This document shows positions 1-64,000 of a stretch of DNA of 64,000 bases, in pieces; within the stretch, counting starts at the first letter, position 1, and the number at the start of each line of letters is the position of its first letter. Source of the stretch: Vibrio penaeicida. Lineage in GTDB: Bacteria > Pseudomonadota > Gammaproteobacteria > Enterobacterales > Vibrionaceae. The notes under the pieces were generated by a model that saw only the letters and a program-made list of their open reading frames with translations, did not search any database and was not told the DNA's origin. The DNA lies in contig NZ_AP025145.1 of NCBI RefSeq assembly GCF_019977755.1, positions 248,001 to 312,000 of the forward strand, given 5' to 3'. A program made the translations under genes and the position numbers.

Positions 1-1162
1 CTTTGCCCCCAAGACCTATTGCCATAAAGTAAACAGAAGCAGCAAATAAGAAACCATCTAAGTAAATGCCTAGCAAGTGAAGTTTAACGCCCTGCGCTGT
101 TGCATCAGTTAATGCCACATCACCCGTGGTAAATAAAGAAATAGCAGCTAGTGGATATACATTCACCAGCAGCACCACAACAATACCTAACCCTACGGAT
201 ACTGCCAGAGCCAGCTTGACTGTCTTAATGATATTGTCGTATTGCTTAGCACCAAAATAGTAACTCACTGGGGGCTGCATTCCATTGGCTATCCCTTCCG
301 TGAAGTAGTAATACAAACTGGCTATGTAACCGACGATGGCAAAGGCCGCGACATGAGTTGCATCGCCGTACATCATAAATAGCTTATTGTGCAGTGCTAA
401 TACAAAGCCGAAGTATATGAACATAACTAAGCTAGATGCGCCCAATTCAAAGATTTGCTTAGCAATTTTGAATGAGAACTTTCCTTGGTTCAAAGAAGCT
501 TCGGAATGCTTGCTGATAAAATACCAAAGGGCTAAAAGGCACGTTGCTAGTTGTGCTATTAACGTAGCGATGGCTGCCCCTTTTAATCCCATATTGAGGT
601 GTGCCAAAAACACATAGTCCAGCAAAATATTGGCTAACGCTCCTACGACAATAAAGGCTGTCGCTAGATTAGGGCTATTATCGTTTCTAACTAACATCGG
701 AAGTGCGGCAGCGCCAATAGTCAACACCGTTCCCATAGTTAATATGTCAATGTAATCTTCTGCGAATGCTCTTGGTGTATTTGAAGCACCTTGGATGGAC
801 AATATTGAGTCGCTCGAAATCACCAGAAATATTGCCCCTACCATCCCTGTAATGAGAACAAGAAAGATGGATGTGAATAATGAATGGTTAACGGACTGAG
901 TGTTTCCCTCTCCACGCTTGATAGATATAACACTGCCGCCACCCATGCCAATTAATAACCCAATCCCAATAACAACCGCCAGAACAGGGAATGCCATATT
1001 GATCCCCGCAAGCCCTTCTCCTCCAACGTAATGACCGACAAAAATCCCGTCAATGACTTGATAAAGACCACTCACTACCATAGCAACGATAGACGGAACG
1101 GCGTAACGCCAAAACGTACTCGTTACAGAGTCATTTTTTTGAGAGGCAGTGATTTGAGACAT
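1..1162 (-). CDS. MATE family efflux transporter (partial, 3' end outside window)
   Basis: The minus strand reads open from an ATG at 1162 to the window edge without a stop, giving about 387 residues. The protein starts MSQITASQKND and continues with a MATE-type first helix region (WRYAVPSIVAMVVSGLYQ, then DGIFVGHYVG) and many hydrophobic helices. MATE proteins are inner-membrane antiporters that export drugs and metabolites using sodium or proton gradients. The gene is divergent from a LysR regulator with about 107 bp between them, and that gap contains a strong inverted-repeat operator, so the LysR protein probably controls it. The substrate cannot be told from sequence. Confidence 0.9.
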   Translation of the reverse strand, partial: MSQITASQKNDSVTSTFWRYAVPSIVAMVVSGLYQVIDGIFVGHYVGGEGLAGINMAFPVLAVVIGIGLLIGMGGGSVISIKRGEGNTQSVNHSLFTSIFLVLITGMVGAIFLVISSDSILSIQGASNTPRAFAEDYIDILTMGTVLTIGAAALPMLVRNDNSPNLATAFIVVGALANILLDYVFLAHLNMGLKGAAIATLIAQLATCLLALWYFISKHSEASLNQGKFSFKIAKQIFELGASSLVMFIYFGFVLALHNKLFMMYGDATHVAAFAIVGYIASLYYYFTEGIANGMQPPVSYYFGAKQYDNIIKTVKLALAVSVGLGIVVVLLVNVYPLAAISLFTTGDVALTDATAQGVKLHLLGIYLDGFLFAASVYFMAIGLGGK

Positions 1163-1216
1163 GGCGCGATACCTAATTACGTTGATCAAATTTGAAATCG
1201 ATTATATTTCTAATGT

Positions 1217-1255
1217 GGATAGATAAAAGTTACTATCTATCCGTATTTCGGATAG
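1217..1255. promoter_or_regulatory. Probable LysR operator between MATE gene and LysR gene
   Basis: Three half-sites are visible: GGATAGATA (1217-1225), TATCTATCC (1234-1242) and CGGATAG (1249-1255). The first two form a perfect 9-bp inverted repeat with an 8-nt spacer. CTATCCG / CGGATAG (1237-1255) forms a second perfect repeat with a 5-nt spacer. Position and symmetry fit a LysR-type regulator controlling itself and the divergent exporter. Binding is inferred. Confidence 0.6.
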
Positions 1256-1269
1256 TTTGAGGTGATAAC

Positions 1270-2154
1270 GTGAATTGGACTTTAGATCAGATTGAAGCGT
1301 TTGTGACGGCGGCTCATACTGGGTCATTTTCTGCCGCAGCCCGAAAAATGGGAAAGGCACAATCTCGGGTGAGCAGTGCCATCTCCAATCTAGAGGCGGA
1401 TCTGGGGTTTGAACTCTTTGATCGTTCCGCTCGTTTTCCTGTTTTAACCGAGTTGGGCAAGCAAATGCTCATCGACGCTGAAGCGCTTTTGCAGCAAAGC
1501 CAAAAGCTGAATAGCCGAGCACTAGCGGCTTCTTCCGGTGAACCTATCGCCTTAAAGCTGACGGTAGATGAAGCAATCCCACTTGATACCGCCCATTCAA
1601 TATTCACTAACCTTGGAGAGCGTTTTCCCAATCTTAGGCTGACAATCACCAACGGTTCGCGTGATGATATCTCGGTAGCGATTGCAGAAAAGAAAGCCGA
1701 TATCGGGCTTATGTTTCGTCAAAGTGATTTACCAACAGAAGTGGATTTTCAATCCATCGGGTACTTTGAAAAGGTGCTGATTATTGGCGAAGATCATCCG
1801 TTAGCGGGTGAGCAAGAAGTCTCGTTATCGGATTTGTATGGAGACAGGCAATTCGTTATTTGCGACCGTTCCGGAGAGGGAGGCGATAAGGCACTAACGC
1901 CGAACCATTGGCACATAGACAGTTACTATTTAATTTGCGATTTGGTGGCGCGTAACCAAGGTTGGGCTATTGTTCCTCAGCACATCGCTGACTCAGATTG
2001 GTTTTTAGGACAGGTCAAAACCATGGCATGTAAAGATTCCTTTGCAGAAATGATGGTAGAAGTTGGGCTAGTAAAGCGAATTGATAGCCAAATTAGCGAA
2101 GTAAAAAGCTGGTTGATTAAAGAACTGAAAGAGATGATGGCGAATCGTGCTTAA
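1270..2154 (+). CDS. LysR family transcriptional regulator
   Basis: This 294-residue protein has the normal LysR length. Residues 3-62 form the winged helix-turn-helix (LDQIEAFVTAAHTGSFSAAA, then a VSSAISNLEADLGFELFDR recognition segment), followed by a periplasmic-binding-protein-like effector domain. It starts with GTG at 1270, preceded by a good ribosome site (GAGGTGA, 1259-1265). It is divergent from a MATE exporter and shares an intergenic region full of GGATAG half-sites, so local control of the exporter is the simplest role. The inducer is unknown. Confidence 0.93.
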   Translation: MNWTLDQIEAFVTAAHTGSFSAAARKMGKAQSRVSSAISNLEADLGFELFDRSARFPVLTELGKQMLIDAEALLQQSQKLNSRALAASSGEPIALKLTVDEAIPLDTAHSIFTNLGERFPNLRLTITNGSRDDISVAIAEKKADIGLMFRQSDLPTEVDFQSIGYFEKVLIIGEDHPLAGEQEVSLSDLYGDRQFVICDRSGEGGDKALTPNHWHIDSYYLICDLVARNQGWAIVPQHIADSDWFLGQVKTMACKDSFAEMMVEVGLVKRIDSQISEVKSWLIKELKEMMANRA

Positions 2155-2170
2155 CCAGTGCTGTCTTCCA

Positions 2171-2208
2171 TAAAAAATGCCCTGCAAGCGGGAAACCATG
2201 CAGGGCAT
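2171..2208 (-). terminator. Rho-independent terminator of porin gene
   Basis: ATGCCCTGCA (2177-2186) and TGCAGGGCAT (2199-2208) form a perfect 10-bp stem. On the minus strand it is followed by a run of T (AAAAAA on the plus strand at 2172-2177). It lies just beyond the minus-strand porin stop codon and also sits at the end of the convergent LysR gene. Confidence 0.8.
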
Positions 2209-2226
2209 AAAGGCAGCTTTTCGGAA

Positions 2227-3654
2227 TTACTTCAAATTCAGGCTATAGGAAATAAGCAGTTTTACGTCATTACGGTCTTGCTTATGTACCACATCACTAC
2301 CGCGGAACATGCCGTGGAATAGACGAACATTAAGCCCTTTCAACCCGCCATCCAAAAACTTATACCCAAGATTCCAATCTAACGAGTGCATGGTGCCATC
2401 GTATTCTTTCTCAATTTTGCTCGAGCGAACGTTAGTGCCATAGTTTGCACCAAGACCAGCGGTTAAGCCTGCAACACCAAAATCAGCAAAGTTGTAGTTC
2501 ACAGCAAGCTTCGCGGCTTTTGTACCATCAACGTTATAGTCCTCTAGCTGAGAGGTGGTTTGTTGGAAATTGCGGTTGTCGGAGTTTGCCCAAGGCGTAA
2601 GGCGGAAGTTATACCCAACTTCTTGACCTTTCGTGTCGGTGGCGCTTAAACCAGCAATCCAGGTGAAGTTACCGCTTTTGATGTTCGCGCCCAAGCCAAC
2701 GTAACTTTGCGTTTCCTGATCTTTAAGACCTGTCAGCTCAGTTTCGGCGCGGATACTGCCGTGGTAAAAACCGGTCAGGTTGACTTTTGCATCGCCCATG
2801 TCGAAGCCGTATTTACCCAAAACTTGCCAGTTAGTGCGGTAATCTTTACCTTCACCGTAGCCTAAATCAATCTGACCACCATCAAACTTATAGATGCCAC
2901 CGACTGTGTGAATGTAGTCGATGATCTTGCCTTGTTTGCCACCAGGGTGTTGGTTTTGGTGCCAAGTTGTCGTCATATCGTGGAAGTTTTTACGCCAGTC
3001 ATTTTTGAACTTGTCCGCGATGGCGTAACCGACAACGAAATCACCAAAGTGCGCTTTGGCTTCTAGGCCGCGGTAAGAATGTGGGTTTAATCCCCAGCTC
3101 GAACGGATCGTACCGATATTGATTCGGGTATAACCACCGCGAAGCGCAAGACCTGTATCGTCGTCGCCAAATTTGGCTTTAAGCGACGCTACTGGAACTG
3201 CCACATAAGATTTTTCGCACGCTTTGCCATCGTAAGAAGGGTTGTTTTCACAGGTGTGATCGTAGTAAAGAATTTCGGATTGACCCGTTGTGTCGCCTAA
3301 CTGCAAGTTGGTGTTCGCCCAAATATCGATGCCAACCGTATCTTTGAAATACCCAGAACGGTAATCCCAAGCCAATTGTAGGGTTTGATTTTCAATATTC
3401 GGAACGTACTCACCGTTGTCGTCTTTTTGCTGACGATCTCGGATGTATAAGAAAGAGTGCAGCTTGGATGAAGAGTCTTCATAAAAGGCTTGTTTTGCTT
3501 CATCGGCAAGGTTCAGTGCCGCAGCACTTTGGTTGAGTACATCATTTGGATCATTGTCATTTGCGTGTACAGGCAGTGCCGCCATTGCAACCAAAATGGA
3601 GGTACTGAGTAGGGAAAGTGGAGCTTTGTTTATCGTGTTCATAACCATATCCAT
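2227..3654 (-). CDS. OprD-family outer membrane porin
   Basis: The 475-residue protein has a signal peptide (hydrophobic stretch after MNTINKAPLS, cleavage near PVHA/ND). It then has an acidic N-terminal segment with an EDSS motif followed by a long series of amphipathic beta strands ending in a short strand LLISYSLNLK, with no C-terminal aromatic residue. Segments such as WGLNPHSYRGLEAKAHFGDF and GYKFLDGGLKGLNVRL resemble the OprD/ChiP porins, which pass amino acids, sugars or chitooligosaccharides. It stands alone, between a LysR gene and a RarD-type permease. The start could also be the ATG at 3642. Family assignment is by motif memory; a LamB-like porin is the alternative. Confidence 0.7.
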   Translation of the reverse strand: MDMVMNTINKAPLSLLSTSILVAMAALPVHANDNDPNDVLNQSAAALNLADEAKQAFYEDSSSKLHSFLYIRDRQQKDDNGEYVPNIENQTLQLAWDYRSGYFKDTVGIDIWANTNLQLGDTTGQSEILYYDHTCENNPSYDGKACEKSYVAVPVASLKAKFGDDDTGLALRGGYTRINIGTIRSSWGLNPHSYRGLEAKAHFGDFVVGYAIADKFKNDWRKNFHDMTTTWHQNQHPGGKQGKIIDYIHTVGGIYKFDGGQIDLGYGEGKDYRTNWQVLGKYGFDMGDAKVNLTGFYHGSIRAETELTGLKDQETQSYVGLGANIKSGNFTWIAGLSATDTKGQEVGYNFRLTPWANSDNRNFQQTTSQLEDYNVDGTKAAKLAVNYNFADFGVAGLTAGLGANYGTNVRSSKIEKEYDGTMHSLDWNLGYKFLDGGLKGLNVRLFHGMFRGSDVVHKQDRNDVKLLISYSLNLK

Positions 3655-4095
3655 CAGTTATTGATTAGTCTGTGAATAATCACATTAATAATTTTATAAA
3701 AACGGTGGTTTTTTAAAATAGAAACGATGTTTTAAATATACAAAATAAGGCTTAGATCATAGTTAAGTGCTGAGATTAGAAGCCGATCACAATCTGAATG
3801 TGGCGAGGAGAAAGGAAAGACATGAACACTTAAGTATTTGATTGGTAAATCGAATATGGGGTTTCCATACGAAGTGCAATGTGGCTTTGCTTGCGTGACA
3901 TCACTTTTTACTCAAAGTGGCATTGAACGTTTTTCTGTGACATCTATCAATAAAGGTCGCCAATTTACTCGAAAATCTCCAATTAAACAGCAGCAATGTA
4001 GAGAAAGTAATTTCGTGCTTAGGCTTATTTTTAATCAATTCCCTCTTCTAAGAATTGAGTGTAAGTTACTATTATATTAATAAAAACTGACTAGA
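3655..4095. other. Intergenic region between porin and RarD-type permease
   Basis: About 440 bp separating divergent genes. It is AT-rich and probably holds the porin promoter and the permease promoter (TATATT box near 4074). A plus-strand ORF of 80 codons at 3838-4080 has no ribosome site or recognisable composition, and I do not regard it as a gene. Confidence 0.5.
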
Positions 4096-5013
4096 ATGAA
4101 CCAAGTGAAAAATACTTCGACCGATGAATCCCGTGGAATAATGGCATCTATTATGGCGTCCGTTGGGTTTGCCATGATGCCCGCCTATGTGACTTTTCAG
4201 CCAGAGATTACAGGCATTCCGACCGATTTTGGTATGGGGAATTGGTTGGCTGGTCAGCGAATATTATGGGGTTCGATACTCTTATTATTTGGTCTTGCCC
4301 TATTTGGACGATTACCCACGTTTTGGTCTTTCTTTTCCCAGTGGCGACTGTGGCCGAGATACATGTTATCCGCGATTCTTATTGCCCCTCAGCTTTGGGT
4401 TTTTGTTTGGGCACCTCTTCAAGGGGAAACACTTTCTGTTGCGCTTGGCTATTTTTGCTTGCCCCTAACGTTAGCCGCAGTTGCACATTTTGTTTACAAG
4501 GAAAGCATTACTCGGAAGCAGTTGATCGCATGCGCTTTCGCCGCCTGTGGAGTAGCTTACGCTTACGCGATGGCCGACGGAGTTTCTTGGATAGTATTTT
4601 TGATTTGCTTTGGTTATCCCATGTATTTTATGTTTCGCCGTAAATATAAAATCAGTAGTGACATGTCTTTCAGTTTAGAGAATGTTTTTCTATTGCCGTT
4701 TGCCATTATTGGTATGGCTCTGACTTACCCAATTGAGTCTTGGGGAGCCATTGCACCAAGCGCATGGCTGTATTATCTCGGTTTGGCCTTTACGGGGATT
4801 ATCCCAATTATTCTCTTTTTCTATGCGTCGCAGCTATTGCCAATGACTCTATTTGGACTACTGGGTTATTTGGAGCCTGTGCTGGTTTTTTGTGTTGCGT
4901 TGGTATTAGGGGAGCGTATTGCGTTGATCCAGTGGCCAACCTATCTTGCGATTATGGTAGCGTTGGCCATTGTTGCGTTAGAACAGTTGAAATTACGACG
5001 ATCGTTAGGCTAG
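4096..5013 (+). CDS. EamA/DMT superfamily permease, RarD-like
   Basis: A 305-residue integral membrane protein with about ten predicted helices. The segment QLWVFVWAPLQGETLSVALG followed by YFCLPLTL is close to the RarD signature (WAP...G...LGYF.LPL), which places it in the RarD branch of drug/metabolite transporters. RarD proteins are thought to move small metabolites or drugs across the inner membrane; substrates are poorly defined. It converges with the DUF3726-like gene, leaving 25 bp that contain one copy of the TCAACAG hairpin element. No transporter partner lies next to it. Confidence 0.85.
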   Translation: MNQVKNTSTDESRGIMASIMASVGFAMMPAYVTFQPEITGIPTDFGMGNWLAGQRILWGSILLLFGLALFGRLPTFWSFFSQWRLWPRYMLSAILIAPQLWVFVWAPLQGETLSVALGYFCLPLTLAAVAHFVYKESITRKQLIACAFAACGVAYAYAMADGVSWIVFLICFGYPMYFMFRRKYKISSDMSFSLENVFLLPFAIIGMALTYPIESWGAIAPSAWLYYLGLAFTGIIPIILFFYASQLLPMTLFGLLGYLEPVLVFCVALVLGERIALIQWPTYLAIMVALAIVALEQLKLRRSLG

Positions 5014-5028
5014 GTCAACAGACCCTAA
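5011..5028. repeat. TCAACAG hairpin element, copy 1
   Basis: TAGGTC, a short AACA loop and GACCCTA form a small stem overlapping the permease stop codon. The core TCAACAG flanked by GGT/ACC-type arms recurs at 7554-7574 and 31568-31589, each time at a stop codon. Confidence 0.5.
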
Positions 5029-5038
5029 TACGCCTATA

Positions 5039-5764
5039 TTATTCGCCTGCTCCAAGCCTTGATTGTTCGCTATTTTCAACCAGGATTTCTGTCGCCGTTT
5101 CTTTTAGCGTTTGCCATTCTTGTTCATCCACTTCAATGCCTTTCTCCCACGAGGCTTTTTGGGTGCGAGAAAGTTGCTTTGCCGAAATGTGGATATTGTA
5201 ACCGTCGGCAACTTCCGAAAAATCAAAGTCATCAATCGAAAGAACAATAGTCATATCGTGAATGATCAATGATTCTGGCGACGCCTGCTCTGAAAAGAAG
5301 AGCTCAGGTGATATGCGCCCTTTGTTTAGCACCAGCAGCACTTTCTTAGGATCAGACCCGTTTTCCCAATAGGCTTTACAGGCAATGCCTTTAGACGACA
5401 GTTTGGCTAATTCACTGTAGGCGAGCCAGCGATTATGGCACCGTGTTAACTTCAATGTAATTTGACGGTGATTGACCATTTTCTCTAGTGCGAAATCCAA
5501 TACAACGGGTAAATGACACGCAAGGCTTGACCCGTGAAGATCGATTTCAAGGCTACTATTACCAAGTTCGTATACATCTACGGGGCAATCTTCTTCCTTG
5601 CTCATGAATCGGCTGCCATTGTTGAAATGTTTGACACCATTTAGCCCAACCATTTGCAAATCTGCGACCATATTCGCGATGATATCGGCTTCACCACAGT
5701 TTCTGCGCATTCCCAAAAATGCTTTGGTGACGGTCGCCACCAATTCGTTATGAGAGACTATCAT
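5039..5764 (-). CDS. DUF3726-like protein of unknown function
   Basis: About 241 residues when started at the ATG at 5764, which overlaps the upstream stop codon as ATGA; an upstream in-frame extension would run into the previous gene. The N-terminus MIVSHNELVATVTKA resembles the start of DUF3726 proteins (MI.S.NE.E....KA..G). No signal peptide or catalytic motif is evident. It is the last gene of the cluster with BCCT carrier, M19 protein, aldehyde dehydrogenase and RidA. The ATGA overlap with the 566-residue unknown protein suggests the two proteins act together. The function is unknown. Confidence 0.6.
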   Translation of the reverse strand: MIVSHNELVATVTKAFLGMRRNCGEADIIANMVADLQMVGLNGVKHFNNGSRFMSKEEDCPVDVYELGNSSLEIDLHGSSLACHLPVVLDFALEKMVNHRQITLKLTRCHNRWLAYSELAKLSSKGIACKAYWENGSDPKKVLLVLNKGRISPELFFSEQASPESLIIHDMTIVLSIDDFDFSEVADGYNIHISAKQLSRTQKASWEKGIEVDEQEWQTLKETATEILVENSEQSRLGAGE

Positions 5765-7461
5765 GGCGCTTTGCCTCCGGTGTATTCGGTTGATGACGGT
5801 AACGTAGGAAAGACCCACTCGTCTTCATTGATCTCATCAAGAAGTGGTGCGCCTTGAAAGAACGTTACTCTTACCCAGCGATCTGATCTGGGGTCAAACT
5901 TAGTTGCACCGAACATCGCCAATTTGCATCTTAATAAGTGCATAGGCAGCGCATCTTTGTGCAACACATTCATTTGAATGTCGCCCATCACTTTGTTCCC
6001 TAATGTCCATGCTCTGCGAGCAATGGCACGGTGTTTTGGGTGCTTCAGTGAAAATTCTGCCATAGATATACTTGGATTTTCGGCGATGAGGGAATGATAA
6101 AGTTTGTTCACCTGACGCCCAATATCCAGTGGCAGCTCTTTCTCTTCACCAGGCTCTTCATCTCGCACACCGAGTCTTGGTTCTTCTTTGTCTTGCGAGC
6201 GATACCAAAACCAATAGCGGTTGTCGTGCTGAGAATAATCGGTGTTAATTGCCCAGTGATAGCGTGTTTCGAGCAAATCAATAAACTGCTGAACGGTTCT
6301 ATGACCTTCCAAGTGCAATGACTCATCACAATTCATTTTGTCTTGGTATTTGTCTACTTTTTCAGGGTACAGTTCCATTAAGCAGCTTGTTATTGATTCC
6401 TGCGTTTCTAAACTGAAATGAGTACACTGTTCGAGCCATTCTCCCCAGCTTTGATGAACGTCCGAAATGGTATCCATCTCTCTTACAACGCGTTGAAGCT
6501 CTTGAACAGCGGCGGTGTTAAGCTGCTTTTGTGGTTCATCTATGGTGACCACTTGATCTAAGTGGCGAATGGCTTTATTTAACAAAGTCACGAGTTTTGA
6601 GCGACTTTGTTCATCAGGTGATTGACACAACACTTCTGACAATGCCGACTCTCTTGCGGTTAACCATTGGTCGACAATACAAGGGTGATTAATGAGGTAC
6701 GGAGCCATGCCGAGCCCCGTCGCATTGCCTACACCAAGGTAGCGTTGAAGTGAGCGATCGAGTTCGACAAAGCGATCCCCACCTTGCAGTTTAGCGAGGT
6801 AATTAACCCAGTCTAGGCTGAATTCACGCAGCAGGTAAACCGCACACATTTGAGCACTGAAAGACTGTTTAAAGTCTGGGTTATTTTCCAGCAGCTTAAA
6901 ATCGGCAATACCAAATTTGCCATTGCCATACACTGCAGTGGTTCGCAATATGTAGCCGACCTTGGCTAACTCATTCGCTTCAGGTTGGATGCCATTAGCT
7001 AAACTTGACACAATGTGCTCGAACACTCGCACGCTTTTGTTTGCACGAGCCAACACCAACACGTTGTTGGGGTTGCGACCAGCTTCTTGCAATGGCACGT
7101 TTTCACGAAGCCTGTTTAAGAGCACTTGAGATACTTCGCCTTTAACCAGTGCAAAAGTGACATCCCACTTCTCTGCGATCACTCTGTCGTTACGTTCACC
7201 GTCTTCAATTTCAGTACAAAACACCACCAGATGGTAGATGTTTTCCGGTGTTTTTAATTGATAAACGACATGACCAAAGCCTTGTGGACACAGCTCCCAC
7301 TGGTGGTTTGTTACGCTCCATCTCTGATTGGCCATTTTTCGGATCAAGGTTCTAACAAAACTGATCCGGGTTTGGTGCATAGCGCCTAAGCGTTCAGGTG
7401 CCATGACGACATCGGCATTGCGATACTGGGCGTTAAAATGAGTTGAACGATGTGCATCCAT
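5761..7461 (-). CDS. Conserved hypothetical protein, 566 residues, in BCCT/dipeptidase cluster
   Basis: I do not recognise a named family. The protein has no signal peptide or membrane segment and is predicted soluble. It is rich in charged residues and Trp, with a central helical part around residues 290-390 and a WRVxVTFFQGAP-like segment near the C-terminus. It begins near MDAHRSTHFNAQ and ends in a four-base overlap with the DUF3726-like gene, so the two are translationally coupled. Upstream lies the BCCT carrier gene, 109 bp away with a TCAACAG element between. Context points to a role in metabolising or sensing the imported compound. Confidence 0.65.
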   Translation of the reverse strand: MDAHRSTHFNAQYRNADVVMAPERLGAMHQTRISFVRTLIRKMANQRWSVTNHQWELCPQGFGHVVYQLKTPENIYHLVVFCTEIEDGERNDRVIAEKWDVTFALVKGEVSQVLLNRLRENVPLQEAGRNPNNVLVLARANKSVRVFEHIVSSLANGIQPEANELAKVGYILRTTAVYGNGKFGIADFKLLENNPDFKQSFSAQMCAVYLLREFSLDWVNYLAKLQGGDRFVELDRSLQRYLGVGNATGLGMAPYLINHPCIVDQWLTARESALSEVLCQSPDEQSRSKLVTLLNKAIRHLDQVVTIDEPQKQLNTAAVQELQRVVREMDTISDVHQSWGEWLEQCTHFSLETQESITSCLMELYPEKVDKYQDKMNCDESLHLEGHRTVQQFIDLLETRYHWAINTDYSQHDNRYWFWYRSQDKEEPRLGVRDEEPGEEKELPLDIGRQVNKLYHSLIAENPSISMAEFSLKHPKHRAIARRAWTLGNKVMGDIQMNVLHKDALPMHLLRCKLAMFGATKFDPRSDRWVRVTFFQGAPLLDEINEDEWVFPTLPSSTEYTGGKAP

Positions 7462-7553
7462 TTTTGCTCACCACTATGTTGTTATAAGTCAAAATTTTTA
7501 TAAGACAAATGGTTATAAGAAATAGGGAGGGCAAACACCCACCCGATTATTGG

Positions 7554-7574
7554 ACTAGGTCAACAGGTCCTAGT
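7554..7574. repeat. TCAACAG hairpin element, copy 2
   Basis: ACTAGG (7554-7559) and CCTAGT (7569-7574) are a perfect inverted repeat around a TCAACAGGT loop. The element includes the stop codon of the minus-strand BCCT gene. Confidence 0.5.
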
Positions 7575-9168
7575 TTAAGCCTTGTTCTTTAGCTAATTTC
7601 ATTGCTATTTGCGGCGCATTCCATAGAGAAGGCAGCAAGATCAGCGAAACAGGCACCGCAGTAATCACGATGAACGATTGCAGTGCGGATATCCCACCCG
7701 AGCCAAGAGAGATAAGAATTAGCGCTGTAACCCCCATCATTACGCCCCAGAAAGTACGGATAATGGCATTAGGTTCAGTTTCTCCGCTGATCACCACACT
7801 GATGGTGTAGGTCATGGAGTCACCTGTTGTTACGATGAAAATAGTCGTAAGAATCAAAAACAAGATAGAGACAAGCATCGGCAACGGTAGCTGTTGAGTT
7901 ACGGCTAGTAGTGCTCCAGGAAGGTTAAATCCTTCAAAAGCTTTACTGACGGTACCAGGTTCCGCAATTTCAAATGCCAGACCAGAGCCGCCGACAATCG
8001 TGAACCAAAAGAACGTCACCAAAGGAGCAATGATGCTGATAGTCGAAATGATTTGACGAATGCTTCGGCCACGAGAAATACGTGCGATAAAGATGGCCAT
8101 CATTGGTCCATAGCCTAAGAACCAGCCCCAGAAGAACACAGTCCACCAGCTTAACCAGCCTTCGTCACCGCGGTATGTTGCCATTGGAATGAAGTTATCC
8201 AACATGGTGCCAACGCCTTGAATGTAGCCATTGAAGATAAAGTTAGTTGGACCAAATAGCAGAATGTAGACCATCAATGCGCAGGCAAGGATAACGTTGA
8301 ATCGGCTTAGCATCTGCATACCTCTGTTCAAACCACTGATGGCAGAAAGGGTATAAAGAGCGATAGCGAACATCACAATGATCAGTTGAGTAGTAAAGCC
8401 GTCAGGGATATCAAACAGAGCATTAAGCGCATAGCTGACTTGTAGACCTAAGAAACCGATAGGACCAATGGTTCCGGCAGCAACAGCCACTATGCAGCAA
8501 GCATCAATGAGTGCACCAGTTTGACCTTTCAGTGCGCGTTCACCTAAAACAGGGTAGAGCAAAATGCGAGGTTTTAACGGCAGCCCTTTGTCGTAATGTA
8601 GGTGCATGACAACGATAGAAGTCAAACTGCCCACTATCGCCCACGCTAGAAAGCCCCAGTGCATAAATGATTGAGAAAGCGCGTTGATCGCCATTTGTTG
8701 GGCATTTTCTTGCGCGCCATACAGAGGAGGTGGGCTAACAAAATGTGCTATTGGTTCTGCCGCTGCCCAGAAGACGCCGCCACCGGCGAGCAAGGTACAG
8801 AAGATGATCGCCATCCAGCGAAAACCATTCATTTCCGGTGCAGAGATATTGCCCAAAATGACTTTCCCTGTTCTGCCTGCAGCAAGACCGAGACCAATCA
8901 AAAAGGTTAACAGAAGCAGTAATTGCCAATACGGTCCAAATACTTTAACAGACCACGCAAACCCCGTGTTCACGAGCGTAGAGAGAAGTTCTCCATTGAA
9001 CAAAGCAAGTAGAACGAACAGGGCAATAAAGCCGCCGCTGTACCATAATGCAGGGTTGGTCAGCCCTAACGCATCCGTTGCGCTTTGTGCTGATTTGGTG
9101 TTGTCCGATACTGAAGATGTAGGGTTAGTAGCTTCAGTATTTTTCATGCTATTGGTTAGATCAGACAT
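7570..9168 (-). CDS. BCCT family betaine/carnitine/choline-type transporter
   Basis: The 532-residue protein has about 12 helices and the BCCT signature region (WWTVFFWGWFLGYGPM followed by FIARISRGR). This family imports quaternary ammonium compounds by sodium or proton symport, or exchanges them. The N-terminal tail is Ser/Thr-rich and hydrophilic. It is in one minus-strand cluster with an M19 dipeptidase-like protein, aldehyde dehydrogenase and RidA, so it more likely feeds a catabolic route than simple osmoprotection. The 142 bp upstream hold a weak CCTGCC/GGCAGG hairpin, so it may also be transcribed on its own. Confidence 0.95.
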   Translation of the reverse strand: MSDLTNSMKNTEATNPTSSVSDNTKSAQSATDALGLTNPALWYSGGFIALFVLLALFNGELLSTLVNTGFAWSVKVFGPYWQLLLLLTFLIGLGLAAGRTGKVILGNISAPEMNGFRWMAIIFCTLLAGGGVFWAAAEPIAHFVSPPPLYGAQENAQQMAINALSQSFMHWGFLAWAIVGSLTSIVVMHLHYDKGLPLKPRILLYPVLGERALKGQTGALIDACCIVAVAAGTIGPIGFLGLQVSYALNALFDIPDGFTTQLIIVMFAIALYTLSAISGLNRGMQMLSRFNVILACALMVYILLFGPTNFIFNGYIQGVGTMLDNFIPMATYRGDEGWLSWWTVFFWGWFLGYGPMMAIFIARISRGRSIRQIISTISIIAPLVTFFWFTIVGGSGLAFEIAEPGTVSKAFEGFNLPGALLAVTQQLPLPMLVSILFLILTTIFIVTTGDSMTYTISVVISGETEPNAIIRTFWGVMMGVTALILISLGSGGISALQSFIVITAVPVSLILLPSLWNAPQIAMKLAKEQGLN

Positions 9169-9310
9169 GTGCTGACTCCAGAAGTTTTCTTTGCCGTTGC
9201 AAAGGTGTATTTAACACCTGCCCTTATTATTGATTTTGTTAGGCAGGCTGTTCCTTGTTAGGTGAGCTTCAGGTTCTATGTGTGGCAAGGCTCTACATAT
9301 CACAAAGGCT

Positions 9311-10300
9311 TTATGTGATAGGCTCTAGCCCGCTTTTCAAAAAGTTGAACCAGTTATCACCGATAATTTGTCCTGCCTCGGGTTCGTTGAACCCATGACG
9401 TAGTAATCCGTTATAAATGTTTTCCATTCCTTCGCTGCCAGCGAACCACGGCAGTGAGTCTGGCCAGCCCGAATTGCTTGCCGAGCCTTCACCATAGTCC
9501 ATGGCTTTTGACCAGCGCCCGTTACGCATCCACTCCAGCACAGACTGAGGTTGGTTTAGGCATAAGTCAGACCCGATAGCGAGATGCTCAACACCCACCA
9601 TGTCGGCGGTTTTGGCGATCATTTGGCAGAAGTCTTCCAAGGTACAATCACTGCCTTTTGGAAGGTGGAAAGGGTAAAGGCTAAATCCGAGTAGCCCGCC
9701 ACGTTCAGTGAGCGACTTAATGACATGATCCGATTTATTGCGAAGGGCTTTGTGTGCAAAACTTGGGTTAGCGTGGCTAATACAAATCGGACGAGAAGAC
9801 ATATCGATGGCTTCCAGCGTTGAGCGTTCTGCGCTGTGAGACATATCGATGATCATGCCTACTCGGTTCATTTCCTGAATGGCTTGTTTACCAAATCGAG
9901 TAATGCCCATGTCGTGTTGCTCGTAGCAGCCTGTCGCCAACAAACTTTGGTTGTTGTAGGTAAGCTGCATGATCAGCAAACCTTGGCGTTTCATTACTTC
10001 GATTAACCCAATCTCATCTTCTATTGGGGAGCAGTTTTGTGCCCCAAAGAAAATACCGACTCTACCCGTGGCTTTTGCTTCTTCCACATCTGCCATGGTG
10101 TGAATAGGCATAATGAGATCGGCATTTTGTTCGAATCTCAGGTTCCACTCTGCAAAACGCGTAAGCGTCTCGCGGGTGTTTTCGTGATACACCACAGTGG
10201 CGTGCACAGCGGTAATACCGCTGGCTTTTAGAGTTTGAAAATACTCGCGATTCCAGTTGCAGTACTGCAAGCCATCAATCACTATCCTTTGCTGATACAT
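9311..10300 (-). CDS. M19 (renal dipeptidase) family protein with altered N-terminal metal motif
   Basis: The 329-residue protein matches membrane dipeptidase family M19: SPIEDEIGLIEVM, LIMQLTYNNQSLLATGCYE, then IDMSHS and ICISHANPS carrying the two later metal His residues. M19 enzymes are zinc amidohydrolases that split dipeptides and related amides. The usual N-terminal HxD metal pair is not present; the equivalent position reads IDGLQYCNW. This sub-branch may therefore have another substrate or metal arrangement. It lies between the BCCT and aldehyde dehydrogenase genes, 34 bp after the latter, and probably hydrolyses an amide or ring of the imported compound. Confidence 0.88.
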   Translation of the reverse strand: MYQQRIVIDGLQYCNWNREYFQTLKASGITAVHATVVYHENTRETLTRFAEWNLRFEQNADLIMPIHTMADVEEAKATGRVGIFFGAQNCSPIEDEIGLIEVMKRQGLLIMQLTYNNQSLLATGCYEQHDMGITRFGKQAIQEMNRVGMIIDMSHSAERSTLEAIDMSSRPICISHANPSFAHKALRNKSDHVIKSLTERGGLLGFSLYPFHLPKGSDCTLEDFCQMIAKTADMVGVEHLAIGSDLCLNQPQSVLEWMRNGRWSKAMDYGEGSASNSGWPDSLPWFAGSEGMENIYNGLLRHGFNEPEAGQIIGDNWFNFLKSGLEPIT

Positions 10301-10334
10301 GCCTATTCCTTCCTAGTTGGTGTTCACGATATGA

Positions 10335-11789
10335 TCAGTAAGGACGCTGGTAAGTCGTCTTCACTACGGTGTAAAACTCTTTGGCGTACTGACCCTGTTC
10401 ACGCGGACCAAAGCTGGATTCTTTGCGCCCACCAAACGGCACGTGATAATCGGTACCAGCTGTTGGCAGATTAACCATGACGCATCCCGTTTGTGCTTGT
10501 TGTTTGAAAATGGCACTGGTGCGCAGGCTTTGGGTGATGATGCCGCCAGTCAGACCAAAGCGAGTGTCGTTGGTGACGGCAATGGCTTCTTCGAGGTTCG
10601 CAACACGAATGACGCTGGCCATTGGCGCAAACACTTCTTCTTGGTTCACTTCCCATTGATTCTGAGTATCCAAGAACAGAGTCGGTGACATGTAGTAACC
10701 TTCGTGAGCGAGGTTTAAACGCTCACCACCAAATGCCAATTCCGCGCCACTTTCTCGGGCTTTGTCGAGCCATGCGAAGTTGGCGTCCAGCTGATTACCA
10801 TCGACAACCGGCCCCATAAATACGCCGTCTTCGAGTGCGTGGCCGACTTTCAGCTCGCTCATGCGTTTGATCAGTGCTTCCACGTATTGGTCGTGAATAC
10901 CATCCATGACGACAAGGCGAGAAGATGCGGTACATTTTTGACCAGCACCAGAGAAAGAACCGGCAATAGTGGCATCAACCGCTGTTTGAATATCGGCATC
11001 GTCGGCAACCACTAAGGCATTCTTACTGCCCATTTCCAATTGGCTGCGCACAAAGTTGGGTGCGGTTGCAGCAGCAACTTTACGACCGGTTTCAACAGAA
11101 CCCGTAAAGCTGACCGCGTTAATCTCTTTAGAATTAATCAGAGTGTTACCAACCTTAGAACCACTACCTAGAACGAGGTTGAATGTGCCAGCTGGCAATC
11201 CTTGGCGGTGAATAATTTCAGTCAGAGCAACGGCACTGGCAGGAGTGAGGTTAGCGGGTTTCCAAATGACGCTGTTACCAAACGCGAGTGCTGGCGCGAT
11301 TTTCCAAGCGGCGGTGGCGGTAGGGAAGTTCCATGGGGAAATGATGGCAACCACACCAACCGCTTCACGCGTGACTTCAACAGAAACACCAGGTCGAACA
11401 GAATCGGCTGTGTCGCCCATTTGACGAAGAACTTCCGCCGCAAAGTACTGGAAGAACTGCCCAGCGCGGTAGATTTCTCCACGCCCTTCAGCAAAAGGTT
11501 TTCCTTCTTCACGAGAAAGTAGCGTACCCAATTCGTCACATCGTGCTATCAACTCATCACCAATCGCTTGCAAGACAGCTTGCTTGCGCTCCATCGGGGC
11601 TTTTTCCCACTCTGGCTGTGCGTGTCTTGCTGCGCTGATAGCCTGTTGAGTTTGTTGCTCGCTTGCTTGTGCGAAGGAACCAATGGTATCGGAAATGTCC
11701 GATGGGTTGATGTTAGCAACAGTGCTTTCACCTGTATGCCATTCACCACCAATGTAGAGTGCGTTTTCGTAGGGCAATTGAGTCGTCAT
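10335..11789 (-). CDS. NAD(P)-dependent aldehyde dehydrogenase
   Basis: 484 residues from the ATG at 11789, chosen because AAGGACAC lies 4-11 bp upstream; an in-frame ATG at 11822 lacks such a site. ALDH hallmarks are present: the ISPWNFPTATAAWKIAPAL segment, cofactor region SFTGSVETGRKV, general-base Glu in QLEMGSKN and catalytic Cys in GAGQKCTASSR. Such enzymes oxidise an aldehyde to the acid. The sequence resembles the semialdehyde and 2,5-dioxovalerate group, but substrate choice cannot be read. It stands between ridA-like and M19 genes and probably completes oxidation of a semialdehyde. Confidence 0.95.
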   Translation of the reverse strand: MTTQLPYENALYIGGEWHTGESTVANINPSDISDTIGSFAQASEQQTQQAISAARHAQPEWEKAPMERKQAVLQAIGDELIARCDELGTLLSREEGKPFAEGRGEIYRAGQFFQYFAAEVLRQMGDTADSVRPGVSVEVTREAVGVVAIISPWNFPTATAAWKIAPALAFGNSVIWKPANLTPASAVALTEIIHRQGLPAGTFNLVLGSGSKVGNTLINSKEINAVSFTGSVETGRKVAAATAPNFVRSQLEMGSKNALVVADDADIQTAVDATIAGSFSGAGQKCTASSRLVVMDGIHDQYVEALIKRMSELKVGHALEDGVFMGPVVDGNQLDANFAWLDKARESGAELAFGGERLNLAHEGYYMSPTLFLDTQNQWEVNQEEVFAPMASVIRVANLEEAIAVTNDTRFGLTGGIITQSLRTSAIFKQQAQTGCVMVNLPTAGTDYHVPFGGRKESSFGPREQGQYAKEFYTVVKTTYQRPY

Positions 11790-11901
11790 TGTTGTGTCCT
11801 TGTCTGTTCTTTGGCTGCTCATCCCTTATTGTTATAGACGTTTTGCAGCGTGTTCGAATATATGTCGTGTTTATTGAGGCTTGGTTGTTGGCTAAAAAAA
11901 G

Positions 11902-12300
11902 CTACTGAGTCTGCGTCGCAGAAGCGTACACAACGAACTCCACCAACATTTCCTCTCTAGCCAGACCTGCTACAACCATGGCTGCACGGTTAGGGAAGGG
12001 GGCGTTAAAGTACTCGGCATAAACACGGTTAACTGTTTGAAGATATTCGCGGTCGGTCACGTAAATCAAAACTTGAAAGACTGAATCCATGGATTCGCCA
12101 GCGCACTCAAGGGTATGACTTAAGTTTGCGAAAGTTTGTCGGGTTTGAGCCTCGATACCACCTTCAACAACCGCACCCGTTTCATCAATGGGAATTTGAG
12201 CAGTGTAAAGCGTGCCGTTTCCAACGACTGCCCATTCAAGTGGCGCTTTGGAAGCAAAAAGTTCAGTTTTAATTGGTTGTTTTTTAGGTTGTGTATTCAC
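11902..12300 (-). CDS. RidA (YjgF/YER057c/UK114) family protein
   Basis: At 132 residues it has the usual length. The RidA motif is clear at the C-terminus (FPNRAAMVVAGLAREEMLVE), including the Arg that anchors the carboxylate of imine substrates. RidA enzymes hydrolyse reactive enamines and imines; catabolic paralogues often act in amino-acid-like degradation operons. It is the first gene of the minus-strand cluster and is divergent from a LysR regulator, with an AT-rich operator between. That makes deamination of a nitrogen compound likely. Confidence 0.93.
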   Translation of the reverse strand: MNTQPKKQPIKTELFASKAPLEWAVVGNGTLYTAQIPIDETGAVVEGGIEAQTRQTFANLSHTLECAGESMDSVFQVLIYVTDREYLQTVNRVYAEYFNAPFPNRAAMVVAGLAREEMLVEFVVYASATQTQ

Positions 12301-12361
12301 GTCTCGGTTCCAATATGTAACGAAATTGTTTCTTGATGGTTAAATATTGCCCGTTGACAGG

Positions 12362-12410
12362 TGATAAATCTAACGGTAAATTTTTTACATTTGATAAATA
12401 AAATTTATCA
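12362..12410. promoter_or_regulatory. Probable LysR operator between ridA-like gene and LysR gene
   Basis: TGATAAAT (12392-12399) and ATTTATCA (12403-12410) form a perfect 8-bp inverted repeat with a 3-nt spacer. A further direct TGATAAAT occurs at 12362-12369. The position between divergent genes fits a LysR binding region. Binding is inferred. Confidence 0.55.
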
Positions 12411-12452
12411 TCGTGTTTGGCATCAATCCCAAAGAGGGCTGAGAGAAAAATT

Positions 12453-13352
12453 ATGAATATAAAGCTGCAACAACTGATGCATTTTTCTTTCGTCGTAGAA
12501 GAAGGGGGGTTTAGAGCGGCGTCGCATCGAGCGAATCGATCTCAGGCGGCGCTTTCCACTTCTATTAAGGAGTTAGAGCGCACATTAGGGCAACCACTTT
12601 TTGAAAGTGGCAATAAGTCTGCGTTGACGCCATTTGGTGAAATTTGTGTCCCTAAAATTTCCCAGTTTCTAAATGTGTACCATGCGCTGGATAACGATTT
12701 GCGAGCGGCGGCAGCTGGTCAGCAAGGTCGGGTACGCATTGCCAGCGTTCCTTCAGTCGCCGCCAAACTGATTCCAAGTGTGCTGGCTGCATTTTGTGAA
12801 CAGTTCCCTAGTGTGGAAGTGAGCTTAGTCGACGACAATGCAGCTGGTGTAGAGTCTCGGTTGATGTCTGGAGAAGTCGATCTCGCTTTGGGTAACTGCT
12901 CGCACTTGGAAGAAGAATCCATTGATTTTGTTTCGCTGATTTCAGACCCGATTGGAGTGGTGTGTTTGAAAGACAACCCAATCGCGAGCAAACAAGAAGG
13001 CATTGCATGGGAAACTCTCATACAGCAACCATTTATTCGAAACGGCACCTGTACCCTGCTGGAATCTACGCCGGCCAGAGTGCTAAGTGAGCGAGCACTC
13101 TACTCTGTAGAAAATATTACTTCTTTATTCTCTGTCCTTGAGTTAGGAATAGGTGTGACAACACTTCCAAAACTAGCGTTTCCTACCAATGAAACACGCC
13201 TGACTTGGATACCCCTAATCGATCCACCATTACAACGTGAGATAGGGATTTTTAGGTTGTCCGATCGCACTATATCCCCGCAAGCGCAAGCCTTTCACGA
13301 CCTATGTATCGAGTATCTAAATTACGGTCAGGAGAGTAGGAATGATCTTTAG
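12453..13352 (+). CDS. LysR family regulator of the RidA/ALDH/BCCT cluster
   Basis: About 299 residues from the ATG at 12453, which has GAGAG upstream; an in-frame ATG at 12417 adds an unrelated basic extension. The helix-turn-helix domain is clear (LQQLMHFSFVVEEGGFRAAS, then RSQAALSTSIKELERTLGQ), followed by a normal effector domain. It is divergent from the ridA-like gene, with TGATAAAT repeats between, so it is the obvious regulator of the 5.0-12.3 kb cluster. The inducer may be the compound carried by the BCCT protein; this is inference. Confidence 0.92.
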   Translation: MNIKLQQLMHFSFVVEEGGFRAASHRANRSQAALSTSIKELERTLGQPLFESGNKSALTPFGEICVPKISQFLNVYHALDNDLRAAAAGQQGRVRIASVPSVAAKLIPSVLAAFCEQFPSVEVSLVDDNAAGVESRLMSGEVDLALGNCSHLEEESIDFVSLISDPIGVVCLKDNPIASKQEGIAWETLIQQPFIRNGTCTLLESTPARVLSERALYSVENITSLFSVLELGIGVTTLPKLAFPTNETRLTWIPLIDPPLQREIGIFRLSDRTISPQAQAFHDLCIEYLNYGQESRNDL

Positions 13353-13487
13353 GTCATAAATTGAACCAATACTGATCAAACTATCAAAAAGCAATTTCTA
13401 TTTAGGAAAACTCGGTTTTATTCCACTGATATTCACTCTCCAATCTCAATGCATAAGAATGATTTTGCAAACACAAAGGAGATAATA

Positions 13488-14843
13488 ATGGAAAGAAAAC
13501 CTTTTGCTTTATGTACCTTAGCAGCAAGTATTGCACTTGTTATGGCACCTTCTGTTGCTTTGGCGAGCTCGTCTTCAGACGGTGCGTCAGGCAGCGCAAC
13601 CCCTACAGTAAACAATAGCCCGCTACCAGCGTTACCTAGCTACCCAAACAAAGCGTATGCCGATGGTGGAAATGTTGAAGCCCTACAATACAACGTCTTT
13701 AACGACCCCGATTTCTATAAACCTTTGTCGTATCTTGGGCATTATTTAGGCTTTGGTTGGGCTGGTGGTACGAAATCACGCTATATCGGTGAAGATATGG
13801 AAGTGAGGCGTATTGATGAAAAGACATACAGCATCAATGCGCGATACAACAGTAATGATCCACATGCCGATGGCTATTGGGCACACAAGCGGTTAAAAAT
13901 GAAAGTGAAAGACGTCAAATTGGTGACAAATCCAGCGACATTGGTGTTGGGTGAGCCTGAAGTATACGATCGTGAAGCTTTAGCAACTGTTGATGCAATG
14001 GTGTACAACTGCGGAACGACAGAAGACACAGCACCTGTCGATATTGGGTACAACGAAACGACAAGTTGGACAAAAACCGATAACTTCTCGTTTGGTCAAT
14101 CGCTCAGTGTGACAAACAAATACGAAGTTGGTGTACCACTTATTGGTGGCGCTTCGTCGGAAATCAAAGCCGAATTCAATGCGAGCCAAGGTTGGAGTGA
14201 AACGGATGGTAAATCCACCTCAGTTGACCGAAAAGCACAGTACCGAGCGCAAATTCCTGCTATGAATAAACGCTATATTACGCTCACTTTGTTTAAGCAA
14301 AAGGCTGACATTCCCTACAATTCATTTGCTTATCTAAGCTACAACCTAGATTTCGAAGGGTTCCTGCGCTGGAGTGGGAATGCGCGATCTGATCATCCAA
14401 CCAATCGACCTACCATGACGCAAACCTTTGGAAGCACCATTGGTCTTAATGGTCCTCAAAAAATCGCCGACGAATATAAATATTCCTATATTTCTGGGCG
14501 TAGTAATTGGGATTGGCACTGGATGAAGGATGAATTTGGTCAGTCTAACCTTAGCTGGGTGCTAGGTAATGTGGCCAAACGTAAATACGGTGCAGCGATG
14601 TCTGGTAAGTTCACGACTGTCGATGGCAGTCAATACAACATTACAGCAGGGGCGGCGATTCCATTAACGCAACAAGAGATTTCGACGCTAGCAAATTGTA
14701 GCCAACCATCTAATGGTCGTACAGCAAGATTGCGCTCAGCCGGTTCCAATATGGGCTTAGTTGTGGAATCCGTTGAAAGGCTATCTGATGACTATGCGGA
14801 TGCTAACATCTCTGTTTCTCTAGCGAGCCCATTGACGCAATAG
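13488..14843 (+). CDS. Aerolysin-family pore-forming toxin lacking the N-terminal lobe
   Basis: 451 residues from the ATG at 13488, which has AAGGAG upstream (13477-13482). The signal peptide runs to about residue 26 (PSVALA/SSSS). Compared from memory with Aeromonas aerolysin, YLGHYLGFGWAGGTKSRYIG then EDMEV (from residue 82), the insertion-hairpin region VPLIGGASSEIKAEFNASQG, GFLRWSGNARSDHPTNRP (about residue 291) and a C-terminal GRTARLRSAG segment (about 410) line up. The last resembles the protease activation site before the C-terminal peptide. The separate N-terminal APT lobe of aerolysin (about 80 residues) is missing, as in Clostridium septicum alpha toxin. The protein is probably secreted as a protoxin that makes heptameric beta-barrel pores. 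It is monocistronic, with a terminator downstream. Confidence 0.9.
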   Translation: MERKPFALCTLAASIALVMAPSVALASSSSDGASGSATPTVNNSPLPALPSYPNKAYADGGNVEALQYNVFNDPDFYKPLSYLGHYLGFGWAGGTKSRYIGEDMEVRRIDEKTYSINARYNSNDPHADGYWAHKRLKMKVKDVKLVTNPATLVLGEPEVYDREALATVDAMVYNCGTTEDTAPVDIGYNETTSWTKTDNFSFGQSLSVTNKYEVGVPLIGGASSEIKAEFNASQGWSETDGKSTSVDRKAQYRAQIPAMNKRYITLTLFKQKADIPYNSFAYLSYNLDFEGFLRWSGNARSDHPTNRPTMTQTFGSTIGLNGPQKIADEYKYSYISGRSNWDWHWMKDEFGQSNLSWVLGNVAKRKYGAAMSGKFTTVDGSQYNITAGAAIPLTQQEISTLANCSQPSNGRTARLRSAGSNMGLVVESVERLSDDYADANISVSLASPLTQ

Positions 14844-14944
14844 AGAATAAGCCCTTATTCACTAATAGTACCGACACTATTGTTGAGTTCATTTAATGAT
14901 AGAAGAGTGGTATTGGGGAGTTAGGAAAAATTATCAATATAAAG

Positions 14945-14969
14945 TAGAGGGGAATTCCCCTCTATTTTT
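14945..14969 (+). terminator. Terminator of the aerolysin-like gene (possibly bidirectional)
   Basis: TAGAGGGGAA and TTCCCCTCTA form a perfect 20-bp palindrome (14945-14964) followed by TTTTT on the plus strand. It sits between convergent toxin and LysR genes and may serve both. Confidence 0.8.
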
Positions 14970-14987
14970 ATATTATAAAGTTCTAAA

Positions 14988-15920
14988 TTAAAGTTCATTG
15001 CTTAATGCTGGTTTGATTATAGGGTTTTCAATAACACAGGATTGACTTGGTATTATTTCGGCTAAATTTTGTTTGAGGAAATCAATTAAAGTTCGGGTGG
15101 GTGTCGTTAATAATTGTCTATTGGGAAATATTAAGCTGATATCTTGTGGTGGTAATGATTTGTCTTTTAACAATATAACCATATCACCATTTATAACGTT
15201 ATCCTTAATATTAAAATAAGGAAGTATAGAGATAGCATTTATCGACTTTATGGCATTAATGGCACATCTATCTGAATTTACTTTCATAACTACGTTATCT
15301 GTTGAAACGTAGTTAGATAAAAAATTCTTATATAATGAAAAGGTTGTCGCTACATTTAAAACAATAGGTAACTGGCTAATATAATGGATGTTATCCCTTT
15401 CTTGTTTAGGGACTAAGTTAGAAGGGGCAACAAGTACTCGAGGTATTTGCCCAAGCTTTACAGAGACGACATCTTGTTCGGTCACTTTTCCAATTCGTAA
15501 AACCAAGTCATACCCCATACGTGAAATAGACTCTCTTGTATCGTTCATACAGATATCTAGATGGATGTCGGGGTACTGATTGATGAACTTTAATAAGATA
15601 GGAAAAACAACGTCTTCACCAAAACGTCGCGGCAGTCCAAGCCTAACAGTGCCTTTCATCGTACTTTCTATATTGGGCATCATTAGCTCATTATAGCCAT
15701 GTAGCAAGTCTCGGGCTTTTTGATAGAAGTCGATTCCTTTATTGGTTAACGATATTTTATTTCCCTTTCTATTTAATAATTGATATCCCACTTCTTTCTC
15801 AAGATATTGTACACGTTTACTGACGGTTGATATGGAAACAGAAAGCTGCTCTGCGGCAAGAGAGAAGCTATTGGCATTTACTACGGTAACAAAAGCTTTT
15901 ATTTTTAGAAATTTATCCAT
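14988..15920 (-). CDS. LysR family transcriptional regulator, AT-rich
   Basis: The 310-residue protein has a typical LysR N-terminus (FLKIKAFVTVVNANSFSLAA, then SVSISTVSKRVQYLEKEVGY) and an effector domain with an LRLGLPRRFGED-like start. Codon usage is visibly more AT-rich than in the neighbouring genes, with many AAT, ATA and TTA codons, which hints at separate origin. It is convergent with the toxin gene and 490 bp from pstS. Its target is not evident; regulation of the toxin is possible but not shown by shared upstream sites. Confidence 0.9.
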   Translation of the reverse strand: MDKFLKIKAFVTVVNANSFSLAAEQLSVSISTVSKRVQYLEKEVGYQLLNRKGNKISLTNKGIDFYQKARDLLHGYNELMMPNIESTMKGTVRLGLPRRFGEDVVFPILLKFINQYPDIHLDICMNDTRESISRMGYDLVLRIGKVTEQDVVSVKLGQIPRVLVAPSNLVPKQERDNIHYISQLPIVLNVATTFSLYKNFLSNYVSTDNVVMKVNSDRCAINAIKSINAISILPYFNIKDNVINGDMVILLKDKSLPPQDISLIFPNRQLLTTPTRTLIDFLKQNLAEIIPSQSCVIENPIIKPALSNEL

Positions 15921-16408
15921 TTTACCAACTTAACGAATAACATGGTTATTTATTGATGATATGCTGTAAAACTAAATATAGGATTGGTTTTTGTAAGGTT
16001 ATTAATAATGTTAAATTGTTCGATAAGATTTTATTATAACTTTATTATTTCTATGGAAATGTGATTTTAATTCTAAAATTGTTGTTAATCAGCTCAATTT
16101 TATCAATTGACCCATACTTATTTAGCTATATCTAAATAAGTATGGGTTAAATAATATAAGTATTCATATTGAATGAGAAACCATAGACCAGCAAAGGCTC
16201 ACCTTGTTTAGAGTAGTAGCAGCCAAGTTGACACAGTAAGTTGAAGATAAATTTAGTGTGTGAAATAGGAGAAATGCAAGAATTCTCAAAAATTACACCT
16301 TGTCATATAGGGTTCAAACTAGTGAAACACGACTGTCATAAATCCCTCCTAAAGTGAGCAGCGTCAAGTGAAACACAACGGCGATGAATGCCACTAAAGG
16401 AAATTGTG
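15921..16408. other. Intergenic region upstream of pstS
   Basis: About 490 bp, very AT-rich near the LysR gene. A repeated AAATAAGTATGGGTT / ACCCATACTTATTTA inverted pair is visible around 16110-16150 and could be a hairpin or operator. The pstS-proximal part holds the Pho-box-like sites described separately. No ORF with coding character is seen. Confidence 0.5.
16300..16350 (+). promoter_or_regulatory. Candidate Pho boxes upstream of pstS
   Basis: CTGTCATAAATCCCTCCT (16333-16350) matches the first half of the PhoB box (CTGTCATAWA) well, but its second half is poor. A weaker TTGTCATATAGGGTTCAA lies at 16300-16317. Phosphate starvation control by PhoB is established for pst operons in related bacteria; these sites are a plausible but imperfect basis. 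Confidence 0.4.
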
Positions 16409-17230
16409 ATGAAAAAAACAGTAATCGGTGCATTAGCTCTACTAGGCACACTAACAGTAAACCCAGTTCTAGCTAAAGAAACTATCTCTGCTGTCGGTTC
16501 TAGCAGTGTTACTCCACTGATGGAAGTGTTCTCTGAAACTTACATGAAAGCGAACGGAAACGTCTTCATTGAAGTTCAAGGTCCTGGTTCTTCTGCTGGT
16601 GTGAAAGCCGCGAAAAATGGAAGTGCGGATCTAGGTATGTCATCTCGCAACCTAAAAAGTTCTGAAAAAGAGCCAGCGCTAAAAGAACTGGTTGTTGCTC
16701 GTGATGGTATCGCGGTTGTGGTTAACCCTAAAAACGGTTTGAAAGGTCTTACGGCTGAACAAGTAACAGCTATCTATAAAGGCGAAGTGACTAACTGGAA
16801 ACAAGTTGGCGGTGCTGACAAGCCTATCGTTGCAATTACTCGTGATACTGCGTCAGGTACTCGTGGTGCATTCGAAGACATCATGAAGCTGAAAAAGAAA
16901 ATCTCTGGTAAAAAGGTTTCAGCGATTTCTCAACGTGCACAAGTTGCTAACGGCAATGGCGCGCTAAAAACAATGGTAGCAAGTAACCCGTTTGCAATTG
17001 GCTACATTTCTTTAGGTACCGTTGATTCTTCGGTTCAAGCTCTGGATATCGACGGCACACCAGCCACTGTGGAAAACGTGAAAAACGGTTCATATAAAGT
17101 CGCTCGCCCATTCCTTGTATTGTTCAAAGAAGGCAACCCATCGCCTGAAACGCAAAAATTCCTAGATTGGATGCTTGAGAAAGAAGCGCAATCTCTTGTA
17201 GCGAAAAAAGGCTACATCACAGTTAACTAA
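16409..17230 (+). CDS. pstS: Phosphate ABC transporter, periplasmic binding protein PstS
   Basis: 273 residues from the ATG at 16409, preceded by AAAGGAAATTGTG; the longer reading from 16388 would add residues before the signal peptide MKKTVIGALALLGTLTVNPV. The mature part begins ETISAVGSSSVTPLM, and RDTASGTRGAFEDIM forms the phosphate-binding loop typical of PstS. The protein captures phosphate in the periplasm for PstCAB. It is the first gene of pstSCAB, with candidate Pho boxes upstream. This is the short PstS type common in vibrios. No phoU or phoBR follows in the window. Confidence 0.95.
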   Translation: MKKTVIGALALLGTLTVNPVLAKETISAVGSSSVTPLMEVFSETYMKANGNVFIEVQGPGSSAGVKAAKNGSADLGMSSRNLKSSEKEPALKELVVARDGIAVVVNPKNGLKGLTAEQVTAIYKGEVTNWKQVGGADKPIVAITRDTASGTRGAFEDIMKLKKKISGKKVSAISQRAQVANGNGALKTMVASNPFAIGYISLGTVDSSVQALDIDGTPATVENVKNGSYKVARPFLVLFKEGNPSPETQKFLDWMLEKEAQSLVAKKGYITVN

Positions 17231-17308
17231 GCTCCTTTTTAAAATATTTGCTCAGCTCGCGAGGGCTGAGCGTTTTCCATTTCGAACCTTTCGATATGAG
17301 TATTTTTT

Positions 17309-18238
17309 ATGACCATCGCGATCAATAGTGAAAAGTCTATGAGTGGCGAAAACACAGAAAAAAACCGTCCACTGCGTGAGAAAAAGCGCGTAGATTGGAA
17401 AGAGCGTATCTTCCATTCTTTATTCCTGAGCAGTGCCGTTATCGGTATCGTCTCTTTAGCAACCATTGCTTACTTCATCGTTGCAGAAAGTATTCCAGCC
17501 TTCCAAGAAGCAGGTGTAACCGGCATCGTTTTTGGGCAGGACTGGTTGCCGCCGGCACTTTACGGTGTTGCGACCATGATTGTGGCGTCGGTAGTGTCTA
17601 CCTTCGGCGCGGTTATTGTGGGTGTGCCAATTGGTGTGTTAACCGCTATCTTCATTGCTGAAATTGCACCAAAACGCTTAGCCGATATCATCCGCCCTGC
17701 GGTTGAACTGTTAGCGGGTATTCCTTCCGTGGTATACGGATTCTTCGGGTTGGTAATCATTGTTCCACTGATTCAGCAGATCTTTAATGTTCCGGCAGGT
17801 AACACGATTTTAGCTGGGATCATCGTATTGGGTGTGATGATTTTACCCACTGTGATCACCGTATCCGAAACCTCTATCCGCGCGGTTCCGAGAACCTACA
17901 AAGAAGGCTCTTTGGCTCTGGGCGCATCAAAAATTTATACCATTTTTAAGTTGCTTGTTCCTGCTGCGCGCTCGGGAATTATGACTGGCGTCATTCTAGG
18001 TATTGCCCGTGCATTGGGTGAAACCATGGCCATTATTATGGTGATGGGGAATGCCCCTGCGATGCCTGAAGGCATTTTGGATTCCGCACGTACATTAACC
18101 GCGAACATCGCTATCGAAATGTCGTACGCAAGTGGTGTTCACGCTAGTGCACTCTACGCGACAGGCGTGGTATTGCTGGTATTCATCATGAGTTTGAATG
18201 CCGTTCTTCTGTACCTAAACCGTGAGAAGGCGAAGTAA
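17309..18238 (+). CDS. pstC: Phosphate ABC transporter permease PstC
   Basis: The 309-residue inner-membrane protein has a polar, charged N-terminal tail followed by about six helices. The ABC permease coupling loop is seen around TYKEGSLALGASKIYTIFKL. LLAGIPSVVYGFFGLV is a conserved Pst permease segment. It forms the membrane channel with PstA. It lies 78 bp after pstS and 2 bp before pstA. The start could be 17309 or the in-frame ATG at 17339; neither has a strong ribosome site. Confidence 0.95.
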   Translation: MTIAINSEKSMSGENTEKNRPLREKKRVDWKERIFHSLFLSSAVIGIVSLATIAYFIVAESIPAFQEAGVTGIVFGQDWLPPALYGVATMIVASVVSTFGAVIVGVPIGVLTAIFIAEIAPKRLADIIRPAVELLAGIPSVVYGFFGLVIIVPLIQQIFNVPAGNTILAGIIVLGVMILPTVITVSETSIRAVPRTYKEGSLALGASKIYTIFKLLVPAARSGIMTGVILGIARALGETMAIIMVMGNAPAMPEGILDSARTLTANIAIEMSYASGVHASALYATGVVLLVFIMSLNAVLLYLNREKAK

Positions 18239-18240
18239 TC

Positions 18241-19116
18241 ATGAGCAATAACACTCAAGTAAGTAAGCTGAAAAAAGCACGTAACTTTAAAGACGGCATG
18301 CTAAACGCCTTTGTTTGGATTTCCGCAGCATTAACTGTTGGCTTTCTGTTTTGGATTATCTGGTACATCTTGTCCAACGGGTTGAAACACGTCGATTGGG
18401 CATTCGTCACCGATAACTACACGCGCACTGGGGATGAACAAGGTATCTTCCCAATGATTGTGTCGACAATCTACATGGTTATCGCGTCCATCGCGGTGGC
18501 TGCGCCGCTTGGTATTATGACGGCCATCTACCTGACGGAATACGCCAAAGTGGGCAGTAAACTCGTGAAGATCATCCGTTTCTGTACTGAATCACTGGCG
18601 GGGATACCTTCCATCATATTTGGTTTGTTCGGTATGACATTCTTTGTTGCCATATTAGGGCTCGGGTTCTCGATTCTATCGGGTGCGTTAACACTGAGTA
18701 TCCTCATTCTTCCTGTCATCATCCGTACGACAGAAGAAGCCCTAATGGCTGTTCCACAAACGTTCCGCGAAGGCTCTTACGGTCTTGGCGCTTCTAAAAT
18801 CTACACTATCTGGCGCTTAATATTGCCAAGCGCAATGCCAGGTATTTTAACCTCGGTCATTCTTAGTATTGGTCGTGTCATTGGTGAATCCGCTCCTGTT
18901 TTCCTAACAGCGGGCATGGTTGCGCGCATTCCAGATTCTTTGTTGGATTCTGGTCGAACGCTAACCGTTCACCTTTATAAGCTGACAACCGAGCTGTTCA
19001 CTGTTGAAGAGTGGAACCAAGCCTACGGTACAGCCACCGTTCTTATCGTCGTTGTCTTGTTGATCAACATGATCACCAAACTTATCGCAAGACGCTTTAA
19101 TACCGCGACGTACTGA
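18241..19116 (+). CDS. pstA: Phosphate ABC transporter permease PstA
   Basis: The 291-residue inner-membrane protein has the same coupling-loop pattern as PstC (TFREGSYGLGASKIYTIWRL) and the conserved ESLAGIPSIIFGLFG segment. It pairs with PstC to carry phosphate across the inner membrane. It starts 2 bp after the pstC stop, so translation is probably coupled. Its last codons lie in the first unit of a 16-bp tandem repeat that fills the gap to pstB. Confidence 0.95.
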   Translation: MSNNTQVSKLKKARNFKDGMLNAFVWISAALTVGFLFWIIWYILSNGLKHVDWAFVTDNYTRTGDEQGIFPMIVSTIYMVIASIAVAAPLGIMTAIYLTEYAKVGSKLVKIIRFCTESLAGIPSIIFGLFGMTFFVAILGLGFSILSGALTLSILILPVIIRTTEEALMAVPQTFREGSYGLGASKIYTIWRLILPSAMPGILTSVILSIGRVIGESAPVFLTAGMVARIPDSLLDSGRTLTVHLYKLTTELFTVEEWNQAYGTATVLIVVVLLINMITKLIARRFNTATY

Positions 19117-19172
19117 TATTTCAACGTACAGATACTTCATCGTACAGGCACTGCGACGTACAAATACAGAAC
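19109..19172 (+). repeat. 16-bp tandem repeat overlapping the 3' end of pstA
   Basis: CGTAC recurs at exactly 16-bp spacing at 19109, 19125, 19141 and 19157. The units are CGTACTGATATTTCAA, CGTACAGATACTTCAT, CGTACAGGCACTGCGA and CGTACAAATACAGAAC. The first unit contains the pstA stop codon. The repeat separates pstA from pstB inside an otherwise tight operon. Confidence 0.7.
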
Positions 19173-19222
19173 CTTTTGCTTAAGCGAAATGACACAGATT
19201 TAAAGAATTAAGAGAGTAAGTA

Positions 19223-19972
19223 ATGAATAAGTTTGATATTGAGAATCTAGACCTATTTTACGGCAGTAACCAAGCCCTTAAGAGCATCAATCTACCTATC
19301 CCATCTCGTCAAGTGACCGCATTGATAGGTCCGTCGGGTTGCGGTAAATCTACGCTTCTACGCTGTTTAAACCGCATGAACGATCTGATCGAAGGGGTGA
19401 AGATTACGGGTAAGCTCGATATGGATGGTGAGAACATCTACGGCAATATCGATGTGTCTGACTTGCGCATCAAAGTTGGGATGGTTTTTCAGAAACCGAA
19501 CCCGTTCCCAATGAGCATTTATGAAAATGTGGCGTATGGATTACGTGCTCAAGGCGTGAAAGACAAAAAACACATCGATTCTGTTGTCGAGAAATCACTT
19601 CGCGGTGCGGCATTGTGGGACGAAGTAAAAGATCGTTTGAAGTCTCATGCATTTGGGTTGTCCGGCGGTCAGCAGCAACGTCTATGTATTGCTCGAACCA
19701 TTGCCATGGAACCCGATGTGATCTTGATGGACGAACCGACTTCTGCGCTGGACCCGATTGCTACACACAAAATCGAAGAGCTGATGGAATCGCTAAAGAA
19801 AGATTACACCATCGTTATCGTCACGCACTCCATGCAGCAAGCTCGCCGTATTTCAGATCGAACCGCCTTCTTCTTGATGGGCGAATTGGTTGAACACGAT
19901 GATACGCCAGTCATCTTCAGCCAGCCAAAAGACGACCGCACACAAGGCTACGTTAACGGCGACTTTGGTTAA
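19223..19972 (+). CDS. pstB: Phosphate ABC transporter ATPase PstB
   Basis: The 249-residue protein shows the full ABC set: Walker [11 protein letters not shown]-loop in [11 protein letters not shown], signature LSGGQQQR, Walker [13 protein letters not shown] and switch His in [10 protein letters not shown]. It hydrolyses ATP to drive PstCA. It is separated from pstA by 106 bp containing a 16-bp tandem repeat, which is unusual spacing. A strong terminator follows, so the operon ends here without phoU. Confidence 0.97.
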
Positions 19973-20037
19973 CACACTGGCTTATAAGAAACGCTTTTAC
20001 TGGCATAGACTTATAACTATAAGCGATGGTACTTCTT

Positions 20038-20066
20038 GCCCCTCTACCGGAGGGGCTTTTTTGTTT
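20038..20066 (+). terminator. Terminator of pstSCAB
   Basis: GCCCCTC (20038-20044) pairs with GAGGGGC (20050-20056), followed by TTTTTTGTTTTT. The stop codon of the convergent SnoaL-like gene begins immediately after. Confidence 0.85.
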
Positions 20067-21077
20067 TTAAAGGGGAAGCTGATTGCGGCTGAGTCGACCC
20101 AATACATCGAGACCTTGTTGATGCCAGAAATGCAGCAGGTCGATGAAAATCCAGTTTTCAGCCAGTTTGTTGCCATCGCGTCGGTAGATGTCGATCACTC
20201 GCATATCCACGGGTTTATTGAAGGCGGGCATGCCCATAAAGCCGCCTTTTGGGGTTAATGTCAGGTTTGGCCATCCAAAGAAACCACCGAACTCTCCTTC
20301 GGCTAAACGGCAAATATGCCCGTTGAAGATTCGGTCATCAAACGCCTCACGAAAAGGACCGGAGTGCTGTTTAGCATAACGTTCGATGGTGTAGCTGGCA
20401 CCGATTCCAGCCGGCCCCCACCAGATCATGTCGTCGTGCCACGTGAGTGCCAGTTCTTCCTCCAGAGACAGCGCGTTTTTCCAGTTACCAATGTCACTGA
20501 TCATGCTGTTAATGAGTGCCAGCGTTTTATCACTTTCCTCCGACGGCTGTGTATCAATCATCACTCCGTTGTGGGTCATCGGACCGGGTTGCACCATAAA
20601 TGCCCCCGTTTGTGGCGGAAACGGGTTTACTCCCGCCTGAACCATCAGATGAGGAATGTCGAAGAACATCGCGGTTTGTTGAATTTTGCCATTCGAGACT
20701 TCATGAAACTCGCAGTAGCGTAAAAATGCCATCTTATGAGTCGCTGGAATACCGAGCCAGTTTTGATCCAAAAGCCCCATTAAGTGCCCCATGGACACCA
20801 CCCAAACAGAGGGGGCATCGGACAAACTGTTTTGTGCCGCCATCAGCACGTCTTGTCTGCGCTGAATGCGTTGCAAGGATTGCTTCAATGGTTGCCAGAA
20901 CGATGTGCTCAGTTCATTCAGTGAGTTGATTTCATTAAATGGGTGGCACCCTCTCCATTGGTAATCTTCTGAGGTATGGCGCGCCAGCACTTCCTCCACA
21001 TTTTCTGGGTTGGCGCTGTCTAGCTCTTTGAAAAATGCCAAGACAACCTGCTTGGCATTTTGAGTGTCTGATGACAT
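20067..21077 (-). CDS. Double SnoaL-like (NTF2-fold) protein
   Basis: The 336-residue protein appears to be two NTF2/SnoaL-like domains in tandem. The first covers roughly residues 5-150, ending DIPHLMVQAGVNPFP. The second, 190-330, carries WWGPAGIG, a GWPNLTLTPKGGFMG segment and NWIFIDLLHFWHQQGLDVLG. These motifs recur in the proteins at 27738 and 25850. SnoaL-like folds include cyclases, isomerases, dehydratases and epoxide hydrolases. No signal peptide is present. It is the last gene of the minus-strand arm with an ABC importer, so it probably acts on the imported compound. The specific reaction is unknown. Confidence 0.8.
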   Translation of the reverse strand: MSSDTQNAKQVVLAFFKELDSANPENVEEVLARHTSEDYQWRGCHPFNEINSLNELSTSFWQPLKQSLQRIQRRQDVLMAAQNSLSDAPSVWVVSMGHLMGLLDQNWLGIPATHKMAFLRYCEFHEVSNGKIQQTAMFFDIPHLMVQAGVNPFPPQTGAFMVQPGPMTHNGVMIDTQPSEESDKTLALINSMISDIGNWKNALSLEEELALTWHDDMIWWGPAGIGASYTIERYAKQHSGPFREAFDDRIFNGHICRLAEGEFGGFFGWPNLTLTPKGGFMGMPAFNKPVDMRVIDIYRRDGNKLAENWIFIDLLHFWHQQGLDVLGRLSRNQLPL

Positions 21078-21100
21078 GAATTTTCCTTATATAACCTGAA

Positions 21101-21123
21101 TTCTTGAAGTCACTTGGGTATGG
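21101..21123. repeat. Vibrio-type palindromic repeat, partial copy
   Basis: TTCTTGAAGTCACTTGGGTA matches the right half of the complete element at 50283-50315 (CTTGAGGTCGCTTGGGTATA). It lies between the permease gene and the double SnoaL-like gene. Confidence 0.5.
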
Positions 21124-21127
21124 AACG

Positions 21128-22009
21128 TTAGCCTTTCACTGCGCCAGCGGTTAGCCCTGAAACGATCTGACGCTGGAAGAAAAGCACTAAGAAGAACAGA
21201 GGCACCATGGCAGACACCACAGCGGCAACGGCAAACATCACATTGCCCTCTACCTGAGTTGTGCCAAGGAAGCTGGCGATCTTCGGAATCATGGTTTGAT
21301 TATCTTGGCTGAGCAGCATACCAGTGACGGCAAAATCGTTGTAAGCCAGCAAGAAACTGAACAGCCCAGTTGTAACCACCCCTGGCCACATCACCGGAAT
21401 GATCACGTGGCGAAATGCCTGAAAGCGAGTGCACCCATCCACCATGGCACTCTCGTCCATGTCTTTCGGGATATTCAAAAAGAACGAATGCAACATCCAC
21501 AACGTGAAGGGCTGATTGATGGCCACCAATACAATGATGGTGGTGGGTAAGTGACCCCACAAATTCCATTCAAAGAAAGGCAACAAGTAACCAGAGACCA
21601 AAGATATGTGTGGCATTGCGCGAAATACCAGAGCAATCATTAAAATCCATATCGAGTACCGAAACCCTGAACGTGCCAGCGCATAACCACCGAGCGTGCC
21701 AATGGTCAGAGAAATCACCACCGCGCAAACCACCACGATCATGGTGTTTATAGAAGCGACCCAAAAGCCTTGTTCTACCCATGCACCGTAATAGCCTTTG
21801 AACGTGAATTCACTGCCTGTTTCAACCAGAGTTTTTACTCCGTAGATGGCATTCATCCAGTCTGACTTTGAAAAGAAATCGCCCTGAACTTTAAAGGAGC
21901 CCCAGGTTGTCCATAAAAATGGACCTGCGGCAACAATCAACCATCCGATCACAAACAAAATCGAGGCGGTTTTCAGCCATGGGGATTTTTTATCTATTGC
22001 TTGTTCCAT
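21128..22009 (-). CDS. Carbohydrate-type ABC transporter permease (MalG-like)
   Basis: About 293 residues with six helices. The coupling loop reads ESAMVDGCTRFQAFRHVIIP with the EAA-type pattern of carbohydrate importers. The start at 22009 has AGGAG eight bases upstream; the ATG at 22015 is too close to it. It pairs with the adjacent MalF-like permease, whose stop lies 11 bp upstream. The system imports an unknown, probably sugar-like or polyol-like, compound together with the binding protein at 23123 and the ATPase at 24783. Confidence 0.93.
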   Translation of the reverse strand: MEQAIDKKSPWLKTASILFVIGWLIVAAGPFLWTTWGSFKVQGDFFSKSDWMNAIYGVKTLVETGSEFTFKGYYGAWVEQGFWVASINTMIVVVCAVVISLTIGTLGGYALARSGFRYSIWILMIALVFRAMPHISLVSGYLLPFFEWNLWGHLPTTIIVLVAINQPFTLWMLHSFFLNIPKDMDESAMVDGCTRFQAFRHVIIPVMWPGVVTTGLFSFLLAYNDFAVTGMLLSQDNQTMIPKIASFLGTTQVEGNVMFAVAAVVSAMVPLFFLVLFFQRQIVSGLTAGAVKG

Positions 22010-22020
22010 GTGCATTTCTC

Positions 22021-23052
22021 CTACGCGGGTTTCTTGTTAAATCCACGCCAGGTGCGGATCAGTACAGGGGTAAGCAGAATGGCAATACCCACAATGGTTA
22101 ACATGGAAGTGGCTGCTGCGGAGCCAAAGAGCTGTGCGTCGCCTTCTTTCAGATCGTGATAAATGATCCAGCTTAGCGAGGTGGCGTTGGCTTCGGCAGC
22201 AAACCCGACAATCGGCTCAAATACGCGGAAGTTATCCATCAACTGCATCAGGGCAACAAACGTTAACAACGGTGCCATATGCGGAATCACAATATAACGA
22301 ATACGTTCCCAGCGAGATGCCCCGTCGATCATCGCTGCTTCAACCGTATCCGTTGGCACGGTCTGTAATCCGGCATAGAACACGATGAAAGAGAAGGGAA
22401 TCGAGTGCCAGACGCCATACACAAACAAAGTGATCCAAGTGAGCGTTGGTGACGCTTTCAACGATAAATCAGGATCATCAAATAAGATTTGTAGGGAAGC
22501 GCCAATCACACCGTCGGCATCGATCATCCAGAACAGAATCAACGAACCAATAAGTGGCGTAACAATCATGGGCAGTAAGGAGAAGAAGATGGTCGGCCCC
22601 TTAAAAAACTTGGGCAGTGCATTCACACCAAGCGCGACAAGCATCCCCAAAACGATCACCATCGGCGTAACAATAAAGGTATAACTGAGGGTAAAAATTA
22701 GCGCCTTGTAAAACGGCATATTCAGCAGTTTCGAGGTGAAATCAGACAGAGAGTCTGAGCTATCCCACGCTTCGCCCACTTCGGAAAACGCCAGATGATT
22801 TCGGTTGGTGTAGGTGCCAAACCCGTTGAATCGCCCTAAAGGCTGCTCCTCACGCAGTTTGTTGGTGGCATCCAAATCAATGGCCGTCGTTTTGGAACAG
22901 CCAAAAGGGCCACATTGTTCGGTTTCTATCACCACTTGCTCGTGCTCGACGTAAAGCGACTGCACAAAGATGGAAACGATGGGAAAAGCGATCAACAGAA
23001 TCATGATCGTCAAAGACGGCCACATAAACTGCAAAAAAGTGCGATGGGGCAT
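22021..23052 (-). CDS. Carbohydrate-type ABC transporter permease (MalF-like)
   Basis: About 343 residues from the ATG at 23052, which has GAGGTT upstream; a GTG at 23079 would extend it without a ribosome site. It has a large periplasmic loop after helix 1 (about residues 40-115, with two Cys in EQCGPFGCSKT). The coupling loop EAAMIDGASRWERIRYIVIP is typical of sugar importers. It works with the MalG-like permease. It lies 70 bp after the binding-protein gene. The cysteine pair in the loop could form a disulfide. Confidence 0.93.
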   Translation of the reverse strand: MPHRTFLQFMWPSLTIMILLIAFPIVSIFVQSLYVEHEQVVIETEQCGPFGCSKTTAIDLDATNKLREEQPLGRFNGFGTYTNRNHLAFSEVGEAWDSSDSLSDFTSKLLNMPFYKALIFTLSYTFIVTPMVIVLGMLVALGVNALPKFFKGPTIFFSLLPMIVTPLIGSLILFWMIDADGVIGASLQILFDDPDLSLKASPTLTWITLFVYGVWHSIPFSFIVFYAGLQTVPTDTVEAAMIDGASRWERIRYIVIPHMAPLLTFVALMQLMDNFRVFEPIVGFAAEANATSLSWIIYHDLKEGDAQLFGSAAATSMLTIVGIAILLTPVLIRTWRGFNKKPA

Positions 23053-23122
23053 ACGTATAACCTCAATGCCAAACACCACTCCCTCTGACTCTACTCAAGC
23101 GAGAGGGAATGGGAGAAGTGAA

Positions 23123-24364
23123 TTACAAGAAGCCCTGTTCTTTCGCAGACGCGGTATAAGCAGCTTCGGCATCTTTCAATGCCTGTTCTGCCGACTCTTT
23201 GCCTTGCAGGAAGTCGGACAATTCAGAGCCAAGTGCAGAGTGGAGAGACCCCATATAAGGCAGCATTGGGTATGGGCGCGCTTTGTTTTGCACTGAGTCG
23301 ATCACCCCTTTAGCCGCATCGTTAGGTTGGTAGCCTTCAATCAGCCACACTGCTTTTTCGCTGTTGGCTTTCATCATTTCCGTTGAGGTCGCTTTAACCA
23401 TGACTTTGAACGTCGCTTCGGCATCTTCGTCTGAAAGGTTCTTAGAAACGGTCCAGCCATCCCACCATAATGTGGTAGCAGGCAAACCGCCTTTCTCCAG
23501 TGATGGCGTGCTGACCAAACGAGTCGAAGCCACAATATCTGATTCTGAGCCTTCGTCGTCCAAGATGGCGCTACCACGAGACCCCCACATCACAGCAAAC
23601 GCCACTTTTCCGTCTTCCCACAAAGACTGCGTCACGTTGGAATCAAACGTTAGATAGTCTGGGTTAGACAGTTCCGTCAGGGCTTTGAGCGTATTCAGCG
23701 CTTTCACGCCCATCGCATTATTGATATTGGGCTGTGCACTGCTGCCTTTAAAGAAATCACCACCTGTAGCGCTGTACATATTGATGAACTCTTCACCGAG
23801 GTTCCAACCCGTTTTGGTGTTTAAGGCAATAGGGTTAGCCATGATGTCTTTGTCGCGAATAACTTTTGCTGCAGCAATCAACTCGTCGTAGGTAGTCGGT
23901 GGCTCTACGCCAGCCAACTTAAGGATATCTTCGCGGTAGAAGAGGTGTTGGCTGTTCGCCATAAATGCCACCGCCATCACCTTACCGTCGACACGAATCA
24001 ATTGAGAAGGTTGTAGGCTGGCACCGTACTTGGCGACCAAGTCATCCAAAGGGCGAACCAAGCCTTCGTTGAGCAGCGGGACAATCGAGCTGGTTGAGAC
24101 GATTGCGCTTGAATATTTCGCAGGGTTGGCTTTGAGTGCCGCTACCTGAAGGTTGCGATGGTCTTTTGTCTGGTTTTTGGACACCGTGACTTTATCGCTG
24201 GCGCACGTTTCTGCCATGTTGGCCACGGCGTGCAATGCAGGGAAGTCGTTGGAAAGAATGCTTACTTTACCCGACTCTACTCCACAACTCGCGTACACAT
24301 TGCTTGCGCTGGCGATGGCGACGGTGGCCGCAGCACGCAACGCCCATTGAGTTACATTTGCCAT
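23123..24364 (-). CDS. ABC transporter extracellular solute-binding protein (family 1 type)
   Basis: About 413 residues from the ATG at 24364, which has AAAGGAG upstream. The signal peptide ends near VYAS/CGVE; the Cys after it is not in a clear lipobox. The body resembles sugar-binding proteins of ABC importers (LFYREDILKLAGVEPPTTYD, then LWEDGKVAFAVMWGSRGS and TTLWWDGWTVSKN). It binds the substrate in the periplasm for the two downstream permeases. It is divergent from the ATPase gene across a 418-bp AT-rich region that probably contains the LacI-controlled promoters. Confidence 0.93.
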   Translation of the reverse strand: MANVTQWALRAAATVAIASASNVYASCGVESGKVSILSNDFPALHAVANMAETCASDKVTVSKNQTKDHRNLQVAALKANPAKYSSAIVSTSSIVPLLNEGLVRPLDDLVAKYGASLQPSQLIRVDGKVMAVAFMANSQHLFYREDILKLAGVEPPTTYDELIAAAKVIRDKDIMANPIALNTKTGWNLGEEFINMYSATGGDFFKGSSAQPNINNAMGVKALNTLKALTELSNPDYLTFDSNVTQSLWEDGKVAFAVMWGSRGSAILDDEGSESDIVASTRLVSTPSLEKGGLPATTLWWDGWTVSKNLSDEDAEATFKVMVKATSTEMMKANSEKAVWLIEGYQPNDAAKGVIDSVQNKARPYPMLPYMGSLHSALGSELSDFLQGKESAEQALKDAEAAYTASAKEQGFL

Positions 24365-24782
24365 GTTTTCTACTCCTTTAGCTGGCAGCATCAAGTGGGC
24401 AATACCACGATAGGCGGCTGGTTTCTTTGTTCGACGACGTCGACAACTCAGCGGCGTTTCCTTGCCCTTTTCCTAAAAAATGGGAACGTATGCAAAAATC
24501 CTATGCTTTAAAGTTACTTTTGATCAAGATTTGTATTTATTTTGTAAATAAATTGTGATTGTTGATTTAATTGTTTGATTAATAAAGATTTATATTGATT
24601 TTTGAATATTTTGGATGTTGTCGTAACTTATTGAATTACTAAAAATATCCGGGTTTTTATACTTTTTGATTGAATTGTTATTAGTGTGATCACCTTCTAA
24701 TTTGCTTAAATTGTGACCTTGTTGATTAAAAAGTCGTCTGATAATTTTGAATACGTACCCAAGATTTGAAAAAGGACATTTC
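24365..24782. promoter_or_regulatory. Divergent promoter region of the SnoaL/HisD island
   Basis: About 418 bp separate the two arms of the island. The middle is strongly AT-rich, and several TGTGA half-sites (24556, 24687, 24714) could belong to CRP sites. CGACGTCG near 24434 and GTTGTCGTAAC near 24618 are the only CG-centred quasi-palindromes I see as LacI operator candidates. None is convincing alone. Confidence 0.4.
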
Positions 24783-25853
24783 ATGGCGGAAATACAACTA
24801 CGACACGTTAATAAGCGATGGGGCGGATTTATCGGGGTCAACGATTTTGATTTGACGATCTCTGATCAGGAGTTCCTCGTTTTGCTTGGTCCGTCTGGTT
24901 GTGGAAAAACCACGACCATGAGAATCATAGCAGGGCTTGAAAGCGTTTCTGATGGCGAAATTCTGATTGACGGAGAAGTGGTGAACGAGCTTGAACCAAA
25001 GGATCGAGACGTCGCCATGGTGTTCCAGAGCTATGCGTTGTATCCGAATATGACGGTGTATGAAAACATCCGCTTTCCGCTCAAGGTACGTAAGATCGAC
25101 CCAGAAACCCACGATGAGAAAGTCATGAAAGCTGCGGAGATGGTCGAGCTCAATGAATTTTTGCATCGCAAACCTTCTGAGTTATCGGGCGGTCAGCGTC
25201 AGCGTGTGGCTTTAGCGCGGGCGATTGTACGTGAGCCAAATGTCTTTTTAATGGATGAACCCTTATCTAACCTCGATGCTAAATTGCGTGTCTCAACACG
25301 AGCACAAATCAAAAACCTAACGCACGAGCTCAAAGTCACCACCATTTACGTAACCCACGATCAAATCGAAGCCATGACTCTGGCCGATCGCGTTGTTGTC
25401 ATGAACAAAGGGGTGGTTCAGCAAGTGGGTTCCCCAACCGAGATTTACAACAACCCAGCTAATACCTTTGTGGCGAGCTTTATTGGTTCTCCTGCCATGA
25501 ACTTGGTGGAAGGCACAATAACCAACGGTACATTCGAAGCTGAGGGGATCACAATTTCTGGTCTGGATGCTTCGCTGTCTGGCAAGGTTACATTGGGTTT
25601 CAGGGCAGAGGACGCCAGTTTGAACGGCGAATCTGCTCAAGTTCAGGCTAACGTTTACTCCATGGAGCTTTTGGGTGACGCCACCATGATCACCACCAAA
25701 GTTGGTCAGGCATTTGTCGCAATCAAGGCAGACAAAGATTTCAGAATCGATATTGGTCAGCCCTTTTCGGCACACATTCCTATTGCTTCATGCCACCTGT
25801 TCGATGCACAAACTGGAGCGCGAATTTCCCCTGTTTTGGCGGAGGCATCATGA
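24783..25853 (+). CDS. ABC transporter ATPase (MsmK/UgpC/MalK type)
   Basis: About 356 residues from the ATG at 24783, with AAAGGACA upstream. It has Walker A GPSGCGKTT, signature LSGGQRQR, Walker B VFLMDEPLSNLDAKLR and switch His in VTHDQIEAM. A C-terminal TOBE-type domain (LGFRAEDASL and following) is typical of carbohydrate importers. It powers the permeases encoded on the opposite strand from the same promoter region. Its stop codon overlaps the next gene as ATGA. These ATPases sometimes serve several importers. Confidence 0.95.
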   Translation: MAEIQLRHVNKRWGGFIGVNDFDLTISDQEFLVLLGPSGCGKTTTMRIIAGLESVSDGEILIDGEVVNELEPKDRDVAMVFQSYALYPNMTVYENIRFPLKVRKIDPETHDEKVMKAAEMVELNEFLHRKPSELSGGQRQRVALARAIVREPNVFLMDEPLSNLDAKLRVSTRAQIKNLTHELKVTTIYVTHDQIEAMTLADRVVVMNKGVVQQVGSPTEIYNNPANTFVASFIGSPAMNLVEGTITNGTFEAEGITISGLDASLSGKVTLGFRAEDASLNGESAQVQANVYSMELLGDATMITTKVGQAFVAIKADKDFRIDIGQPFSAHIPIASCHLFDAQTGARISPVLAEAS

Positions 25854-26377
25854 AAGGTTCAAGACCTCAGCAAGCAGAATTATCCCGCGATACTGATATG
25901 AGCAAAACCGACGAAACCCGAGCGGTGATCGAAGGCATGGTAGACGGGTTAAACGATCACCGAATCGACGACATAGGTCAGTTTTTCTCGCAGCAGTTTC
26001 GTTGGTTAGGCAACCAAGGATGTGGCAGAAAAAACGGGCTGCAAGAATTTCAAGAAAACTGGCAACGACCTTTTCAAGCAGCGTTTTCCGACAAATCGTG
26101 CGTTGATGAAGCGCGTTTGTATATGGGGGAATGGGCAGCAGCATTTGGTCGACAAGAAGCCACACACAGCGGTGAGTTTATGGGGGTTGCCCCTACCGGA
26201 AAAAAAGTGGAAATCCGCTATATGGATTTCTGGAAAGTGCAGGATGGAAAAATCGTCGACAACTGGGTCATGGTGGATTTTCCCCATGTACTTGCACAGT
26301 TAGGGGTGGATGTCTTCAACGGTGAAGGTTGGGAAGCCTACGACCGGGGTGAACGAACCCCACCAAGACCACAGTGA
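25850..26377 (+). CDS. Single-domain SnoaL-like protein
   Basis: 175 residues from the ATG at 25850, which overlaps the ATPase stop codon and has GGAGG upstream. One NTF2/SnoaL-like domain is visible: residues 30-60 hold an FRWLGNQGCG-like segment that corresponds to the W.GPAGIG motif of its paralogues. Residues 120-160 read GVAPTGKKVEIRYMDFWKVQ then DGKIVDNWVMVDFPHVLAQL. This last block is shared with the protein at 27738. A role in isomerisation, dehydration or hydrolysis of the imported substrate is inferred from the fold. Its tight coupling to the ATPase gene suggests constant co-expression. Confidence 0.85.
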   Translation: MKGSRPQQAELSRDTDMSKTDETRAVIEGMVDGLNDHRIDDIGQFFSQQFRWLGNQGCGRKNGLQEFQENWQRPFQAAFSDKSCVDEARLYMGEWAAAFGRQEATHSGEFMGVAPTGKKVEIRYMDFWKVQDGKIVDNWVMVDFPHVLAQLGVDVFNGEGWEAYDRGERTPPRPQ

Positions 26378-26399
26378 TAGAAGCAGTCAAACAGGATGA

Positions 26400-27719
26400 A
26401 TGGAAATCATGACCATTGAATATTTAAAAAGCAGCAAACCAGAGCAGGACAAAGCGTCAGATAACGCCAAGGTTGCCTCTGTGGTCGCCGATACACTGGT
26501 GTACATTGAGAGCGACGGCGACAAAGCGGTACGTGAACTGTCTGAAAAATTCGACAACTATTCCCCAGACTCATTCCGACTCTCTGAAGAACAGATCCAA
26601 GCTCTGATCGCCAAAGTGCCAGAGCGAGATTTGGCGGATATTCAATTTGCACACGACCAAGTAGTTAATTTTGCCAAAGCACAGCGCGATTCCATGCAAG
26701 ATATCGAAGTGGAGACACTGCCCGGTGTGATATTAGGTCACAAGCATATTCCGGTGCAAAGTGTTGGCTGCTATGTCCCTGGTGGAAAATTCCCCATGGT
26801 GGCTTCGGCGCATATGTCGGTAGCGACTGCTAAAGTGGCAGGGGTTCCGCGAATTGTAGCTTGCACTCCTCCCTTTAAAGGCGAACCGAACCCAGCGGTT
26901 GTAGCGGCTATGCACATCGGTGGTGCCGATGAAATATACGTGATTGGCGGCATTCAGGCTGTAGGCGCTATGGCCATTGGTACCGACACCATCGACCCTG
27001 TTCACTTGTTGGTAGGCCCAGGAAATGCCTTTGTGGCAGAAGCCAAGCGTCAGCTTTTCGGACGCGTGGGCATCGACCTTTTTGCCGGTCCAACCGAAAC
27101 CATGGTGATTGCCGACGATACCGTCGATGCTGAAATGTGTGCCACAGATTTGTTAGGTCAAGCGGAGCACGGGTTTAACTCCCCCGCGGCTTTGGTGACC
27201 AACAGCCGAAAACTGGCGGAAGACACCATGGCTGAAATTGAACGCATCCTTAAGATTCTGCCGACGGCGGAAACGGCGTCTGCCAGTTGGGAAGACTATG
27301 GTGAAATCATACTCTGCGACAGTTACGAAGAAATGCTGCAAGTCTCGGAAGACAAAGCGTACGAGCACGTGCAAGTGATGACGGATCGCGACGACTGGTT
27401 CCTAGAAAACATGACCTGCTACGGTGGTTTGTTCTTGGGAGCAAGAACCAACGTCGCTAACGGCGACAAGGTGATCGGAACCAACCACACTCTGCCAACC
27501 CAAAAAGCGGGACGCTACACTGGCGGGTTATGGGTAGGTAAATACCTGAAAACCCACAGCTACCAAAAAGTAACAACCGATGAAGCCGCCACACAGATAG
27601 GTGAATACGGTTCGCGGCTTTGTATTCTGGAAGGGTTTGTTGGTCATGCCGAGCAGTGCAACTTGCGAGTGCGTCGCTATGGCAATAAAGACGTTCCCTA
27701 CGGGCAACCGGCGCAGTAA
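26400..27719 (+). CDS. HisD-like NAD-dependent dehydrogenase (catabolic histidinol dehydrogenase family)
   Basis: The 439-residue protein has the histidinol dehydrogenase fold: [18 protein letters not shown] near residue 121, [15 protein letters not shown], and DLFAGPTE. The four zinc ligands are all recognisable: Gln and His in GQAEHG (about 254), Asp and nearby His in [13 protein letters not shown] (about 355), and His in GFVGHAE (about 413). The family oxidises an alcohol through the aldehyde to the acid. Catabolic members such as HpsN act on dihydroxypropanesulfonate, and this one may be similar. Being in an ABC/SnoaL/SDR operon, it is not the histidine biosynthetic enzyme. The ATG at 26409 is an alternative start. 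Confidence 0.88.
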
Positions 27720-27737
27720 CGGTTGATAGAGGTGGCA

Positions 27738-28817
27738 ATGTCAGAATCCCAGCAATCAGCAGAGCAGTTATTCAGCCAGCTAGCGCAATGGCGACAGTCT
27801 CTTTATAAGGGAGATATCGCCTCTGCCCGAATGCAGATGGGCTCTGTTTTTGCTTCCGACGCCACGTTTCACATGTGCGCGCCATTTGGGGATTGCTATT
27901 CGCCTGCGGATTGGTTCGACGCTTGTGTTACCTCACTTGCTGATGCGATGCCGGATCTGGAACGGCGTGATTACATTGTTATCTCGGGCATAGATGCCGA
28001 CCAAAATGGGTGGATAGGGTGTGCCGGTTATTACTGCGGCACCTTTATCAAACCTTGGCTGGACATTGCGGCTACCGGGCACTTTGCCCACATGCGGTTT
28101 CACGAATTTTACCGGATGGAAGGCGATGCCATCGTCGAAGCACAAATCATCTGGGATATTCCTGAACTCATGATGCAAGCCAACGCTTGGCCGCTGGTGC
28201 CGTCATTAGGGCGAGAAGGTTTAGTGCCAGCACCTGCCACCTGCGACGGTATCGAAAACAGATGGAGCATCCCTTCGCGGAAATCAGAAAAATCGCAGAA
28301 ATCAGAGGTAAGCCGTCAACACGTTTTGGATATGCTGGAGCACTTACAGCGTTACCCGAGTCAGGGTGGACCTGAAGTGATGGCAATGGATCGATTCTGG
28401 CACCACAACCTAAGCTGGTATGGTCCAGCGGGTATCGGCACCTGTCGAGGCATTGCGGGCTTTCGACACTGGCACCAAATACCGTTTCTCAATGCCATGC
28501 CTGATCGCGGTCAGCACAAAGAGGAAATTCACGCACACTTTTTTGCCTCTGGTGAATACGTCGCGGTGACAGGCTGGCCCAATATGTGTCAGACACTGAC
28601 GCACGGTGGCTGGCTAGGCATCGCCCCATCTGGGAAGAAAATCACCTTACGCAGTCTGGACTTCTGGCGACTGGAAGACGGAAAAATTCGAGAAAACTGG
28701 GTACTGGTGGACTTAATCGACGTCTATTCACAACTCGGTATTGATGTAATTGCCAGAATGAAAGAATTCAATAAAGCTCGTGTGATTGGCGACATCCAAC
28801 TACCACAGGGAATGTGA
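27738..28817 (+). CDS. Double SnoaL-like (NTF2-fold) protein
   Basis: 359 residues from the ATG at 27738, preceded by GAGGTGG. Two SnoaL-like domains are joined by a Ser/Lys-rich linker around residues 175-190. The first ends WDIPELMMQANAWPLVPS, as in the protein at 20067. The second carries SWYGPAGIGT, TGWPNMCQTLTHGGWLGIAP and the DFWRLEDGKIRENWVLVDLI block. Conserved His, Trp and Asp residues repeat in both halves. It follows the HisD-like gene by 18 bp and precedes the SDR by 1 bp. It is very likely an enzyme of the pathway, but I cannot name the reaction. Confidence 0.8.
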   Translation: MSESQQSAEQLFSQLAQWRQSLYKGDIASARMQMGSVFASDATFHMCAPFGDCYSPADWFDACVTSLADAMPDLERRDYIVISGIDADQNGWIGCAGYYCGTFIKPWLDIAATGHFAHMRFHEFYRMEGDAIVEAQIIWDIPELMMQANAWPLVPSLGREGLVPAPATCDGIENRWSIPSRKSEKSQKSEVSRQHVLDMLEHLQRYPSQGGPEVMAMDRFWHHNLSWYGPAGIGTCRGIAGFRHWHQIPFLNAMPDRGQHKEEIHAHFFASGEYVAVTGWPNMCQTLTHGGWLGIAPSGKKITLRSLDFWRLEDGKIRENWVLVDLIDVYSQLGIDVIARMKEFNKARVIGDIQLPQGM

Positions 28818-28818
28818 T

Positions 28819-29586
28819 ATGAAAATTCTTCCAACTTCACCCGGATTCGATTTAACAGGCAAGCGAGCATTGGTTTGCGGTGCATCGTCGGGTATTGGAT
28901 TGGGGTGCGCTGTTGCACTAGCAGAAGCAGGGGCTCACGTTACGCTTGCAGCGCGCAGAACGGATTTGCTTGAAGAGGTTAAACAGCAGTTTGAACGCCA
29001 GCAGTGGCAGGTCGACGTTCTACACATGGATGTTGCGGATATTGAAGGCACTCAGGCACTGATTGAGCAGCAAGAAACGTTTGATGTGATGGTGAACTCC
29101 GCTGGGCTAGCTCGCCATTCCGATGCGCTATCGACTCAGCCTGACGACTACGACGCCGTGATGAATGTGAATGTGAAAGGGGCGTATTTCTTGTGTCAGG
29201 CAGTGGCGAAAAAGCTGATTGACGCCAACCAAGGCGGAAGCCTCATCACCATATCGAGCCAGATGGCACACGTTGGCGGGCTTGAGCGCGCTGTTTACTG
29301 CGCCTCAAAGCATGCGGTGGAGGGGTTTACCAAAGCCATGGCCATCGAATGGGGCAAGAACCAAGTACGGGTCAATACCATTTGCCCGACTTTCATCAAA
29401 ACAGAATTAACAAAAAGCACGTTTGAAAACCCTGATCTCCGAGCGTGGATTGAGAGCAAAATCCACATTGGAAGAGTGGGAGAAGTCGAAGATGTGATGG
29501 GCGCGGTGGTGTTCCTTGCCAGTGATGCGTCCGCCATGATCACCGGCACTTCGCTGCGTGTGGACGGAGGTTGGACAGCAGAATAA
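28819..29586 (+). CDS. Short-chain dehydrogenase/reductase
   Basis: 255 residues from the ATG at 28819, just after the previous stop. The cofactor motif GASSGIG is at about residue 21, NSAG near 94, and the catalytic Ser plus YCASK at about 160. The C-terminus GTSLRVDGGWTAE is typical of classical SDRs. It would oxidise or reduce a hydroxyl/keto group of the pathway intermediate with NAD(P). Its stop codon overlaps the ATG of the LacI gene by one base. Together with the HisD-like enzyme it gives the pathway two dehydrogenases. Confidence 0.95.
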   Translation: MKILPTSPGFDLTGKRALVCGASSGIGLGCAVALAEAGAHVTLAARRTDLLEEVKQQFERQQWQVDVLHMDVADIEGTQALIEQQETFDVMVNSAGLARHSDALSTQPDDYDAVMNVNVKGAYFLCQAVAKKLIDANQGGSLITISSQMAHVGGLERAVYCASKHAVEGFTKAMAIEWGKNQVRVNTICPTFIKTELTKSTFENPDLRAWIESKIHIGRVGEVEDVMGAVVFLASDASAMITGTSLRVDGGWTAE

Positions 29587-30602
29587 TGGCAAATGAAAAA
29601 GTTACCTCAACCGATGTCGCCAAACACGCTGGTGTAAGCCAATCTGCGGTGAGCCGCGTATTCACGCCTGGTGCATCGGTCTCACAGAAAACCATGGACA
29701 AAGTGAAGAAAGCGGCGGATGAGCTTGGGTATCGCCCCAATTCACTGGCACGAGCTATGGTTTCGGGCAAAAGCCGAATCATTGGTTTAATTGTGGCGTA
29801 TCTGGATAACCAGTTTTACCCCGACGCATTAGAAAAACTCTCCAACTCTCTGCAAGAACAGGGCTACCACGTTCTGATGTTTATGGCATCCAAAACAGCA
29901 GACTCCATCGACTCTGTGGTGGAAGAGATTCTGGATTATCAGGTCGATGGCATTATCGCGGCCTCAGTAGCCATGACTTCAGAGCTCGCCGAGCGGTGCC
30001 GTCAAGCCAACGTGCCCATTGTGTTGTTCAACCGCTCGCAGGAAGAAGGGGATTTTTCTGCGGTGACCTCAGACAACTTTGTTGGTGGTTTGAAAGCCGC
30101 TCAGTTCCTGATTCGGGGTGGTCATAAGAAATTCGGCTACATTGCAGGTTGGGAAGGCGCGTCGACTCAGCGCGATCGCGAACTGGGCTTCAAAGCTGGC
30201 TTATCGCAAGAAGGGTTTGAGCTACATGCTAGAGAAATTGGAGATTTTTCGATGGAAAAAGCTAAGGAAGCTACTCGAAATATGTTCCGGAACGATCCAC
30301 CTGATGCGTTGTTTGTTGCCAACGATCACATGGCACTGGCGGTCATGGACACCTTGCGCTTCGAGCTGAATATCAAGGTGCCGGAGGACGTGTCAGTTGT
30401 AGGGTACGACAACGTTCCCGCATCAAGTTGGCCGAGTTATAACCTGACAACACTGAGCCAGCAAGCGGACGCCATGGTTAATGAAACCATACGAATTTTG
30501 CTCCAACAGATTGATGGTGACAGCGCGTCACCCCAGAAAATTGCCATCGGGTCGCCACTCGTGATCCGAGGTTCAGCCAAATTGCCAAAGGACATTAACT
30601 AG
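29586..30602 (+). CDS. LacI family transcriptional regulator
   Basis: 338 residues from the ATG at 29586 (TAATG overlap with the SDR stop). The N-terminal helix-turn-helix is classic (VTSTDVAKHAGVSQSAVSRV), with the hinge helix PNSLARAMVSGKS. It is followed by a sugar-binding-protein-like effector domain ending in an IGSPLVIRGS block. It is embedded in the operon and probably represses the divergent promoters at 24.4-24.8 kb until the imported compound or an intermediate binds. That effector is likely sugar-like, by family habit. Confidence 0.95.
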   Translation: MANEKVTSTDVAKHAGVSQSAVSRVFTPGASVSQKTMDKVKKAADELGYRPNSLARAMVSGKSRIIGLIVAYLDNQFYPDALEKLSNSLQEQGYHVLMFMASKTADSIDSVVEEILDYQVDGIIAASVAMTSELAERCRQANVPIVLFNRSQEEGDFSAVTSDNFVGGLKAAQFLIRGGHKKFGYIAGWEGASTQRDRELGFKAGLSQEGFELHAREIGDFSMEKAKEATRNMFRNDPPDALFVANDHMALAVMDTLRFELNIKVPEDVSVVGYDNVPASSWPSYNLTTLSQQADAMVNETIRILLQQIDGDSASPQKIAIGSPLVIRGSAKLPKDIN

Positions 30603-31574
30603 ATGATGAAAGGATTCGACAGCAAGTTTCAGGACTTCCCCGACTACATACTGTCCATTACCAAAGAGATTTGGGAAGACAGAGGGATTGCGACGCTAGA
30701 GCATTACTATTCGCCCGATATTATCGTTCGCACACCTGCCAGCATTTCAGTCGGAAATGAAGGGGTTATTGCTGCTACCTTGTCGACATTGCATGAATTT
30801 CCAGACAGACAATTACTTGGGGAAGACGTGATTTGGAGTGGCACACCTGAAACAGGTATGTTGTCTTCGCATCGGATCCTGTCTACGGCAACGCATTTAG
30901 GCGACGGTATTTTCGGTAAAGCCACAGGGTCACCATTGAAGTACCGTGTGATCGCTGATTGCCACGCCATCAACAATCAGATCAATGATGAATGGCTGAT
31001 TCGGGATCTGGGTGCCATCGTTAAGCAGATGGGCTGGGATCCAAAACAATATGCTCTCACTCAAATTGAAAATGAGGGGGGATCACAAGCGTGTAACGTG
31101 CCATTTACCCCAGAGCAAGACAAAAACGGACCGTACCAAGGCACCGGAAACGACAACGCCTACGGAAAGCAGTATGCCAATGTGCTCAAGCGCATTATGA
31201 ATGCCGATATTGCCTGCATTAGAAATGAATACGATCGCGCTTGTACCGGTGAATACCCATGTGGTGAAACCATCCACTCTTGGGCTGGGATTGAAGCCTT
31301 CTGGCAAGGGTTACGAGCCAGTTTTCCGAACGCAGAATTTACCATAGAACACCAAATTGGACGCGAAGATCCAATGATGCCACCGAGAGCCGCCATTCGG
31401 TTCTCATTACAAGGAAAGCATGATGGGTGGGGGCGATTTGGCGCACCAACGGGGGCAGACGTTTATGTCATGGCAGCCGCTCATGTCGAGTTTGGCCCTT
31501 GGGGCATTCGACGCGAGTTTGTTGTATTTGACGAGACCTCCGTCTGGAAACAAATCGCTCTGCATACAGGGTAA
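30603..31574 (+). CDS. Double SnoaL-like (NTF2-fold) protein, divergent paralogue
   Basis: The 323-residue protein starts right after the LacI stop, with AAGGAC upstream. The first domain (to about residue 150) includes LEHYYSPDIIVRTPASISVG, typical of SnoaL-like proteins. The second (about 190-315) has the ETIHSWAGIEAFWQGLRASF pattern with a GWGRFGAPTGADVYVMAAAH segment and no recognisable DFW block, so it is less close to the two other double proteins. No signal peptide is seen. It is one of four SnoaL-like proteins in the island. It ends in a TCAACAG element, after which 141 bp separate it from the cupin gene. Confidence 0.75.
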   Translation: MMKGFDSKFQDFPDYILSITKEIWEDRGIATLEHYYSPDIIVRTPASISVGNEGVIAATLSTLHEFPDRQLLGEDVIWSGTPETGMLSSHRILSTATHLGDGIFGKATGSPLKYRVIADCHAINNQINDEWLIRDLGAIVKQMGWDPKQYALTQIENEGGSQACNVPFTPEQDKNGPYQGTGNDNAYGKQYANVLKRIMNADIACIRNEYDRACTGEYPCGETIHSWAGIEAFWQGLRASFPNAEFTIEHQIGREDPMMPPRAAIRFSLQGKHDGWGRFGAPTGADVYVMAAAHVEFGPWGIRREFVVFDETSVWKQIALHTG

Positions 31575-31589
31575 CTCAACAGACCCTAG
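31568..31589. repeat. TCAACAG hairpin element, copy 3
   Basis: AGGGT (31568-31572) and ACCCT (31583-31587) flank a loop that contains TCAACAG. The element includes the stop codon of the SnoaL-like gene, as the two other copies in the window include stop codons. Confidence 0.5.
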
Positions 31590-31715
31590 AGAATTGCAGG
31601 ATCTGGATTGGGCGTTCAAGCTGCTCAACCCGATGAATTTCGCGTATTGCTGACATGACGGATGCACGGCTCTTAGCATTTGCCCGTGTGTTGGAATCCA
31701 AAGGAGATAACGAGA

Positions 31716-32675
31716 ATGGAAAGCCCACAATGGGTGCGATTTGGGGAACTCAAACCCTGTCGCACAGCATTTATTGATGCTCATACACCCGGTTCATCAC
31801 AAAAAGAAAACTTCACGATTATTGGCGGGGGAGTCTCAGAGAGCCCTGACCAGCATGTGCACATCACCGCCACGCCGGGCTTCAATATTGGAGCAGCAGG
31901 CCAACCGCCAAAGTGTTTTAACTCATTGCATTATCACCATACGGCAGAAGTTTTTTTCGTGTTGAAAGGTCGCTGGCGTTTCTTCTGGGGGCATGATGGT
32001 AAAGCCGGAGAGGTGACGTTATCGGAAGGCGATATCTTCAATATCCCAACACACGTTTTCCGAGGTTTTGAAAACGTTGGGACCGATTACGGCATGATCA
32101 TGTCCATTCTGGGCGGCGATGATGCAGGCGGTGGCGTTGTATGGGCGCCTCAGGTATTGGAAGACGCTGTTTCTCATGGTTTAAAACTGAGTGAAACCGG
32201 CAGGCTCTACGACAGCAAAAAAGGGGAAAACCTCCCTGAAGGCGTGAAAGAGATGCCTATGCTGACTCAAGACGAACTTGACCAGATTGGTCAGCCAAGT
32301 GTTAGCGAAGTTGTCCCGAAATACGTGGCACGTTACCTCGATATGATGGCTCTGGCGGACGAGAAGCCATGCAGTGTGATCGGTGAAAATGCCCTTATCG
32401 TCGATAAGCCTGGTTTTGAAGTCGATTTCTTTAACCACAATACACCGCAAGCCGAGTCGTATCACGCAGAGCAGGATCAGGTTTTGATGGTCATGTACGG
32501 TCATTGGCAAGTTCAGTGGGGGCAAGACGCCGTCACTTTAAATCCGGGTGACACCATCTGGATGCCAGCTGGCAGTGACTACTCACTTTCGGTGACTGCG
32601 TCTGGCGACGCAAGTTTGTACCGAATCAGTAAGACACTCGATAGTGCCGGACCAACATGGACTCCCAAACGATGA
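31716..32675 (+). CDS. Bicupin domain protein
   Basis: 319 residues from the ATG at 31716, with AAAGGAG upstream; the in-frame ATG at 31680 lacks a site. The N-terminal cupin has a full metal-binding set: LHYHHTAEVFFVLKGRWRFF then DIFNIPTHVFRGFEN (His, His, Glu, His). The C-terminal cupin (about residue 210 onward, YHAEQDQVLMVMYGHWQVQW) keeps one His and an acidic/polar pattern and looks degenerate. Bicupins include gentisate dioxygenase and quercetinase, as well as isomerases. It overlaps the hydrolase gene by ATGA. An oxygenase or isomerase step in the pathway is possible. Confidence 0.85.
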   Translation: MESPQWVRFGELKPCRTAFIDAHTPGSSQKENFTIIGGGVSESPDQHVHITATPGFNIGAAGQPPKCFNSLHYHHTAEVFFVLKGRWRFFWGHDGKAGEVTLSEGDIFNIPTHVFRGFENVGTDYGMIMSILGGDDAGGGVVWAPQVLEDAVSHGLKLSETGRLYDSKKGENLPEGVKEMPMLTQDELDQIGQPSVSEVVPKYVARYLDMMALADEKPCSVIGENALIVDKPGFEVDFFNHNTPQAESYHAEQDQVLMVMYGHWQVQWGQDAVTLNPGDTIWMPAGSDYSLSVTASGDASLYRISKTLDSAGPTWTPKR

Positions 32676-33367
32676 ATACGCCGCTGGTATTGTTGCCCGG
32701 TATGATGTGCGACGAGCGGTTGTTCGCAGCTCAGGTAGCGGAGTTCAGCTCTGAACGTCAGGTTATTGTTTTGCCAGTAACACAAGCCGACAGCATGCAA
32801 GAACTGGCGAAGAAGGTGCTTGAACAAGCGCCTTCCACCTTCGCGCTGGCGGGATTGTCGATGGGTGGCATCGTTGCCATGGAAGTCTTCAGGCAGCAGC
32901 CCGAACGTATTGAACGTCTGGCGCTGCTAGACACGAATCCCCGAGCAGAGTTGGACGAAGTGAAGCAAGGACGAGCAAGGCAGCTGGATCGCGTTGCAAA
33001 AGGCGAGATGCTGAGTGTGATGAGTGAGGAGATGATCCCGAGATATTGCCACCGAGATTTCCCCAATCCCAGTATCGATAAGCTTTGCCTAGACATGGCA
33101 AATGGACTGGGGGACGAGGTGTTTGTTCGTCAGTCGCTGGCGTTGCGTGATCGCCCCGATCAGCAACAAACGCTGGCCACTGTCACTCAGCCGACCCTGA
33201 TTCTGGCTGGGGAAGACGATCAGCTTTGCCCGTTAGACAGACACGAATGCATGAAGGCGTTAATTCCACATGCCACACTTACCCTGATCCCCAAAGCGGG
33301 GCACCTGACAACTTTAGAGCAACCGGAGGCGACAAACGCCGCTTTGCGTGCGTGGTTAGAATCATGA
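32672..33367 (+). CDS. Alpha/beta hydrolase
   Basis: 231 residues from the ATG at 32672, which overlaps the cupin stop as ATGA. It has an alpha/beta hydrolase oxyanion region (LLPGMMCDERLF), nucleophile elbow GLSMGG at about residue 63, acid residue in LAGEDDQLCPL and catalytic His in PKAGHLTTLEQP. No signal peptide is seen. It would hydrolyse an ester, lactone or C-C bond of a pathway intermediate. Its stop overlaps the RraA-type gene as ATGA, so cupin, hydrolase and aldolase form a coupled set. Confidence 0.9.
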   Translation: MNTPLVLLPGMMCDERLFAAQVAEFSSERQVIVLPVTQADSMQELAKKVLEQAPSTFALAGLSMGGIVAMEVFRQQPERIERLALLDTNPRAELDEVKQGRARQLDRVAKGEMLSVMSEEMIPRYCHRDFPNPSIDKLCLDMANGLGDEVFVRQSLALRDRPDQQQTLATVTQPTLILAGEDDQLCPLDRHECMKALIPHATLTLIPKAGHLTTLEQPEATNAALRAWLES

Positions 33368-34059
33368 ACGAGTCTTTATTAAAGCTATTACAACGTGTAG
33401 ATACGCCCGCGGTGTGCAATGCCATCGAAGTGGCGCAGGGTAAGCGCGGATTCGACCGTTTTACCAAGCAGACCATGCTGATTTCAGACACTAGGTGCGG
33501 GGCAATGGTGGGCTACGCGAAAACAGCCCAAATTGCTGCGCTAGAACCTGCTCAGGAACCCGCTGATGTGATTCGGGAAAGGCGTATGGCGTATTATCGT
33601 TATATGTCAGAGTCTCCATTCCCTTCTGTTGCTGTGATAGAGGATATCGATTTCCCAAATGCGATTGGTGCTTATTGGGGAGAGCTGAACACCAATGTTC
33701 ATAAAGGGTTTGGGATGAGTGGCGTGGTCACAAACGGTGTGATGCGCGATCTGGGTGATTTGCCGGAAAATTTCCCAGTGCTCGCAGGTTCTATTGGTCC
33801 AAGCCATGGGTTTGTGCACGTAAAAACCATCGATCAGCCTGTCAGTGTGATGGGGTTAAAGGTGGAACCGGGCGAGCTGATTCATGCGGATCGCCACGGC
33901 GCACTGGTGATTCCAAATGAGGTTTTACCTCGCTTAGAAACCGCCATCACCACCTTGCTGGCTAACGAGCAAATCGTATTGAAAGCCACCAAGCAGGACA
34001 ACTTCGATTTTGAAGCGTTTGAAAAAGCGTGGGCAGAGTTTGAGCGAGTTAGGACTTAA
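33364..34059 (+). CDS. RraA/HMG aldolase-like protein
   Basis: 231 residues from the ATG at 33364, coupled by ATGA to the hydrolase gene. It matches the RraA / 4-hydroxy-4-methyl-2-oxoglutarate aldolase family. GVVTNGVMRDLGDLP holds the Arg-Asp pair used for pyruvate and metal binding, and ADRHGALVIPNEV is the second conserved block. The usual TDG is TNG here and the usual D.DG reads RHG. Catabolic members split 2-oxo acids into pyruvate and a second oxo acid, which would be a sensible final step of the pathway. A role as RNase E regulator RraA is unlikely from context. Confidence 0.85.
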   Translation: MNESLLKLLQRVDTPAVCNAIEVAQGKRGFDRFTKQTMLISDTRCGAMVGYAKTAQIAALEPAQEPADVIRERRMAYYRYMSESPFPSVAVIEDIDFPNAIGAYWGELNTNVHKGFGMSGVVTNGVMRDLGDLPENFPVLAGSIGPSHGFVHVKTIDQPVSVMGLKVEPGELIHADRHGALVIPNEVLPRLETAITTLLANEQIVLKATKQDNFDFEAFEKAWAEFERVRT

Positions 34060-34157
34060 TATCCCCGCGTCTCAGACGTTAGATAGAGTATGTGGAAGTT
34101 TTATCTTTTCTCCCTAAATGATCGCTCAGTAACTTTCTGAGAGGTTCTTCAATGAGA

Positions 34158-34190
34158 CAATGTGACTTGGTTTTTACAGGTCGCATTGTT
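34158..34190 (+). terminator. Candidate hairpin terminator after the island
   Basis: CAATGTGAC (34158-34166) pairs with GTCGCATTG (34180-34188) with one G-T pair; a loop containing TTTTTA lies between. The T-tract after the stem is short (TTTAAG), so termination is uncertain. Confidence 0.4.
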
Positions 34191-34205
34191 TAAGTTGGAG
34201 GGGCT

Positions 34206-34586
34206 ATGATTTCACATTTCATTTTTTACGTACTGGATCAGGAAGCAAGCACTCGATTTTACGAACGTGTTCTCCTGTCCAGCCCAGTGCTCAACGTTCC
34301 CGGTATGACTGAGTTTCAATTAGATCGGGGTTCGAAACTTGGATTGATGCCTTACGAGGGGATAAACCGACTGCTAGGTTCACACCTTACTTCACCCGAT
34401 CAGGCATGTGGCAATCCAAATTCCGAGTTGTATCTGATTGTGGATGACCCATTTGAATATCATCAACGCAGCTTAAAGCACGGAGCGACAGAACTCAGCC
34501 CTGTTCAAGAAAGGGATTGGGGGGCTCTGGTTGGATACAGCAAGGATATAGATGGTCACATTTTGGCTTTCGCAAAACCAAGCTAG
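34206..34586 (+). CDS. VOC (glyoxalase/bleomycin-resistance) superfamily protein
   Basis: The 126-residue protein starts at 34206 with GGAGG upstream. The pattern HFIFYVLDQEASTRFYERVL is the first beta-alpha-beta unit of VOC proteins, and DWGALVGYSKDIDGHILAFA is the C-terminal unit. It is single-domain and would work as a dimer. VOC proteins include glyoxalase I, dioxygenases and drug-binding proteins. It is probably a separate unit between the catabolic island and the copper operon. Its substrate is unknown. Confidence 0.9.
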   Translation: MISHFIFYVLDQEASTRFYERVLLSSPVLNVPGMTEFQLDRGSKLGLMPYEGINRLLGSHLTSPDQACGNPNSELYLIVDDPFEYHQRSLKHGATELSPVQERDWGALVGYSKDIDGHILAFAKPS

Positions 34587-34640
34587 TACTGGGAAAGAAA
34601 TCAAGATGTTGAGTCAGGCTGCTATCCTTATAAGAATCTG

Positions 34641-34671
34641 TTGACCTTACCCCTAGGGTAAGGTTTAGAGT
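34641..34671 (+). promoter_or_regulatory. MerR/CueR-type promoter and operator of the copper efflux operon
   Basis: The -35 TTGACC (34641-34646) and -10-like TAGAGT (34666-34671) are separated by 19 bp, the spacing typical of MerR-controlled promoters. The spacer holds a perfect inverted repeat ACCTTACCC / GGGTAAGGT (34644-34664) close to the CueR consensus CCTTCC-N7-GGAAGG. This strongly suggests metal-induced transcription of the genes from 34700 on. Confidence 0.8.
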
Positions 34672-34699
34672 CGGGATGCGATTGACTTAAAGGTGCGCT

Positions 34700-35146
34700 A
34701 TGAACAGACGATTAAAAACAACCTGGATTACAATGCTCAGCATTGTTGCCTTGTTGTTTTCAGGGTTTGTCACCAGTGCCCCTGTTATGATGATGACAAT
34801 GGCAGAACACCAAATTGAAAGTAACGTTTCTCCTTGTCATGCCAGTTCCTCTCCTATGGCAGATAACCCATCTGCTCACAAATCGCATTCCCCAGACAGA
34901 CCCATTCATTCACTGATGGTGGATAGTGGCAAAAACAACGCGTCAGACGCTTGTTCTTCCGCGTCCCATGAAGGACATACCTGTTGTGCTGCTGTGTGCG
35001 GTGTCACTTTTGTGCCTTTGCTTACTCGTAGCTCGATGAATGTGGCAGACTTTGCCCTTGCCCCTATCGCTTCCATCACTATCGGTGATGCACTTTCTCG
35101 TACTCAATCCCTTTTCCGACCCCCAATCACTGAATCCATTTTCTGA
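34700..35146 (+). CDS. Small exported His/Cys-rich protein of copper operon
   Basis: 148 residues with a hydrophobic N-terminus (ITMLSIVALLFSGFVTSAPV). The rest is rich in His, Ser and Cys: SPCHASSS, AHKSHSPDRPIH and HEGHTCCAAVCG. I do not recognise a named family with certainty; small proteins of this kind occur ahead of CopA/Cus-like genes. The metal-binding residues and position directly behind a CueR-type promoter support a periplasmic or membrane-attached metal-handling role. It is the first gene of the operon, 64 bp before the CusC-like gene. Confidence 0.7.
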   Translation: MNRRLKTTWITMLSIVALLFSGFVTSAPVMMMTMAEHQIESNVSPCHASSSPMADNPSAHKSHSPDRPIHSLMVDSGKNNASDACSSASHEGHTCCAAVCGVTFVPLLTRSSMNVADFALAPIASITIGDALSRTQSLFRPPITESIF

Positions 35147-35210
35147 TTTCACCGCTTCTGAATGAAGCCCGATTTATTGGCGCATTGCGCCCAGATTTTG
35201 GATATACACA

Positions 35211-36614
35211 GTGACAATACAATTTAGAAAGCTCGCACTGGTTGTCGGTGTAAGCTTGGCTGCAACGCCTTTATGGGTGGGTGCTTCCGAGTCTTCATCG
35301 ATAACGCCCAAGCAAGCTGGATCGACTCAAGTGGCACGTTATGAACCCTTGATGCAATTGATTCATGCCGCCATAGAACAAGACGCTGCCAGAAAGCAGT
35401 TCTACGCTCAGTCTGTTGCCATGCGCGAGATAGGCGTGGCCAGCGCCACCTTGATGGACCCAAAAGTCAAAGTCGGATTTGGCGGTTTGCCCATCGACAG
35501 TTTTCAGTTCGATCAAGACCCGATGACCAATCTGTCGGTCGGGGTCATGCAGCAATTTGAGCGCGGTTCAACCTTAGAGCTCAGCCAGAAAAAAGCCAAT
35601 CAGCAGGCGCAGGGTGTGAACCTTAAGGTCGAATCCAGAGAGCTGGACATTGCCAACAGCATGACCACCCTTTGGCTTGAGCTTGGGTATCAACAGGTAA
35701 CGGAGCAAATCCTAAGAGAGAAAAAACGCCTGATGACGGAGCTGGAAAGCTTTGTCAAAACCAATTACTCCAACGGCAAAAGCGAAGCGCAAGACTGGTT
35801 AGACGCTCAGCTTCAAGTCGCTAAGCTGGACGAAAAACTTGAAGCCAATCAGCAAATGCAGCGTCGTCTTATGGCCCAGATGTCCGAGTGGCTGGGTTCA
35901 GACTGGCTCGACAGTTTCGCTTCTTCGCAGCGTAGACTGGAGGCGTCTAATCAGCGCAACTGGCTGAAACTGGAACGAGTACTCGATTCAACGCCTGATG
36001 CCACCAGACATTACACTGCGCTGCGATTGCACCCAATGGTGAAAATGGCAGACAGCCAGATTCAGGTTAGCAAAACGCAGGTGGACATTGCCGAGCAGGC
36101 GTATACGCCACAGTTTGGCATCGAGGTGATGTACGCCCACAGACAAGCCAACAATATGCGGGGTGAACCAGCATCGGATCTGGTCAGTGCGTACCTCACT
36201 TTAGACATTCCGCTGTTTACTGAAAACCGACAAGACAAAAACAAGTCTGCCGCGCAATATCAGGTTGGAGCTGCGCAGCTTCAAAGAGACACCTTACTTC
36301 AGCAAATGAACGCCAAGGTGAACACCCTCCTGAGCGACCGAATCAATCTGCAACAGCGATTGGCGCGTTACCAGTCTTCCCTTATGCCTCAAATTAACGC
36401 GCGGATTCGTGCGGTAGAACGGGGTTATCAGAACAACACCGCGCAGTTCAGCGATGTGATTGCCGCCTCTAACGATGAGCTGGCCCTCCAACTTGAACAG
36501 CAGCGGTTGCTGACCGACCTGAACGTGGTCAACAGCAATCTCGCGGCTCTGCTCAGCGCCTTTGAGTTTCAGGTCGACTCGCCTGTTCTCACGTACACCT
36601 ATCGCTCAAATTAA
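35211..36614 (+). CDS. CusC-like outer membrane efflux protein (TolC family)
   Basis: The 467-residue protein starts with GTG at 35211, giving a signal peptide MTIQFRKLALVVGVSLAA. TolC-type helices follow, with long coiled-coil heptads around residues 120-235 and 340-450, and the LDIPLFTENRQDKNKSAAQ segment typical of metal-efflux members. It forms the outer-membrane channel of the tripartite pump. It lacks the lipobox Cys seen in E. coli CusC. It lies 15 bp before the adaptor gene. Confidence 0.9.
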   Translation: MTIQFRKLALVVGVSLAATPLWVGASESSSITPKQAGSTQVARYEPLMQLIHAAIEQDAARKQFYAQSVAMREIGVASATLMDPKVKVGFGGLPIDSFQFDQDPMTNLSVGVMQQFERGSTLELSQKKANQQAQGVNLKVESRELDIANSMTTLWLELGYQQVTEQILREKKRLMTELESFVKTNYSNGKSEAQDWLDAQLQVAKLDEKLEANQQMQRRLMAQMSEWLGSDWLDSFASSQRRLEASNQRNWLKLERVLDSTPDATRHYTALRLHPMVKMADSQIQVSKTQVDIAEQAYTPQFGIEVMYAHRQANNMRGEPASDLVSAYLTLDIPLFTENRQDKNKSAAQYQVGAAQLQRDTLLQQMNAKVNTLLSDRINLQQRLARYQSSLMPQINARIRAVERGYQNNTAQFSDVIAASNDELALQLEQQRLLTDLNVVNSNLAALLSAFEFQVDSPVLTYTYRSN

Positions 36615-36629
36615 TAAGGGAAACAACAA

Positions 36630-38330
36630 ATGAAAACAATGCAAGTAGCCGCCGTTGCGCTCTTGGTAGGCGGAGCCCTGGGTTATGGGGTGAATCACTA
36701 TATCGCAGGTGAAAGCCACAGTATGGGTGCTGTTGCCAGCCCAGCTGCCAGCTCTGATGAGCCATTGTACTGGGTCGCGCCTATGGACCCGAATTACCAA
36801 CGAGACAAGCCGGGTAAATCGCCAATGGGGATGGACCTTGTTCCCGTTTACGCAGAAGACTTGAATGGCGATAACGATCAGCCGGGCACGGTCAAGATTG
36901 ATCCATCGGTCGAAAACAATCTCGGGGTGAAAACTGCGTCGGTCAGTCGAGAGCCGTTGGCACCCAAAATCGAGACCGTAGGTTACATCGCCTTTGATGA
37001 AAGCCAGCTCTGGCAAACCAATGTGCGTGTCGCCGGTTGGGTAGAAAAGCTGTTCATTAACGCCGTGGGGGAGAAAGTCAACGAGGGAGACGTACTGTTC
37101 ACCCTGTATTCGCCTGAACTGGTTAAAGCGCAGGAAGAACTGATCAGCGCTTACCAGACGGGGCGAAAGGGCTTAGTGAAAGGGGCGACCGAACGCCTGT
37201 TGACGCTGGGTGTTGACCGCAGCCAGATCCGAACCATCACCCGTCGCGGTCGAGCGTCTCAAACCATCGAAATCAAAGCACCTGCGGATGGCGTGATAGC
37301 CAGCCTGAACATCCGTGAGGGTGGGTATTTATCGCCTTCTCAGGCGGTGATCAGTGCCGGACCGCTCGACAACGTGTGGGTCGATGCTGAAGTTTTTGAG
37401 CGTCAGGCACACTGGGTGAATGCTGGCAGTAACGCCAAGATGACCCTGGATTCTGTTCCGGGTAATGAGTGGCAGGGTGAGGTGGATTACATCTACCCAA
37501 TTCTTGACCCTAAAACCCGTACGCTCCGTGTCCGACTGAAATTTCCCAATCCTCAGGGGGATTTGAAGCCCAATATGTTCGCCAATATCACCTTGCAACC
37601 CGTCAGCGAAGATTCGGTGCTGACTATTCCTAAATCGTCGGTGATTCGCTCTGGTGGCATGACCCGAGTGGTGCTTGCTGAAGGAGAAGGGAAATATCGC
37701 TCCGCCCGTATTCAGGTAGGGCGTGAAGCGGGTGAAAAAGTGGAAGTGCTGCAAGGGCTGAAGCCGGAAGACCGAATCGTGACGTCTGCTCATTTCATGT
37801 TGGATTCTGAATCAAGCCAGACCGCCGATCTGGCGCGCATCAACGGAGTGGAGGCAGATGCCGAGACCGTCTGGGCGCAAGGGGAAATCACCGACGTTAT
37901 GGAAGGACACCGGATGCTGACCATCAACCATCAGCCTGTACCGGAGTGGAACTGGCCAGGCATGGTGATGAATTTCACCTTTGCTGAAAACGTGGAAATG
38001 AAAGGGCTCGGCAAAGGGCAAGCCATCGACTTTGAGATGCAGAAAACCGAGTCCGGTCAATACGAAATTGTGGACTACAAAGTGGGGGAAAGCGTTCTGG
38101 CGAGTGAAGTCTGGTTAACTGGAGACGTCACTCTATTGATGGCGGATTTCGGAATGGTCACCCTAAGCCATTCACCCGTTACCGAGTGGAACTGGGAAGC
38201 AGGAGAGATGAATTTCACGGTTGAGGAAGGCATTGATCTTACCGAGTTTCAGGAAGCCCAAAAGGTTCGATTTCTAGTCGAAAAGCAAGGCAGCGAATAC
38301 CGACTTAAGCAAATAGAAGCTGAGGGCTGA
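36630..38330 (+). CDS. CusB-like RND adaptor with two C-terminal CusF-like domains
   Basis: At 566 residues it is longer than CusB (about 400). After a membrane anchor, residues 46-75 form a heavy-metal-binding domain (YWVAPMDPNYQRDKPGKSPM, then GMDLVPVY). Adaptor barrel, lipoyl and hairpin domains follow to about 400. Then two CusF-like domains appear. Residues 413-483 carry GHRMLTINHQPVPEWNWPGM with Met-Asn-Phe following, which keeps the His, Trp and Met copper residues. Residues 493-563 have SHSPVTEWNWEAGEMNFTV and have lost part of the Met set. CusF is normally a separate metallochaperone, so this fusion hands metal directly to the pump. It lies 2 bp before cusA-like gene. Confidence 0.92.
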   Translation: MKTMQVAAVALLVGGALGYGVNHYIAGESHSMGAVASPAASSDEPLYWVAPMDPNYQRDKPGKSPMGMDLVPVYAEDLNGDNDQPGTVKIDPSVENNLGVKTASVSREPLAPKIETVGYIAFDESQLWQTNVRVAGWVEKLFINAVGEKVNEGDVLFTLYSPELVKAQEELISAYQTGRKGLVKGATERLLTLGVDRSQIRTITRRGRASQTIEIKAPADGVIASLNIREGGYLSPSQAVISAGPLDNVWVDAEVFERQAHWVNAGSNAKMTLDSVPGNEWQGEVDYIYPILDPKTRTLRVRLKFPNPQGDLKPNMFANITLQPVSEDSVLTIPKSSVIRSGGMTRVVLAEGEGKYRSARIQVGREAGEKVEVLQGLKPEDRIVTSAHFMLDSESSQTADLARINGVEADAETVWAQGEITDVMEGHRMLTINHQPVPEWNWPGMVMNFTFAENVEMKGLGKGQAIDFEMQKTESGQYEIVDYKVGESVLASEVWLTGDVTLLMADFGMVTLSHSPVTEWNWEAGEMNFTVEEGIDLTEFQEAQKVRFLVEKQGSEYRLKQIEAEG

Positions 38331-38332
38331 GT

Positions 38333-41300
38333 ATGATAAATGCAATCATTCGCTGGTCCATCAGTAACCGATTCTTGGTGCTGATTTCTACCTTAGCTCT
38401 GGTGCTCGGTGGACTTTACAGCGTGAAAAACACGCCTGTGGATGCGATTCCGGATTTGTCGGATGTACAGGTGATCATCAAAACCAGTTACCCCGGTCAG
38501 GCACCTCAAGTGGTGGAAGATCAGGTGACCTATCCGCTGACAACCGCCATGTTAGCGGTGCCCGGTGCCGAAACTGTGCGTGGTTACTCCTTCTTTGGAG
38601 ATTCGTACGTTTACATCATCTTCAATGACGATACCGACATGTACTGGGCACGTTCGCGGGTGTTGGAGTACCTCAGTCAGGTTGCCCCTAATTTGCCTCC
38701 GAATGCAAAGCCGACGCTGGGACCAGACGCCACGGGAGTCGGTTGGGTTTACAGTTACGTGCTGCAAGATAAAACCGGTCAGCACGATCTGGCTCAGCTA
38801 CGCAGTCTGCAAGACTGGTTCTTGAAATACGAATTGCAAACCGTTGAAGGGGTATCAGAAGTCGCCACGGTAGGCGGTATGGTTAAGCAATACCAAGTTC
38901 AGATCGATCCTGCCAAATTACGGGCATACAACCTGACGTTACAGCAGGTAAATATAGCGATTCAAAACGGCAATCAGGAGTCGGGTGCATCAGTTATTGA
39001 AGTGGCGGAAGCCGAGCATATGGTGCGTACAACGGGCTATTTGAGCAGCATAGACGACATCAAATCGTTACCATTAAAGGTGACTGAAAAAGGGACACCA
39101 CTGCTATTAGGAGACATTGCAGACATTAATCTCGGACCCCAAATGCGACGGGGTATTTCAGAACTCAATGGTGAGGGTGAAGCGGCTGGTGGCGTCATAG
39201 TGATGCGTTTTGGTGAAAATGCCAGTGAAGTGATTGCCAATGTAAAAACCAAGCTTGGAGAACTTCAACGCAGCTTGCCAGACGGAGTGGAAATTGTGCC
39301 GACGTACGACCGCTCTACGCTGATCAATGCGGCAGTGGAAAACCTTTGGAAGAAGCTGGCGGAAGAGTTCATTGTGGTGGCGGTTGTCTGTGCCCTGTTC
39401 CTGTTCCACATCCGTTCTTCTTTGGTTATCGCGCTGAGTTTGCCCGTTGGGATACTGGCTGCGTTTATGGTCATGCATTGGCAGGGTATCAACGCCAACA
39501 TCATGTCGCTTGGGGGGATCGCGATTGCCATTGGTGCCATGGTGGATGGGGCCATCGTCATGATCGAGAACGTGCACAAGCACATTGAGCGTACACCCCT
39601 GACCGATAAGAACCGCTGGCAGGTGATTGGCAAAGCGGCGGAAGAGGTGGGCGCACCCCTGTTTTTCTCGCTACTCATCATCACATTGAGCTTCGTTCCC
39701 GTGTTCGCTTTAGAAGGGCAGGAAGGGAAAATGTTCTCACCTCTCGCGTTCACCAAAACTTACGCCATGGCGGCATCGGCTGGGCTGGCGATTACGCTGG
39801 TGCCTGTACTTATGGGCTACTTCATTCGAGGAAAGGTACTGCCAGAGCACCGCAATCCGGTCAACAAAGGGCTGGTGGCGCTGTACAAGCCGCTGTTGAG
39901 CGTGAGTCTACGTTTTCCCAAAACCATGATCATCTTGGCGCTAGGGCTGATGGCTTCTGCCTATTACCCAACCAGTAAACTGGGCAGCGAGTTCATCCCA
40001 CCACTGGATGAAGGCGATTTGATGTACATGCCGACGACCTATCCCGGGATTTCAATTGGTAAAGCACGTGAAATCTTGCAGCAAACCAACAAGCTGATCA
40101 AAACCGTGCCTGAAGTGCACACCGTGTGGGGCAAGATTGGTCGAGCTGAAACCGCTACCGATCCTGCTCCGCTGACGATGATTGAAACCGTTATTCAGCT
40201 TAAGCCCAAATCGGAATGGCGAGTAGGGGTGACATCTGAATCTTTGCGGAAAGAGTTTGATGATCTGGTCCAGTTCCCCGGCTTAACCAACGCTTGGGTT
40301 ATGCCGATCAAAACCCGCATCGACATGTTGGCAACGGGCATCAAAACCCCGATTGGCATAAAGATAGCGGGCCCTAATCTTAAGGTGATTGAAACCATAG
40401 GTGCCCAGCTCGAACCGATTCTGAATGGGATTAACGGCACCGCTTCCGTTTATGCAGAACGTGTAGCGGGTGGGCGCTATGTCACCATCGACATCAAGCG
40501 CCGCTCGGCTGCCCGATATGGTTTGAGCATTAAAGACGTTCAGCAAGTGATCTCGACAGCGGTTGGGGGCATGAATGTGGGCGAAACCATTGAAGGGTTG
40601 GAGCGCTATCCGATCAATGTTCGCTACCCACAGGAATATCGTAACTCTGTGGTGATGTTGGAAAACCTGCCTTTGGTGACACCAAACGGTGCGCGTATTG
40701 CTCTCGCTGATGTGGCTGACATTCGTTATGAAGACGGCCCCCCGATGATCAAAACGGAAAATGCTCGTCCCAACGGCTGGGTGTTCGTGGATATTGAAGG
40801 TCGCGATCTTGGCTCTTATGTGGCTGAAGCGCAGCAAGTTGTGGCTAGCGAGTTGTCGCTTCCTGCTGGATATTCGCTGGCTTGGTCGGGGCAATACGAG
40901 TACATGGAGCGAGCGAAAGAGCGCTTAAGTGTCGTCGTACCGATCACCATTGCCATCATTATGCTGCTGCTCTATTTCAGCTTCCGACGTATCGGTGAGG
41001 TGTTGATCATCATGCTGACGTTGCCGCTCGCCATGGTTGGCGGTTTATGGCTGATGCATTACCTCGGCTATAACTTCTCTATTGCGGTTGGGGTCGGGTT
41101 TATCGCTTTGGCAGGTGTGGCGGTTGAGATTGGGGTCATCATGCTGGTTTACCTCAATCAAGCTTGGCATTACAAAAAGCTGGATGCAGCAGAAACAGAC
41201 ACCGCATTGACGAAAGACGACCTGACCAACGCTATTCGTGAAGGGGCAGGGCTGCGTGTTCGCCCAGTCATGATGACGGTTCTGACTGTGATTATTGGTT

Positions 41301-41455
41301 TGGTGCCCATAATGTACGGTGATGGCACAGGTTCTGAGGTAATGCAGCGCATCGCGGCTCCCATGATTGGCGGTATGGCGTCGGCACTGTTACTGACGTT
41401 GTTGGTGCTGCCTGCCATTTTCAAATTGTGGAAACAACGCGAAGTGCGCGAGTAA
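38333..41455 (+). CDS. CusA-like heavy-metal RND efflux pump
   Basis: The 1040-residue inner-membrane protein begins INAIIRWSISNRFLVLISTL and has the HME-RND pattern: VIIKTSYPGQAPQVVEDQVT, GAMVDGAIVMIENVHKH with charged helix 4, and DMLATGIKTPIGIKIAGP. The last includes the Met of the copper-binding triad of CusA. It exports Cu(I) or Ag(I) from periplasm or cytoplasm through the CusBC-like partners using protons. It lies two bases after the adaptor gene. A 64-bp gap with a hairpin separates it from the cupredoxin gene. Confidence 0.96.
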   Translation: MINAIIRWSISNRFLVLISTLALVLGGLYSVKNTPVDAIPDLSDVQVIIKTSYPGQAPQVVEDQVTYPLTTAMLAVPGAETVRGYSFFGDSYVYIIFNDDTDMYWARSRVLEYLSQVAPNLPPNAKPTLGPDATGVGWVYSYVLQDKTGQHDLAQLRSLQDWFLKYELQTVEGVSEVATVGGMVKQYQVQIDPAKLRAYNLTLQQVNIAIQNGNQESGASVIEVAEAEHMVRTTGYLSSIDDIKSLPLKVTEKGTPLLLGDIADINLGPQMRRGISELNGEGEAAGGVIVMRFGENASEVIANVKTKLGELQRSLPDGVEIVPTYDRSTLINAAVENLWKKLAEEFIVVAVVCALFLFHIRSSLVIALSLPVGILAAFMVMHWQGINANIMSLGGIAIAIGAMVDGAIVMIENVHKHIERTPLTDKNRWQVIGKAAEEVGAPLFFSLLIITLSFVPVFALEGQEGKMFSPLAFTKTYAMAASAGLAITLVPVLMGYFIRGKVLPEHRNPVNKGLVALYKPLLSVSLRFPKTMIILALGLMASAYYPTSKLGSEFIPPLDEGDLMYMPTTYPGISIGKAREILQQTNKLIKTVPEVHTVWGKIGRAETATDPAPLTMIETVIQLKPKSEWRVGVTSESLRKEFDDLVQFPGLTNAWVMPIKTRIDMLATGIKTPIGIKIAGPNLKVIETIGAQLEPILNGINGTASVYAERVAGGRYVTIDIKRRSAARYGLSIKDVQQVISTAVGGMNVGETIEGLERYPINVRYPQEYRNSVVMLENLPLVTPNGARIALADVADIRYEDGPPMIKTENARPNGWVFVDIEGRDLGSYVAEAQQVVASELSLPAGYSLAWSGQYEYMERAKERLSVVVPITIAIIMLLLYFSFRRIGEVLIIMLTLPLAMVGGLWLMHYLGYNFSIAVGVGFIALAGVAVEIGVIMLVYLNQAWHYKKLDAAETDTALTKDDLTNAIREGAGLRVRPVMMTVLTVIIGLVPIMYGDGTGSEVMQRIAAPMIGGMASALLLTLLVLPAIFKLWKQREVRE

Positions 41456-41462
41456 CTCTAGA

Positions 41463-41489
41463 TCAGGGTTACCCGCTGGTTGACCCTGA
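41463..41489 (+). other. Intercistronic hairpin between cusA-like and cupredoxin genes
   Basis: TCAGGGT (41463-41469) and ACCCTGA (41483-41489) form a 7-bp stem. No T-tract follows. It may slow transcription or protect mRNA ends, so the cupredoxin gene could be expressed at a different level from the pump. Confidence 0.4.
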
Positions 41490-41518
41490 ATTCAAATTCA
41501 AAAAAGAAGGATATTCAG

Positions 41519-42034
41519 ATGAAAAAATCAATCATTGCACTGATTCTCGGTATGGCAACAACGGGCGTTTTCGCTCAAGGAATGGACCACTCTAAGATGG
41601 ATCATTCCAAAATGGATCACAGCAAGATGGACCACTCCAATATGATGAACATGGAAGGCATGTCGGATGTGGGGATGCCTGCCAAAGGCGCGAAGCCAGA
41701 CAAGGTAGTACACGTTATTTTGAGCGACGACATGACCATCAAGTTTAAAAAAGAGGTGAATATCGAGCCTAATGATGTGGTTCAGTTTGTGGTGATCAAC
41801 ACTGGAAAGATCGACCATGAGTTTGCGATTGGTTCACTTGCGGAGCAGGAAAAGCATCGCGCCATGATGAAAGAGCAAGGCGCACATGCTCACGATACGG
41901 GTAGTGCTGTGACGGTTAAGCCCGGTAAAGCTAAACAATTGACGTGGCACTTTCATGGAGACACCAATGTCGAGTTTGCTTGCAACATTGCTGGGCACTA
42001 CGAAGCAGGCATGGTGAAGTCGATTCAAATCTAA
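41519..42034 (+). CDS. Periplasmic cupredoxin with Met/His repeat N-terminus
   Basis: 171 residues from the ATG at 41519, with AAGGA upstream. The signal peptide ends near GVFAQ. It is followed by four copies of MDHSK/MDHSN (about residues 20-40) and more Met residues. The C-terminal domain is cupredoxin-like with the type 1 copper ligands: His in DHEFAIGS, then Cys, His and Met in CNIAGHYEAGM. Methionine and histidine repeats bind Cu(I) and Cu(II). It lies behind the cusA-like gene and probably buffers or delivers copper in the periplasm. A terminator follows. Confidence 0.93.
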   Translation: MKKSIIALILGMATTGVFAQGMDHSKMDHSKMDHSKMDHSNMMNMEGMSDVGMPAKGAKPDKVVHVILSDDMTIKFKKEVNIEPNDVVQFVVINTGKIDHEFAIGSLAEQEKHRAMMKEQGAHAHDTGSAVTVKPGKAKQLTWHFHGDTNVEFACNIAGHYEAGMVKSIQI

Positions 42035-42062
42035 GCAGACTTCAGTAACCAATAGATGATGA

Positions 42063-42095
42063 AGCTCGGGCGGTATTCGTATCGCTCGAGTTTTT
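42063..42095 (+). terminator. Terminator of the copper operon
   Basis: CTCGGGCG (42065-42072) pairs with CGCTCGAG (42083-42090) with one G-T pair, and TTTTT follows at 42091-42095. Confidence 0.8.
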
Positions 42096-42097
42096 CT

Positions 42098-42114
42098 AAT
42101 TTACATTGTAAATT
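42098..42114. promoter_or_regulatory. Palindrome upstream of merR-type gene
   Basis: AATTTACATTGTAAATT is a perfect 8-bp inverted repeat around one base, between the copper-operon terminator and the MerR gene. It could be an operator; no regulator is assigned. Confidence 0.4.
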
Positions 42115-42186
42115 CCTACGATATTTAGAGAATGTTTAGTCTGGTTTCCTTACACTCTTGCAACACATCAGGGAGGAGAAAGCGCG

Positions 42187-42564
42187 ATGTACATTGGAGA
42201 ACTATCGAAAAAGACTGGAGTCAGCGTTAAAGCGATTCGACATTATGAAGAGATTGCGTTAATCAAATCGCCCCAACGCGATGGCAAATACCGAGTTTAC
42301 GACGACAGTTATGTTCAAGTGCTAAGCATGATAAAAGCGGCAAAAGGGCTAGGGTTTACTTTGGAGGAGCTTCGAACCATAGCGAAAGCCAAATCACAGG
42401 AAGGCTTGGTGCCGATGGACTTACTGAAAGCCGAACTGCAAAAAAAGCGCACCAACATTCTCATTAAGAAAGCGGAATTGGAAAAAAGACTTGAGGAAAT
42501 GGATGAGCTAGAAATCAGCGTTCAACATTACAATCAGTGTTTATTGGAAAATATTAATCAATAA
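42187..42564 (+). CDS. MerR family transcriptional regulator
   Basis: The 125-residue protein starts at 42187, with GGGAGGAG upstream. The MerR DNA-binding domain is clear (MYIGELSKKTGVSVKAIRHY, then EEIALI). A long dimerisation helix runs over residues 75-118. It has one Cys only (Cys119), in the C-terminal tail, and lacks the paired metal-binding cysteines of CueR (C-x7-C), so it is probably not a metal sensor in the CueR way. A MerR-type promoter with 19-bp spacer lies 17 bp after its stop, ahead of an SDR gene, which is the likely target. Whether it also acts on the copper promoter is open. Confidence 0.92.
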   Translation: MYIGELSKKTGVSVKAIRHYEEIALIKSPQRDGKYRVYDDSYVQVLSMIKAAKGLGFTLEELRTIAKAKSQEGLVPMDLLKAELQKKRTNILIKKAELEKRLEEMDELEISVQHYNQCLLENINQ

Positions 42565-42581
42565 TTTTTTATAAATAGGTG

Positions 42582-42612
42582 TTGACTCTCCCCTATACGG
42601 GAGACTTTAGGA
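42582..42612 (+). promoter_or_regulatory. MerR-type promoter of the SDR gene
   Basis: TTGACT (42582-42587) is followed at 19 bp by a weak -10 (TTAGGA, 42607-42612). The spacer holds an inverted repeat CTCCC (42588-42592) / GGGAG (42599-42603) extending with mismatches on both sides. The layout is that of promoters twisted into activity by MerR proteins, and the MerR gene lies directly upstream. Confidence 0.7.
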
Positions 42613-42647
42613 TGAAGACCTCAACAGACAAAACAGAGGTCAACATT

Positions 42648-43424
42648 ATGAAAACGGCATTCATCACAGGCGCAACATCTGGCATTGGTTTCGAATTTGC
42701 CAAGTCTCTTTCTGAGCAAGGCTACGCACTGATCGTTCACGGACGCAACCCTCAGAAATTGGCAGAACTCGAACGCCAAATTGAAGGCGTCAGCCAAACC
42801 ATTTGTGCTGACTTGTCCGATCCCGATACGCATGCTCAGGTGATTCAACAGCTTGAAGCCTATTCCAGCCCCATCGACGTTGCCATTAATAATGCAGGTT
42901 ACGGATTATATGGTGCGCATATCGAGCACACGTCGGCAGAAATACAGAAAATGGTGTCGGTTAACGTGTTAGCGCTGACTTCCTTGAGTGAGTACTTTGC
43001 TAAACGAATGGAAAAACAAGGCAAAGGATACCTAATGAATGTAGCGTCTACCGCTGCTTACCAACCACAGCCTTATATGGCAGCGTATGCAGCCAGCAAA
43101 GCGTATGTCGCCAGTTTTACTGAAGCCTTAGCCGTAGAAATGAAAGGCAAAGGTGTGAACATCACCTGTTTGTCACCGGGGCGAACAGATACAGGCTTCT
43201 TTACTTTCGATGGTAAGGACGAGTCGAGCTCTGGCACGGGGACATTTGCGGCAAAATACCGAGTCAGCCCAGCAAAAGTCGCACAGAAAGGGTTGGATGC
43301 TTTGTTCAAGGGACGTTTTAGAGAGATTCCGTTTCTCGACAACAAGTTCTACGTCTTCCTGAATCGAATTCTGTCTAAAGATGGGATGCTGAAAATGTAC
43401 AGCAGCGCGATGAAGAATGTATAA
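42648..43424 (+). CDS. Short-chain dehydrogenase/reductase, MerR-linked
   Basis: 258 residues from the ATG at 42648, with GAGGT upstream. Earlier in-frame ATGs at 42579 and 42612 overlap the promoter. The cofactor motif is GATSGIG at residue 8, NNAGYG near 82, and the active site has Ser followed by YAASK near 147. The C-terminus is the PVPK-like DltE/YqjQ type of SDR rather than the classical GG-ending type. The likely role is reduction of reactive carbonyls under stress sensed by the MerR regulator; this is inference. Confidence 0.93.
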   Translation: MKTAFITGATSGIGFEFAKSLSEQGYALIVHGRNPQKLAELERQIEGVSQTICADLSDPDTHAQVIQQLEAYSSPIDVAINNAGYGLYGAHIEHTSAEIQKMVSVNVLALTSLSEYFAKRMEKQGKGYLMNVASTAAYQPQPYMAAYAASKAYVASFTEALAVEMKGKGVNITCLSPGRTDTGFFTFDGKDESSSGTGTFAAKYRVSPAKVAQKGLDALFKGRFREIPFLDNKFYVFLNRILSKDGMLKMYSSAMKNV

Positions 43425-43528
43425 AATCAAAGCTATTTGATGCCACTGTTTATGAGTATATTGGAGAGGATGGAAACGGTTTTATTCAAGTTTCCCTTCC
43501 TTCCTCTAATTCAGGAGTTTGAAGCAGT

Positions 43529-44020
43529 ATGGAAAAATTAAGTTGCGCACTTGTCCCTTTTGCGGAAGATGATTTTGAGTATCTGACTGATTGGATAGTG
43601 TCAGAAGAGCTTACTTATCTTTGGGCTGGTCCCACTTTTCAGTATCCGCTTACTCATGAACAATTGCGCAAGCACTGCCAGCAACCGGAAGTTATCCCTT
43701 TCTTGATCAAATATGGTGATCAGGCAGCCGGTTTTGTTGAACTCAACCGACAATCAGAAACGCACTGCCGCATATGTTTGGTGTTTGTTTCAGATTCGTT
43801 CCGCGGCAAAGGCATTTCAAAAACTATCCTGACAACGCTTGCCGATGTGGCTAAACATGATTACGGCTGTAACAAACTCAGCCTTGCAGTATTCAGCCAT
43901 AACCAAAGGGCAAGAAAGGTGTATCAGTCGCTAGGGTTTAAAACCGTTTCGATTGAAAAAGAAGCCATGCACTTCAAAGAAAATACCTGGGATCTAGAAC
44001 TAATGGAAAGGCTATTATAG
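43529..44020 (+). CDS. GNAT family N-acetyltransferase (RimJ/RimL-like)
   Basis: The 163-residue protein carries the acetyl-CoA binding block VFVSDSFRGKGISKTILTTL and the C-terminal SHNQRARKVYQSLGFKTVSI of GNAT enzymes. The N-terminal half has a WIVSEELTYLWAGPTFQYPL segment as in ribosomal-protein-type acetyltransferases. It transfers acetyl from acetyl-CoA to an amine; the acceptor is unknown. It is the first of three GNAT genes in a row. Confidence 0.92.
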   Translation: MEKLSCALVPFAEDDFEYLTDWIVSEELTYLWAGPTFQYPLTHEQLRKHCQQPEVIPFLIKYGDQAAGFVELNRQSETHCRICLVFVSDSFRGKGISKTILTTLADVAKHDYGCNKLSLAVFSHNQRARKVYQSLGFKTVSIEKEAMHFKENTWDLELMERLL

Positions 44021-44050
44021 TATTGTTTTCTTTAAATTATTGGCGAGTTT

Positions 44051-44464
44051 ATGAGTATTAAAGCCTTTGAAGAAGCGCCGACTCCCGAAGAGTTTGTTGC
44101 CATGAGAATCACCGCAGGTTTATCGGCAAAGTCACTGGAAGCAGCGAAAATTGGTTTACCCAATTCACTCTATGCGGTCTCGATTAGAGACGAAGGCAAA
44201 CTTATTGGTATGGGGCGAGTCGTCGGCGATGGGGCATGCAACTTTGAAGTGGTAGACGTTGCGGTCGACCCAAGCTATCAAGGTAAAGGGCTAGGCAAAC
44301 AAATCATGCAGTACATTGATGCGTACATCGCTTCTGTGGCGCTTGAAGGTTCTTATGTTTCGATGATTGCCGACGAGCCGGAATTCTACCAAAAGTTAGG
44401 ATACAGATTGGTGTCACCAAGAAGCCATGGAATGACCAAGAAGTTCCACCCCAAAACATCATAA
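44051..44464 (+). CDS. GNAT family N-acetyltransferase
   Basis: The 137-residue single-domain protein has the motif-A block VVDVAVDPSYQGKGLGKQIM and a C-terminal EPEFYQKLGYRLVSPRSHG. It resembles small GNAT proteins that acetylate small amines or antibiotics. It follows the first GNAT gene by 30 bp and precedes the third by 17 bp, so the three are likely co-transcribed. No acceptor can be assigned. Confidence 0.93.
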   Translation: MSIKAFEEAPTPEEFVAMRITAGLSAKSLEAAKIGLPNSLYAVSIRDEGKLIGMGRVVGDGACNFEVVDVAVDPSYQGKGLGKQIMQYIDAYIASVALEGSYVSMIADEPEFYQKLGYRLVSPRSHGMTKKFHPKTS

Positions 44465-44481
44465 ATGTACAAAGGATTCTT

Positions 44482-44919
44482 ATGTCTGTTGAATTTTCAC
44501 CGACGGAAGACGCGAGCTTTGCCGAGAAGCTGACGCAAACAAACATGGCTCGTTATTACGAGAAACGTGGTATCGAATGGAATCACGAGATGTTTACTCA
44601 AAGTTGGGATACTTTTGAAAACTTTGATATTTACCAGTCAGGCAAACGTGTTGGCGTAATTCGATTTACATACGAAACCGATACAACCTACCTACGAGAC
44701 TTCCAGATAGAGGCTGAATATCAAGGCAAAGGCATCGGTGCTCAAAGTTTGACCTTAGCCATTGAGCATGCAAAGCATCGTGGATCGTCTTATCTTCGCC
44801 TACGTGTATTCAGTGAAAATCCGGCTATTAGTTTGTACCAAAAGCTGGGCTTTGTTGTTATTTCAGAAGAAAATGAATTAATGACAATGGAGCTTGCACC
44901 TTCTGAATGTAAGCTTTGA
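44482..44919 (+). CDS. GNAT family N-acetyltransferase
   Basis: The 145-residue protein has motif A as FQIEAEYQGKGIGAQSLTLA and motif B as LRVFSENPAISLYQKLGFVV. The N-terminus (about 45 residues) holds ARYYEKRGIEWNHEMFTQSW, the substrate-side region. It starts at 44482 with AAAGGATTC upstream. It converges with the MFS gene, with about 70 bp between. Together with the two genes before it, it forms a three-gene GNAT cassette. Confidence 0.93.
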   Translation: MSVEFSPTEDASFAEKLTQTNMARYYEKRGIEWNHEMFTQSWDTFENFDIYQSGKRVGVIRFTYETDTTYLRDFQIEAEYQGKGIGAQSLTLAIEHAKHRGSSYLRLRVFSENPAISLYQKLGFVVISEENELMTMELAPSECKL

Positions 44920-44988
44920 GACGAATCACCACAGCAAAAGATATTCCAGTCTTAGCCGATATGACTTTCTGAGCCAAGCAAGAGGGTC

Positions 44989-46197
44989 TCATTCATTTGG
45001 TTTCACCCGCATTAATAGGGCGACAAAAATGAGCCCGCTTACCCCTGAAATAACCCATACAACACGCACACCGGCACTGTCTGCTATGGTGCCTAGGGCT
45101 AACCCGACTAAGACACCACCTAGGTTCAGCGCGAGCGATAATATGGATAACGCAGTCGCTCGCTGATGATCTTCTATGGATTGATGCATCAGAATGGCGA
45201 GCAAAGGCTTGATGGCAAAAATGGCGAACCCAAAGCACAAATAGACCACAATGAATAACAGAGCAGAGTTCGTGGTTGCTAATAGCAAAACCAACACAGA
45301 AGACGCGCCAAAAATCCCAAGTAACTGACGTCCATTATTGTTCAATAAACCTTTATGTGAACGCTTTATCCATGCCGCAGACAAAGCGGCAGAAAAGAAA
45401 AAGAGCGCAGATACCCAGCCAAATACGAATACATCCGTTTTTTCATTCAACATCGTAAGCAATTGTGGTTGCCAGTAAGTTTGAATGCTTGAGAGTAAAA
45501 AGCCGTGAATGATCTGTAAGCCCAGAACACGTTTGAGTATTGGATGCTGAATACAAGCCATCAATATTTTTTTTATGACGTTGACATCAGATCTTTCTTT
45601 CCGAATCGTCTGCTTTACCTCACCTTCATGGAAACAAAAGGGGACGGAAATGCCCAGAATCAAGTGCATTGTGAACGCAACGAGCAGTACCCAGTGATAC
45701 GGGGAGTTATTGTTTGGTAATTGAAGATTACAAGCGACCAGTGCGGCTCCGCTAACGGCACCAAAAGCCATTGCTACTAACGCCCAACCATGTGCGTTAC
45801 TGAGCAAGCTGGGCATCAGGTGATAGCGATGCACTTTCTTTAACTGATCAACATACCATGCTTCCATTGCGCCAGAACCCATGGCACGAGCGATACCACC
45901 TACAAACGATGCTGCATACAAGGCGGGGATATAATCAAAATAAAACAGCAAAGCAAAGTTCAAGCAATCCAACATTTTGCTTAGCATAAATACGTTCAAT
46001 CGACCGAAGCGATCTGCCCACGCACCGGAAGGCAATTCAAATAAAATTATCGCCAAAAAGTAGACCCCAAAGAAAAGACCAATTTGACTAAGATCCATAC
46101 CTTTGTGCTGACAAAATAATGCAATCACGGGGGCGAATATACAGATTGTGCCGATGTTAATGGCGTGATGAAGTGCGTAGCGAATGTCGAGCGTCAT
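44989..46197 (-). CDS. Major facilitator superfamily transporter
   Basis: The 402-residue protein has 12 predicted helices. MFS motif A is seen in the first cytoplasmic loop (SGAWADRFGRLNVFMLSK), and an MEAWYVDQLKK segment resembles small drug-exporter members. No partner proteins are near, so it is a single-component exporter. It is divergent from a LysR gene; a TAGATAA/TTATCTA repeat lies between. The substrate is unknown. Confidence 0.9.
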   Translation of the reverse strand: MTLDIRYALHHAINIGTICIFAPVIALFCQHKGMDLSQIGLFFGVYFLAIILFELPSGAWADRFGRLNVFMLSKMLDCLNFALLFYFDYIPALYAASFVGGIARAMGSGAMEAWYVDQLKKVHRYHLMPSLLSNAHGWALVAMAFGAVSGAALVACNLQLPNNNSPYHWVLLVAFTMHLILGISVPFCFHEGEVKQTIRKERSDVNVIKKILMACIQHPILKRVLGLQIIHGFLLSSIQTYWQPQLLTMLNEKTDVFVFGWVSALFFFSAALSAAWIKRSHKGLLNNNGRQLLGIFGASSVLVLLLATTNSALLFIVVYLCFGFAIFAIKPLLAILMHQSIEDHQRATALSILSLALNLGGVLVGLALGTIADSAGVRVVWVISGVSGLIFVALLMRVKPNE

Positions 46198-46257
46198 TCG
46201 GGTTTCCTGAATGCTGAATACGCAGAAATTGTATCGGACGGAGTGAAGTGATAAAAA

Positions 46258-46283
46258 TAGATAAAGAATATGTTTGTTATCTA
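46258..46283. promoter_or_regulatory. Candidate LysR operator between MFS and LysR genes
   Basis: TAGATAA (46258-46264) and TTATCTA (46277-46283) form a perfect inverted repeat with 12 nt between. The position between divergent genes fits LysR-type control. Binding is inferred. Confidence 0.45.
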
Positions 46284-46294
46284 TAAATTGAATA

Positions 46295-47197
46295 ATGATT
46301 GAAAAAACACTGCCGCTACTTAAATATTTTCATGCACTTGCTCAAACAGGCAGCTTTACCAAAGCCGCCGAACAGCTCTGTATTTCTCAGTCCACAGTGA
46401 GTACTCAAGTACGAAAACTGGAGCAGGTTCTGAGCGTTAAACTTATCAACCGAAAAAACAAACATCAGTTTGCCCTAACCGCAGAAGGGGAGTCACTAGC
46501 ACAGGAAGTGGCCTACAGTTTTGGGCGTTTGTCTTCTCAGCTAGATGGATTGCAACAGGTGTCGCCGAGCAGCGCGAAACTCACGGTATCGGCTTCCACT
46601 TCACTAGGAATTAAATTTGTTTTGCCTGTTATTGCTAAATTGCGACAGCAATACCCCGACCTCACGCTTCATCTCCAAGAAAATGCAGGCAGCAAACATT
46701 TCTTTGAAGACAAAATTGATATCGCGACCAATTATGGGGTTCCGGACAATACCTTTCACAGCGTATACATAGGCGAAGTTGAAAAGTGTGTAGTAGCGAG
46801 CGATGCGTATATTAAACGCTTTGGGATGCCTAAGGGTTTATCGGAATTGGCGCGGCACTCTCTGATTGCACAATCACATGGTAAGCAAGAATGGCAAACG
46901 CTGTTTGCTAAATCCGACGTTGATATTGATTCGTTAGATGTACTCAGCGTATCGAGCAACATAGCAAAACTGGAAGCGGTTCAGTTAGGGATGGGGATTG
47001 GGTTGCTACCTCATTATTTACTCAAAAGTAGTGAGGCATCACTTATCATTTTACCGGAATTTGAGCTCCAATCGTTGAGGGAGTCACTGTATCTTATATG
47101 TGAAAAACGCAGAAAGGATGAACATAAAATTCAGTGGGTGATGGATAAGTTAGCGAGTGGATGTCAGAGCTTATTAACGTTTGATAATAAGGGGTAA
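46295..47197 (+). CDS. LysR family transcriptional regulator
   Basis: The 300-residue protein has a clear helix-turn-helix (LKYFHALAQTGSFTKAAEQL, then CISQSTVSTQVRKLEQVL) and a normal effector domain. It is divergent from the MFS exporter gene, so control of that exporter is likely. No ligand can be named. It ends in a GGGTAATG/CATTACCC hairpin that contains its stop codon. Confidence 0.93.
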   Translation: MIEKTLPLLKYFHALAQTGSFTKAAEQLCISQSTVSTQVRKLEQVLSVKLINRKNKHQFALTAEGESLAQEVAYSFGRLSSQLDGLQQVSPSSAKLTVSASTSLGIKFVLPVIAKLRQQYPDLTLHLQENAGSKHFFEDKIDIATNYGVPDNTFHSVYIGEVEKCVVASDAYIKRFGMPKGLSELARHSLIAQSHGKQEWQTLFAKSDVDIDSLDVLSVSSNIAKLEAVQLGMGIGLLPHYLLKSSEASLIILPEFELQSLRESLYLICEKRRKDEHKIQWVMDKLASGCQSLLTFDNKG

Positions 47198-47213
47198 TGT
47201 TTGTGCATTACCC
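47192..47213. terminator. Hairpin between convergent LysR and COG0523 genes
   Basis: GGGTAATG (47192-47199) and CATTACCC (47206-47213) form a perfect 8-bp stem with a 6-nt loop. The stem includes the LysR stop codon. There is no clear T-tract on either strand, so terminator function is tentative. Confidence 0.4.
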
Positions 47214-47248
47214 ATATGTTTGACCTTCTTTAATCGAATCTAGGCGGC

Positions 47249-48445
47249 TTAAACCTTAGCCACTTTCTTTGGCCATGGATCGTCAAATTCTCCGCCGTCT
47301 TTCCAGTGATCGAGTTCTTCATCGGTCAAGAAACAGCGATTTAACGCCTCAATAAAGGCATCGGCTTCGTCGTTTTGTCCAATCACCGTTAGGCGGCAAC
47401 GTCGGTCGCCGAAACGGCTGTCTACACTATCGATTTTGGCTTGCAAAATTTCAAGTTGCTCAGGGGTAAAGTTTTGAGTGTCATCATGCTTTACCGACTC
47501 ACGCCAAAACCCAACCACCTCAAGACCAACACTGCCGTTGGTTTGGCTCCAAAGCAGTGAAACGTCATCTCGTGTTGGCATCCAAAAGAAACCTTTACTG
47601 CGGAATACGCCTTGTGTCAGGTAGCTATGGCACGTTTGCCATAAACGTTGAGGGTGGAAAGGGCGGTCGTCTTTCATCACTTTTGCTACGATCTTCTGGT
47701 TATGTTTCCCAGACAGTGTGAGTGGCGCATTAACACCGTCTCTCAGCTCATCAGCCAGTTGTTGCACCATGAAAAAATTGTAGTCTTCAATGGATTTAAA
47801 TTGCTCAATCCCAACATTACCCCAAGATGTGCTCACAATAGAGGCGTATGGGTTAAGCGGATGCAAAGCTTCGGCAATACTCTTGATTGATTGCTCATCC
47901 AATCGATCGGCTTTAGTGAGAAAAACACGGTTTGAAAACAGAATTTGTTCCACAAGCAGATTTTCTATGCCTCGATCTCCTTTTTGCAAGTTCTCTTGCC
48001 ATTTCGGGATGAGCGTTTTTGCGTGTGAATAGTCGTCGCGCAACCATGTCGCATCGACTAACGTGACTACGCCTTTTAACGAAAACAGAGCGTGATCTTT
48101 AAAATACTCGACCAAAGGTAAGGGGTGGCTGCTACCCGATGTTTCAATCAGGATCCACGGTGGCTGGGCTTGTTGAACCAATTGGTTAAGTGCCTTGTCT
48201 AGCTTTTTTATGCCTTCTGGGCTGCTTACACTGTCGCCACTGATGGTGACGAAATTGCCATGGCTCTCATTCACCACATCAGTATTCATGACCAACACGC
48301 CATCTACGTCTAGCTCGCTCATATCATTAACGATCACTGAAGGCACATATTCAGCTATTTGAGATTGCGCCAAAATACTACGCAAAACGGTTGTTTTACC
48401 CGACCCAAGAAAGCCGTGCAGAATAGTGATGGGGGTGGAAGCCAT
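47249..48445 (-). CDS. COG0523 (CobW/G3E) GTPase without the CxCC motif
   Basis: The 398-residue protein has Walker A GFLGSGKTT (11-19), the switch region VNDMSELDVDG, a SGSSHP Walker B-like block (ETSGSSHPLPLVEY) and the base-recognition LTKAD. A C-terminal CobW_C-type domain follows (from about 235). COG0523 proteins are metallochaperone GTPases for zinc or other metals. The usual Cys-x-Cys-Cys metal site after strand 2 is replaced by GDSVSS at residues 70-75, so metal binding must differ. A Zur-like palindrome lies upstream (48521-48537). It stands alone. Confidence 0.9.
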   Translation of the reverse strand: MASTPITILHGFLGSGKTTVLRSILAQSQIAEYVPSVIVNDMSELDVDGVLVMNTDVVNESHGNFVTISGDSVSSPEGIKKLDKALNQLVQQAQPPWILIETSGSSHPLPLVEYFKDHALFSLKGVVTLVDATWLRDDYSHAKTLIPKWQENLQKGDRGIENLLVEQILFSNRVFLTKADRLDEQSIKSIAEALHPLNPYASIVSTSWGNVGIEQFKSIEDYNFFMVQQLADELRDGVNAPLTLSGKHNQKIVAKVMKDDRPFHPQRLWQTCHSYLTQGVFRSKGFFWMPTRDDVSLLWSQTNGSVGLEVVGFWRESVKHDDTQNFTPEQLEILQAKIDSVDSRFGDRRCRLTVIGQNDEADAFIEALNRCFLTDEELDHWKDGGEFDDPWPKKVAKV

Positions 48446-48487
48446 GGATAAACCTTTAGAATTAGATAAGTGATAGATACCAGTTGT

Positions 48488-48514
48488 ATATACCCAGTAT
48501 CTTGAGGTTACTCA
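48488..48514. repeat. Vibrio-type palindromic repeat, degenerate copy
   Basis: ATATACCCAGTATCTTGAGG then TTACTCAG resembles the full element at 50283-50315, with a degraded right arm. It lies between the COG0523 gene and the Zur-like palindrome. Confidence 0.5.
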
Positions 48515-48520
48515 GTTGTA

Positions 48521-48537
48521 AGATGTTATAACATATC
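48521..48537. promoter_or_regulatory. Zur-like palindrome upstream of the COG0523 gene
   Basis: AGATGTTATAACATATC contains the perfect palindrome TGTTATAACA (48524-48533). It resembles gammaproteobacterial Zur boxes (ATGTTATAATATAACAT type). It lies about 80 bp upstream of the COG0523 gene and about 95 bp upstream of the betaine-type binding protein. Zinc-starvation control of the GTPase is the natural reading, but is inferred. Confidence 0.5.
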
Positions 48538-48629
48538 AACTATTGATTTGTTTATCCAATTAAAGCAAACCCAAACTAAGGTAATTTGGACTATCTTTAG
48601 CTCATGGAGTCTATCTACGAGAAAACACC

Positions 48630-49568
48630 GTGAGAGCCAGTTTGAAGCGCCTGATTTGTATTTTTGTTTTGAGCTTTTTGCCTAATTCAGTTTTAGCAAC
48701 ACCTGTGACTTTAATAGAGCTCGATTGGGCCAGTCAGCGTGTACTTACCCATGCCTTAGCGAATATTTTGGAAGATCAAGGCATTGATACAGACATCATT
48801 GTTCACTCTTCCCCTGAGCAATGGTTACAGCTGAGTACAGGGCGAGCCGATATCCAAATTGAAGTGTGGGAAGGCACAATGGGTAACAAGTTTATGAGTC
48901 ATGTAAAGCGTGAGCGCATGCAAGTAGGCGGCACGCACCATGCCACGACTCGGGAAGATTGGTGGTATCCCCAATACAGTGAAGCGCTTTGCCCAGGGTT
49001 ACCAGATTGGAAAGCGTTGCAGAAATGCGCCTCCGTATTTAGCCCCGACGGGAAAGGAAAGGGTATTTACTATTCAGGGCCTTGGGAAAAGCCAGATCGG
49101 GCTCGCATACGAGCGCTTGAATTGGATTTTGAAGTGGTCACATTAGAAACCAGTGATGAGCTGAATGGCCTGATCCATCGTTATATTGAAAGCCGGGTAC
49201 CGTTTTTAGTTTTCAACTGGACACCAAATTGGGTAGAGGCAATCTATGAAGGCAGCTTTGTCGAATTTCCCGATTTCACTGAGGAATGCCAATCCGATGC
49301 TGAATGGGGTTATAACAAAAAGCATATATGGGATTGCGGCAACCCAAAAGGTGGATGGCTTAAAAGCGTCGTTTCGAATAACTTAGCAATCAAATCACCC
49401 TGCGCATTAAACATTGTTCGTCATTTCAAGTTATCCAATTCCGACTTGGCACTTGCAGCGTCATTACTGGATGCGCATACCCTCACTATTGAAGAAGCAG
49501 CGCAAGTTTGGCAAATCGGAAACAAAGAACGTATTGATGCCATCATAAAAGAAGCAAATTGCCAGTAA
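48630..49568 (+). CDS. Orphan glycine betaine-type ABC substrate-binding protein
   Basis: The 312-residue protein starts with GTG at 48630 and has a signal peptide (LICIFVLSFLPNSVLA). It matches the OpuAC/ProX-like binding fold: ELDWASQRVLTHALANILED, QIEVWEGTM, YYSGPWEKPDRARI and VFNWTPNWVEAIY, where Trp residues would box the quaternary amine. No permease or ATPase gene lies next to it, so it either serves a distant importer or has a sensing role. Cysteines at about residues 123, 134, 228, 238 and 254 could form disulfides. A strong terminator follows. Confidence 0.9.
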   Translation: MRASLKRLICIFVLSFLPNSVLATPVTLIELDWASQRVLTHALANILEDQGIDTDIIVHSSPEQWLQLSTGRADIQIEVWEGTMGNKFMSHVKRERMQVGGTHHATTREDWWYPQYSEALCPGLPDWKALQKCASVFSPDGKGKGIYYSGPWEKPDRARIRALELDFEVVTLETSDELNGLIHRYIESRVPFLVFNWTPNWVEAIYEGSFVEFPDFTEECQSDAEWGYNKKHIWDCGNPKGGWLKSVVSNNLAIKSPCALNIVRHFKLSNSDLALAASLLDAHTLTIEEAAQVWQIGNKERIDAIIKEANCQ

Positions 49569-49579
49569 GAGCGCAAATG

Positions 49580-49611
49580 GTGGCGAAGTTGTCTTCGCCA
49601 CTCATCTTTTC
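49580..49611 (+). terminator. Terminator of the betaine-type binding-protein gene
   Basis: GTGGCGAAG (49580-49588) pairs with CTTCGCCAC (49593-49601), followed by a pyrimidine-rich TCATCTTTTC. Nearby, TCTGCCAC is repeated twice (49628-49643). Confidence 0.7.
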
Positions 49612-49643
49612 ATTTTTCACGCTGTCACTCTGCCACTCTGCCA

Positions 49644-50000
49644 CTAATTTATGTACTCAATGATCCAAGCACCTTGGTTCACTGGTGTACCGGGACGCCA
49701 CGTGAACACTCTGCGTCGGTCTCTATCGAAAGGTTGGAAATCAGCAGCGTACAAGTATTCATTTTGATGGGTGTTTAAAATACGTACCTGACCATTGGCT
49801 ATGTTTTCAATTTTCCATTGACCTTGAACGGGTGCGTGACCTGGTCGCCATGTGAATACACGTCTTCTGTCTTGATCATAAGGTGCGAAGTCAGCGGCGT
49901 AGAGGTATTCCTGTTGATGAATGTTAAATAGGCGGACCTGCCATTCCGCTGCGTTCTCTTCCTTGAACTGGAACAGCATATGAGGCTCTGAATCCTGCAT
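49644..50000 (-). CDS. Small protein of two tandem ~50-residue repeats
   Basis: The 118-residue protein consists of two near-identical units. Unit 1 (about residues 19-64) reads WQVRLFNIHQQEYLYAADFA then DRRRVFTWRPG. Unit 2 (about 70-115) reads GQVRILNTHQNEYLYAADFQ then DRRRVFTWRPG. Each has a beta-rich pattern that resembles lobes of a beta-trefoil or a lipoprotein-like sugar-binding fold. No signal peptide is visible. The first codons (MQDSEPHM) lie inside or beside a copy of the palindromic repeat, so the start may be 50000 or the ATG at 49979. I do not know its function. Confidence 0.75.
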   Translation of the reverse strand: MQDSEPHMLFQFKEENAAEWQVRLFNIHQQEYLYAADFAPYDQDRRRVFTWRPGHAPVQGQWKIENIANGQVRILNTHQNEYLYAADFQPFDRDRRRVFTWRPGTPVNQGAWIIEYIN

Positions 50001-50020
50001 TTTGAGGTCACTTGGGTATA
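49998..50020. repeat. Vibrio-type palindromic repeat, partial copy
   Basis: CATTTTGAGGTCACTTGGGTATA matches the right half of the element at 50283-50315. Its first bases coincide with the start codon of the two-repeat protein. Confidence 0.55.
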
Positions 50021-50332
50021 CCTGTTTTATTCTATTTACATCAATGAGAACTGGGAAAGCTAATATAACTTGGATTGCCCAATTCGATACTAGAGGTTAG
50101 AAGCAACTGAAAGAATAGACTTTCTCTTAAAACAGATCCTTGTAAATATAAATATCAATAGTCGATCTTGGTTCAGGTGATTTCTTAGGAAATGAATTTA
50201 AATGGATGGTTGGTTATTTTTATTTCTATGAGTTACGTGCCGGATAGGGTTAATTGTAATAAGGCGTACCGCTATAAATTAATATACCCAAGCACCTTGA
50301 GGTCGCTTGGGTATACAACCGTATCTCATCTA
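50021..50332. other. Intergenic region between two-repeat protein and dioxygenase genes
   Basis: About 310 bp, AT-rich, without convincing coding content. The right end holds the complete palindromic repeat (50283-50315). An ORF of 97 codons starting at 50192 mostly overlaps the dioxygenase gene antisense and is rejected. Confidence 0.5.
50283..50315. repeat. Vibrio-type palindromic repeat, complete copy
   Basis: TATACCCAAGC (50283-50293) and GCTTGGGTATA (50305-50315) are perfect 11-bp arms around an 11-nt loop containing CTTGAGG. It lies just beyond the stop of the minus-strand dioxygenase gene. Other, degraded copies occur at 21101, 48488, 49998, 56417 and 62966. Confidence 0.75.
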
Positions 50333-50953
50333 TCACACTACGACATCAACGCGAGTTTCAACTCTATCGTTGTTTTGGCTAAATACCATAGAAACGCTAT
50401 CGGCTTCTTGTTTCGACATACGGCGATAAATGCTATCGGCCTTATTGCGATCATCACCAGAAATATAGAATTGTGTTGTCAGTAACTCGCGTTTCTGATC
50501 GAATACTTTTACATGAATATGGGGTGTTCTTCCCGGGTATACCGTGGGTTTTATGGTTCGGAAATGGTAATTCCCGTCGGCATCGGTAATGTCGTGCCCA
50601 AATCCTTGAAATCCTGTGTCGTACTTTACATCTCTATCATCACCGGTATGTAAGTACTTGCCATTTACATCACATTGCCATATTTCGATTCTGTGCCCCG
50701 CCAGTGGCTGCCCATCTTTCGACAATATTCTTCCACTCAGATGAATGATCTCACCGCCAGCTTCTTTTACTGCGTTCGACACTTTGACCAAGTCGTTGTC
50801 GATGTCCGGGAATCGCATGGATGATCGTGGGTAAAACGGTCCCTCAGTGGCACTGGGGGTAAACATTGCAGATACAGCACTTCGTGAATACATAGGCAGC
50901 GCAGCTAACGCTACGAGCCCTTTAACTATGCCTCTTCGGCTTACAGATTTCAT
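50333..50953 (-). CDS. Tat-exported intradiol ring-cleavage dioxygenase-like protein
   Basis: The 206-residue protein has a twin-arginine signal (SRRGIVKG, residues 5-12, then a hydrophobic stretch ending AVSA). The body matches intradiol dioxygenases: TEGPFYPRS, then HRIEIWQCDVNGKYLHTG, DADGNYHFRTIKP and YPGRTPHIHVKV. Two Tyr and two His residues in these segments would bind Fe(III). Cytoplasmic relatives cleave catechol or protocatechuate; exported ones are less studied and may act on extracellular polyphenols. No aromatic pathway genes lie next to it. Its expression unit is monocistronic. Confidence 0.88.
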   Translation of the reverse strand: MKSVSRRGIVKGLVALAALPMYSRSAVSAMFTPSATEGPFYPRSSMRFPDIDNDLVKVSNAVKEAGGEIIHLSGRILSKDGQPLAGHRIEIWQCDVNGKYLHTGDDRDVKYDTGFQGFGHDITDADGNYHFRTIKPTVYPGRTPHIHVKVFDQKRELLTTQFYISGDDRNKADSIYRRMSKQEADSVSMVFSQNNDRVETRVDVVV

Positions 50954-51401
50954 AATAGGGCATTTTCCTTACTTCAATACCAAAACTTATATCGGTTACA
51001 ACAAGAAGTGTAGTTGAGATCAAACACAAGACATCACGTGTACCATTACAGAAATCTGACATTGAAGATGTGAAAATAGTTCAGTAAAAAAGATTGAAGA
51101 AACGAATATTATGTAATGCTGCTATTCTAAATAACGAATATCCAATTGAATTATTGAGACTTTTCTAAATAAATAAAAAGGAGTCGATAACTTAAAAATT
51201 TTGACAAAATGATATGTTTCGCAAGGAGCTTTATTAAAAAATAGAGATTTAAGAGATTGCTTCCTGTTGTTGAGTTGCATATGTAGGATTTGTCGCATTA
51301 TTTGTCTTGTTGCACTGAAACACTATTTCAAAGTTGAACCATGAATAAGCACTCACTAGCTTATGTCTTTTTTAACAACCAATGAAAATAGCAGGGAACA
51401 A
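50954..51401. other. Intergenic region upstream of LasA-like gene
   Basis: About 450 bp between divergent genes, very AT-rich. Apart from likely promoters I see no structure, repeat or ORF that I would defend. Confidence 0.5.
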
Positions 51402-52625
51402 ATGAAAATAAACCTTAAGAAAACTAGCCAAGCTGCAACATTGTTCGCGGCGATTGTATTTGGAGCACAAGCGCAAGTTCACCCAGAGGAAGCCTTTGCG
51501 GTAACGCCGTTCCAAATACAAAAACTGGACGTTTCAAGCCTACAGCTTATTGATGATCAGGCTTTTGTATTTAGTCCAGAATTGAATGAAATCGATTGGG
51601 ATGATTTCTTTGCCCAAAATGCACCGCTACTAGCAGAGAAAAAAGAAGTCATTATGCATTGGGCAGGCTACGCCAGTATCAGCCCTAAATTAATTCTTAG
51701 TTTAATCGAAATGCAGTCTGGGCTTTTGAGCCAACCAGATGAAGAAAAGCTGGAAAATCCATTACCGGGTTTAACCAATAAAGTGGGTTTCGATGCTCAA
51801 GTAAAAGCCGTCACTTTGCGTTTGAGCCAGCGTTTTTATGCTTTTGAAGAAGCATTAAACCGAAAAAGAACGGCGTTGCCTCAATACAGCACACCCGCCA
51901 CCTTGGCGCTTCAAAGTACATTAGGCGAAATACGCCTTTCCAAGCAGGAGCGATCTCGTCAAGGCGTTCAAGCACTGCGCTCTAAAGATCATATGAATCG
52001 TTTATTGGATGCGTACTCGCAGGTCTTTTATGGCGAGTCTTTAATTCGTTCTCAGCAACAAAAGAGTGACGACCCCGAGTTTTCTGCTCGACGCAATGCC
52101 TACAATACCTTCACTCTGAGATTCCCTTGGCCAAGTGGTTCAGTTTGGCGAAGTGGTGGTGCGCATTCCAACACAGGATCGGGTTATCCTTATTCTTCAT
52201 TAGATTTCAATAATGGCAGCGGTGGATGGGGCAGCAACACACCTTGGGTTCAAGCATCTCATGGGGGAACGGTAACGCGCTATTCTCGCTGTAATATTAG
52301 GGTAACGCATTCTAGCGGTTACGCTACTAGCTATTACCATATGGATAACTTGCAATACAACACTGGCGATCGGATTTCCGCGGGCGATTGGTTAGGGCGT
52401 TACGCGAACAATAAATCCACGGCACTTTGTGATGGGGGGCAATCAACAGGGCCGCACTTGCATTGGTCCTTGTTGCGAAATGGCCGGTTTATTTCACTAC
52501 AAGACGTTTATATCAGTGGATACCGCGTCGATGTAGGAAACAGCAATTACGATTCGAATTGCTGGAATTTCTATTTCGAGAAAAATGGATACAGAACATG
52601 CGCATGGCGTAACCTGTATCACTGA
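51402..52625 (+). CDS. Secreted M23 metallopeptidase, LasA-like
   Basis: 407 residues from the ATG at 51402, preceded by AGGGA; the ATG at 51363 precedes the signal peptide. The signal (AATLFAAIVFGAQA) is followed by a propeptide-like region to about residue 230. The C-terminal M23 domain has His and Asp in WRSGGAHSNTGSGYPYSSLD and the HxH pair in STGPHLHWSLL, giving the zinc site. The layout resembles LasA staphylolytic protease, which cleaves Gly-Gly bonds and elastin. Four C-terminal Cys residues may form disulfides. It is probably secreted and lyses competitors or host matrix. A strong terminator follows. Confidence 0.9.
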   Translation: MKINLKKTSQAATLFAAIVFGAQAQVHPEEAFAVTPFQIQKLDVSSLQLIDDQAFVFSPELNEIDWDDFFAQNAPLLAEKKEVIMHWAGYASISPKLILSLIEMQSGLLSQPDEEKLENPLPGLTNKVGFDAQVKAVTLRLSQRFYAFEEALNRKRTALPQYSTPATLALQSTLGEIRLSKQERSRQGVQALRSKDHMNRLLDAYSQVFYGESLIRSQQQKSDDPEFSARRNAYNTFTLRFPWPSGSVWRSGGAHSNTGSGYPYSSLDFNNGSGGWGSNTPWVQASHGGTVTRYSRCNIRVTHSSGYATSYYHMDNLQYNTGDRISAGDWLGRYANNKSTALCDGGQSTGPHLHWSLLRNGRFISLQDVYISGYRVDVGNSNYDSNCWNFYFEKNGYRTCAWRNLYH

Positions 52626-52651
52626 TCAATTCTGAATTGAGAATAAGATGC

Positions 52652-52686
52652 GCCTATACCGTCGGCTTCGGTATAGGCATTTTTTC
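52652..52686 (+). terminator. Terminator of the M23 peptidase gene
   Basis: GCCTATACCG (52652-52661) pairs with CGGTATAGGC (52669-52678) in a perfect 10-bp stem, followed by ATTTTTTCG. Confidence 0.88.
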
Positions 52687-52882
52687 GAAATAAAAAGACC
52701 TCCAAAGCGATTAGATTTTAGCCAGTTGAGAAGCATGGTATCGGAAGTGTGAGGCAATATTTACAAGTCCTTACCCCTACTGTGTGAATGGTCTGTTAGT
52801 ATCTCGTTTTGGAAAGTGTTATCCGACGTATGTGGGTTCATAGAGTTAGGTTATTTGGTTATAAATTAAGTAGGGATAAGAA

Positions 52883-53689
52883 GTGAAAAAGCGAGTTTTT
52901 AAGTTGCAAGCTTTTGGGACGAGTGTTTTTGGGCGGGTAGCAACATTAGCATTCAGTAGTGCTTTAGTGTTAAGTAGCGCTTTAGCGCTGCGCAATGCTC
53001 ACGCGCAAGAAAACATTCGGATCTATGCCGCTTCTTCCATGACCAATGCCGTTGAAGAAATCGTAGAGAAATTTGAAAAAAGCCATAATTACAATGTCAT
53101 CCCTGTTTTTGGCAGTTCATCTTCTTTGGCCAGACAGATCCATAGTGGCGCACCCGCTGACGTTTATATTTCAGCCAACAGCAAGTGGGCGGACTACCTA
53201 GAATCACAAGGCAACATCAAGAAAGAAAACATCGCCAATCTCGCCAGCAACACCCTCGTTTTAATCTCTTCTACCGACAAAAATATTCAATTTGATGTCA
53301 CAAAAGCTAACGAGTGGGCACACTTATTAAAAAATGAAAGAATGGCCATTGCGCAGCCCGATGCTGTCCCAGCAGGTATTTATGCGAAAGAAGCCCTCAC
53401 CAGCCTTGGCGTATGGGACAGCGTAAAGAAAAGAACGGCTCATATGAAAAACGTGAGAGCGACGTTAGCGTTTGTGGATGTGGGCGAGTCGCCTTTAGGC
53501 ATTGTGTATAAAACGGATGCGATTGCGTCTGGAAAAGTGAATATCTCCCATGAGTTTGACGGTGCTTTGCATTCAAACATCACTTACCCATTAGTGAATG
53601 TGAGCGAAACCGATTCTGCCGCTGTGCTTACGGAGTACTTCAAAAGTGAGGCCGCTCAAGGGATATTAAAGAAGCATGGTTTCAAGTAA
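52883..53689 (+). CDS. Orphan molybdate-type ABC substrate-binding protein (ModA family)
   Basis: The 268-residue protein starts with GTG at 52883 with TAGGGAT upstream, and has a long signal region ending near AHAQE. It matches ModA: IRIYAASSMTNAVEEIVEKF, then FGSSSSLARQIHSGAPADVY, and PAGIYAKEALTSLG. ModA proteins bind molybdate or tungstate in the periplasm. No modB or modC gene lies nearby, so transport needs partners elsewhere. The 196-bp upstream of it shows no Moco riboswitch that I can recognise. Confidence 0.9.
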   Translation: MKKRVFKLQAFGTSVFGRVATLAFSSALVLSSALALRNAHAQENIRIYAASSMTNAVEEIVEKFEKSHNYNVIPVFGSSSSLARQIHSGAPADVYISANSKWADYLESQGNIKKENIANLASNTLVLISSTDKNIQFDVTKANEWAHLLKNERMAIAQPDAVPAGIYAKEALTSLGVWDSVKKRTAHMKNVRATLAFVDVGESPLGIVYKTDAIASGKVNISHEFDGALHSNITYPLVNVSETDSAAVLTEYFKSEAAQGILKKHGFK

Positions 53690-53741
53690 AAATGATCACG
53701 ATATTTAAAGGCTCCGCGTGTATGTACGGCGGAGCCATCCA

Positions 53742-54539
53742 TTAAAACGGATGCACTTCATTCTCTAGATCGAGTGAAATGAATGAGCTGCGAAACCCAT
53801 TATCCCAATCATGCACCATGTATCCCCCCGTGGATTTGACGAACCCCACCTGCGCATTTTCTCTATAGTCGGTTAAAAACGTGCTTGCGATTGCGGGGCT
53901 GGAGATAACCGTCGCCCCTCCGATATCACAGACAATACTGTTGTGTAGATGACCACAGATAATACGAACGTCCTGACTTGCTTGTTCAATTACTCGTGCA
54001 AAGCTTTCTGAGTTGTTAAGCCGAATGTTGTCCATGAACGGAATACCAGACATAAAGGGCGGGTGGTGCAAGGCGACCAGAGCGGGTTTGTCTGGCTGAC
54101 TTTTCAGCGCGTCATTCAAAAACGAGAGCGTATCTTGCGTTAATTCGCCCTCGCCCTTATTGGGGATCGTACTGTCTAGCCCTATTATCATGAAATCGTC
54201 CAACGGCTGAACCCAGTTGAGTTCATCCGATTGAGGCATGTACTGATGTTGGTGAAAACACTGCCTTAAGGGTTCGCGCTTATCGTGATTGCCCGGAATC
54301 AAAAAGTAGGGAAGCTGCAACTGGTCAATGATGGATTTGAATACTTCATAGCTGCTGAGATCGCCTTTGTCGGAGATGTCTCCTGTGACGATCACGGCGT
54401 CTATTTCGCCCAACATAGGCAAGTCGCTCTGAATCTTTTTTACGGCGTTCTCAAATATCTGATGGGTATTCAGCACATCGGACACCGTGCTCGGTCGAGC
54501 GGCAAGGTGTACATCCGTGATTTGGAGGATTCGTGACAT
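53742..54539 (-). CDS. Metallophosphoesterase (class III phosphodiesterase, GpdQ/CpdA-like)
   Basis: 265 residues from the ATG at 54539, with AAGGAATC upstream. All five calcineurin-type blocks are present: ITDVHLA, VTGDISDKGD, PGNHDKR, ALHHPP and GHLHNS. The two metal ions sit on Asp, His, Asn residues of these blocks. Such enzymes cleave cyclic nucleotides or glycerophosphodiesters. As last gene of the ABC importer operon, it may hydrolyse an imported phosphodiester, which suggests glycerophosphodiester or sugar-phosphodiester use. It starts 14 bp after the permease stop. Confidence 0.88.
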   Translation of the reverse strand: MSRILQITDVHLAARPSTVSDVLNTHQIFENAVKKIQSDLPMLGEIDAVIVTGDISDKGDLSSYEVFKSIIDQLQLPYFLIPGNHDKREPLRQCFHQHQYMPQSDELNWVQPLDDFMIIGLDSTIPNKGEGELTQDTLSFLNDALKSQPDKPALVALHHPPFMSGIPFMDNIRLNNSESFARVIEQASQDVRIICGHLHNSIVCDIGGATVISSPAIASTFLTDYRENAQVGFVKSTGGYMVHDWDNGFRSSFISLDLENEVHPF

Positions 54540-54552
54540 AGGAGTGATTCCT

Positions 54553-55404
54553 TTATTTAATCCCAGCACGCAGGAATGCTTGAACAAACTGGCGTTGGAA
54601 GATCAAGAATGCGACAAGTAACGGCGCAATAGACATCATGGTCGCCGCTGAGATAACCGAAATATCCACCCCATTTTCAGGTGCACCGAATATCGATAAC
54701 CCAACCGTTAGAGGTCGAGTATCATCGGAATTGGTGACGATAAGTGGCCACAAGAAATTGTTCCAATGCGTCGAAACCGATACGAGTGCGTATGCCAAGT
54801 AAGTGGGTTTGGCTAAAGGCACGTAAACCTTCATCAGAATGCCAAAAGTAGAGCACCCCTCGACACTTGCGGCTTCATGCAATTCTACTGGCACAGACTT
54901 GAACGACTGGCGCATCAAAAATATACCGAATGCACTGGCCATATAAGGCATACCGACGCCCAAGATCGTATCAAACAACCCGAGTTTCGATGTAATGGCG
55001 TAGTTTTCGACAATCAAGACTTCAGGAAGAATAAACAATTGAAGCAAAACCAAAATAAAAACAAAATCTTTGCCCGGAAAAGAGATTTGCGCAAATGCAA
55101 ACCCCGCCAAGGTGGTAATGATAAATTGCCCAATCAATACTATGGTCACCAGACAAAAGGTATTGATGAAGTACTGTATCCAAGGTGCGCCTTCCCAAGC
55201 GAACCGGAAATTTTCCAGTGTCCAACTTGAAAACAGGTTGAAATTTACGGCATCGGACGTGGTATGAAATGCCGCAAAAAAAGCGAACAACAAAGGCGAT
55301 ATCCATACAATGGCCAGAAGAATCGCACCAAATGAGTCGAGATAATCCGCTATTTTGTCTGTAAAAAGGCGTTTAGGGACGAATGCTGGAGAATGCGTGC
55401 TCAT
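54553..55404 (-). CDS. ABC transporter permease (UgpE/MalG-like)
   Basis: The 283-residue protein has six helices and the coupling loop ELHEAASVEGCSTFGILMKV. The C-terminus reads IFQRQFVQAFLRAGIK, usual for this family. It pairs with the preceding permease, whose stop codon overlaps its start (55401-55404, ATGA). It imports a sugar-like or glycerol-phosphate-like compound with the binding protein and ATPase of the same cluster. Confidence 0.93.
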   Translation of the reverse strand: MSTHSPAFVPKRLFTDKIADYLDSFGAILLAIVWISPLLFAFFAAFHTTSDAVNFNLFSSWTLENFRFAWEGAPWIQYFINTFCLVTIVLIGQFIITTLAGFAFAQISFPGKDFVFILVLLQLFILPEVLIVENYAITSKLGLFDTILGVGMPYMASAFGIFLMRQSFKSVPVELHEAASVEGCSTFGILMKVYVPLAKPTYLAYALVSVSTHWNNFLWPLIVTNSDDTRPLTVGLSIFGAPENGVDISVISAATMMSIAPLLVAFLIFQRQFVQAFLRAGIK

Positions 55405-56315
55405 TGATAGTGTGTCCTTCTATCGAGATACAGAAATTGCACCGCAGCCGCGATACCCAAAACAATCAACACCATAACGGTCAGTGCCGCCGCGTGAGGT
55501 GCATCGAAGAAGGCAAACGCCATTTCCCAGATGTAGTACAGAATCAACTTAGAGGCGTCAGACGGCCCCCCTTTGGTGAGAATAAACAGATGATCAATGA
55601 GCTTGACGGAGTTGATCATGGCATTCACCACAATGAACAGCGTCGTTGGCATGAGAAGAGGTAACACAATACGCCTGGTGTATGTCCAGCGGCTGGTGCC
55701 CTCTATGTCGGCAGCTTCTTTATAATCCGTCGGAATGGTTTGAAGCGCTGCTAGATAGAAAATCATGAAAAATCCGGCTTCTTTCCAAATCGTCACAATA
55801 ACGACCGCCCAAAGTGCGGTGTCTGGGCGACCTAACCAGTTTACTGAATCAAAACCAAACCACGCTCCAATTTGGTCCAAAATCCCCAAGTGTGGTGTGT
55901 AAAAGAATAGCCATAAGTTCGCTGCAGCAATCATTGGCAAAACGGTTGGCGTGAAATAAGCCGTCCGAATAAAGCCCGTTGCCGACATTTTTGAATTTGC
56001 CCATAGCGCCATTATCAAAGCGATGATGATGGACGCAGGAATGGTCACACCTGCGTAAAAGAGGTTGTTCTTTACCACAATCCAAAACGTTGGGTCGTTA
56101 AACAGATCGACATAGTTTTCTAAGCCAGAAAACTCAGACGGCTTTCGACGGGTTCCTTTGGAAAACAAGCTGGACCAAAATGTCGCTATAGAAGGATAAA
56201 AAGCAAACAGCGATAGCAAAATGGCGGCAGGCGTCAGCAAAAACCACCCATAAAGGTGCTGCCTACGTTTTTCCATTGCGGTGTATTGATTCATAGAGTG
56301 ATCTGCATAGTTCAT
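55401..56315 (-). CDS. ABC transporter permease (UgpA/MalF-like)
   Basis: The 304-residue protein has six helices and the coupling loop DYKEAADIEGTSRWTYTRRI, matching carbohydrate and glycerol-3-phosphate importers. No large periplasmic insert is present, unlike MalF, so it is nearer to UgpA. In-frame ATGs at 56315, 56294 and 56276 all lack strong ribosome sites, so the start is uncertain. The gap to the binding-protein gene upstream is 175 bp and holds a palindromic repeat. Confidence 0.93.
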   Translation of the reverse strand: MNYADHSMNQYTAMEKRRQHLYGWFLLTPAAILLSLFAFYPSIATFWSSLFSKGTRRKPSEFSGLENYVDLFNDPTFWIVVKNNLFYAGVTIPASIIIALIMALWANSKMSATGFIRTAYFTPTVLPMIAAANLWLFFYTPHLGILDQIGAWFGFDSVNWLGRPDTALWAVVIVTIWKEAGFFMIFYLAALQTIPTDYKEAADIEGTSRWTYTRRIVLPLLMPTTLFIVVNAMINSVKLIDHLFILTKGGPSDASKLILYYIWEMAFAFFDAPHAAALTVMVLIVLGIAAAVQFLYLDRRTHYQ

Positions 56316-56416
56316 TACGAATGTGCTCGTTTAGGCCGTACTTCTTGTATGCCTAGCGGAGCGACACTCAGTTATAGTGATGCGGAGTAAGCACCAGCCA
56401 ACACATTGCTGGTGCT

Positions 56417-56456
56417 TATACCCAAACGCGCATCTTGAGGTTGTTTGAGTATTCAA
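56417..56456. repeat. Vibrio-type palindromic repeat, degenerate copy
   Basis: TTATACCCAAACGCGCATCT then TGAGGTTGTTTGAGTATTC resembles the complete element at 50283-50315. The arms are ATACCCAAAC and GTTTGAGTAT with one mismatch. It lies in the gap between binding-protein and permease genes. Confidence 0.6.
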
Positions 56457-56490
56457 CCATTTACGAGAGTTTCTGTAGCGATCGCGATTA

Positions 56491-57756
56491 CTAGCGATAT
56501 TGTTTCAGGAGTCTGTTGGCAGATTTTTGTGCCTGCTCCAATGCCGCTTCTGGTGTTTTGGTTCCCGTAAGCGCAGATTGAATTGCATTGTTTAACCCTT
56601 CACGAACACGAGCCGTTTCATACGTCGAGAACTCGGCAACCGCATGTTCTAATTGATTACGTGCAACCAAAGCTGGTGGGAAAGAAACCGCGTATTTTTT
56701 CAATGATTCCGTTTCATACGCACTTTTTGATACGCCCATATAGCCTGTCGAGATAGACCAATGCGCGGCTTGTTCTGGGGCTGTCATGAATTTGATCAGT
56801 TTTAGAGAAGCCGCTTTTTCTTCATCCGTTGTGTCTTTAAAGATGTAGAAATTACCGCCCCCAGTAGGAGAGCCTAAACGTTCATTCCCCGGCAGCATGG
56901 CCACACCAAAATCAAAGGATGCTGATTTCTTCACCGCAGACAAGTTGCCCGTCGAGTGCCACATCATGGCTGTTTTTCCTTCAAGGAATGCCTGACGTAA
57001 CGTGCCCCATTCCACTGTGCCCTCAGGCATGATTTTGTGTTCTTCAGACAGCGATTTCCAAAACTTGAGCGTTTCTACAACAGATGGATCATCGAAGTAG
57101 GTTTCTAACCCGTCGTCGGACATCAACTTTTTACCGTTCTGAATCGCGAGGGCTTGGAACATCCAGTATGGATAACCCGTTGATGGAATCATCAGCCCAA
57201 AGGTGTCATCGTTGGTGAGAGCCTTCCCCATTTTGACCAGCTCTTCCCATGATGTTGGTGGCTTTTCAGGATCCAACCCAGCTTTGCGGAACATGTCTTT
57301 GTTGTAGTACGCCACAATGGTGGAACGCTGAAATGGGATACCCCATGTTTGTCCTTCAGCTTGGCCGTTTTCCATCAGCGCTGGATAAAAGTCTCTTAAC
57401 CATGCTTGATCTTCTTTGTCGTTCATAATGTCGTCAAACGGCGTGATCAAGTCTTGATCAAGTAAGTCATACACATCGATTGAAAACATTACAGCTAATT
57501 GAGCAGGTTCGCCCGAGTTTAAGGCAGAAAGTGCTCGCACTCGCGTGTCATCGTAGTTACCGGAGTAGATCGCATTCACTTTAATATCCGGATTTTCAGC
57601 TTCGAAATCCGTTACCATCTTATCCACTACTTTGGTTAACGGCCCCCCGACCGCTATCGGGTAGTACATGTTTAACTCAGTTTCGGCTAAAACTGACTGA
57701 CTCGTACCAGCGACCATGCCAGTTAAAACCCATCCCAGGACTGTAGAGAACTTCAT
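56491..57756 (-). CDS. ABC transporter extracellular solute-binding protein (UgpB-like)
   Basis: The 421-residue protein has a signal peptide ending near SVLA/ETEL. The mature start ELNMYYPIAVGGPLTKVVDK then MVTDFEAENPDIKV is the UgpB/sn-glycerol-3-phosphate type pattern. TPTGGGNFYIFKD-like residues and YFDDPSVVETLKFW are also family-like. It binds the substrate in the periplasm for the two permeases. The gene order ATPase, binding protein, permeases, phosphoesterase, with a DeoR regulator first, supports a glycerol- or sugar-phosphate substrate. Confidence 0.93.
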   Translation of the reverse strand: MKFSTVLGWVLTGMVAGTSQSVLAETELNMYYPIAVGGPLTKVVDKMVTDFEAENPDIKVNAIYSGNYDDTRVRALSALNSGEPAQLAVMFSIDVYDLLDQDLITPFDDIMNDKEDQAWLRDFYPALMENGQAEGQTWGIPFQRSTIVAYYNKDMFRKAGLDPEKPPTSWEELVKMGKALTNDDTFGLMIPSTGYPYWMFQALAIQNGKKLMSDDGLETYFDDPSVVETLKFWKSLSEEHKIMPEGTVEWGTLRQAFLEGKTAMMWHSTGNLSAVKKSASFDFGVAMLPGNERLGSPTGGGNFYIFKDTTDEEKAASLKLIKFMTAPEQAAHWSISTGYMGVSKSAYETESLKKYAVSFPPALVARNQLEHAVAEFSTYETARVREGLNNAIQSALTGTKTPEAALEQAQKSANRLLKQYR

Positions 57757-57831
57757 AGTTTCACCATTGGTTTATTAGCTGTTTACAGCAAGCGTTAACA
57801 CAGCTTCAGCATACTTAGCTGAGGCCGATAT

Positions 57832-58887
57832 TTACTGAGCCGATGCCTTGTCGGACATTCGGTCCCCATTACTATCAAATAGGTGGAGCGCACTATCTTC
57901 GAATGAGATATTCACGGTGCTTCCTTCTTTTAGCGAGGAATGCCCGTCCAACTTAACCACCAACCCTTTGGCTTCTGGGTGGTTTAAACTAATGTGGGTT
58001 TCAACGCCAAGATATTCGCACTCCGAGACAGAACAAGTTAAGTGGTTATGATTACTGCTCACAGAACCTTGCTCGCTGTCGGAAATGCGTATGTTTTCCG
58101 TCCGTATCCCCACTGTGTGGGCATGTTCAAAGCCCTTTAATGCGGATGCAGAAATCAAAGCCATTGGCGGAGCACCAACAAACTCTGCTGCAAACGTATT
58201 TTGGGGTTCGTTATACAATTCTTGAGGGGTACCCGATTGCATGATTCGCCCGTCTTTCATCAGTATGATGATGTCGGCCATGCTCATGGCTTCGGTTTGG
58301 TCGTGCGTAACGTAAACCACGGTCATTCCCAGCTTTCGTTGCAGCTTTTTAATGTCTCTACGAACCGAGTTTCTGAGCTTTGCATCCAAATTAGACAGCG
58401 GCTCGTCCATTAAACAGAGTGGCTGACCTGCCACTATCGCTCTGGCTAGCGCGACTCGCTGGCGTTGTCCGCCAGACAATTCCCCTGGCTTTCTTTGCTC
58501 GTACCCAATCAGCCCCGTGATGTCTAACGCGTTATTCAGCTTTTCTTCGCGCTCCTGTTTGGGCACTTTGCGCACTTTCATCCCAAACATGACGTTTTCT
58601 GCCACAGAAAGATGAGGAAACAGGGCATAAGATTGGAAAACCATCGACAAATTTCGAGAAGCAGGGGCGAGTTCCGTCACGTCCCGTGAATCGATAACGA
58701 TGTGACCGATATCGGGTGTTTCTAACCCCGCAAGCAAACGCAATGTGGTGGACTTACCGCAGCCCGATGGACCGAGAAGGGCGACAAAAGATCCTTCCGG
58801 AATTTTGAACGAGATACCTTCAACGCCAAGTTGACCGTTCCATCGCTTGCCAATGTTGTCGAATTCAACAAAAGGTTGTTCGCTCAT
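57832..58887 (-). CDS. ABC transporter ATPase (UgpC/MalK type)
   Basis: The 351-residue protein has Walker [10 protein letters not shown], signature LSGGQRQR, Walker B LCLMDEPLSNLDAKLR and VTHDQTEAM. A C-terminal TOBE-type domain follows from about residue 240 (GIRTENIRISD). It powers the cluster's importer. It starts with ATG at 58887 overlapping the DeoR stop as ATGA, so regulator and ATPase are translated together. Length is normal. Confidence 0.95.
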   Translation of the reverse strand: MSEQPFVEFDNIGKRWNGQLGVEGISFKIPEGSFVALLGPSGCGKSTTLRLLAGLETPDIGHIVIDSRDVTELAPASRNLSMVFQSYALFPHLSVAENVMFGMKVRKVPKQEREEKLNNALDITGLIGYEQRKPGELSGGQRQRVALARAIVAGQPLCLMDEPLSNLDAKLRNSVRRDIKKLQRKLGMTVVYVTHDQTEAMSMADIIILMKDGRIMQSGTPQELYNEPQNTFAAEFVGAPPMALISASALKGFEHAHTVGIRTENIRISDSEQGSVSSNHNHLTCSVSECEYLGVETHISLNHPEAKGLVVKLDGHSSLKEGSTVNISFEDSALHLFDSNGDRMSDKASAQ

Positions 58888-59678
58888 GACATGCCTCCCA
58901 CTAGCTTAAGACGGTCGCCCACACGCTCACTGATTGCAGACACATCTTCATTTGGATGTTGATTCATTATGATTTGGTCGACATCAAAAATACTGCCACC
59001 GACAGCAGGAGCGATCCGGCTGAGTTTGGTACTGTCCATCACCAAAATAGACGTTTTACAATGCGTTCGAATGGCTTCCCTTACACGCACTTCGGATGCG
59101 TGGAAATCCAACATTCCCCCATCTTCCGATACGCCAGCGACCCCAAAAATGCCAAACTCCGCTCGATAGGAATTGAAGAACGTAAGGACGTCGTCACCCA
59201 AAATGTCTCGGTCGGGGAGGCGTAATTCCCCACCCGGAAGAATCACGCGATTGGTTAACTCGCTGCTCAGTGCCATTGCCGCATTTAAGTTATTGGTCAT
59301 TACCGTTAAGCCAGTTTTATCGTGCAGTGCTTCGGCGACCATAGCTGGCGTAGAACCGATGGAAATAAAAAGCGTAGAACCATTTGGGATCATGTCTGCC
59401 GCTGCCATAGCAATTGCTCTCTTTTCGCTATGGTTTGTTATGGCTCTTTGATCGTAAGGCGTGTTAAGAGGTTGCTCAAAACGCTCCACGCCACCATGTC
59501 GCCTACGGAGGCGATTGTCGTTACACAGGTGGTTGATGTCTCGTCGAATGGTTTGAGCAGATACACCCAACACCTCTACCAAAGTTTCAACAGAAACGTT
59601 CCCTTCCTGCTGAGTCATTTCAATGATGAGTTCGCGCCGGATATCGGTTTTCTTCGTGATTTTTGGGTCGTGATTCAT
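58884..59678 (-). CDS. DeoR/GlpR family transcriptional regulator
   Basis: The 264-residue protein has the DeoR helix-turn-helix (VSVETLVEVLGVSAQTIRRD, then NHLCNDNRLRRRHGGVERF). The sugar-phosphate-binding DeoRC domain carries the ISIGSTPAMVAEAL pattern, GGELRLPDRDILGD, and MDSTKLSRIAPAVGG. Such proteins respond to phosphorylated sugars or glycerol-3-phosphate. It heads the minus-strand importer operon and faces the histidine phosphatase gene, so it is probably a repressor of both or of its own operon. Confidence 0.95.
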   Translation of the reverse strand: MNHDPKITKKTDIRRELIIEMTQQEGNVSVETLVEVLGVSAQTIRRDINHLCNDNRLRRRHGGVERFEQPLNTPYDQRAITNHSEKRAIAMAAADMIPNGSTLFISIGSTPAMVAEALHDKTGLTVMTNNLNAAMALSSELTNRVILPGGELRLPDRDILGDDVLTFFNSYRAEFGIFGVAGVSEDGGMLDFHASEVRVREAIRTHCKTSILVMDSTKLSRIAPAVGGSIFDVDQIIMNQHPNEDVSAISERVGDRLKLVGGMS

Positions 59679-59976
59679 ATTTGTTCATATCTCCACTTTC
59701 GTTTGAATATAATGATAGATTTAACATTTATCCAACAAATAATGAGTATTTGAGCATTTTATTGTTCATTTATTGATCAAACGCTCAATAATGGGTAAGT
59801 TAAAGGAAATGACATCAGGTGTTCACAACAACGTCACGAATAATAGGATCATTTGGTTAAGAGGGAATAGCAGTTTAATGTGTTTAACTGGCTGTTATTT
59901 AAGAGTAATTTAGGCTTTGTTTTTTGAGTGGACAACAGACTCAGTCCGCATTTAATCATTTACAAAAGGGAAAGGA
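59679..59976. promoter_or_regulatory. Divergent promoter region of DeoR operon and histidine phosphatase
   Basis: About 298 bp. TTGAGC (59750-59755) and GCTCAA (59783-59788) form an inverted repeat around a segment with ATTGTTCATT and ATTGATCAA. Repeats of this kind fit DeoR/GlpR operators, but no exact consensus is met. Confidence 0.45.
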
Positions 59977-60582
59977 ATGCTCGAATTTAGAAATACATAC
60001 CTTTTGATGCGTCACGGAGAAAGTGAAGCCAATGTTGCAGGTATTGTGGTCAGTGACCCAGCCATCGGTTGCGTTCAGTATGGTTTAACGCAAATTGGTA
60101 AGCAGCAAGCCATCACTTCTGCCAACGTCTATTCGGGCGCACCTATTACGCTGGTGGTGTATTCCGACTTTAAACGCACGGTTGAAACTGCTGAAACGGT
60201 AAAAAGTACACTCGGTATTGCGAGTTCGAAAGTCGATATTCGGTTACGGGAACGCTTTTTTGGTGCGTGGGAAGGTAAAAGCTCAGACACCTACGAAAAG
60301 GTATGGGCAAAAGATGGAGAGTCTTCAACACAGACCGACAACGATGTTGAAAGCGCTCAAAGCGTCTGCGACCGAGCATGGAGCCTTCTACTGGAATTGG
60401 AAGAATCTCATCAAGGCGCGGTTATATTGCTGGTGTCGCACGGAGATACGCTCCAAATTTTAAGTACGGTATTCAACAACCTGGCACCAGGTCAGCACCG
60501 AACTTTGCCTCACCATGAAACCGGACAAATCAAGCTAATTGCCTCTGTAGGCGATAGTCTTCCTGTTCGTTCCTTCGCATAG
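59977..60582 (+). CDS. Histidine phosphatase family protein (phosphoglycerate mutase-like)
   Basis: The 201-residue protein starts at 59977, with AAAGGGAAAGGA upstream. The catalytic motif is LMRHGESEAN (residues 11-20), followed by a second catalytic His in VSHGDTLQI (about 152-160). KRTVETAETV and RERFFGAWEGKSS are other family segments. It removes phosphate from small molecules. Because it is divergent from the DeoR/ABC operon, it may dephosphorylate that operon's product. It is followed by a moderate terminator. Confidence 0.9.
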   Translation: MLEFRNTYLLMRHGESEANVAGIVVSDPAIGCVQYGLTQIGKQQAITSANVYSGAPITLVVYSDFKRTVETAETVKSTLGIASSKVDIRLRERFFGAWEGKSSDTYEKVWAKDGESSTQTDNDVESAQSVCDRAWSLLLELEESHQGAVILLVSHGDTLQILSTVFNNLAPGQHRTLPHHETGQIKLIASVGDSLPVRSFA

Positions 60583-60643
60583 GGTAACAGAGGAAAGGAG
60601 TGACAAAATGACATGAGCTCTAATGCGATAACAGTAAGAAAAG

Positions 60644-60680
60644 AGCGAGCATGTTAAATCAAACTCGCTTGTTTTCTTTA
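60644..60680 (+). terminator. Candidate terminator of histidine phosphatase gene
   Basis: AGCGAG (60644-60649) pairs with CTCGCT (60664-60669) with a 14-nt loop, followed by TGTTTTCTTTA. Confidence 0.5.
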
Positions 60681-60723
60681 GCTTCGGCTTCAAAGCGACC
60701 CATCTCGGTCGTATGAAAGAAAG

Positions 60724-61668
60724 TTAGTTGCCCCTTCTTCTCAGCCACCCCAAGGTTAATGCGAAAGACAGCCATCCCATTCCGAAAGACGCGCCGAACA
60801 AACCGCCACCGCTATCATTGCTGTCACCTTTTTGATCGTCCACTGGTGGATCTTGTGGGCTGGAGCTACTGCCCGTGGTGGAAGTAAATGAGTAAATTTC
60901 ATCGTTAATATTCCAAGCGTTATTGTTACGGTGGCTTCCTACACCAGTTTTAACGACCAACGTTGTGGTTGTGTTTGTGTTTACCTCACTCGATGACTGG
61001 TGGGTTAAGCGAATGTTGTTGCCATCGCTTAAGGTAAACTGCACATTGCCCATATTCGCACTGTTGTCGAATTCATAAGAGCCATTAAACACAGTAGCTT
61101 TCATGGTGGCCGTAGAAGGGGAAATGGTCACGGTATTCGTATTGGATTTTACAGTACTTGATGCCTCTACCGATGATGCATTGTTAAAGCTCAAAGCCGT
61201 AAGAGTATTCGCTGGCGCAGACAATGCTTGGCCTACGTAAGTGATGAGCCCTCCTTCAATTGAGTTATTGGATGGCGTGGTATTTGTAATGGGGAGCCCT
61301 GTGGTGGCAGCAATGGTCACCTTACCGCTTTTTAAGATCCCCATCGCGTTCAGTGCCGCAGTATTACTGTTGCCCGTTGAAGCATCGATTAATGTGCCTT
61401 TGTGGGTCTGAATCACTGAGCCCGTATTTTCATTTACAGTAGCAACCATTTGTTGGCTGTCATCATTGCCCGCAAGGACAAGCCCCACTCCGGAAAGGTG
61501 TGCCATGTCGTTAAAACATTCCCCGCCTCCAGAGGTGGATGAAATGATATTAAAGCTTTGCGCACCACCAGAAAATGAAGAAACCATACTGGCGGAACTG
61601 TCTAATCGCTGAACTCGAGAATTACCGCTGTCGTCACACCCTGCGCTGATAACATCGCCATTACTCAT
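60724..61668 (-). CDS. GlyGly-CTERM surface protein, C-terminal part (probably frameshifted)
   Basis: The 314-residue reading frame starts internally with MSNGDVISAGCDDSGNS, but the frame is open upstream to 61803. There it reads YNFIFTVYDRSQEFWFSHEN, which looks like genuine protein. It overlaps the N-terminal frame by 76 nt, so a single frameshift would join the two. The product is Ser/Thr/Asn-rich. The tail GGGLFGASFGMGWLSFALTL then GWLRRRGN is a GlyGly-CTERM sorting signal, which is cut by rhombosortase and anchors or secretes proteins through type II secretion. It is best seen as the C-terminal part of one protein. Confidence 0.75.
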   Translation of the reverse strand: MSNGDVISAGCDDSGNSRVQRLDSSASMVSSFSGGAQSFNIISSTSGGGECFNDMAHLSGVGLVLAGNDDSQQMVATVNENTGSVIQTHKGTLIDASTGNSNTAALNAMGILKSGKVTIAATTGLPITNTTPSNNSIEGGLITYVGQALSAPANTLTALSFNNASSVEASSTVKSNTNTVTISPSTATMKATVFNGSYEFDNSANMGNVQFTLSDGNNIRLTHQSSSEVNTNTTTTLVVKTGVGSHRNNNAWNINDEIYSFTSTTGSSSSPQDPPVDDQKGDSNDSGGGLFGASFGMGWLSFALTLGWLRRRGN

Positions 61669-61727
61669 GACAATACTTGTGTTAAGAGTCTGAGCTGAGG
61701 TAGGAGCGAGTGTTGGCGCGGAAGCGG

Positions 61728-62660
61728 TCAGATTTTCGTGGGAGAACCAAAACTCTTGTGACCGGTCGTAGACGGTGAAAATGAAGTTGTATTTCCATCT
61801 GAGTCATATTTCCCTACAAGTAAGGAATAACGTGCCGCACTGGTACCAACCCCTACCATACGACCCGTGAGGTAGATGTTATCCTGGTCATCGAGAGAAA
61901 TAGTGTTCAACTCTATGGAGTGTTCATTGATTTGACCGTAATGAACAGCAAATATCCTACCCCCAGCAAACGACGTGTCTCTGGAGCCATTCATGTTGAG
62001 CCTAACCATATTTGAATGATGCTTATTCACAAAAGAAGTCGTATCAAACAGTTCGTGATAAAGGATGATGATTTTCCCATCAGTGCTTATCGCGATGTCT
62101 TTTGGGATAACACTGGCATTCGGCACAGAGTTAAAAGGGTTTATCGTGTATCGACCATTTGTTGCAAAGTCGGTGTCTAGGCTACCATCTTGATTGAGGC
62201 GAATAATGGTCCCTTTCGAAGGCGATGTGCCATTTTTTGTTTGTACTGCAACAAGGATTTTTCCATCAGCCTGCGTGGCAGCTGCAAACACTTTATCGTC
62301 ATCTGAAAGCGAGAGCACCAATTTTCCATCATCATCGAAACTGGTATCCAATGTGCCATCTAGGTTGTATTTAACCACTAAGGACGCAAATTCATTCGCG
62401 GATTTGGAGGTGTGACCAACTGCGACAATTTTTCCATCCGGTGTATTTTCGACATCATTAAAATACGTACTGGAACCCGTACCAGAAAAGTCAGAATAGT
62501 TAGCGACAACCCGCCCATTTCCTCCTCCAAACGTAGAATCAATCGTTAAAGGGCTTGGTGCTACCGCAGCGAGTGCTTGAGAGCAAAGCATCCCAGAGCC
62601 AAGAATGGCAAAACCATTTTGAACAACAGCTTTGTAAATACGCTTACGTGGGAAAGACAT
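61728..62660 (-). CDS. Delta-60 repeat (beta-propeller-like) surface protein, N-terminal part
   Basis: The 310-residue frame has a signal peptide (FAILGSGMLCSQALA) and several delta-60 repeats of about 50-60 residues: LVVKYNLDGTLDTSFDDDGK, IIRLNQDGSLDTDFATNGRY, and MVRLNMNGSRDTSFAGG. These repeats build propeller-like extracellular domains. The frame stops at 61728 after SFGSPTKI, and the C-terminal part continues in another frame. The gene is preceded by a plausible promoter in 62661-62760. It may be a broken gene, a phase-variable frame or a sequence error. Confidence 0.8.
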   Translation of the reverse strand: MSFPRKRIYKAVVQNGFAILGSGMLCSQALAAVAPSPLTIDSTFGGGNGRVVANYSDFSGTGSSTYFNDVENTPDGKIVAVGHTSKSANEFASLVVKYNLDGTLDTSFDDDGKLVLSLSDDDKVFAAATQADGKILVAVQTKNGTSPSKGTIIRLNQDGSLDTDFATNGRYTINPFNSVPNASVIPKDIAISTDGKIIILYHELFDTTSFVNKHHSNMVRLNMNGSRDTSFAGGRIFAVHYGQINEHSIELNTISLDDQDNIYLTGRMVGVGTSAARYSLLVGKYDSDGNTTSFSPSTTGHKSFGSPTKI

Positions 62661-62965
62661 AAAATACCTCGTTTCCTTGTTATCAAGCTGCGATAGAGCA
62701 ACTTGTCCATTTGCATTTCAAAGCACAATCTTTTCAAAATTCTCGGCGGTGAAATATAGGTAGGATTGGTACATTTATAAGTGTTCAGATGCTTATTTAG
62801 GCAATATTTTAATAGAAGAACAGCCTAAAAGGATGGGCAGAGATAAAGTTGAACGTAATACCATTGGCTCTGTGTTTATTTCTCTAGCCCTTTGTTAAAG
62901 CGATCGCTCTCGTTATTGATACTTTTAATTGTTATGTTATATTGTTTCAAAGTTGTTAGGTGAAT

Positions 62966-62980
62966 TTATACCCAAGCTGT
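62966..62980. repeat. Vibrio-type palindromic repeat, left half only
   Basis: TTATACCCAAGC matches the left arm of the element at 50283-50315. The right arm is missing and the 8-bp tandem repeat follows directly. Confidence 0.5.
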
Positions 62981-62984
62981 TTTA

Positions 62985-63024
62985 GGGCTTTAGAGCTTCA
63001 GAGCTTCAGAGCTTCAGAGCTTTA
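62985..63024 (+). repeat. 8-bp tandem repeat upstream of DUF1289 gene
   Basis: Five units of 8 bp: GGGCTTTA, then GAGCTTCA three times, then GAGCTTTA. The first possible start codon of the gene (63029) follows after GGGC. The unit length is not a multiple of three. Confidence 0.8.
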
Positions 63025-63073
63025 GGGCATGGAAAGCGTTAGAACACCAACGGATGATGGTCAGGTTGAAGAA

Positions 63074-63262
63074 ATGAAAAAGAGAAAAAGCCCTTGTATT
63101 GATATGTGCGATTTCTCGGGCGTCAAGGGCTGGTGTTTGGGATGCGGCAGAACGCGAGAAGAATGCCAAAAGTGGAAATCAATGAAGCCTTATGCCGCCA
63201 ACCTTCTTCAGAAGGAGCTGCAAAAAAGGATGTCGAAATTGAATGCCGAATCAAATAAATAA
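63074..63262 (+). CDS. DUF1289 domain protein (YdhL-like)
   Basis: About 62 residues from the ATG at 63074; an in-frame ATG at 63029 would add 15 residues but has no spaced ribosome site. The DUF1289 motif is complete: SPCIDMCDFSG, then CLGCGRTREECQKWKSM, with four Cys that could bind a metal. Members are small cytosolic proteins of unknown function. An 8-bp tandem repeat lies just upstream, and the M16 peptidase gene follows 156 bp downstream. Confidence 0.85.
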   Translation: MKKRKSPCIDMCDFSGVKGWCLGCGRTREECQKWKSMKPYAANLLQKELQKRMSKLNAESNK

Positions 63263-63418
63263 GCTCTCCATTAAACTAAACAAAAGCGCTGTTTTGTTCA
63301 CAAGTTTTCATTTCTATTCATAGTTGCTCATGTCTGGATAAATCTCTCGACTTCTATTGAACCAATCGATATTTTCACAGTCGACCTATTCTTATAATCA
63401 ATAAAAGATACTTAGAAA

Positions 63419-64000
63419 ATGACATTTATGTTTACACAAACTAGTAAGCCTTTCGCTTTGCTGCTACTCGCAACATGTTCGTTTTTTGCGCATTCCTCGC
63501 AACAAAATGATGCTTTGTGGTATACCCCTACCGACATTCCTACGGACGAAACAGTTCAATTATCTCAGCTTGATAATGGCATGCGAGTCATCATGATCGA
63601 CAACGATTTGCCAAAACAAAGTATGTCGATACAGATGTACATTGATGCAGGCTCTCAACAAGATCCTCAACCCTATTCAGGGCTAGCGCATTTTTTAGAA
63701 CACATGGCGTTTAACGGATCTACTCATGTAGAAGAAGGGGCAATGATCCCCATGTTGGAAAAGCACGGCCTTGCGTTTGGTGCCGACACCAATGCTTCGA
63801 CAGATTTGGGGTACACCACATACGAGCTGGATTTACCTAAAGCCACGCCAGAAGCCATCGAAACGGCACTGTTCTTACTTCGCGAAACGGCGTCTGAGTT
63901 AACACTATCACCAAGCGCTATTGAACGTGAACGAGGCGTTATCCAAGCGGAGCGTCGAGTTAGAGGGACTCGAGAACAGCAGCGCTACATAGATCGTATT
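63419..64000 (+). CDS. M16 family zinc metallopeptidase (partial, runs off right edge)
   Basis: The frame opens at ATG 63419 and is uninterrupted to the window end (194 residues). A signal peptide is likely (FALLLLATCSFFAHSSQQ, with a possible lipobox Cys at ATC/S). The M16 zinc motif HxxEH is visible as HFLEHMAFNGS, followed by the downstream Glu region ERERGVIQAERRV. M16 peptidases form two-domain clamps that degrade peptides, in this case probably in the periplasm. Only the first quarter is in view. Confidence 0.92.
   Translation, partial: MTFMFTQTSKPFALLLLATCSFFAHSSQQNDALWYTPTDIPTDETVQLSQLDNGMRVIMIDNDLPKQSMSIQMYIDAGSQQDPQPYSGLAHFLEHMAFNGSTHVEEGAMIPMLEKHGLAFGADTNASTDLGYTTYELDLPKATPEAIETALFLLRETASELTLSPSAIERERGVIQAERRVRGTREQQRYIDRI

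Follow-up and report, generated by a model that had tools for sequence, protein, structure and literature searches.

Enzymes of known function offer several points of comparison for the cluster analysed here. The DHPS dehydrogenase HpsN recognizes the sulfonate by means of His126, and in CpHpsN this group is also contacted by Lys353; hpsO and hpsP in the gene neighbourhood serve as a criterion for HpsN (available part of PMC11382572). A DHPS locus of R. pomeroyi is named in PMC4334477, and the present cluster is absent from the available passages of that paper. Among SnoaL-like proteins, SteC and BaiE are NTF2 dehydratases which act on ring hydroxyls (available part of PMC13101464). Hsh3 was rejected as a precedent for the SnoaL/NTF2 proteins since the accessible part of PMC12175502 describes it as not NTF2-like.

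The window considered here is a whole stretch of 64,000 nt of Vibrio penaeicida (NZ_AP025145.1, positions 248,001-312,000) and harbors a cluster at 20067..34059. All fourteen cluster genes were found as open frames. A reading made from the sequence alone had claimed four SnoaL-like proteins together with HisD-like, cupin, hydrolase and RraA-type genes, and all of these are present according to the open frames and Pfam: four SnoaL-like proteins (336, 195, 364 and 323 aa, all four above the Pfam cut-off), one HisD-like protein, one SDR, one cupin, one alpha/beta hydrolase and one RraA-like protein, besides two permeases, one binding protein, one ATPase and one LacI regulator. The gene layout confirmed that the ABC importer is split over two divergent arms, the permeases and the binding protein lying on the minus arm and the ATPase on the plus arm, with the LacI gene inside the latter. 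The reported gene overlaps were located as three ATGA junctions (25850, 32672 and 33364) and one TAATG junction (29584-29588).

For comparison, 86 records were retrieved with one cluster SnoaL protein or an alignment of that protein, and 66 of them carry the HisD-like gene. In the following list of features, the counts refer to these 66 HisD-bearing records.

20067..21077, minus strand: SnoaL-like protein, 336 aa, two SnoaL stretches (Pfam SnoaL twice), last gene of the minus arm; 51 of 66
21128..22015, minus strand: ABC permease (PF00528); 57 of 66
22021..23079, minus strand: ABC permease (PF00528); 56 of 66
23123..24394, minus strand: periplasmic solute-binding protein, carbohydrate type (PF01547); 55 of 66
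24479..24496, no strand: candidate LacI operator 1, AATGGGAACGTATGCAAA, near the minus arm; 8.3 bits
24746..24763, no strand: candidate LacI operator 2, TTTGAATACGTACCCAAG, directly upstream of the likely ATPase start; 9.3 bits
24783..25853, plus strand: UgpC/MalK-type ATPase (NF008653, above cut-off); 56 of 66
25850..26377, plus strand: SnoaL-like single-domain protein, 175 aa from its likely start (Pfam SnoaL); 61 of 66
26400..27719, plus strand: HisD/HpsN-like dehydrogenase with Met at the position of HpsN His126 (residue alignment, tree)
27723..28817, plus strand: SnoaL-like protein, 364 aa, two SnoaL stretches (Pfam; model pLDDT 85.5)
28819..29586, plus strand: SDR oxidoreductase (Pfam); 60 of 66
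29586..30602, plus strand: LacI-family regulator (Pfam); 62 of 66
30603..31574, plus strand: SnoaL-like protein, 323 aa, two SnoaL stretches (Pfam); 64 of 66
31716..32675, plus strand: bicupin (Pfam; model pLDDT 80.9); 63 of 66
32672..33367, plus strand: alpha/beta hydrolase, PcaD-like (Pfam, NCBIfam); 47 of 66
33364..34059, plus strand: RraA/4-hydroxy-2-oxoacid-aldolase-like protein (PF03737); 48 of 66

The mechanical ORF starts of several genes lie upstream of likelier ones. Start codons, the sequence preceding them and comparison with relatives point to the following likely starts: 24783 (ATPase), 25850 (the 195-aa SnoaL frame), 28819 (SDR), 29586 (LacI), 31716 (cupin), 32672 (hydrolase) and 33364 (RraA).

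The neighbourhood search in other genomes revealed a conserved cluster, and 35 of the 66 HisD-bearing records contain all 14 families. Furthermore, the window's order of nine enzyme and regulator genes is kept in 32 of them. This fixed order supports the earlier view of one catabolic unit, and its occurrence in both Alpha- and Gammaproteobacteria exceeds chance expectation. The HisD-like gene is missing from 20 of the 86 records, some of which hold importer and SnoaL genes alone, although contig ends cut some of them; this counts against the multistep route proposed below, as the SnoaL proteins may act more directly. The SnoaL protein at 25850..26377 shares 74-90% identity with 63 of 64 relatives and 51% with the remaining one. 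A close relative of this protein occurs in only 2 of 25 same-genus genomes and the pst synteny ends at the cluster edge, so the cluster was probably acquired. At least 580 relatives of one cluster protein were confirmed; a substrate common in the sea is probable, since most of the 80 kept are, by their names, marine Rhodobacterales. The soil carriers Paracoccus alcaliphilus and Ensifer adhaerens argue against a purely marine substrate. The cluster is present in many marine bacteria and most likely serves the uptake and breakdown of a common natural compound.

Regarding the borders, a glyoxalase-like gene (34206-34586) was left out because it is unmatched in the 86 records. The Cus operon was also discarded as a cluster part, as it is present in 20-kb stretches of two same-genus records (L116, L117) without any cluster match. 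When the remaining flanking ORFs were clustered, no family exceeded 8 of the records.

LacI control of both arms, as proposed from the sequence, is supported by a palindrome shared among relatives; the sites in the window itself are weak. The scan admitted any 18-bp palindrome centred on CG, and in 23 of the 49 divergent regions it found the same motif. At no more than one mismatch it occurs in 45 of 51 such regions, the other six being without a site. In total, 77 sites are found in 22.8 kb of divergent regions versus 7 in 1,664 kb elsewhere, an excess which is partly by construction as the motif was derived from these same regions. The divergent region of the window has no match at one mismatch, and its two operator candidates are degenerate. 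Operator 1 ranks fourth by matrix in the window and has a similar site in three Grimontia records (L040, L059, L071). Operator 2 ranks second, and its score is reached in 5 of 500 region shuffles; its counterpart is similar in L040 (7.3 bits) and weaker in L059 and L071 (2.7 bits). The highest matrix score in the window (17.1 bits) is reached inside the coding sequence of CusA, at 38692.

Three of the four SnoaL proteins contain two matched SnoaL stretches. The model of the 364-aa protein predicts two NTF2-like halves, and its Foldseek matches include Lsd19, MonB, IdmH and SnoaL2. A biosynthetic polyketide reading, with SnoaL proteins as cyclases, was rejected, as the 20 proteins examined from 19.2 to 41.5 kb include no PKS.

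The cupin protein is predicted to adopt a bicupin fold. The 50 Foldseek matches listed, which show 13-16% identity and a TM of about 0.4-0.5, include dioxygenases acting on quercetin and salicylate as well as oxalate decarboxylase. The HxH...E motif is present in 67 of 67 proteins, and the motif-2 histidine (IP.H) in only 3 of 67, which makes a classical dioxygenase role doubtful on sequence grounds. The SDR belongs to PF13561, the Pfam family of HpsO; its best NCBIfam score is with KduD, below the cut-off, and 58 of 63 proteins carry the Y.A.K motif. The hydrolase keeps GxSxG in 50 of 50 proteins and scores 95.5 bits against TIGR02427, for which the cut-off is 255.85 bits. The RD..[DE] motif is that of the LigK/HMG aldolases, and 49 of 50 RraA-like proteins have it. 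The cluster's RraA-like protein remains below the cut-offs of curated equivalogs, scoring 28.6 bits where NF006731 demands 179 and 30.6 bits where 304.5 are demanded. At the locus L108/L112 of one same-genus genome, HisD, SDR, cupin and hydrolase genes adjoin an HpcH/HpaI aldolase of another Pfam family, and no gene of RraA type turned up in the 33.9 kb read there. This arrangement supports the previously suggested release of pyruvate by an aldolase as the end step.

The binding protein has weak PDB matches, the best being a sorbitol binder and the sulfoquinovosyl-glycerol binder SmoF. A MetE-like gene accompanies the cluster in 43 of the 66 HisD-bearing records. The methyl chemistry hinted at by this gene lacks support in the window's genome, where MetE-like proteins are represented by a remote homolog (29%). 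Further accessory genes comprise DAO, aminotransferase, Ldh_2, HpcH and TRAP genes in Halomonas (L031), a TonB receptor and a symporter in L107, and ROK and GDPD genes in L106. As substrate clues these are suggestive, none being decisive.

Among the 66 HisD-like proteins, eight active-site positions, Q248, H251, E318, H319, D352, K353, H359 and H411 (HpsN numbering), are invariant, including the zinc and catalytic residues of HpsN (Q248, H251, E318, H319, D352, H411). S226 is replaced by Thr throughout, as in one DHPS enzyme. The position of His126 is occupied by Met in 65 proteins and by Leu in one; the protein of the same-genus record L108 has Leu. In the tree, the cluster proteins form their own clade beside HpsN (support 100/100). 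On alignment and tree, the enzyme thus is a separate clade next to HpsN which does not possess the sulfonate-recognizing histidine. The window's genome encodes another PF00815 protein (L001, 436 aa, 557 bits), likely its HisD of histidine biosynthesis. The window protein, 32.7% identical to it, was therefore rejected as the histidinol dehydrogenase of this genome.

From the gene set and its order, the operator in relatives, the residues of working enzymes and the dehydrogenase clade, we infer a possible chemistry. It appears slightly more probable than not that a LacI-controlled, horizontally spread cluster imports a small polyhydroxylated compound, which is degraded to central metabolites. 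The carbohydrate-type importer would bring in a compound of polyol type that carries a -C(OH)-CH2OH unit, and the HisD/HpsN-like enzyme would convert CH2OH to the carboxylate in a four-electron oxidation with NAD. The SnoaL proteins may dehydrate or rearrange ring positions and the SDR may set a ketone. The bicupin would open or modify the ring, the hydrolase would cleave the resulting product and the RraA-type aldolase would release pyruvate; the sequence of these steps is a guess. As substrate class, mycosporine/gadusol-type cyclitols seem likeliest but are weakly held. Still a little more doubtful is the proposal that the cluster forms a widespread breakdown route for mycosporine-like amino acids or gadusols, cyclitols by which algae and corals screen out UV light. 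There, the dehydrogenase would oxidize the ring CH2OH adjoining the tertiary OH, and the SnoaL proteins would dehydrate the ring to an O-methylgallate-like aromatic. Bicupin and hydrolase would open this aromatic, the aldolase would yield pyruvate and, in many species, the MetE-like protein would accept the O-methyl group. Among the matches listed, titles and abstracts of open-licence mycosporine papers mention no bacterial breakdown genes. The statement that the gene set matches no named pathway held in the open-licence literature, where no description was found; this is a limited test, as key words were often missing from the matches listed.

The dehydrogenase also bears on the reading that the cluster serves a variant form of the DHPS pathway or another sulfonate route, in which the HisD-like protein would be HpsN and the cluster would feed a sulfonate-cleaving enzyme. 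DHPS dehydrogenases are indeed its best PDB relatives (405 bits), Lys353 is retained and the SDR of the HpsO family lies two genes further on. However, His126 is missing from every cluster protein, the cluster genes include no Zn-alcohol dehydrogenase (HpsP), and Pfam and NCBIfam name no SuyAB, Xsc or CuyA among them. Moreover, a separate TRAP-HpsN-SDR-Zn-ADH locus, His126 kept, is found elsewhere in the same genome. The DHPS/sulfonate route was rejected on account of the missing His126, the absent partners and this separate locus, and we consider a variant of it very improbable.

Catabolism of an open-chain polyol, a betaine-lipid headgroup or an O-methylated sugar is possible, if rather unlikely. 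In such a route a terminal CH2OH would be oxidized by the HisD-like enzyme, beta-elimination would fall to SnoaL proteins, the MetE-like protein would take a methyl group and the aldolase would split a 2-oxo acid. The carbohydrate-type importer with its LacI regulator and the KduD-like score of the SDR would fit, as would the MetE-like gene, which in the archaeon Halobellus also neighbours five SnoaL genes. A linear substrate would, however, have no obvious need of a bicupin and a PcaD-like hydrolase, and Pfam detects no glycosidase among the cluster genes. That the SnoaL proteins are binding or regulatory rather than route enzymes, the cluster being two adjoining systems, seems improbable. 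This idea draws on loci with importer and SnoaL genes and no other core enzyme (e.g. L046, L047, L049, L050 and L089), and on a LysR-type gene beside the L046 locus with relatives in six further records. Against it, many records show the SnoaL genes alternating with those for HisD, SDR and cupin in a fixed sequence, all behind a single operator region.

Identifying the substrate would supply the marine carbon cycle with a further route and assign a function to genes annotated as 'histidinol dehydrogenase' and 'ester cyclase'. With one binding protein, one repressor and a candidate operator, the cluster is a ready test system, and its dehydrogenase clade differs from the nearest characterized relatives at a key recognition residue.

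Compared with HpsN and hpsNOP, the cluster shares a Zn/NAD dehydrogenase of HisD fold, whose zinc and catalytic residues are kept, and an SDR in one operon. It differs by the exchange of His126 for Met, the separate clade, an importer of ABC rather than TRAP or MFS type, and the absence of HpsP and of a named sulfolyase. With the quercetin and salicylate dioxygenases and oxalate decarboxylase it has the predicted bicupin fold and HxH...E in common, whereas the motif-2 histidine is retained in very few cluster cupins (3/67). The LigK-type CHA/HMG aldolase and the PcaD-type hydrolase of aromatic ring cleavage belong to the same domain families, with RD..[DE] and GxSxG present, but the cluster proteins score far under the curated cut-offs. 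BaiE and SteC, which dehydrate ring hydroxyls (available part of PMC13101464), are likened to the cluster SnoaL proteins by their common domain family; in contrast to them, the cluster has four paralogues, three of which hold two SnoaL stretches.

The genes claimed by the sequence-only reading are present at the positions it had assigned, as established by open frames and domain searches, and the sequence of the window bears out three ATGA junctions and one TAATG junction among them. The two arms of the cluster diverge from a region at 24.4-24.8 kb of the window and read outward as follows (SnoaL-like proteins are named by their length in amino acids):

20067..24394, minus arm: binding protein, permease, permease and, last, a SnoaL-like protein
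24783..34059, plus arm: ATPase, SnoaL-195, HisD-like dehydrogenase, SnoaL-364, SDR, LacI, SnoaL-323, bicupin, alpha/beta hydrolase and RraA-like protein

A scan with an alignment of SnoaL-364 confirmed at least 580 relatives, of which 80 were kept; six of the 24 matching plasmid records bring the set to 86, and L011 and L012 within it are apparently a single contig entered twice. A HisD-like gene (>60% identity) occurs in 66 records. Counts of the other families in these 66 (threshold ≥35% identity) are lower bounds, because contig ends or the 10-kb flank cut many records.

Genes found in the 66 HisD-bearing records (lower bounds)
SnoaL genes: SnoaL-364 66, SnoaL-323 64, SnoaL-195 61, SnoaL-336 51
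Enzymes and regulator: cupin 63, LacI 62, SDR 60, RraA 48, hydrolase 47
Importer: permeases 57 and 56, ATPase 56, binding protein 55
Accessory genes: MetE-like 43, amidohydrolase 27, SAM methyltransferase 15

The nine-gene order of the window recurs in 32 of the 66 when intervening genes such as the MetE-like one are disregarded, and its split importer is found in Grimontia (three contigs), Ruegeria (three contigs) and Oceanospirillaceae (two of three contigs). The remaining 20 records lack the HisD-like gene, some of them holding importer and SnoaL genes only; SnoaL sets occur on a Vibrio pelagius plasmid and in the archaeon Halobellus. On a plasmid of Halobellus limi, five SnoaL genes stand in a row (L007, 13827-18896). 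The accessory MetE-like protein (record L004, 20613-21737, and relatives) is divergent and cobalamin-independent, and also adjoins SnoaL genes in Halobellus. The amidohydrolase (L004, 6390-7262, and relatives) lies near the SnoaL-336 gene in the records that carry it; its best NCBIfam score, below cut-off, is to L-fuconolactonase. In Halomonas smyrnensis (L031) the cluster is intermixed with DAO, Ldh_2, HpcH, 2-hydroxyacid dehydrogenase, Zn-ADH and aminotransferase genes.

Among PDB relatives of the HisD-like enzyme, DHPS dehydrogenases rank first and histidinol dehydrogenases next. The window protein shares 46.9% and 50.0% identity with the two DHPS enzymes, 45.0% with the genome's second PF00815 protein, which retains His126 (HpsN numbering), and 32.7% with the likely HisD of the same genome. 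According to PMC11382572, His126 of CpHpsN contacts the sulfonate and separates HpsN from HisD, and Lys353 likewise touches the sulfonate. We aligned 66 cluster proteins of more than 400 residues, a set to which the window contributes one protein and L021 two, and which is not identical to the 66 HisD-bearing records. Q248, H251, E318, H319, D352, K353, H359 and H411 are kept in all 66, whereas S226 is replaced by Thr in every one and His126 by Met in 65 and Leu in one. Only the retained Lys353 speaks for a substrate with an acidic group. In a tree of 31 rows (26 of the 66 cluster proteins, that of L108 and four others), the cluster dehydrogenases form a single clade with support 100/100, the long outgroup branches being unsure according to a program warning; the nearest named relative of the window protein is from Grimontia (Vibrionaceae). 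Elsewhere in the window's genome, a DctPQM-HpsN-SDR-Zn-ADH locus (L092, 7729-14045; about 1.635-1.641 Mb of G000:C1) keeps His126, and its gene content follows the HpsNOP pattern. The DHPS role thus looks already filled by a separate HpsN-like gene, and the cluster clade probably acts on something other than DHPS.

Beyond import, we infer every step of the proposed route. SteC and BaiE, both SnoaL-like NTF2 proteins, act as dehydratases of ring hydroxyls according to PMC13101464. The model of SnoaL-364 (mean pLDDT 85.5) has two NTF2-like halves; its best fold matches, the epoxide hydrolases Lsd19 and MonB, span both halves at TM <0.4, and it also matches SnoaL-type proteins with a single domain, among them IdmH and SnoaL2. 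The predicted bicupin model resembles quercetin dioxygenase, salicylate dioxygenase and oxalate decarboxylase; the cupin HxH...E is found in 67 of 67 proteins, the motif-2 His in just three. In the same-genus genome G005, relatives of the HisD (66% identity), SDR (31%), cupin (43%) and hydrolase (40%) have a TRAP transporter and an HpcH/HpaI aldolase as neighbours; the 33.9 kb read there showed no RraA-like gene. A pyruvate-type aldolase of another family, standing there instead of RraA, supports a retro-aldol end step. This variant cassette (L108/L112), whose HisD-like protein carries Leu at position 126, holds TRAP and sodium:solute symporter genes.

HisD-fold enzymes act on a CH2OH adjoining a carbon with OH or NH2, an activity established with histidinol and DHPS as substrates. 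Both a CH2OH and a tertiary OH are present in gadusols and mycosporine-like amino acids, which are cyclitols. Such a cyclitol would suit the dehydrogenase as well as the putative dehydratases and ring opener, and in many species also the methyl-transfer protein; reasoning from this general chemistry, we regard mycosporine- or gadusol-type cyclitols as the likeliest substrate class, at low confidence. Carriers include a coral isolate, a bryozoan-associated genome and, with the SnoaL part only, a saltern archaeon, but soil isolates are carriers too. Among the listed open-licence papers that mention mycosporines, none showed genes of this kind in title or abstract.

When CG-centred 18-bp palindromes of any sequence were sought, 23 of 49 divergent regions gave variants of TTTGCATACGTATGCAAA. 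With at most one mismatch over 14 fixed positions, the motif occurs in 45 of 51 divergent regions, often as a pair 54-56 bp apart. The contrast in its density (77 sites in 22.8 kb of divergent regions vs 7 in 1,664 kb outside) is partly by construction, because the motif was derived from these same regions. At this threshold the window's own divergent region holds no match. A matrix built from 36 sites finds two weaker candidates there, at 24479 (rank 4 across the window) and 24746 (rank 2), whose positions are matched in Grimontia; the score of the better one was reached by 5 of 500 shuffles. An operator-like match of 17.1 bits, stronger than both, lies at 38692-38709 inside the CusA gene.

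The simplest reading is that the cluster was acquired. G+C is 0.498 over 20000-34100 vs 0.447 to its left; it is 0.522 in the cus stretch and 0.446 right of the cus operon. The pst regions of three same-genus genomes (L113, L114 and L115) match the window no further than 20062-20068. With the window's own genome counted, a close SnoaL-195 relative is found in two of 25 same-genus genomes, others of which hold weaker SnoaL matches. Of 398 genomes sampled from its phylum, 13 have such a relative: the window's own and 12 that all come from one other family. No marking tRNA and no repeats of at least 18 bases shared by both edges were found. Directly 3′ of the cluster (34700-41455) stand a CopL-like protein and TolC-like/CusB(-CusF)/CusA heavy-metal efflux genes.

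The open-licence papers searched contained no description of this cluster, which is interesting and testable. Real, widespread and catabolic, it combines known families with a distinct dehydrogenase clade at the centre and is not a new kind of system.
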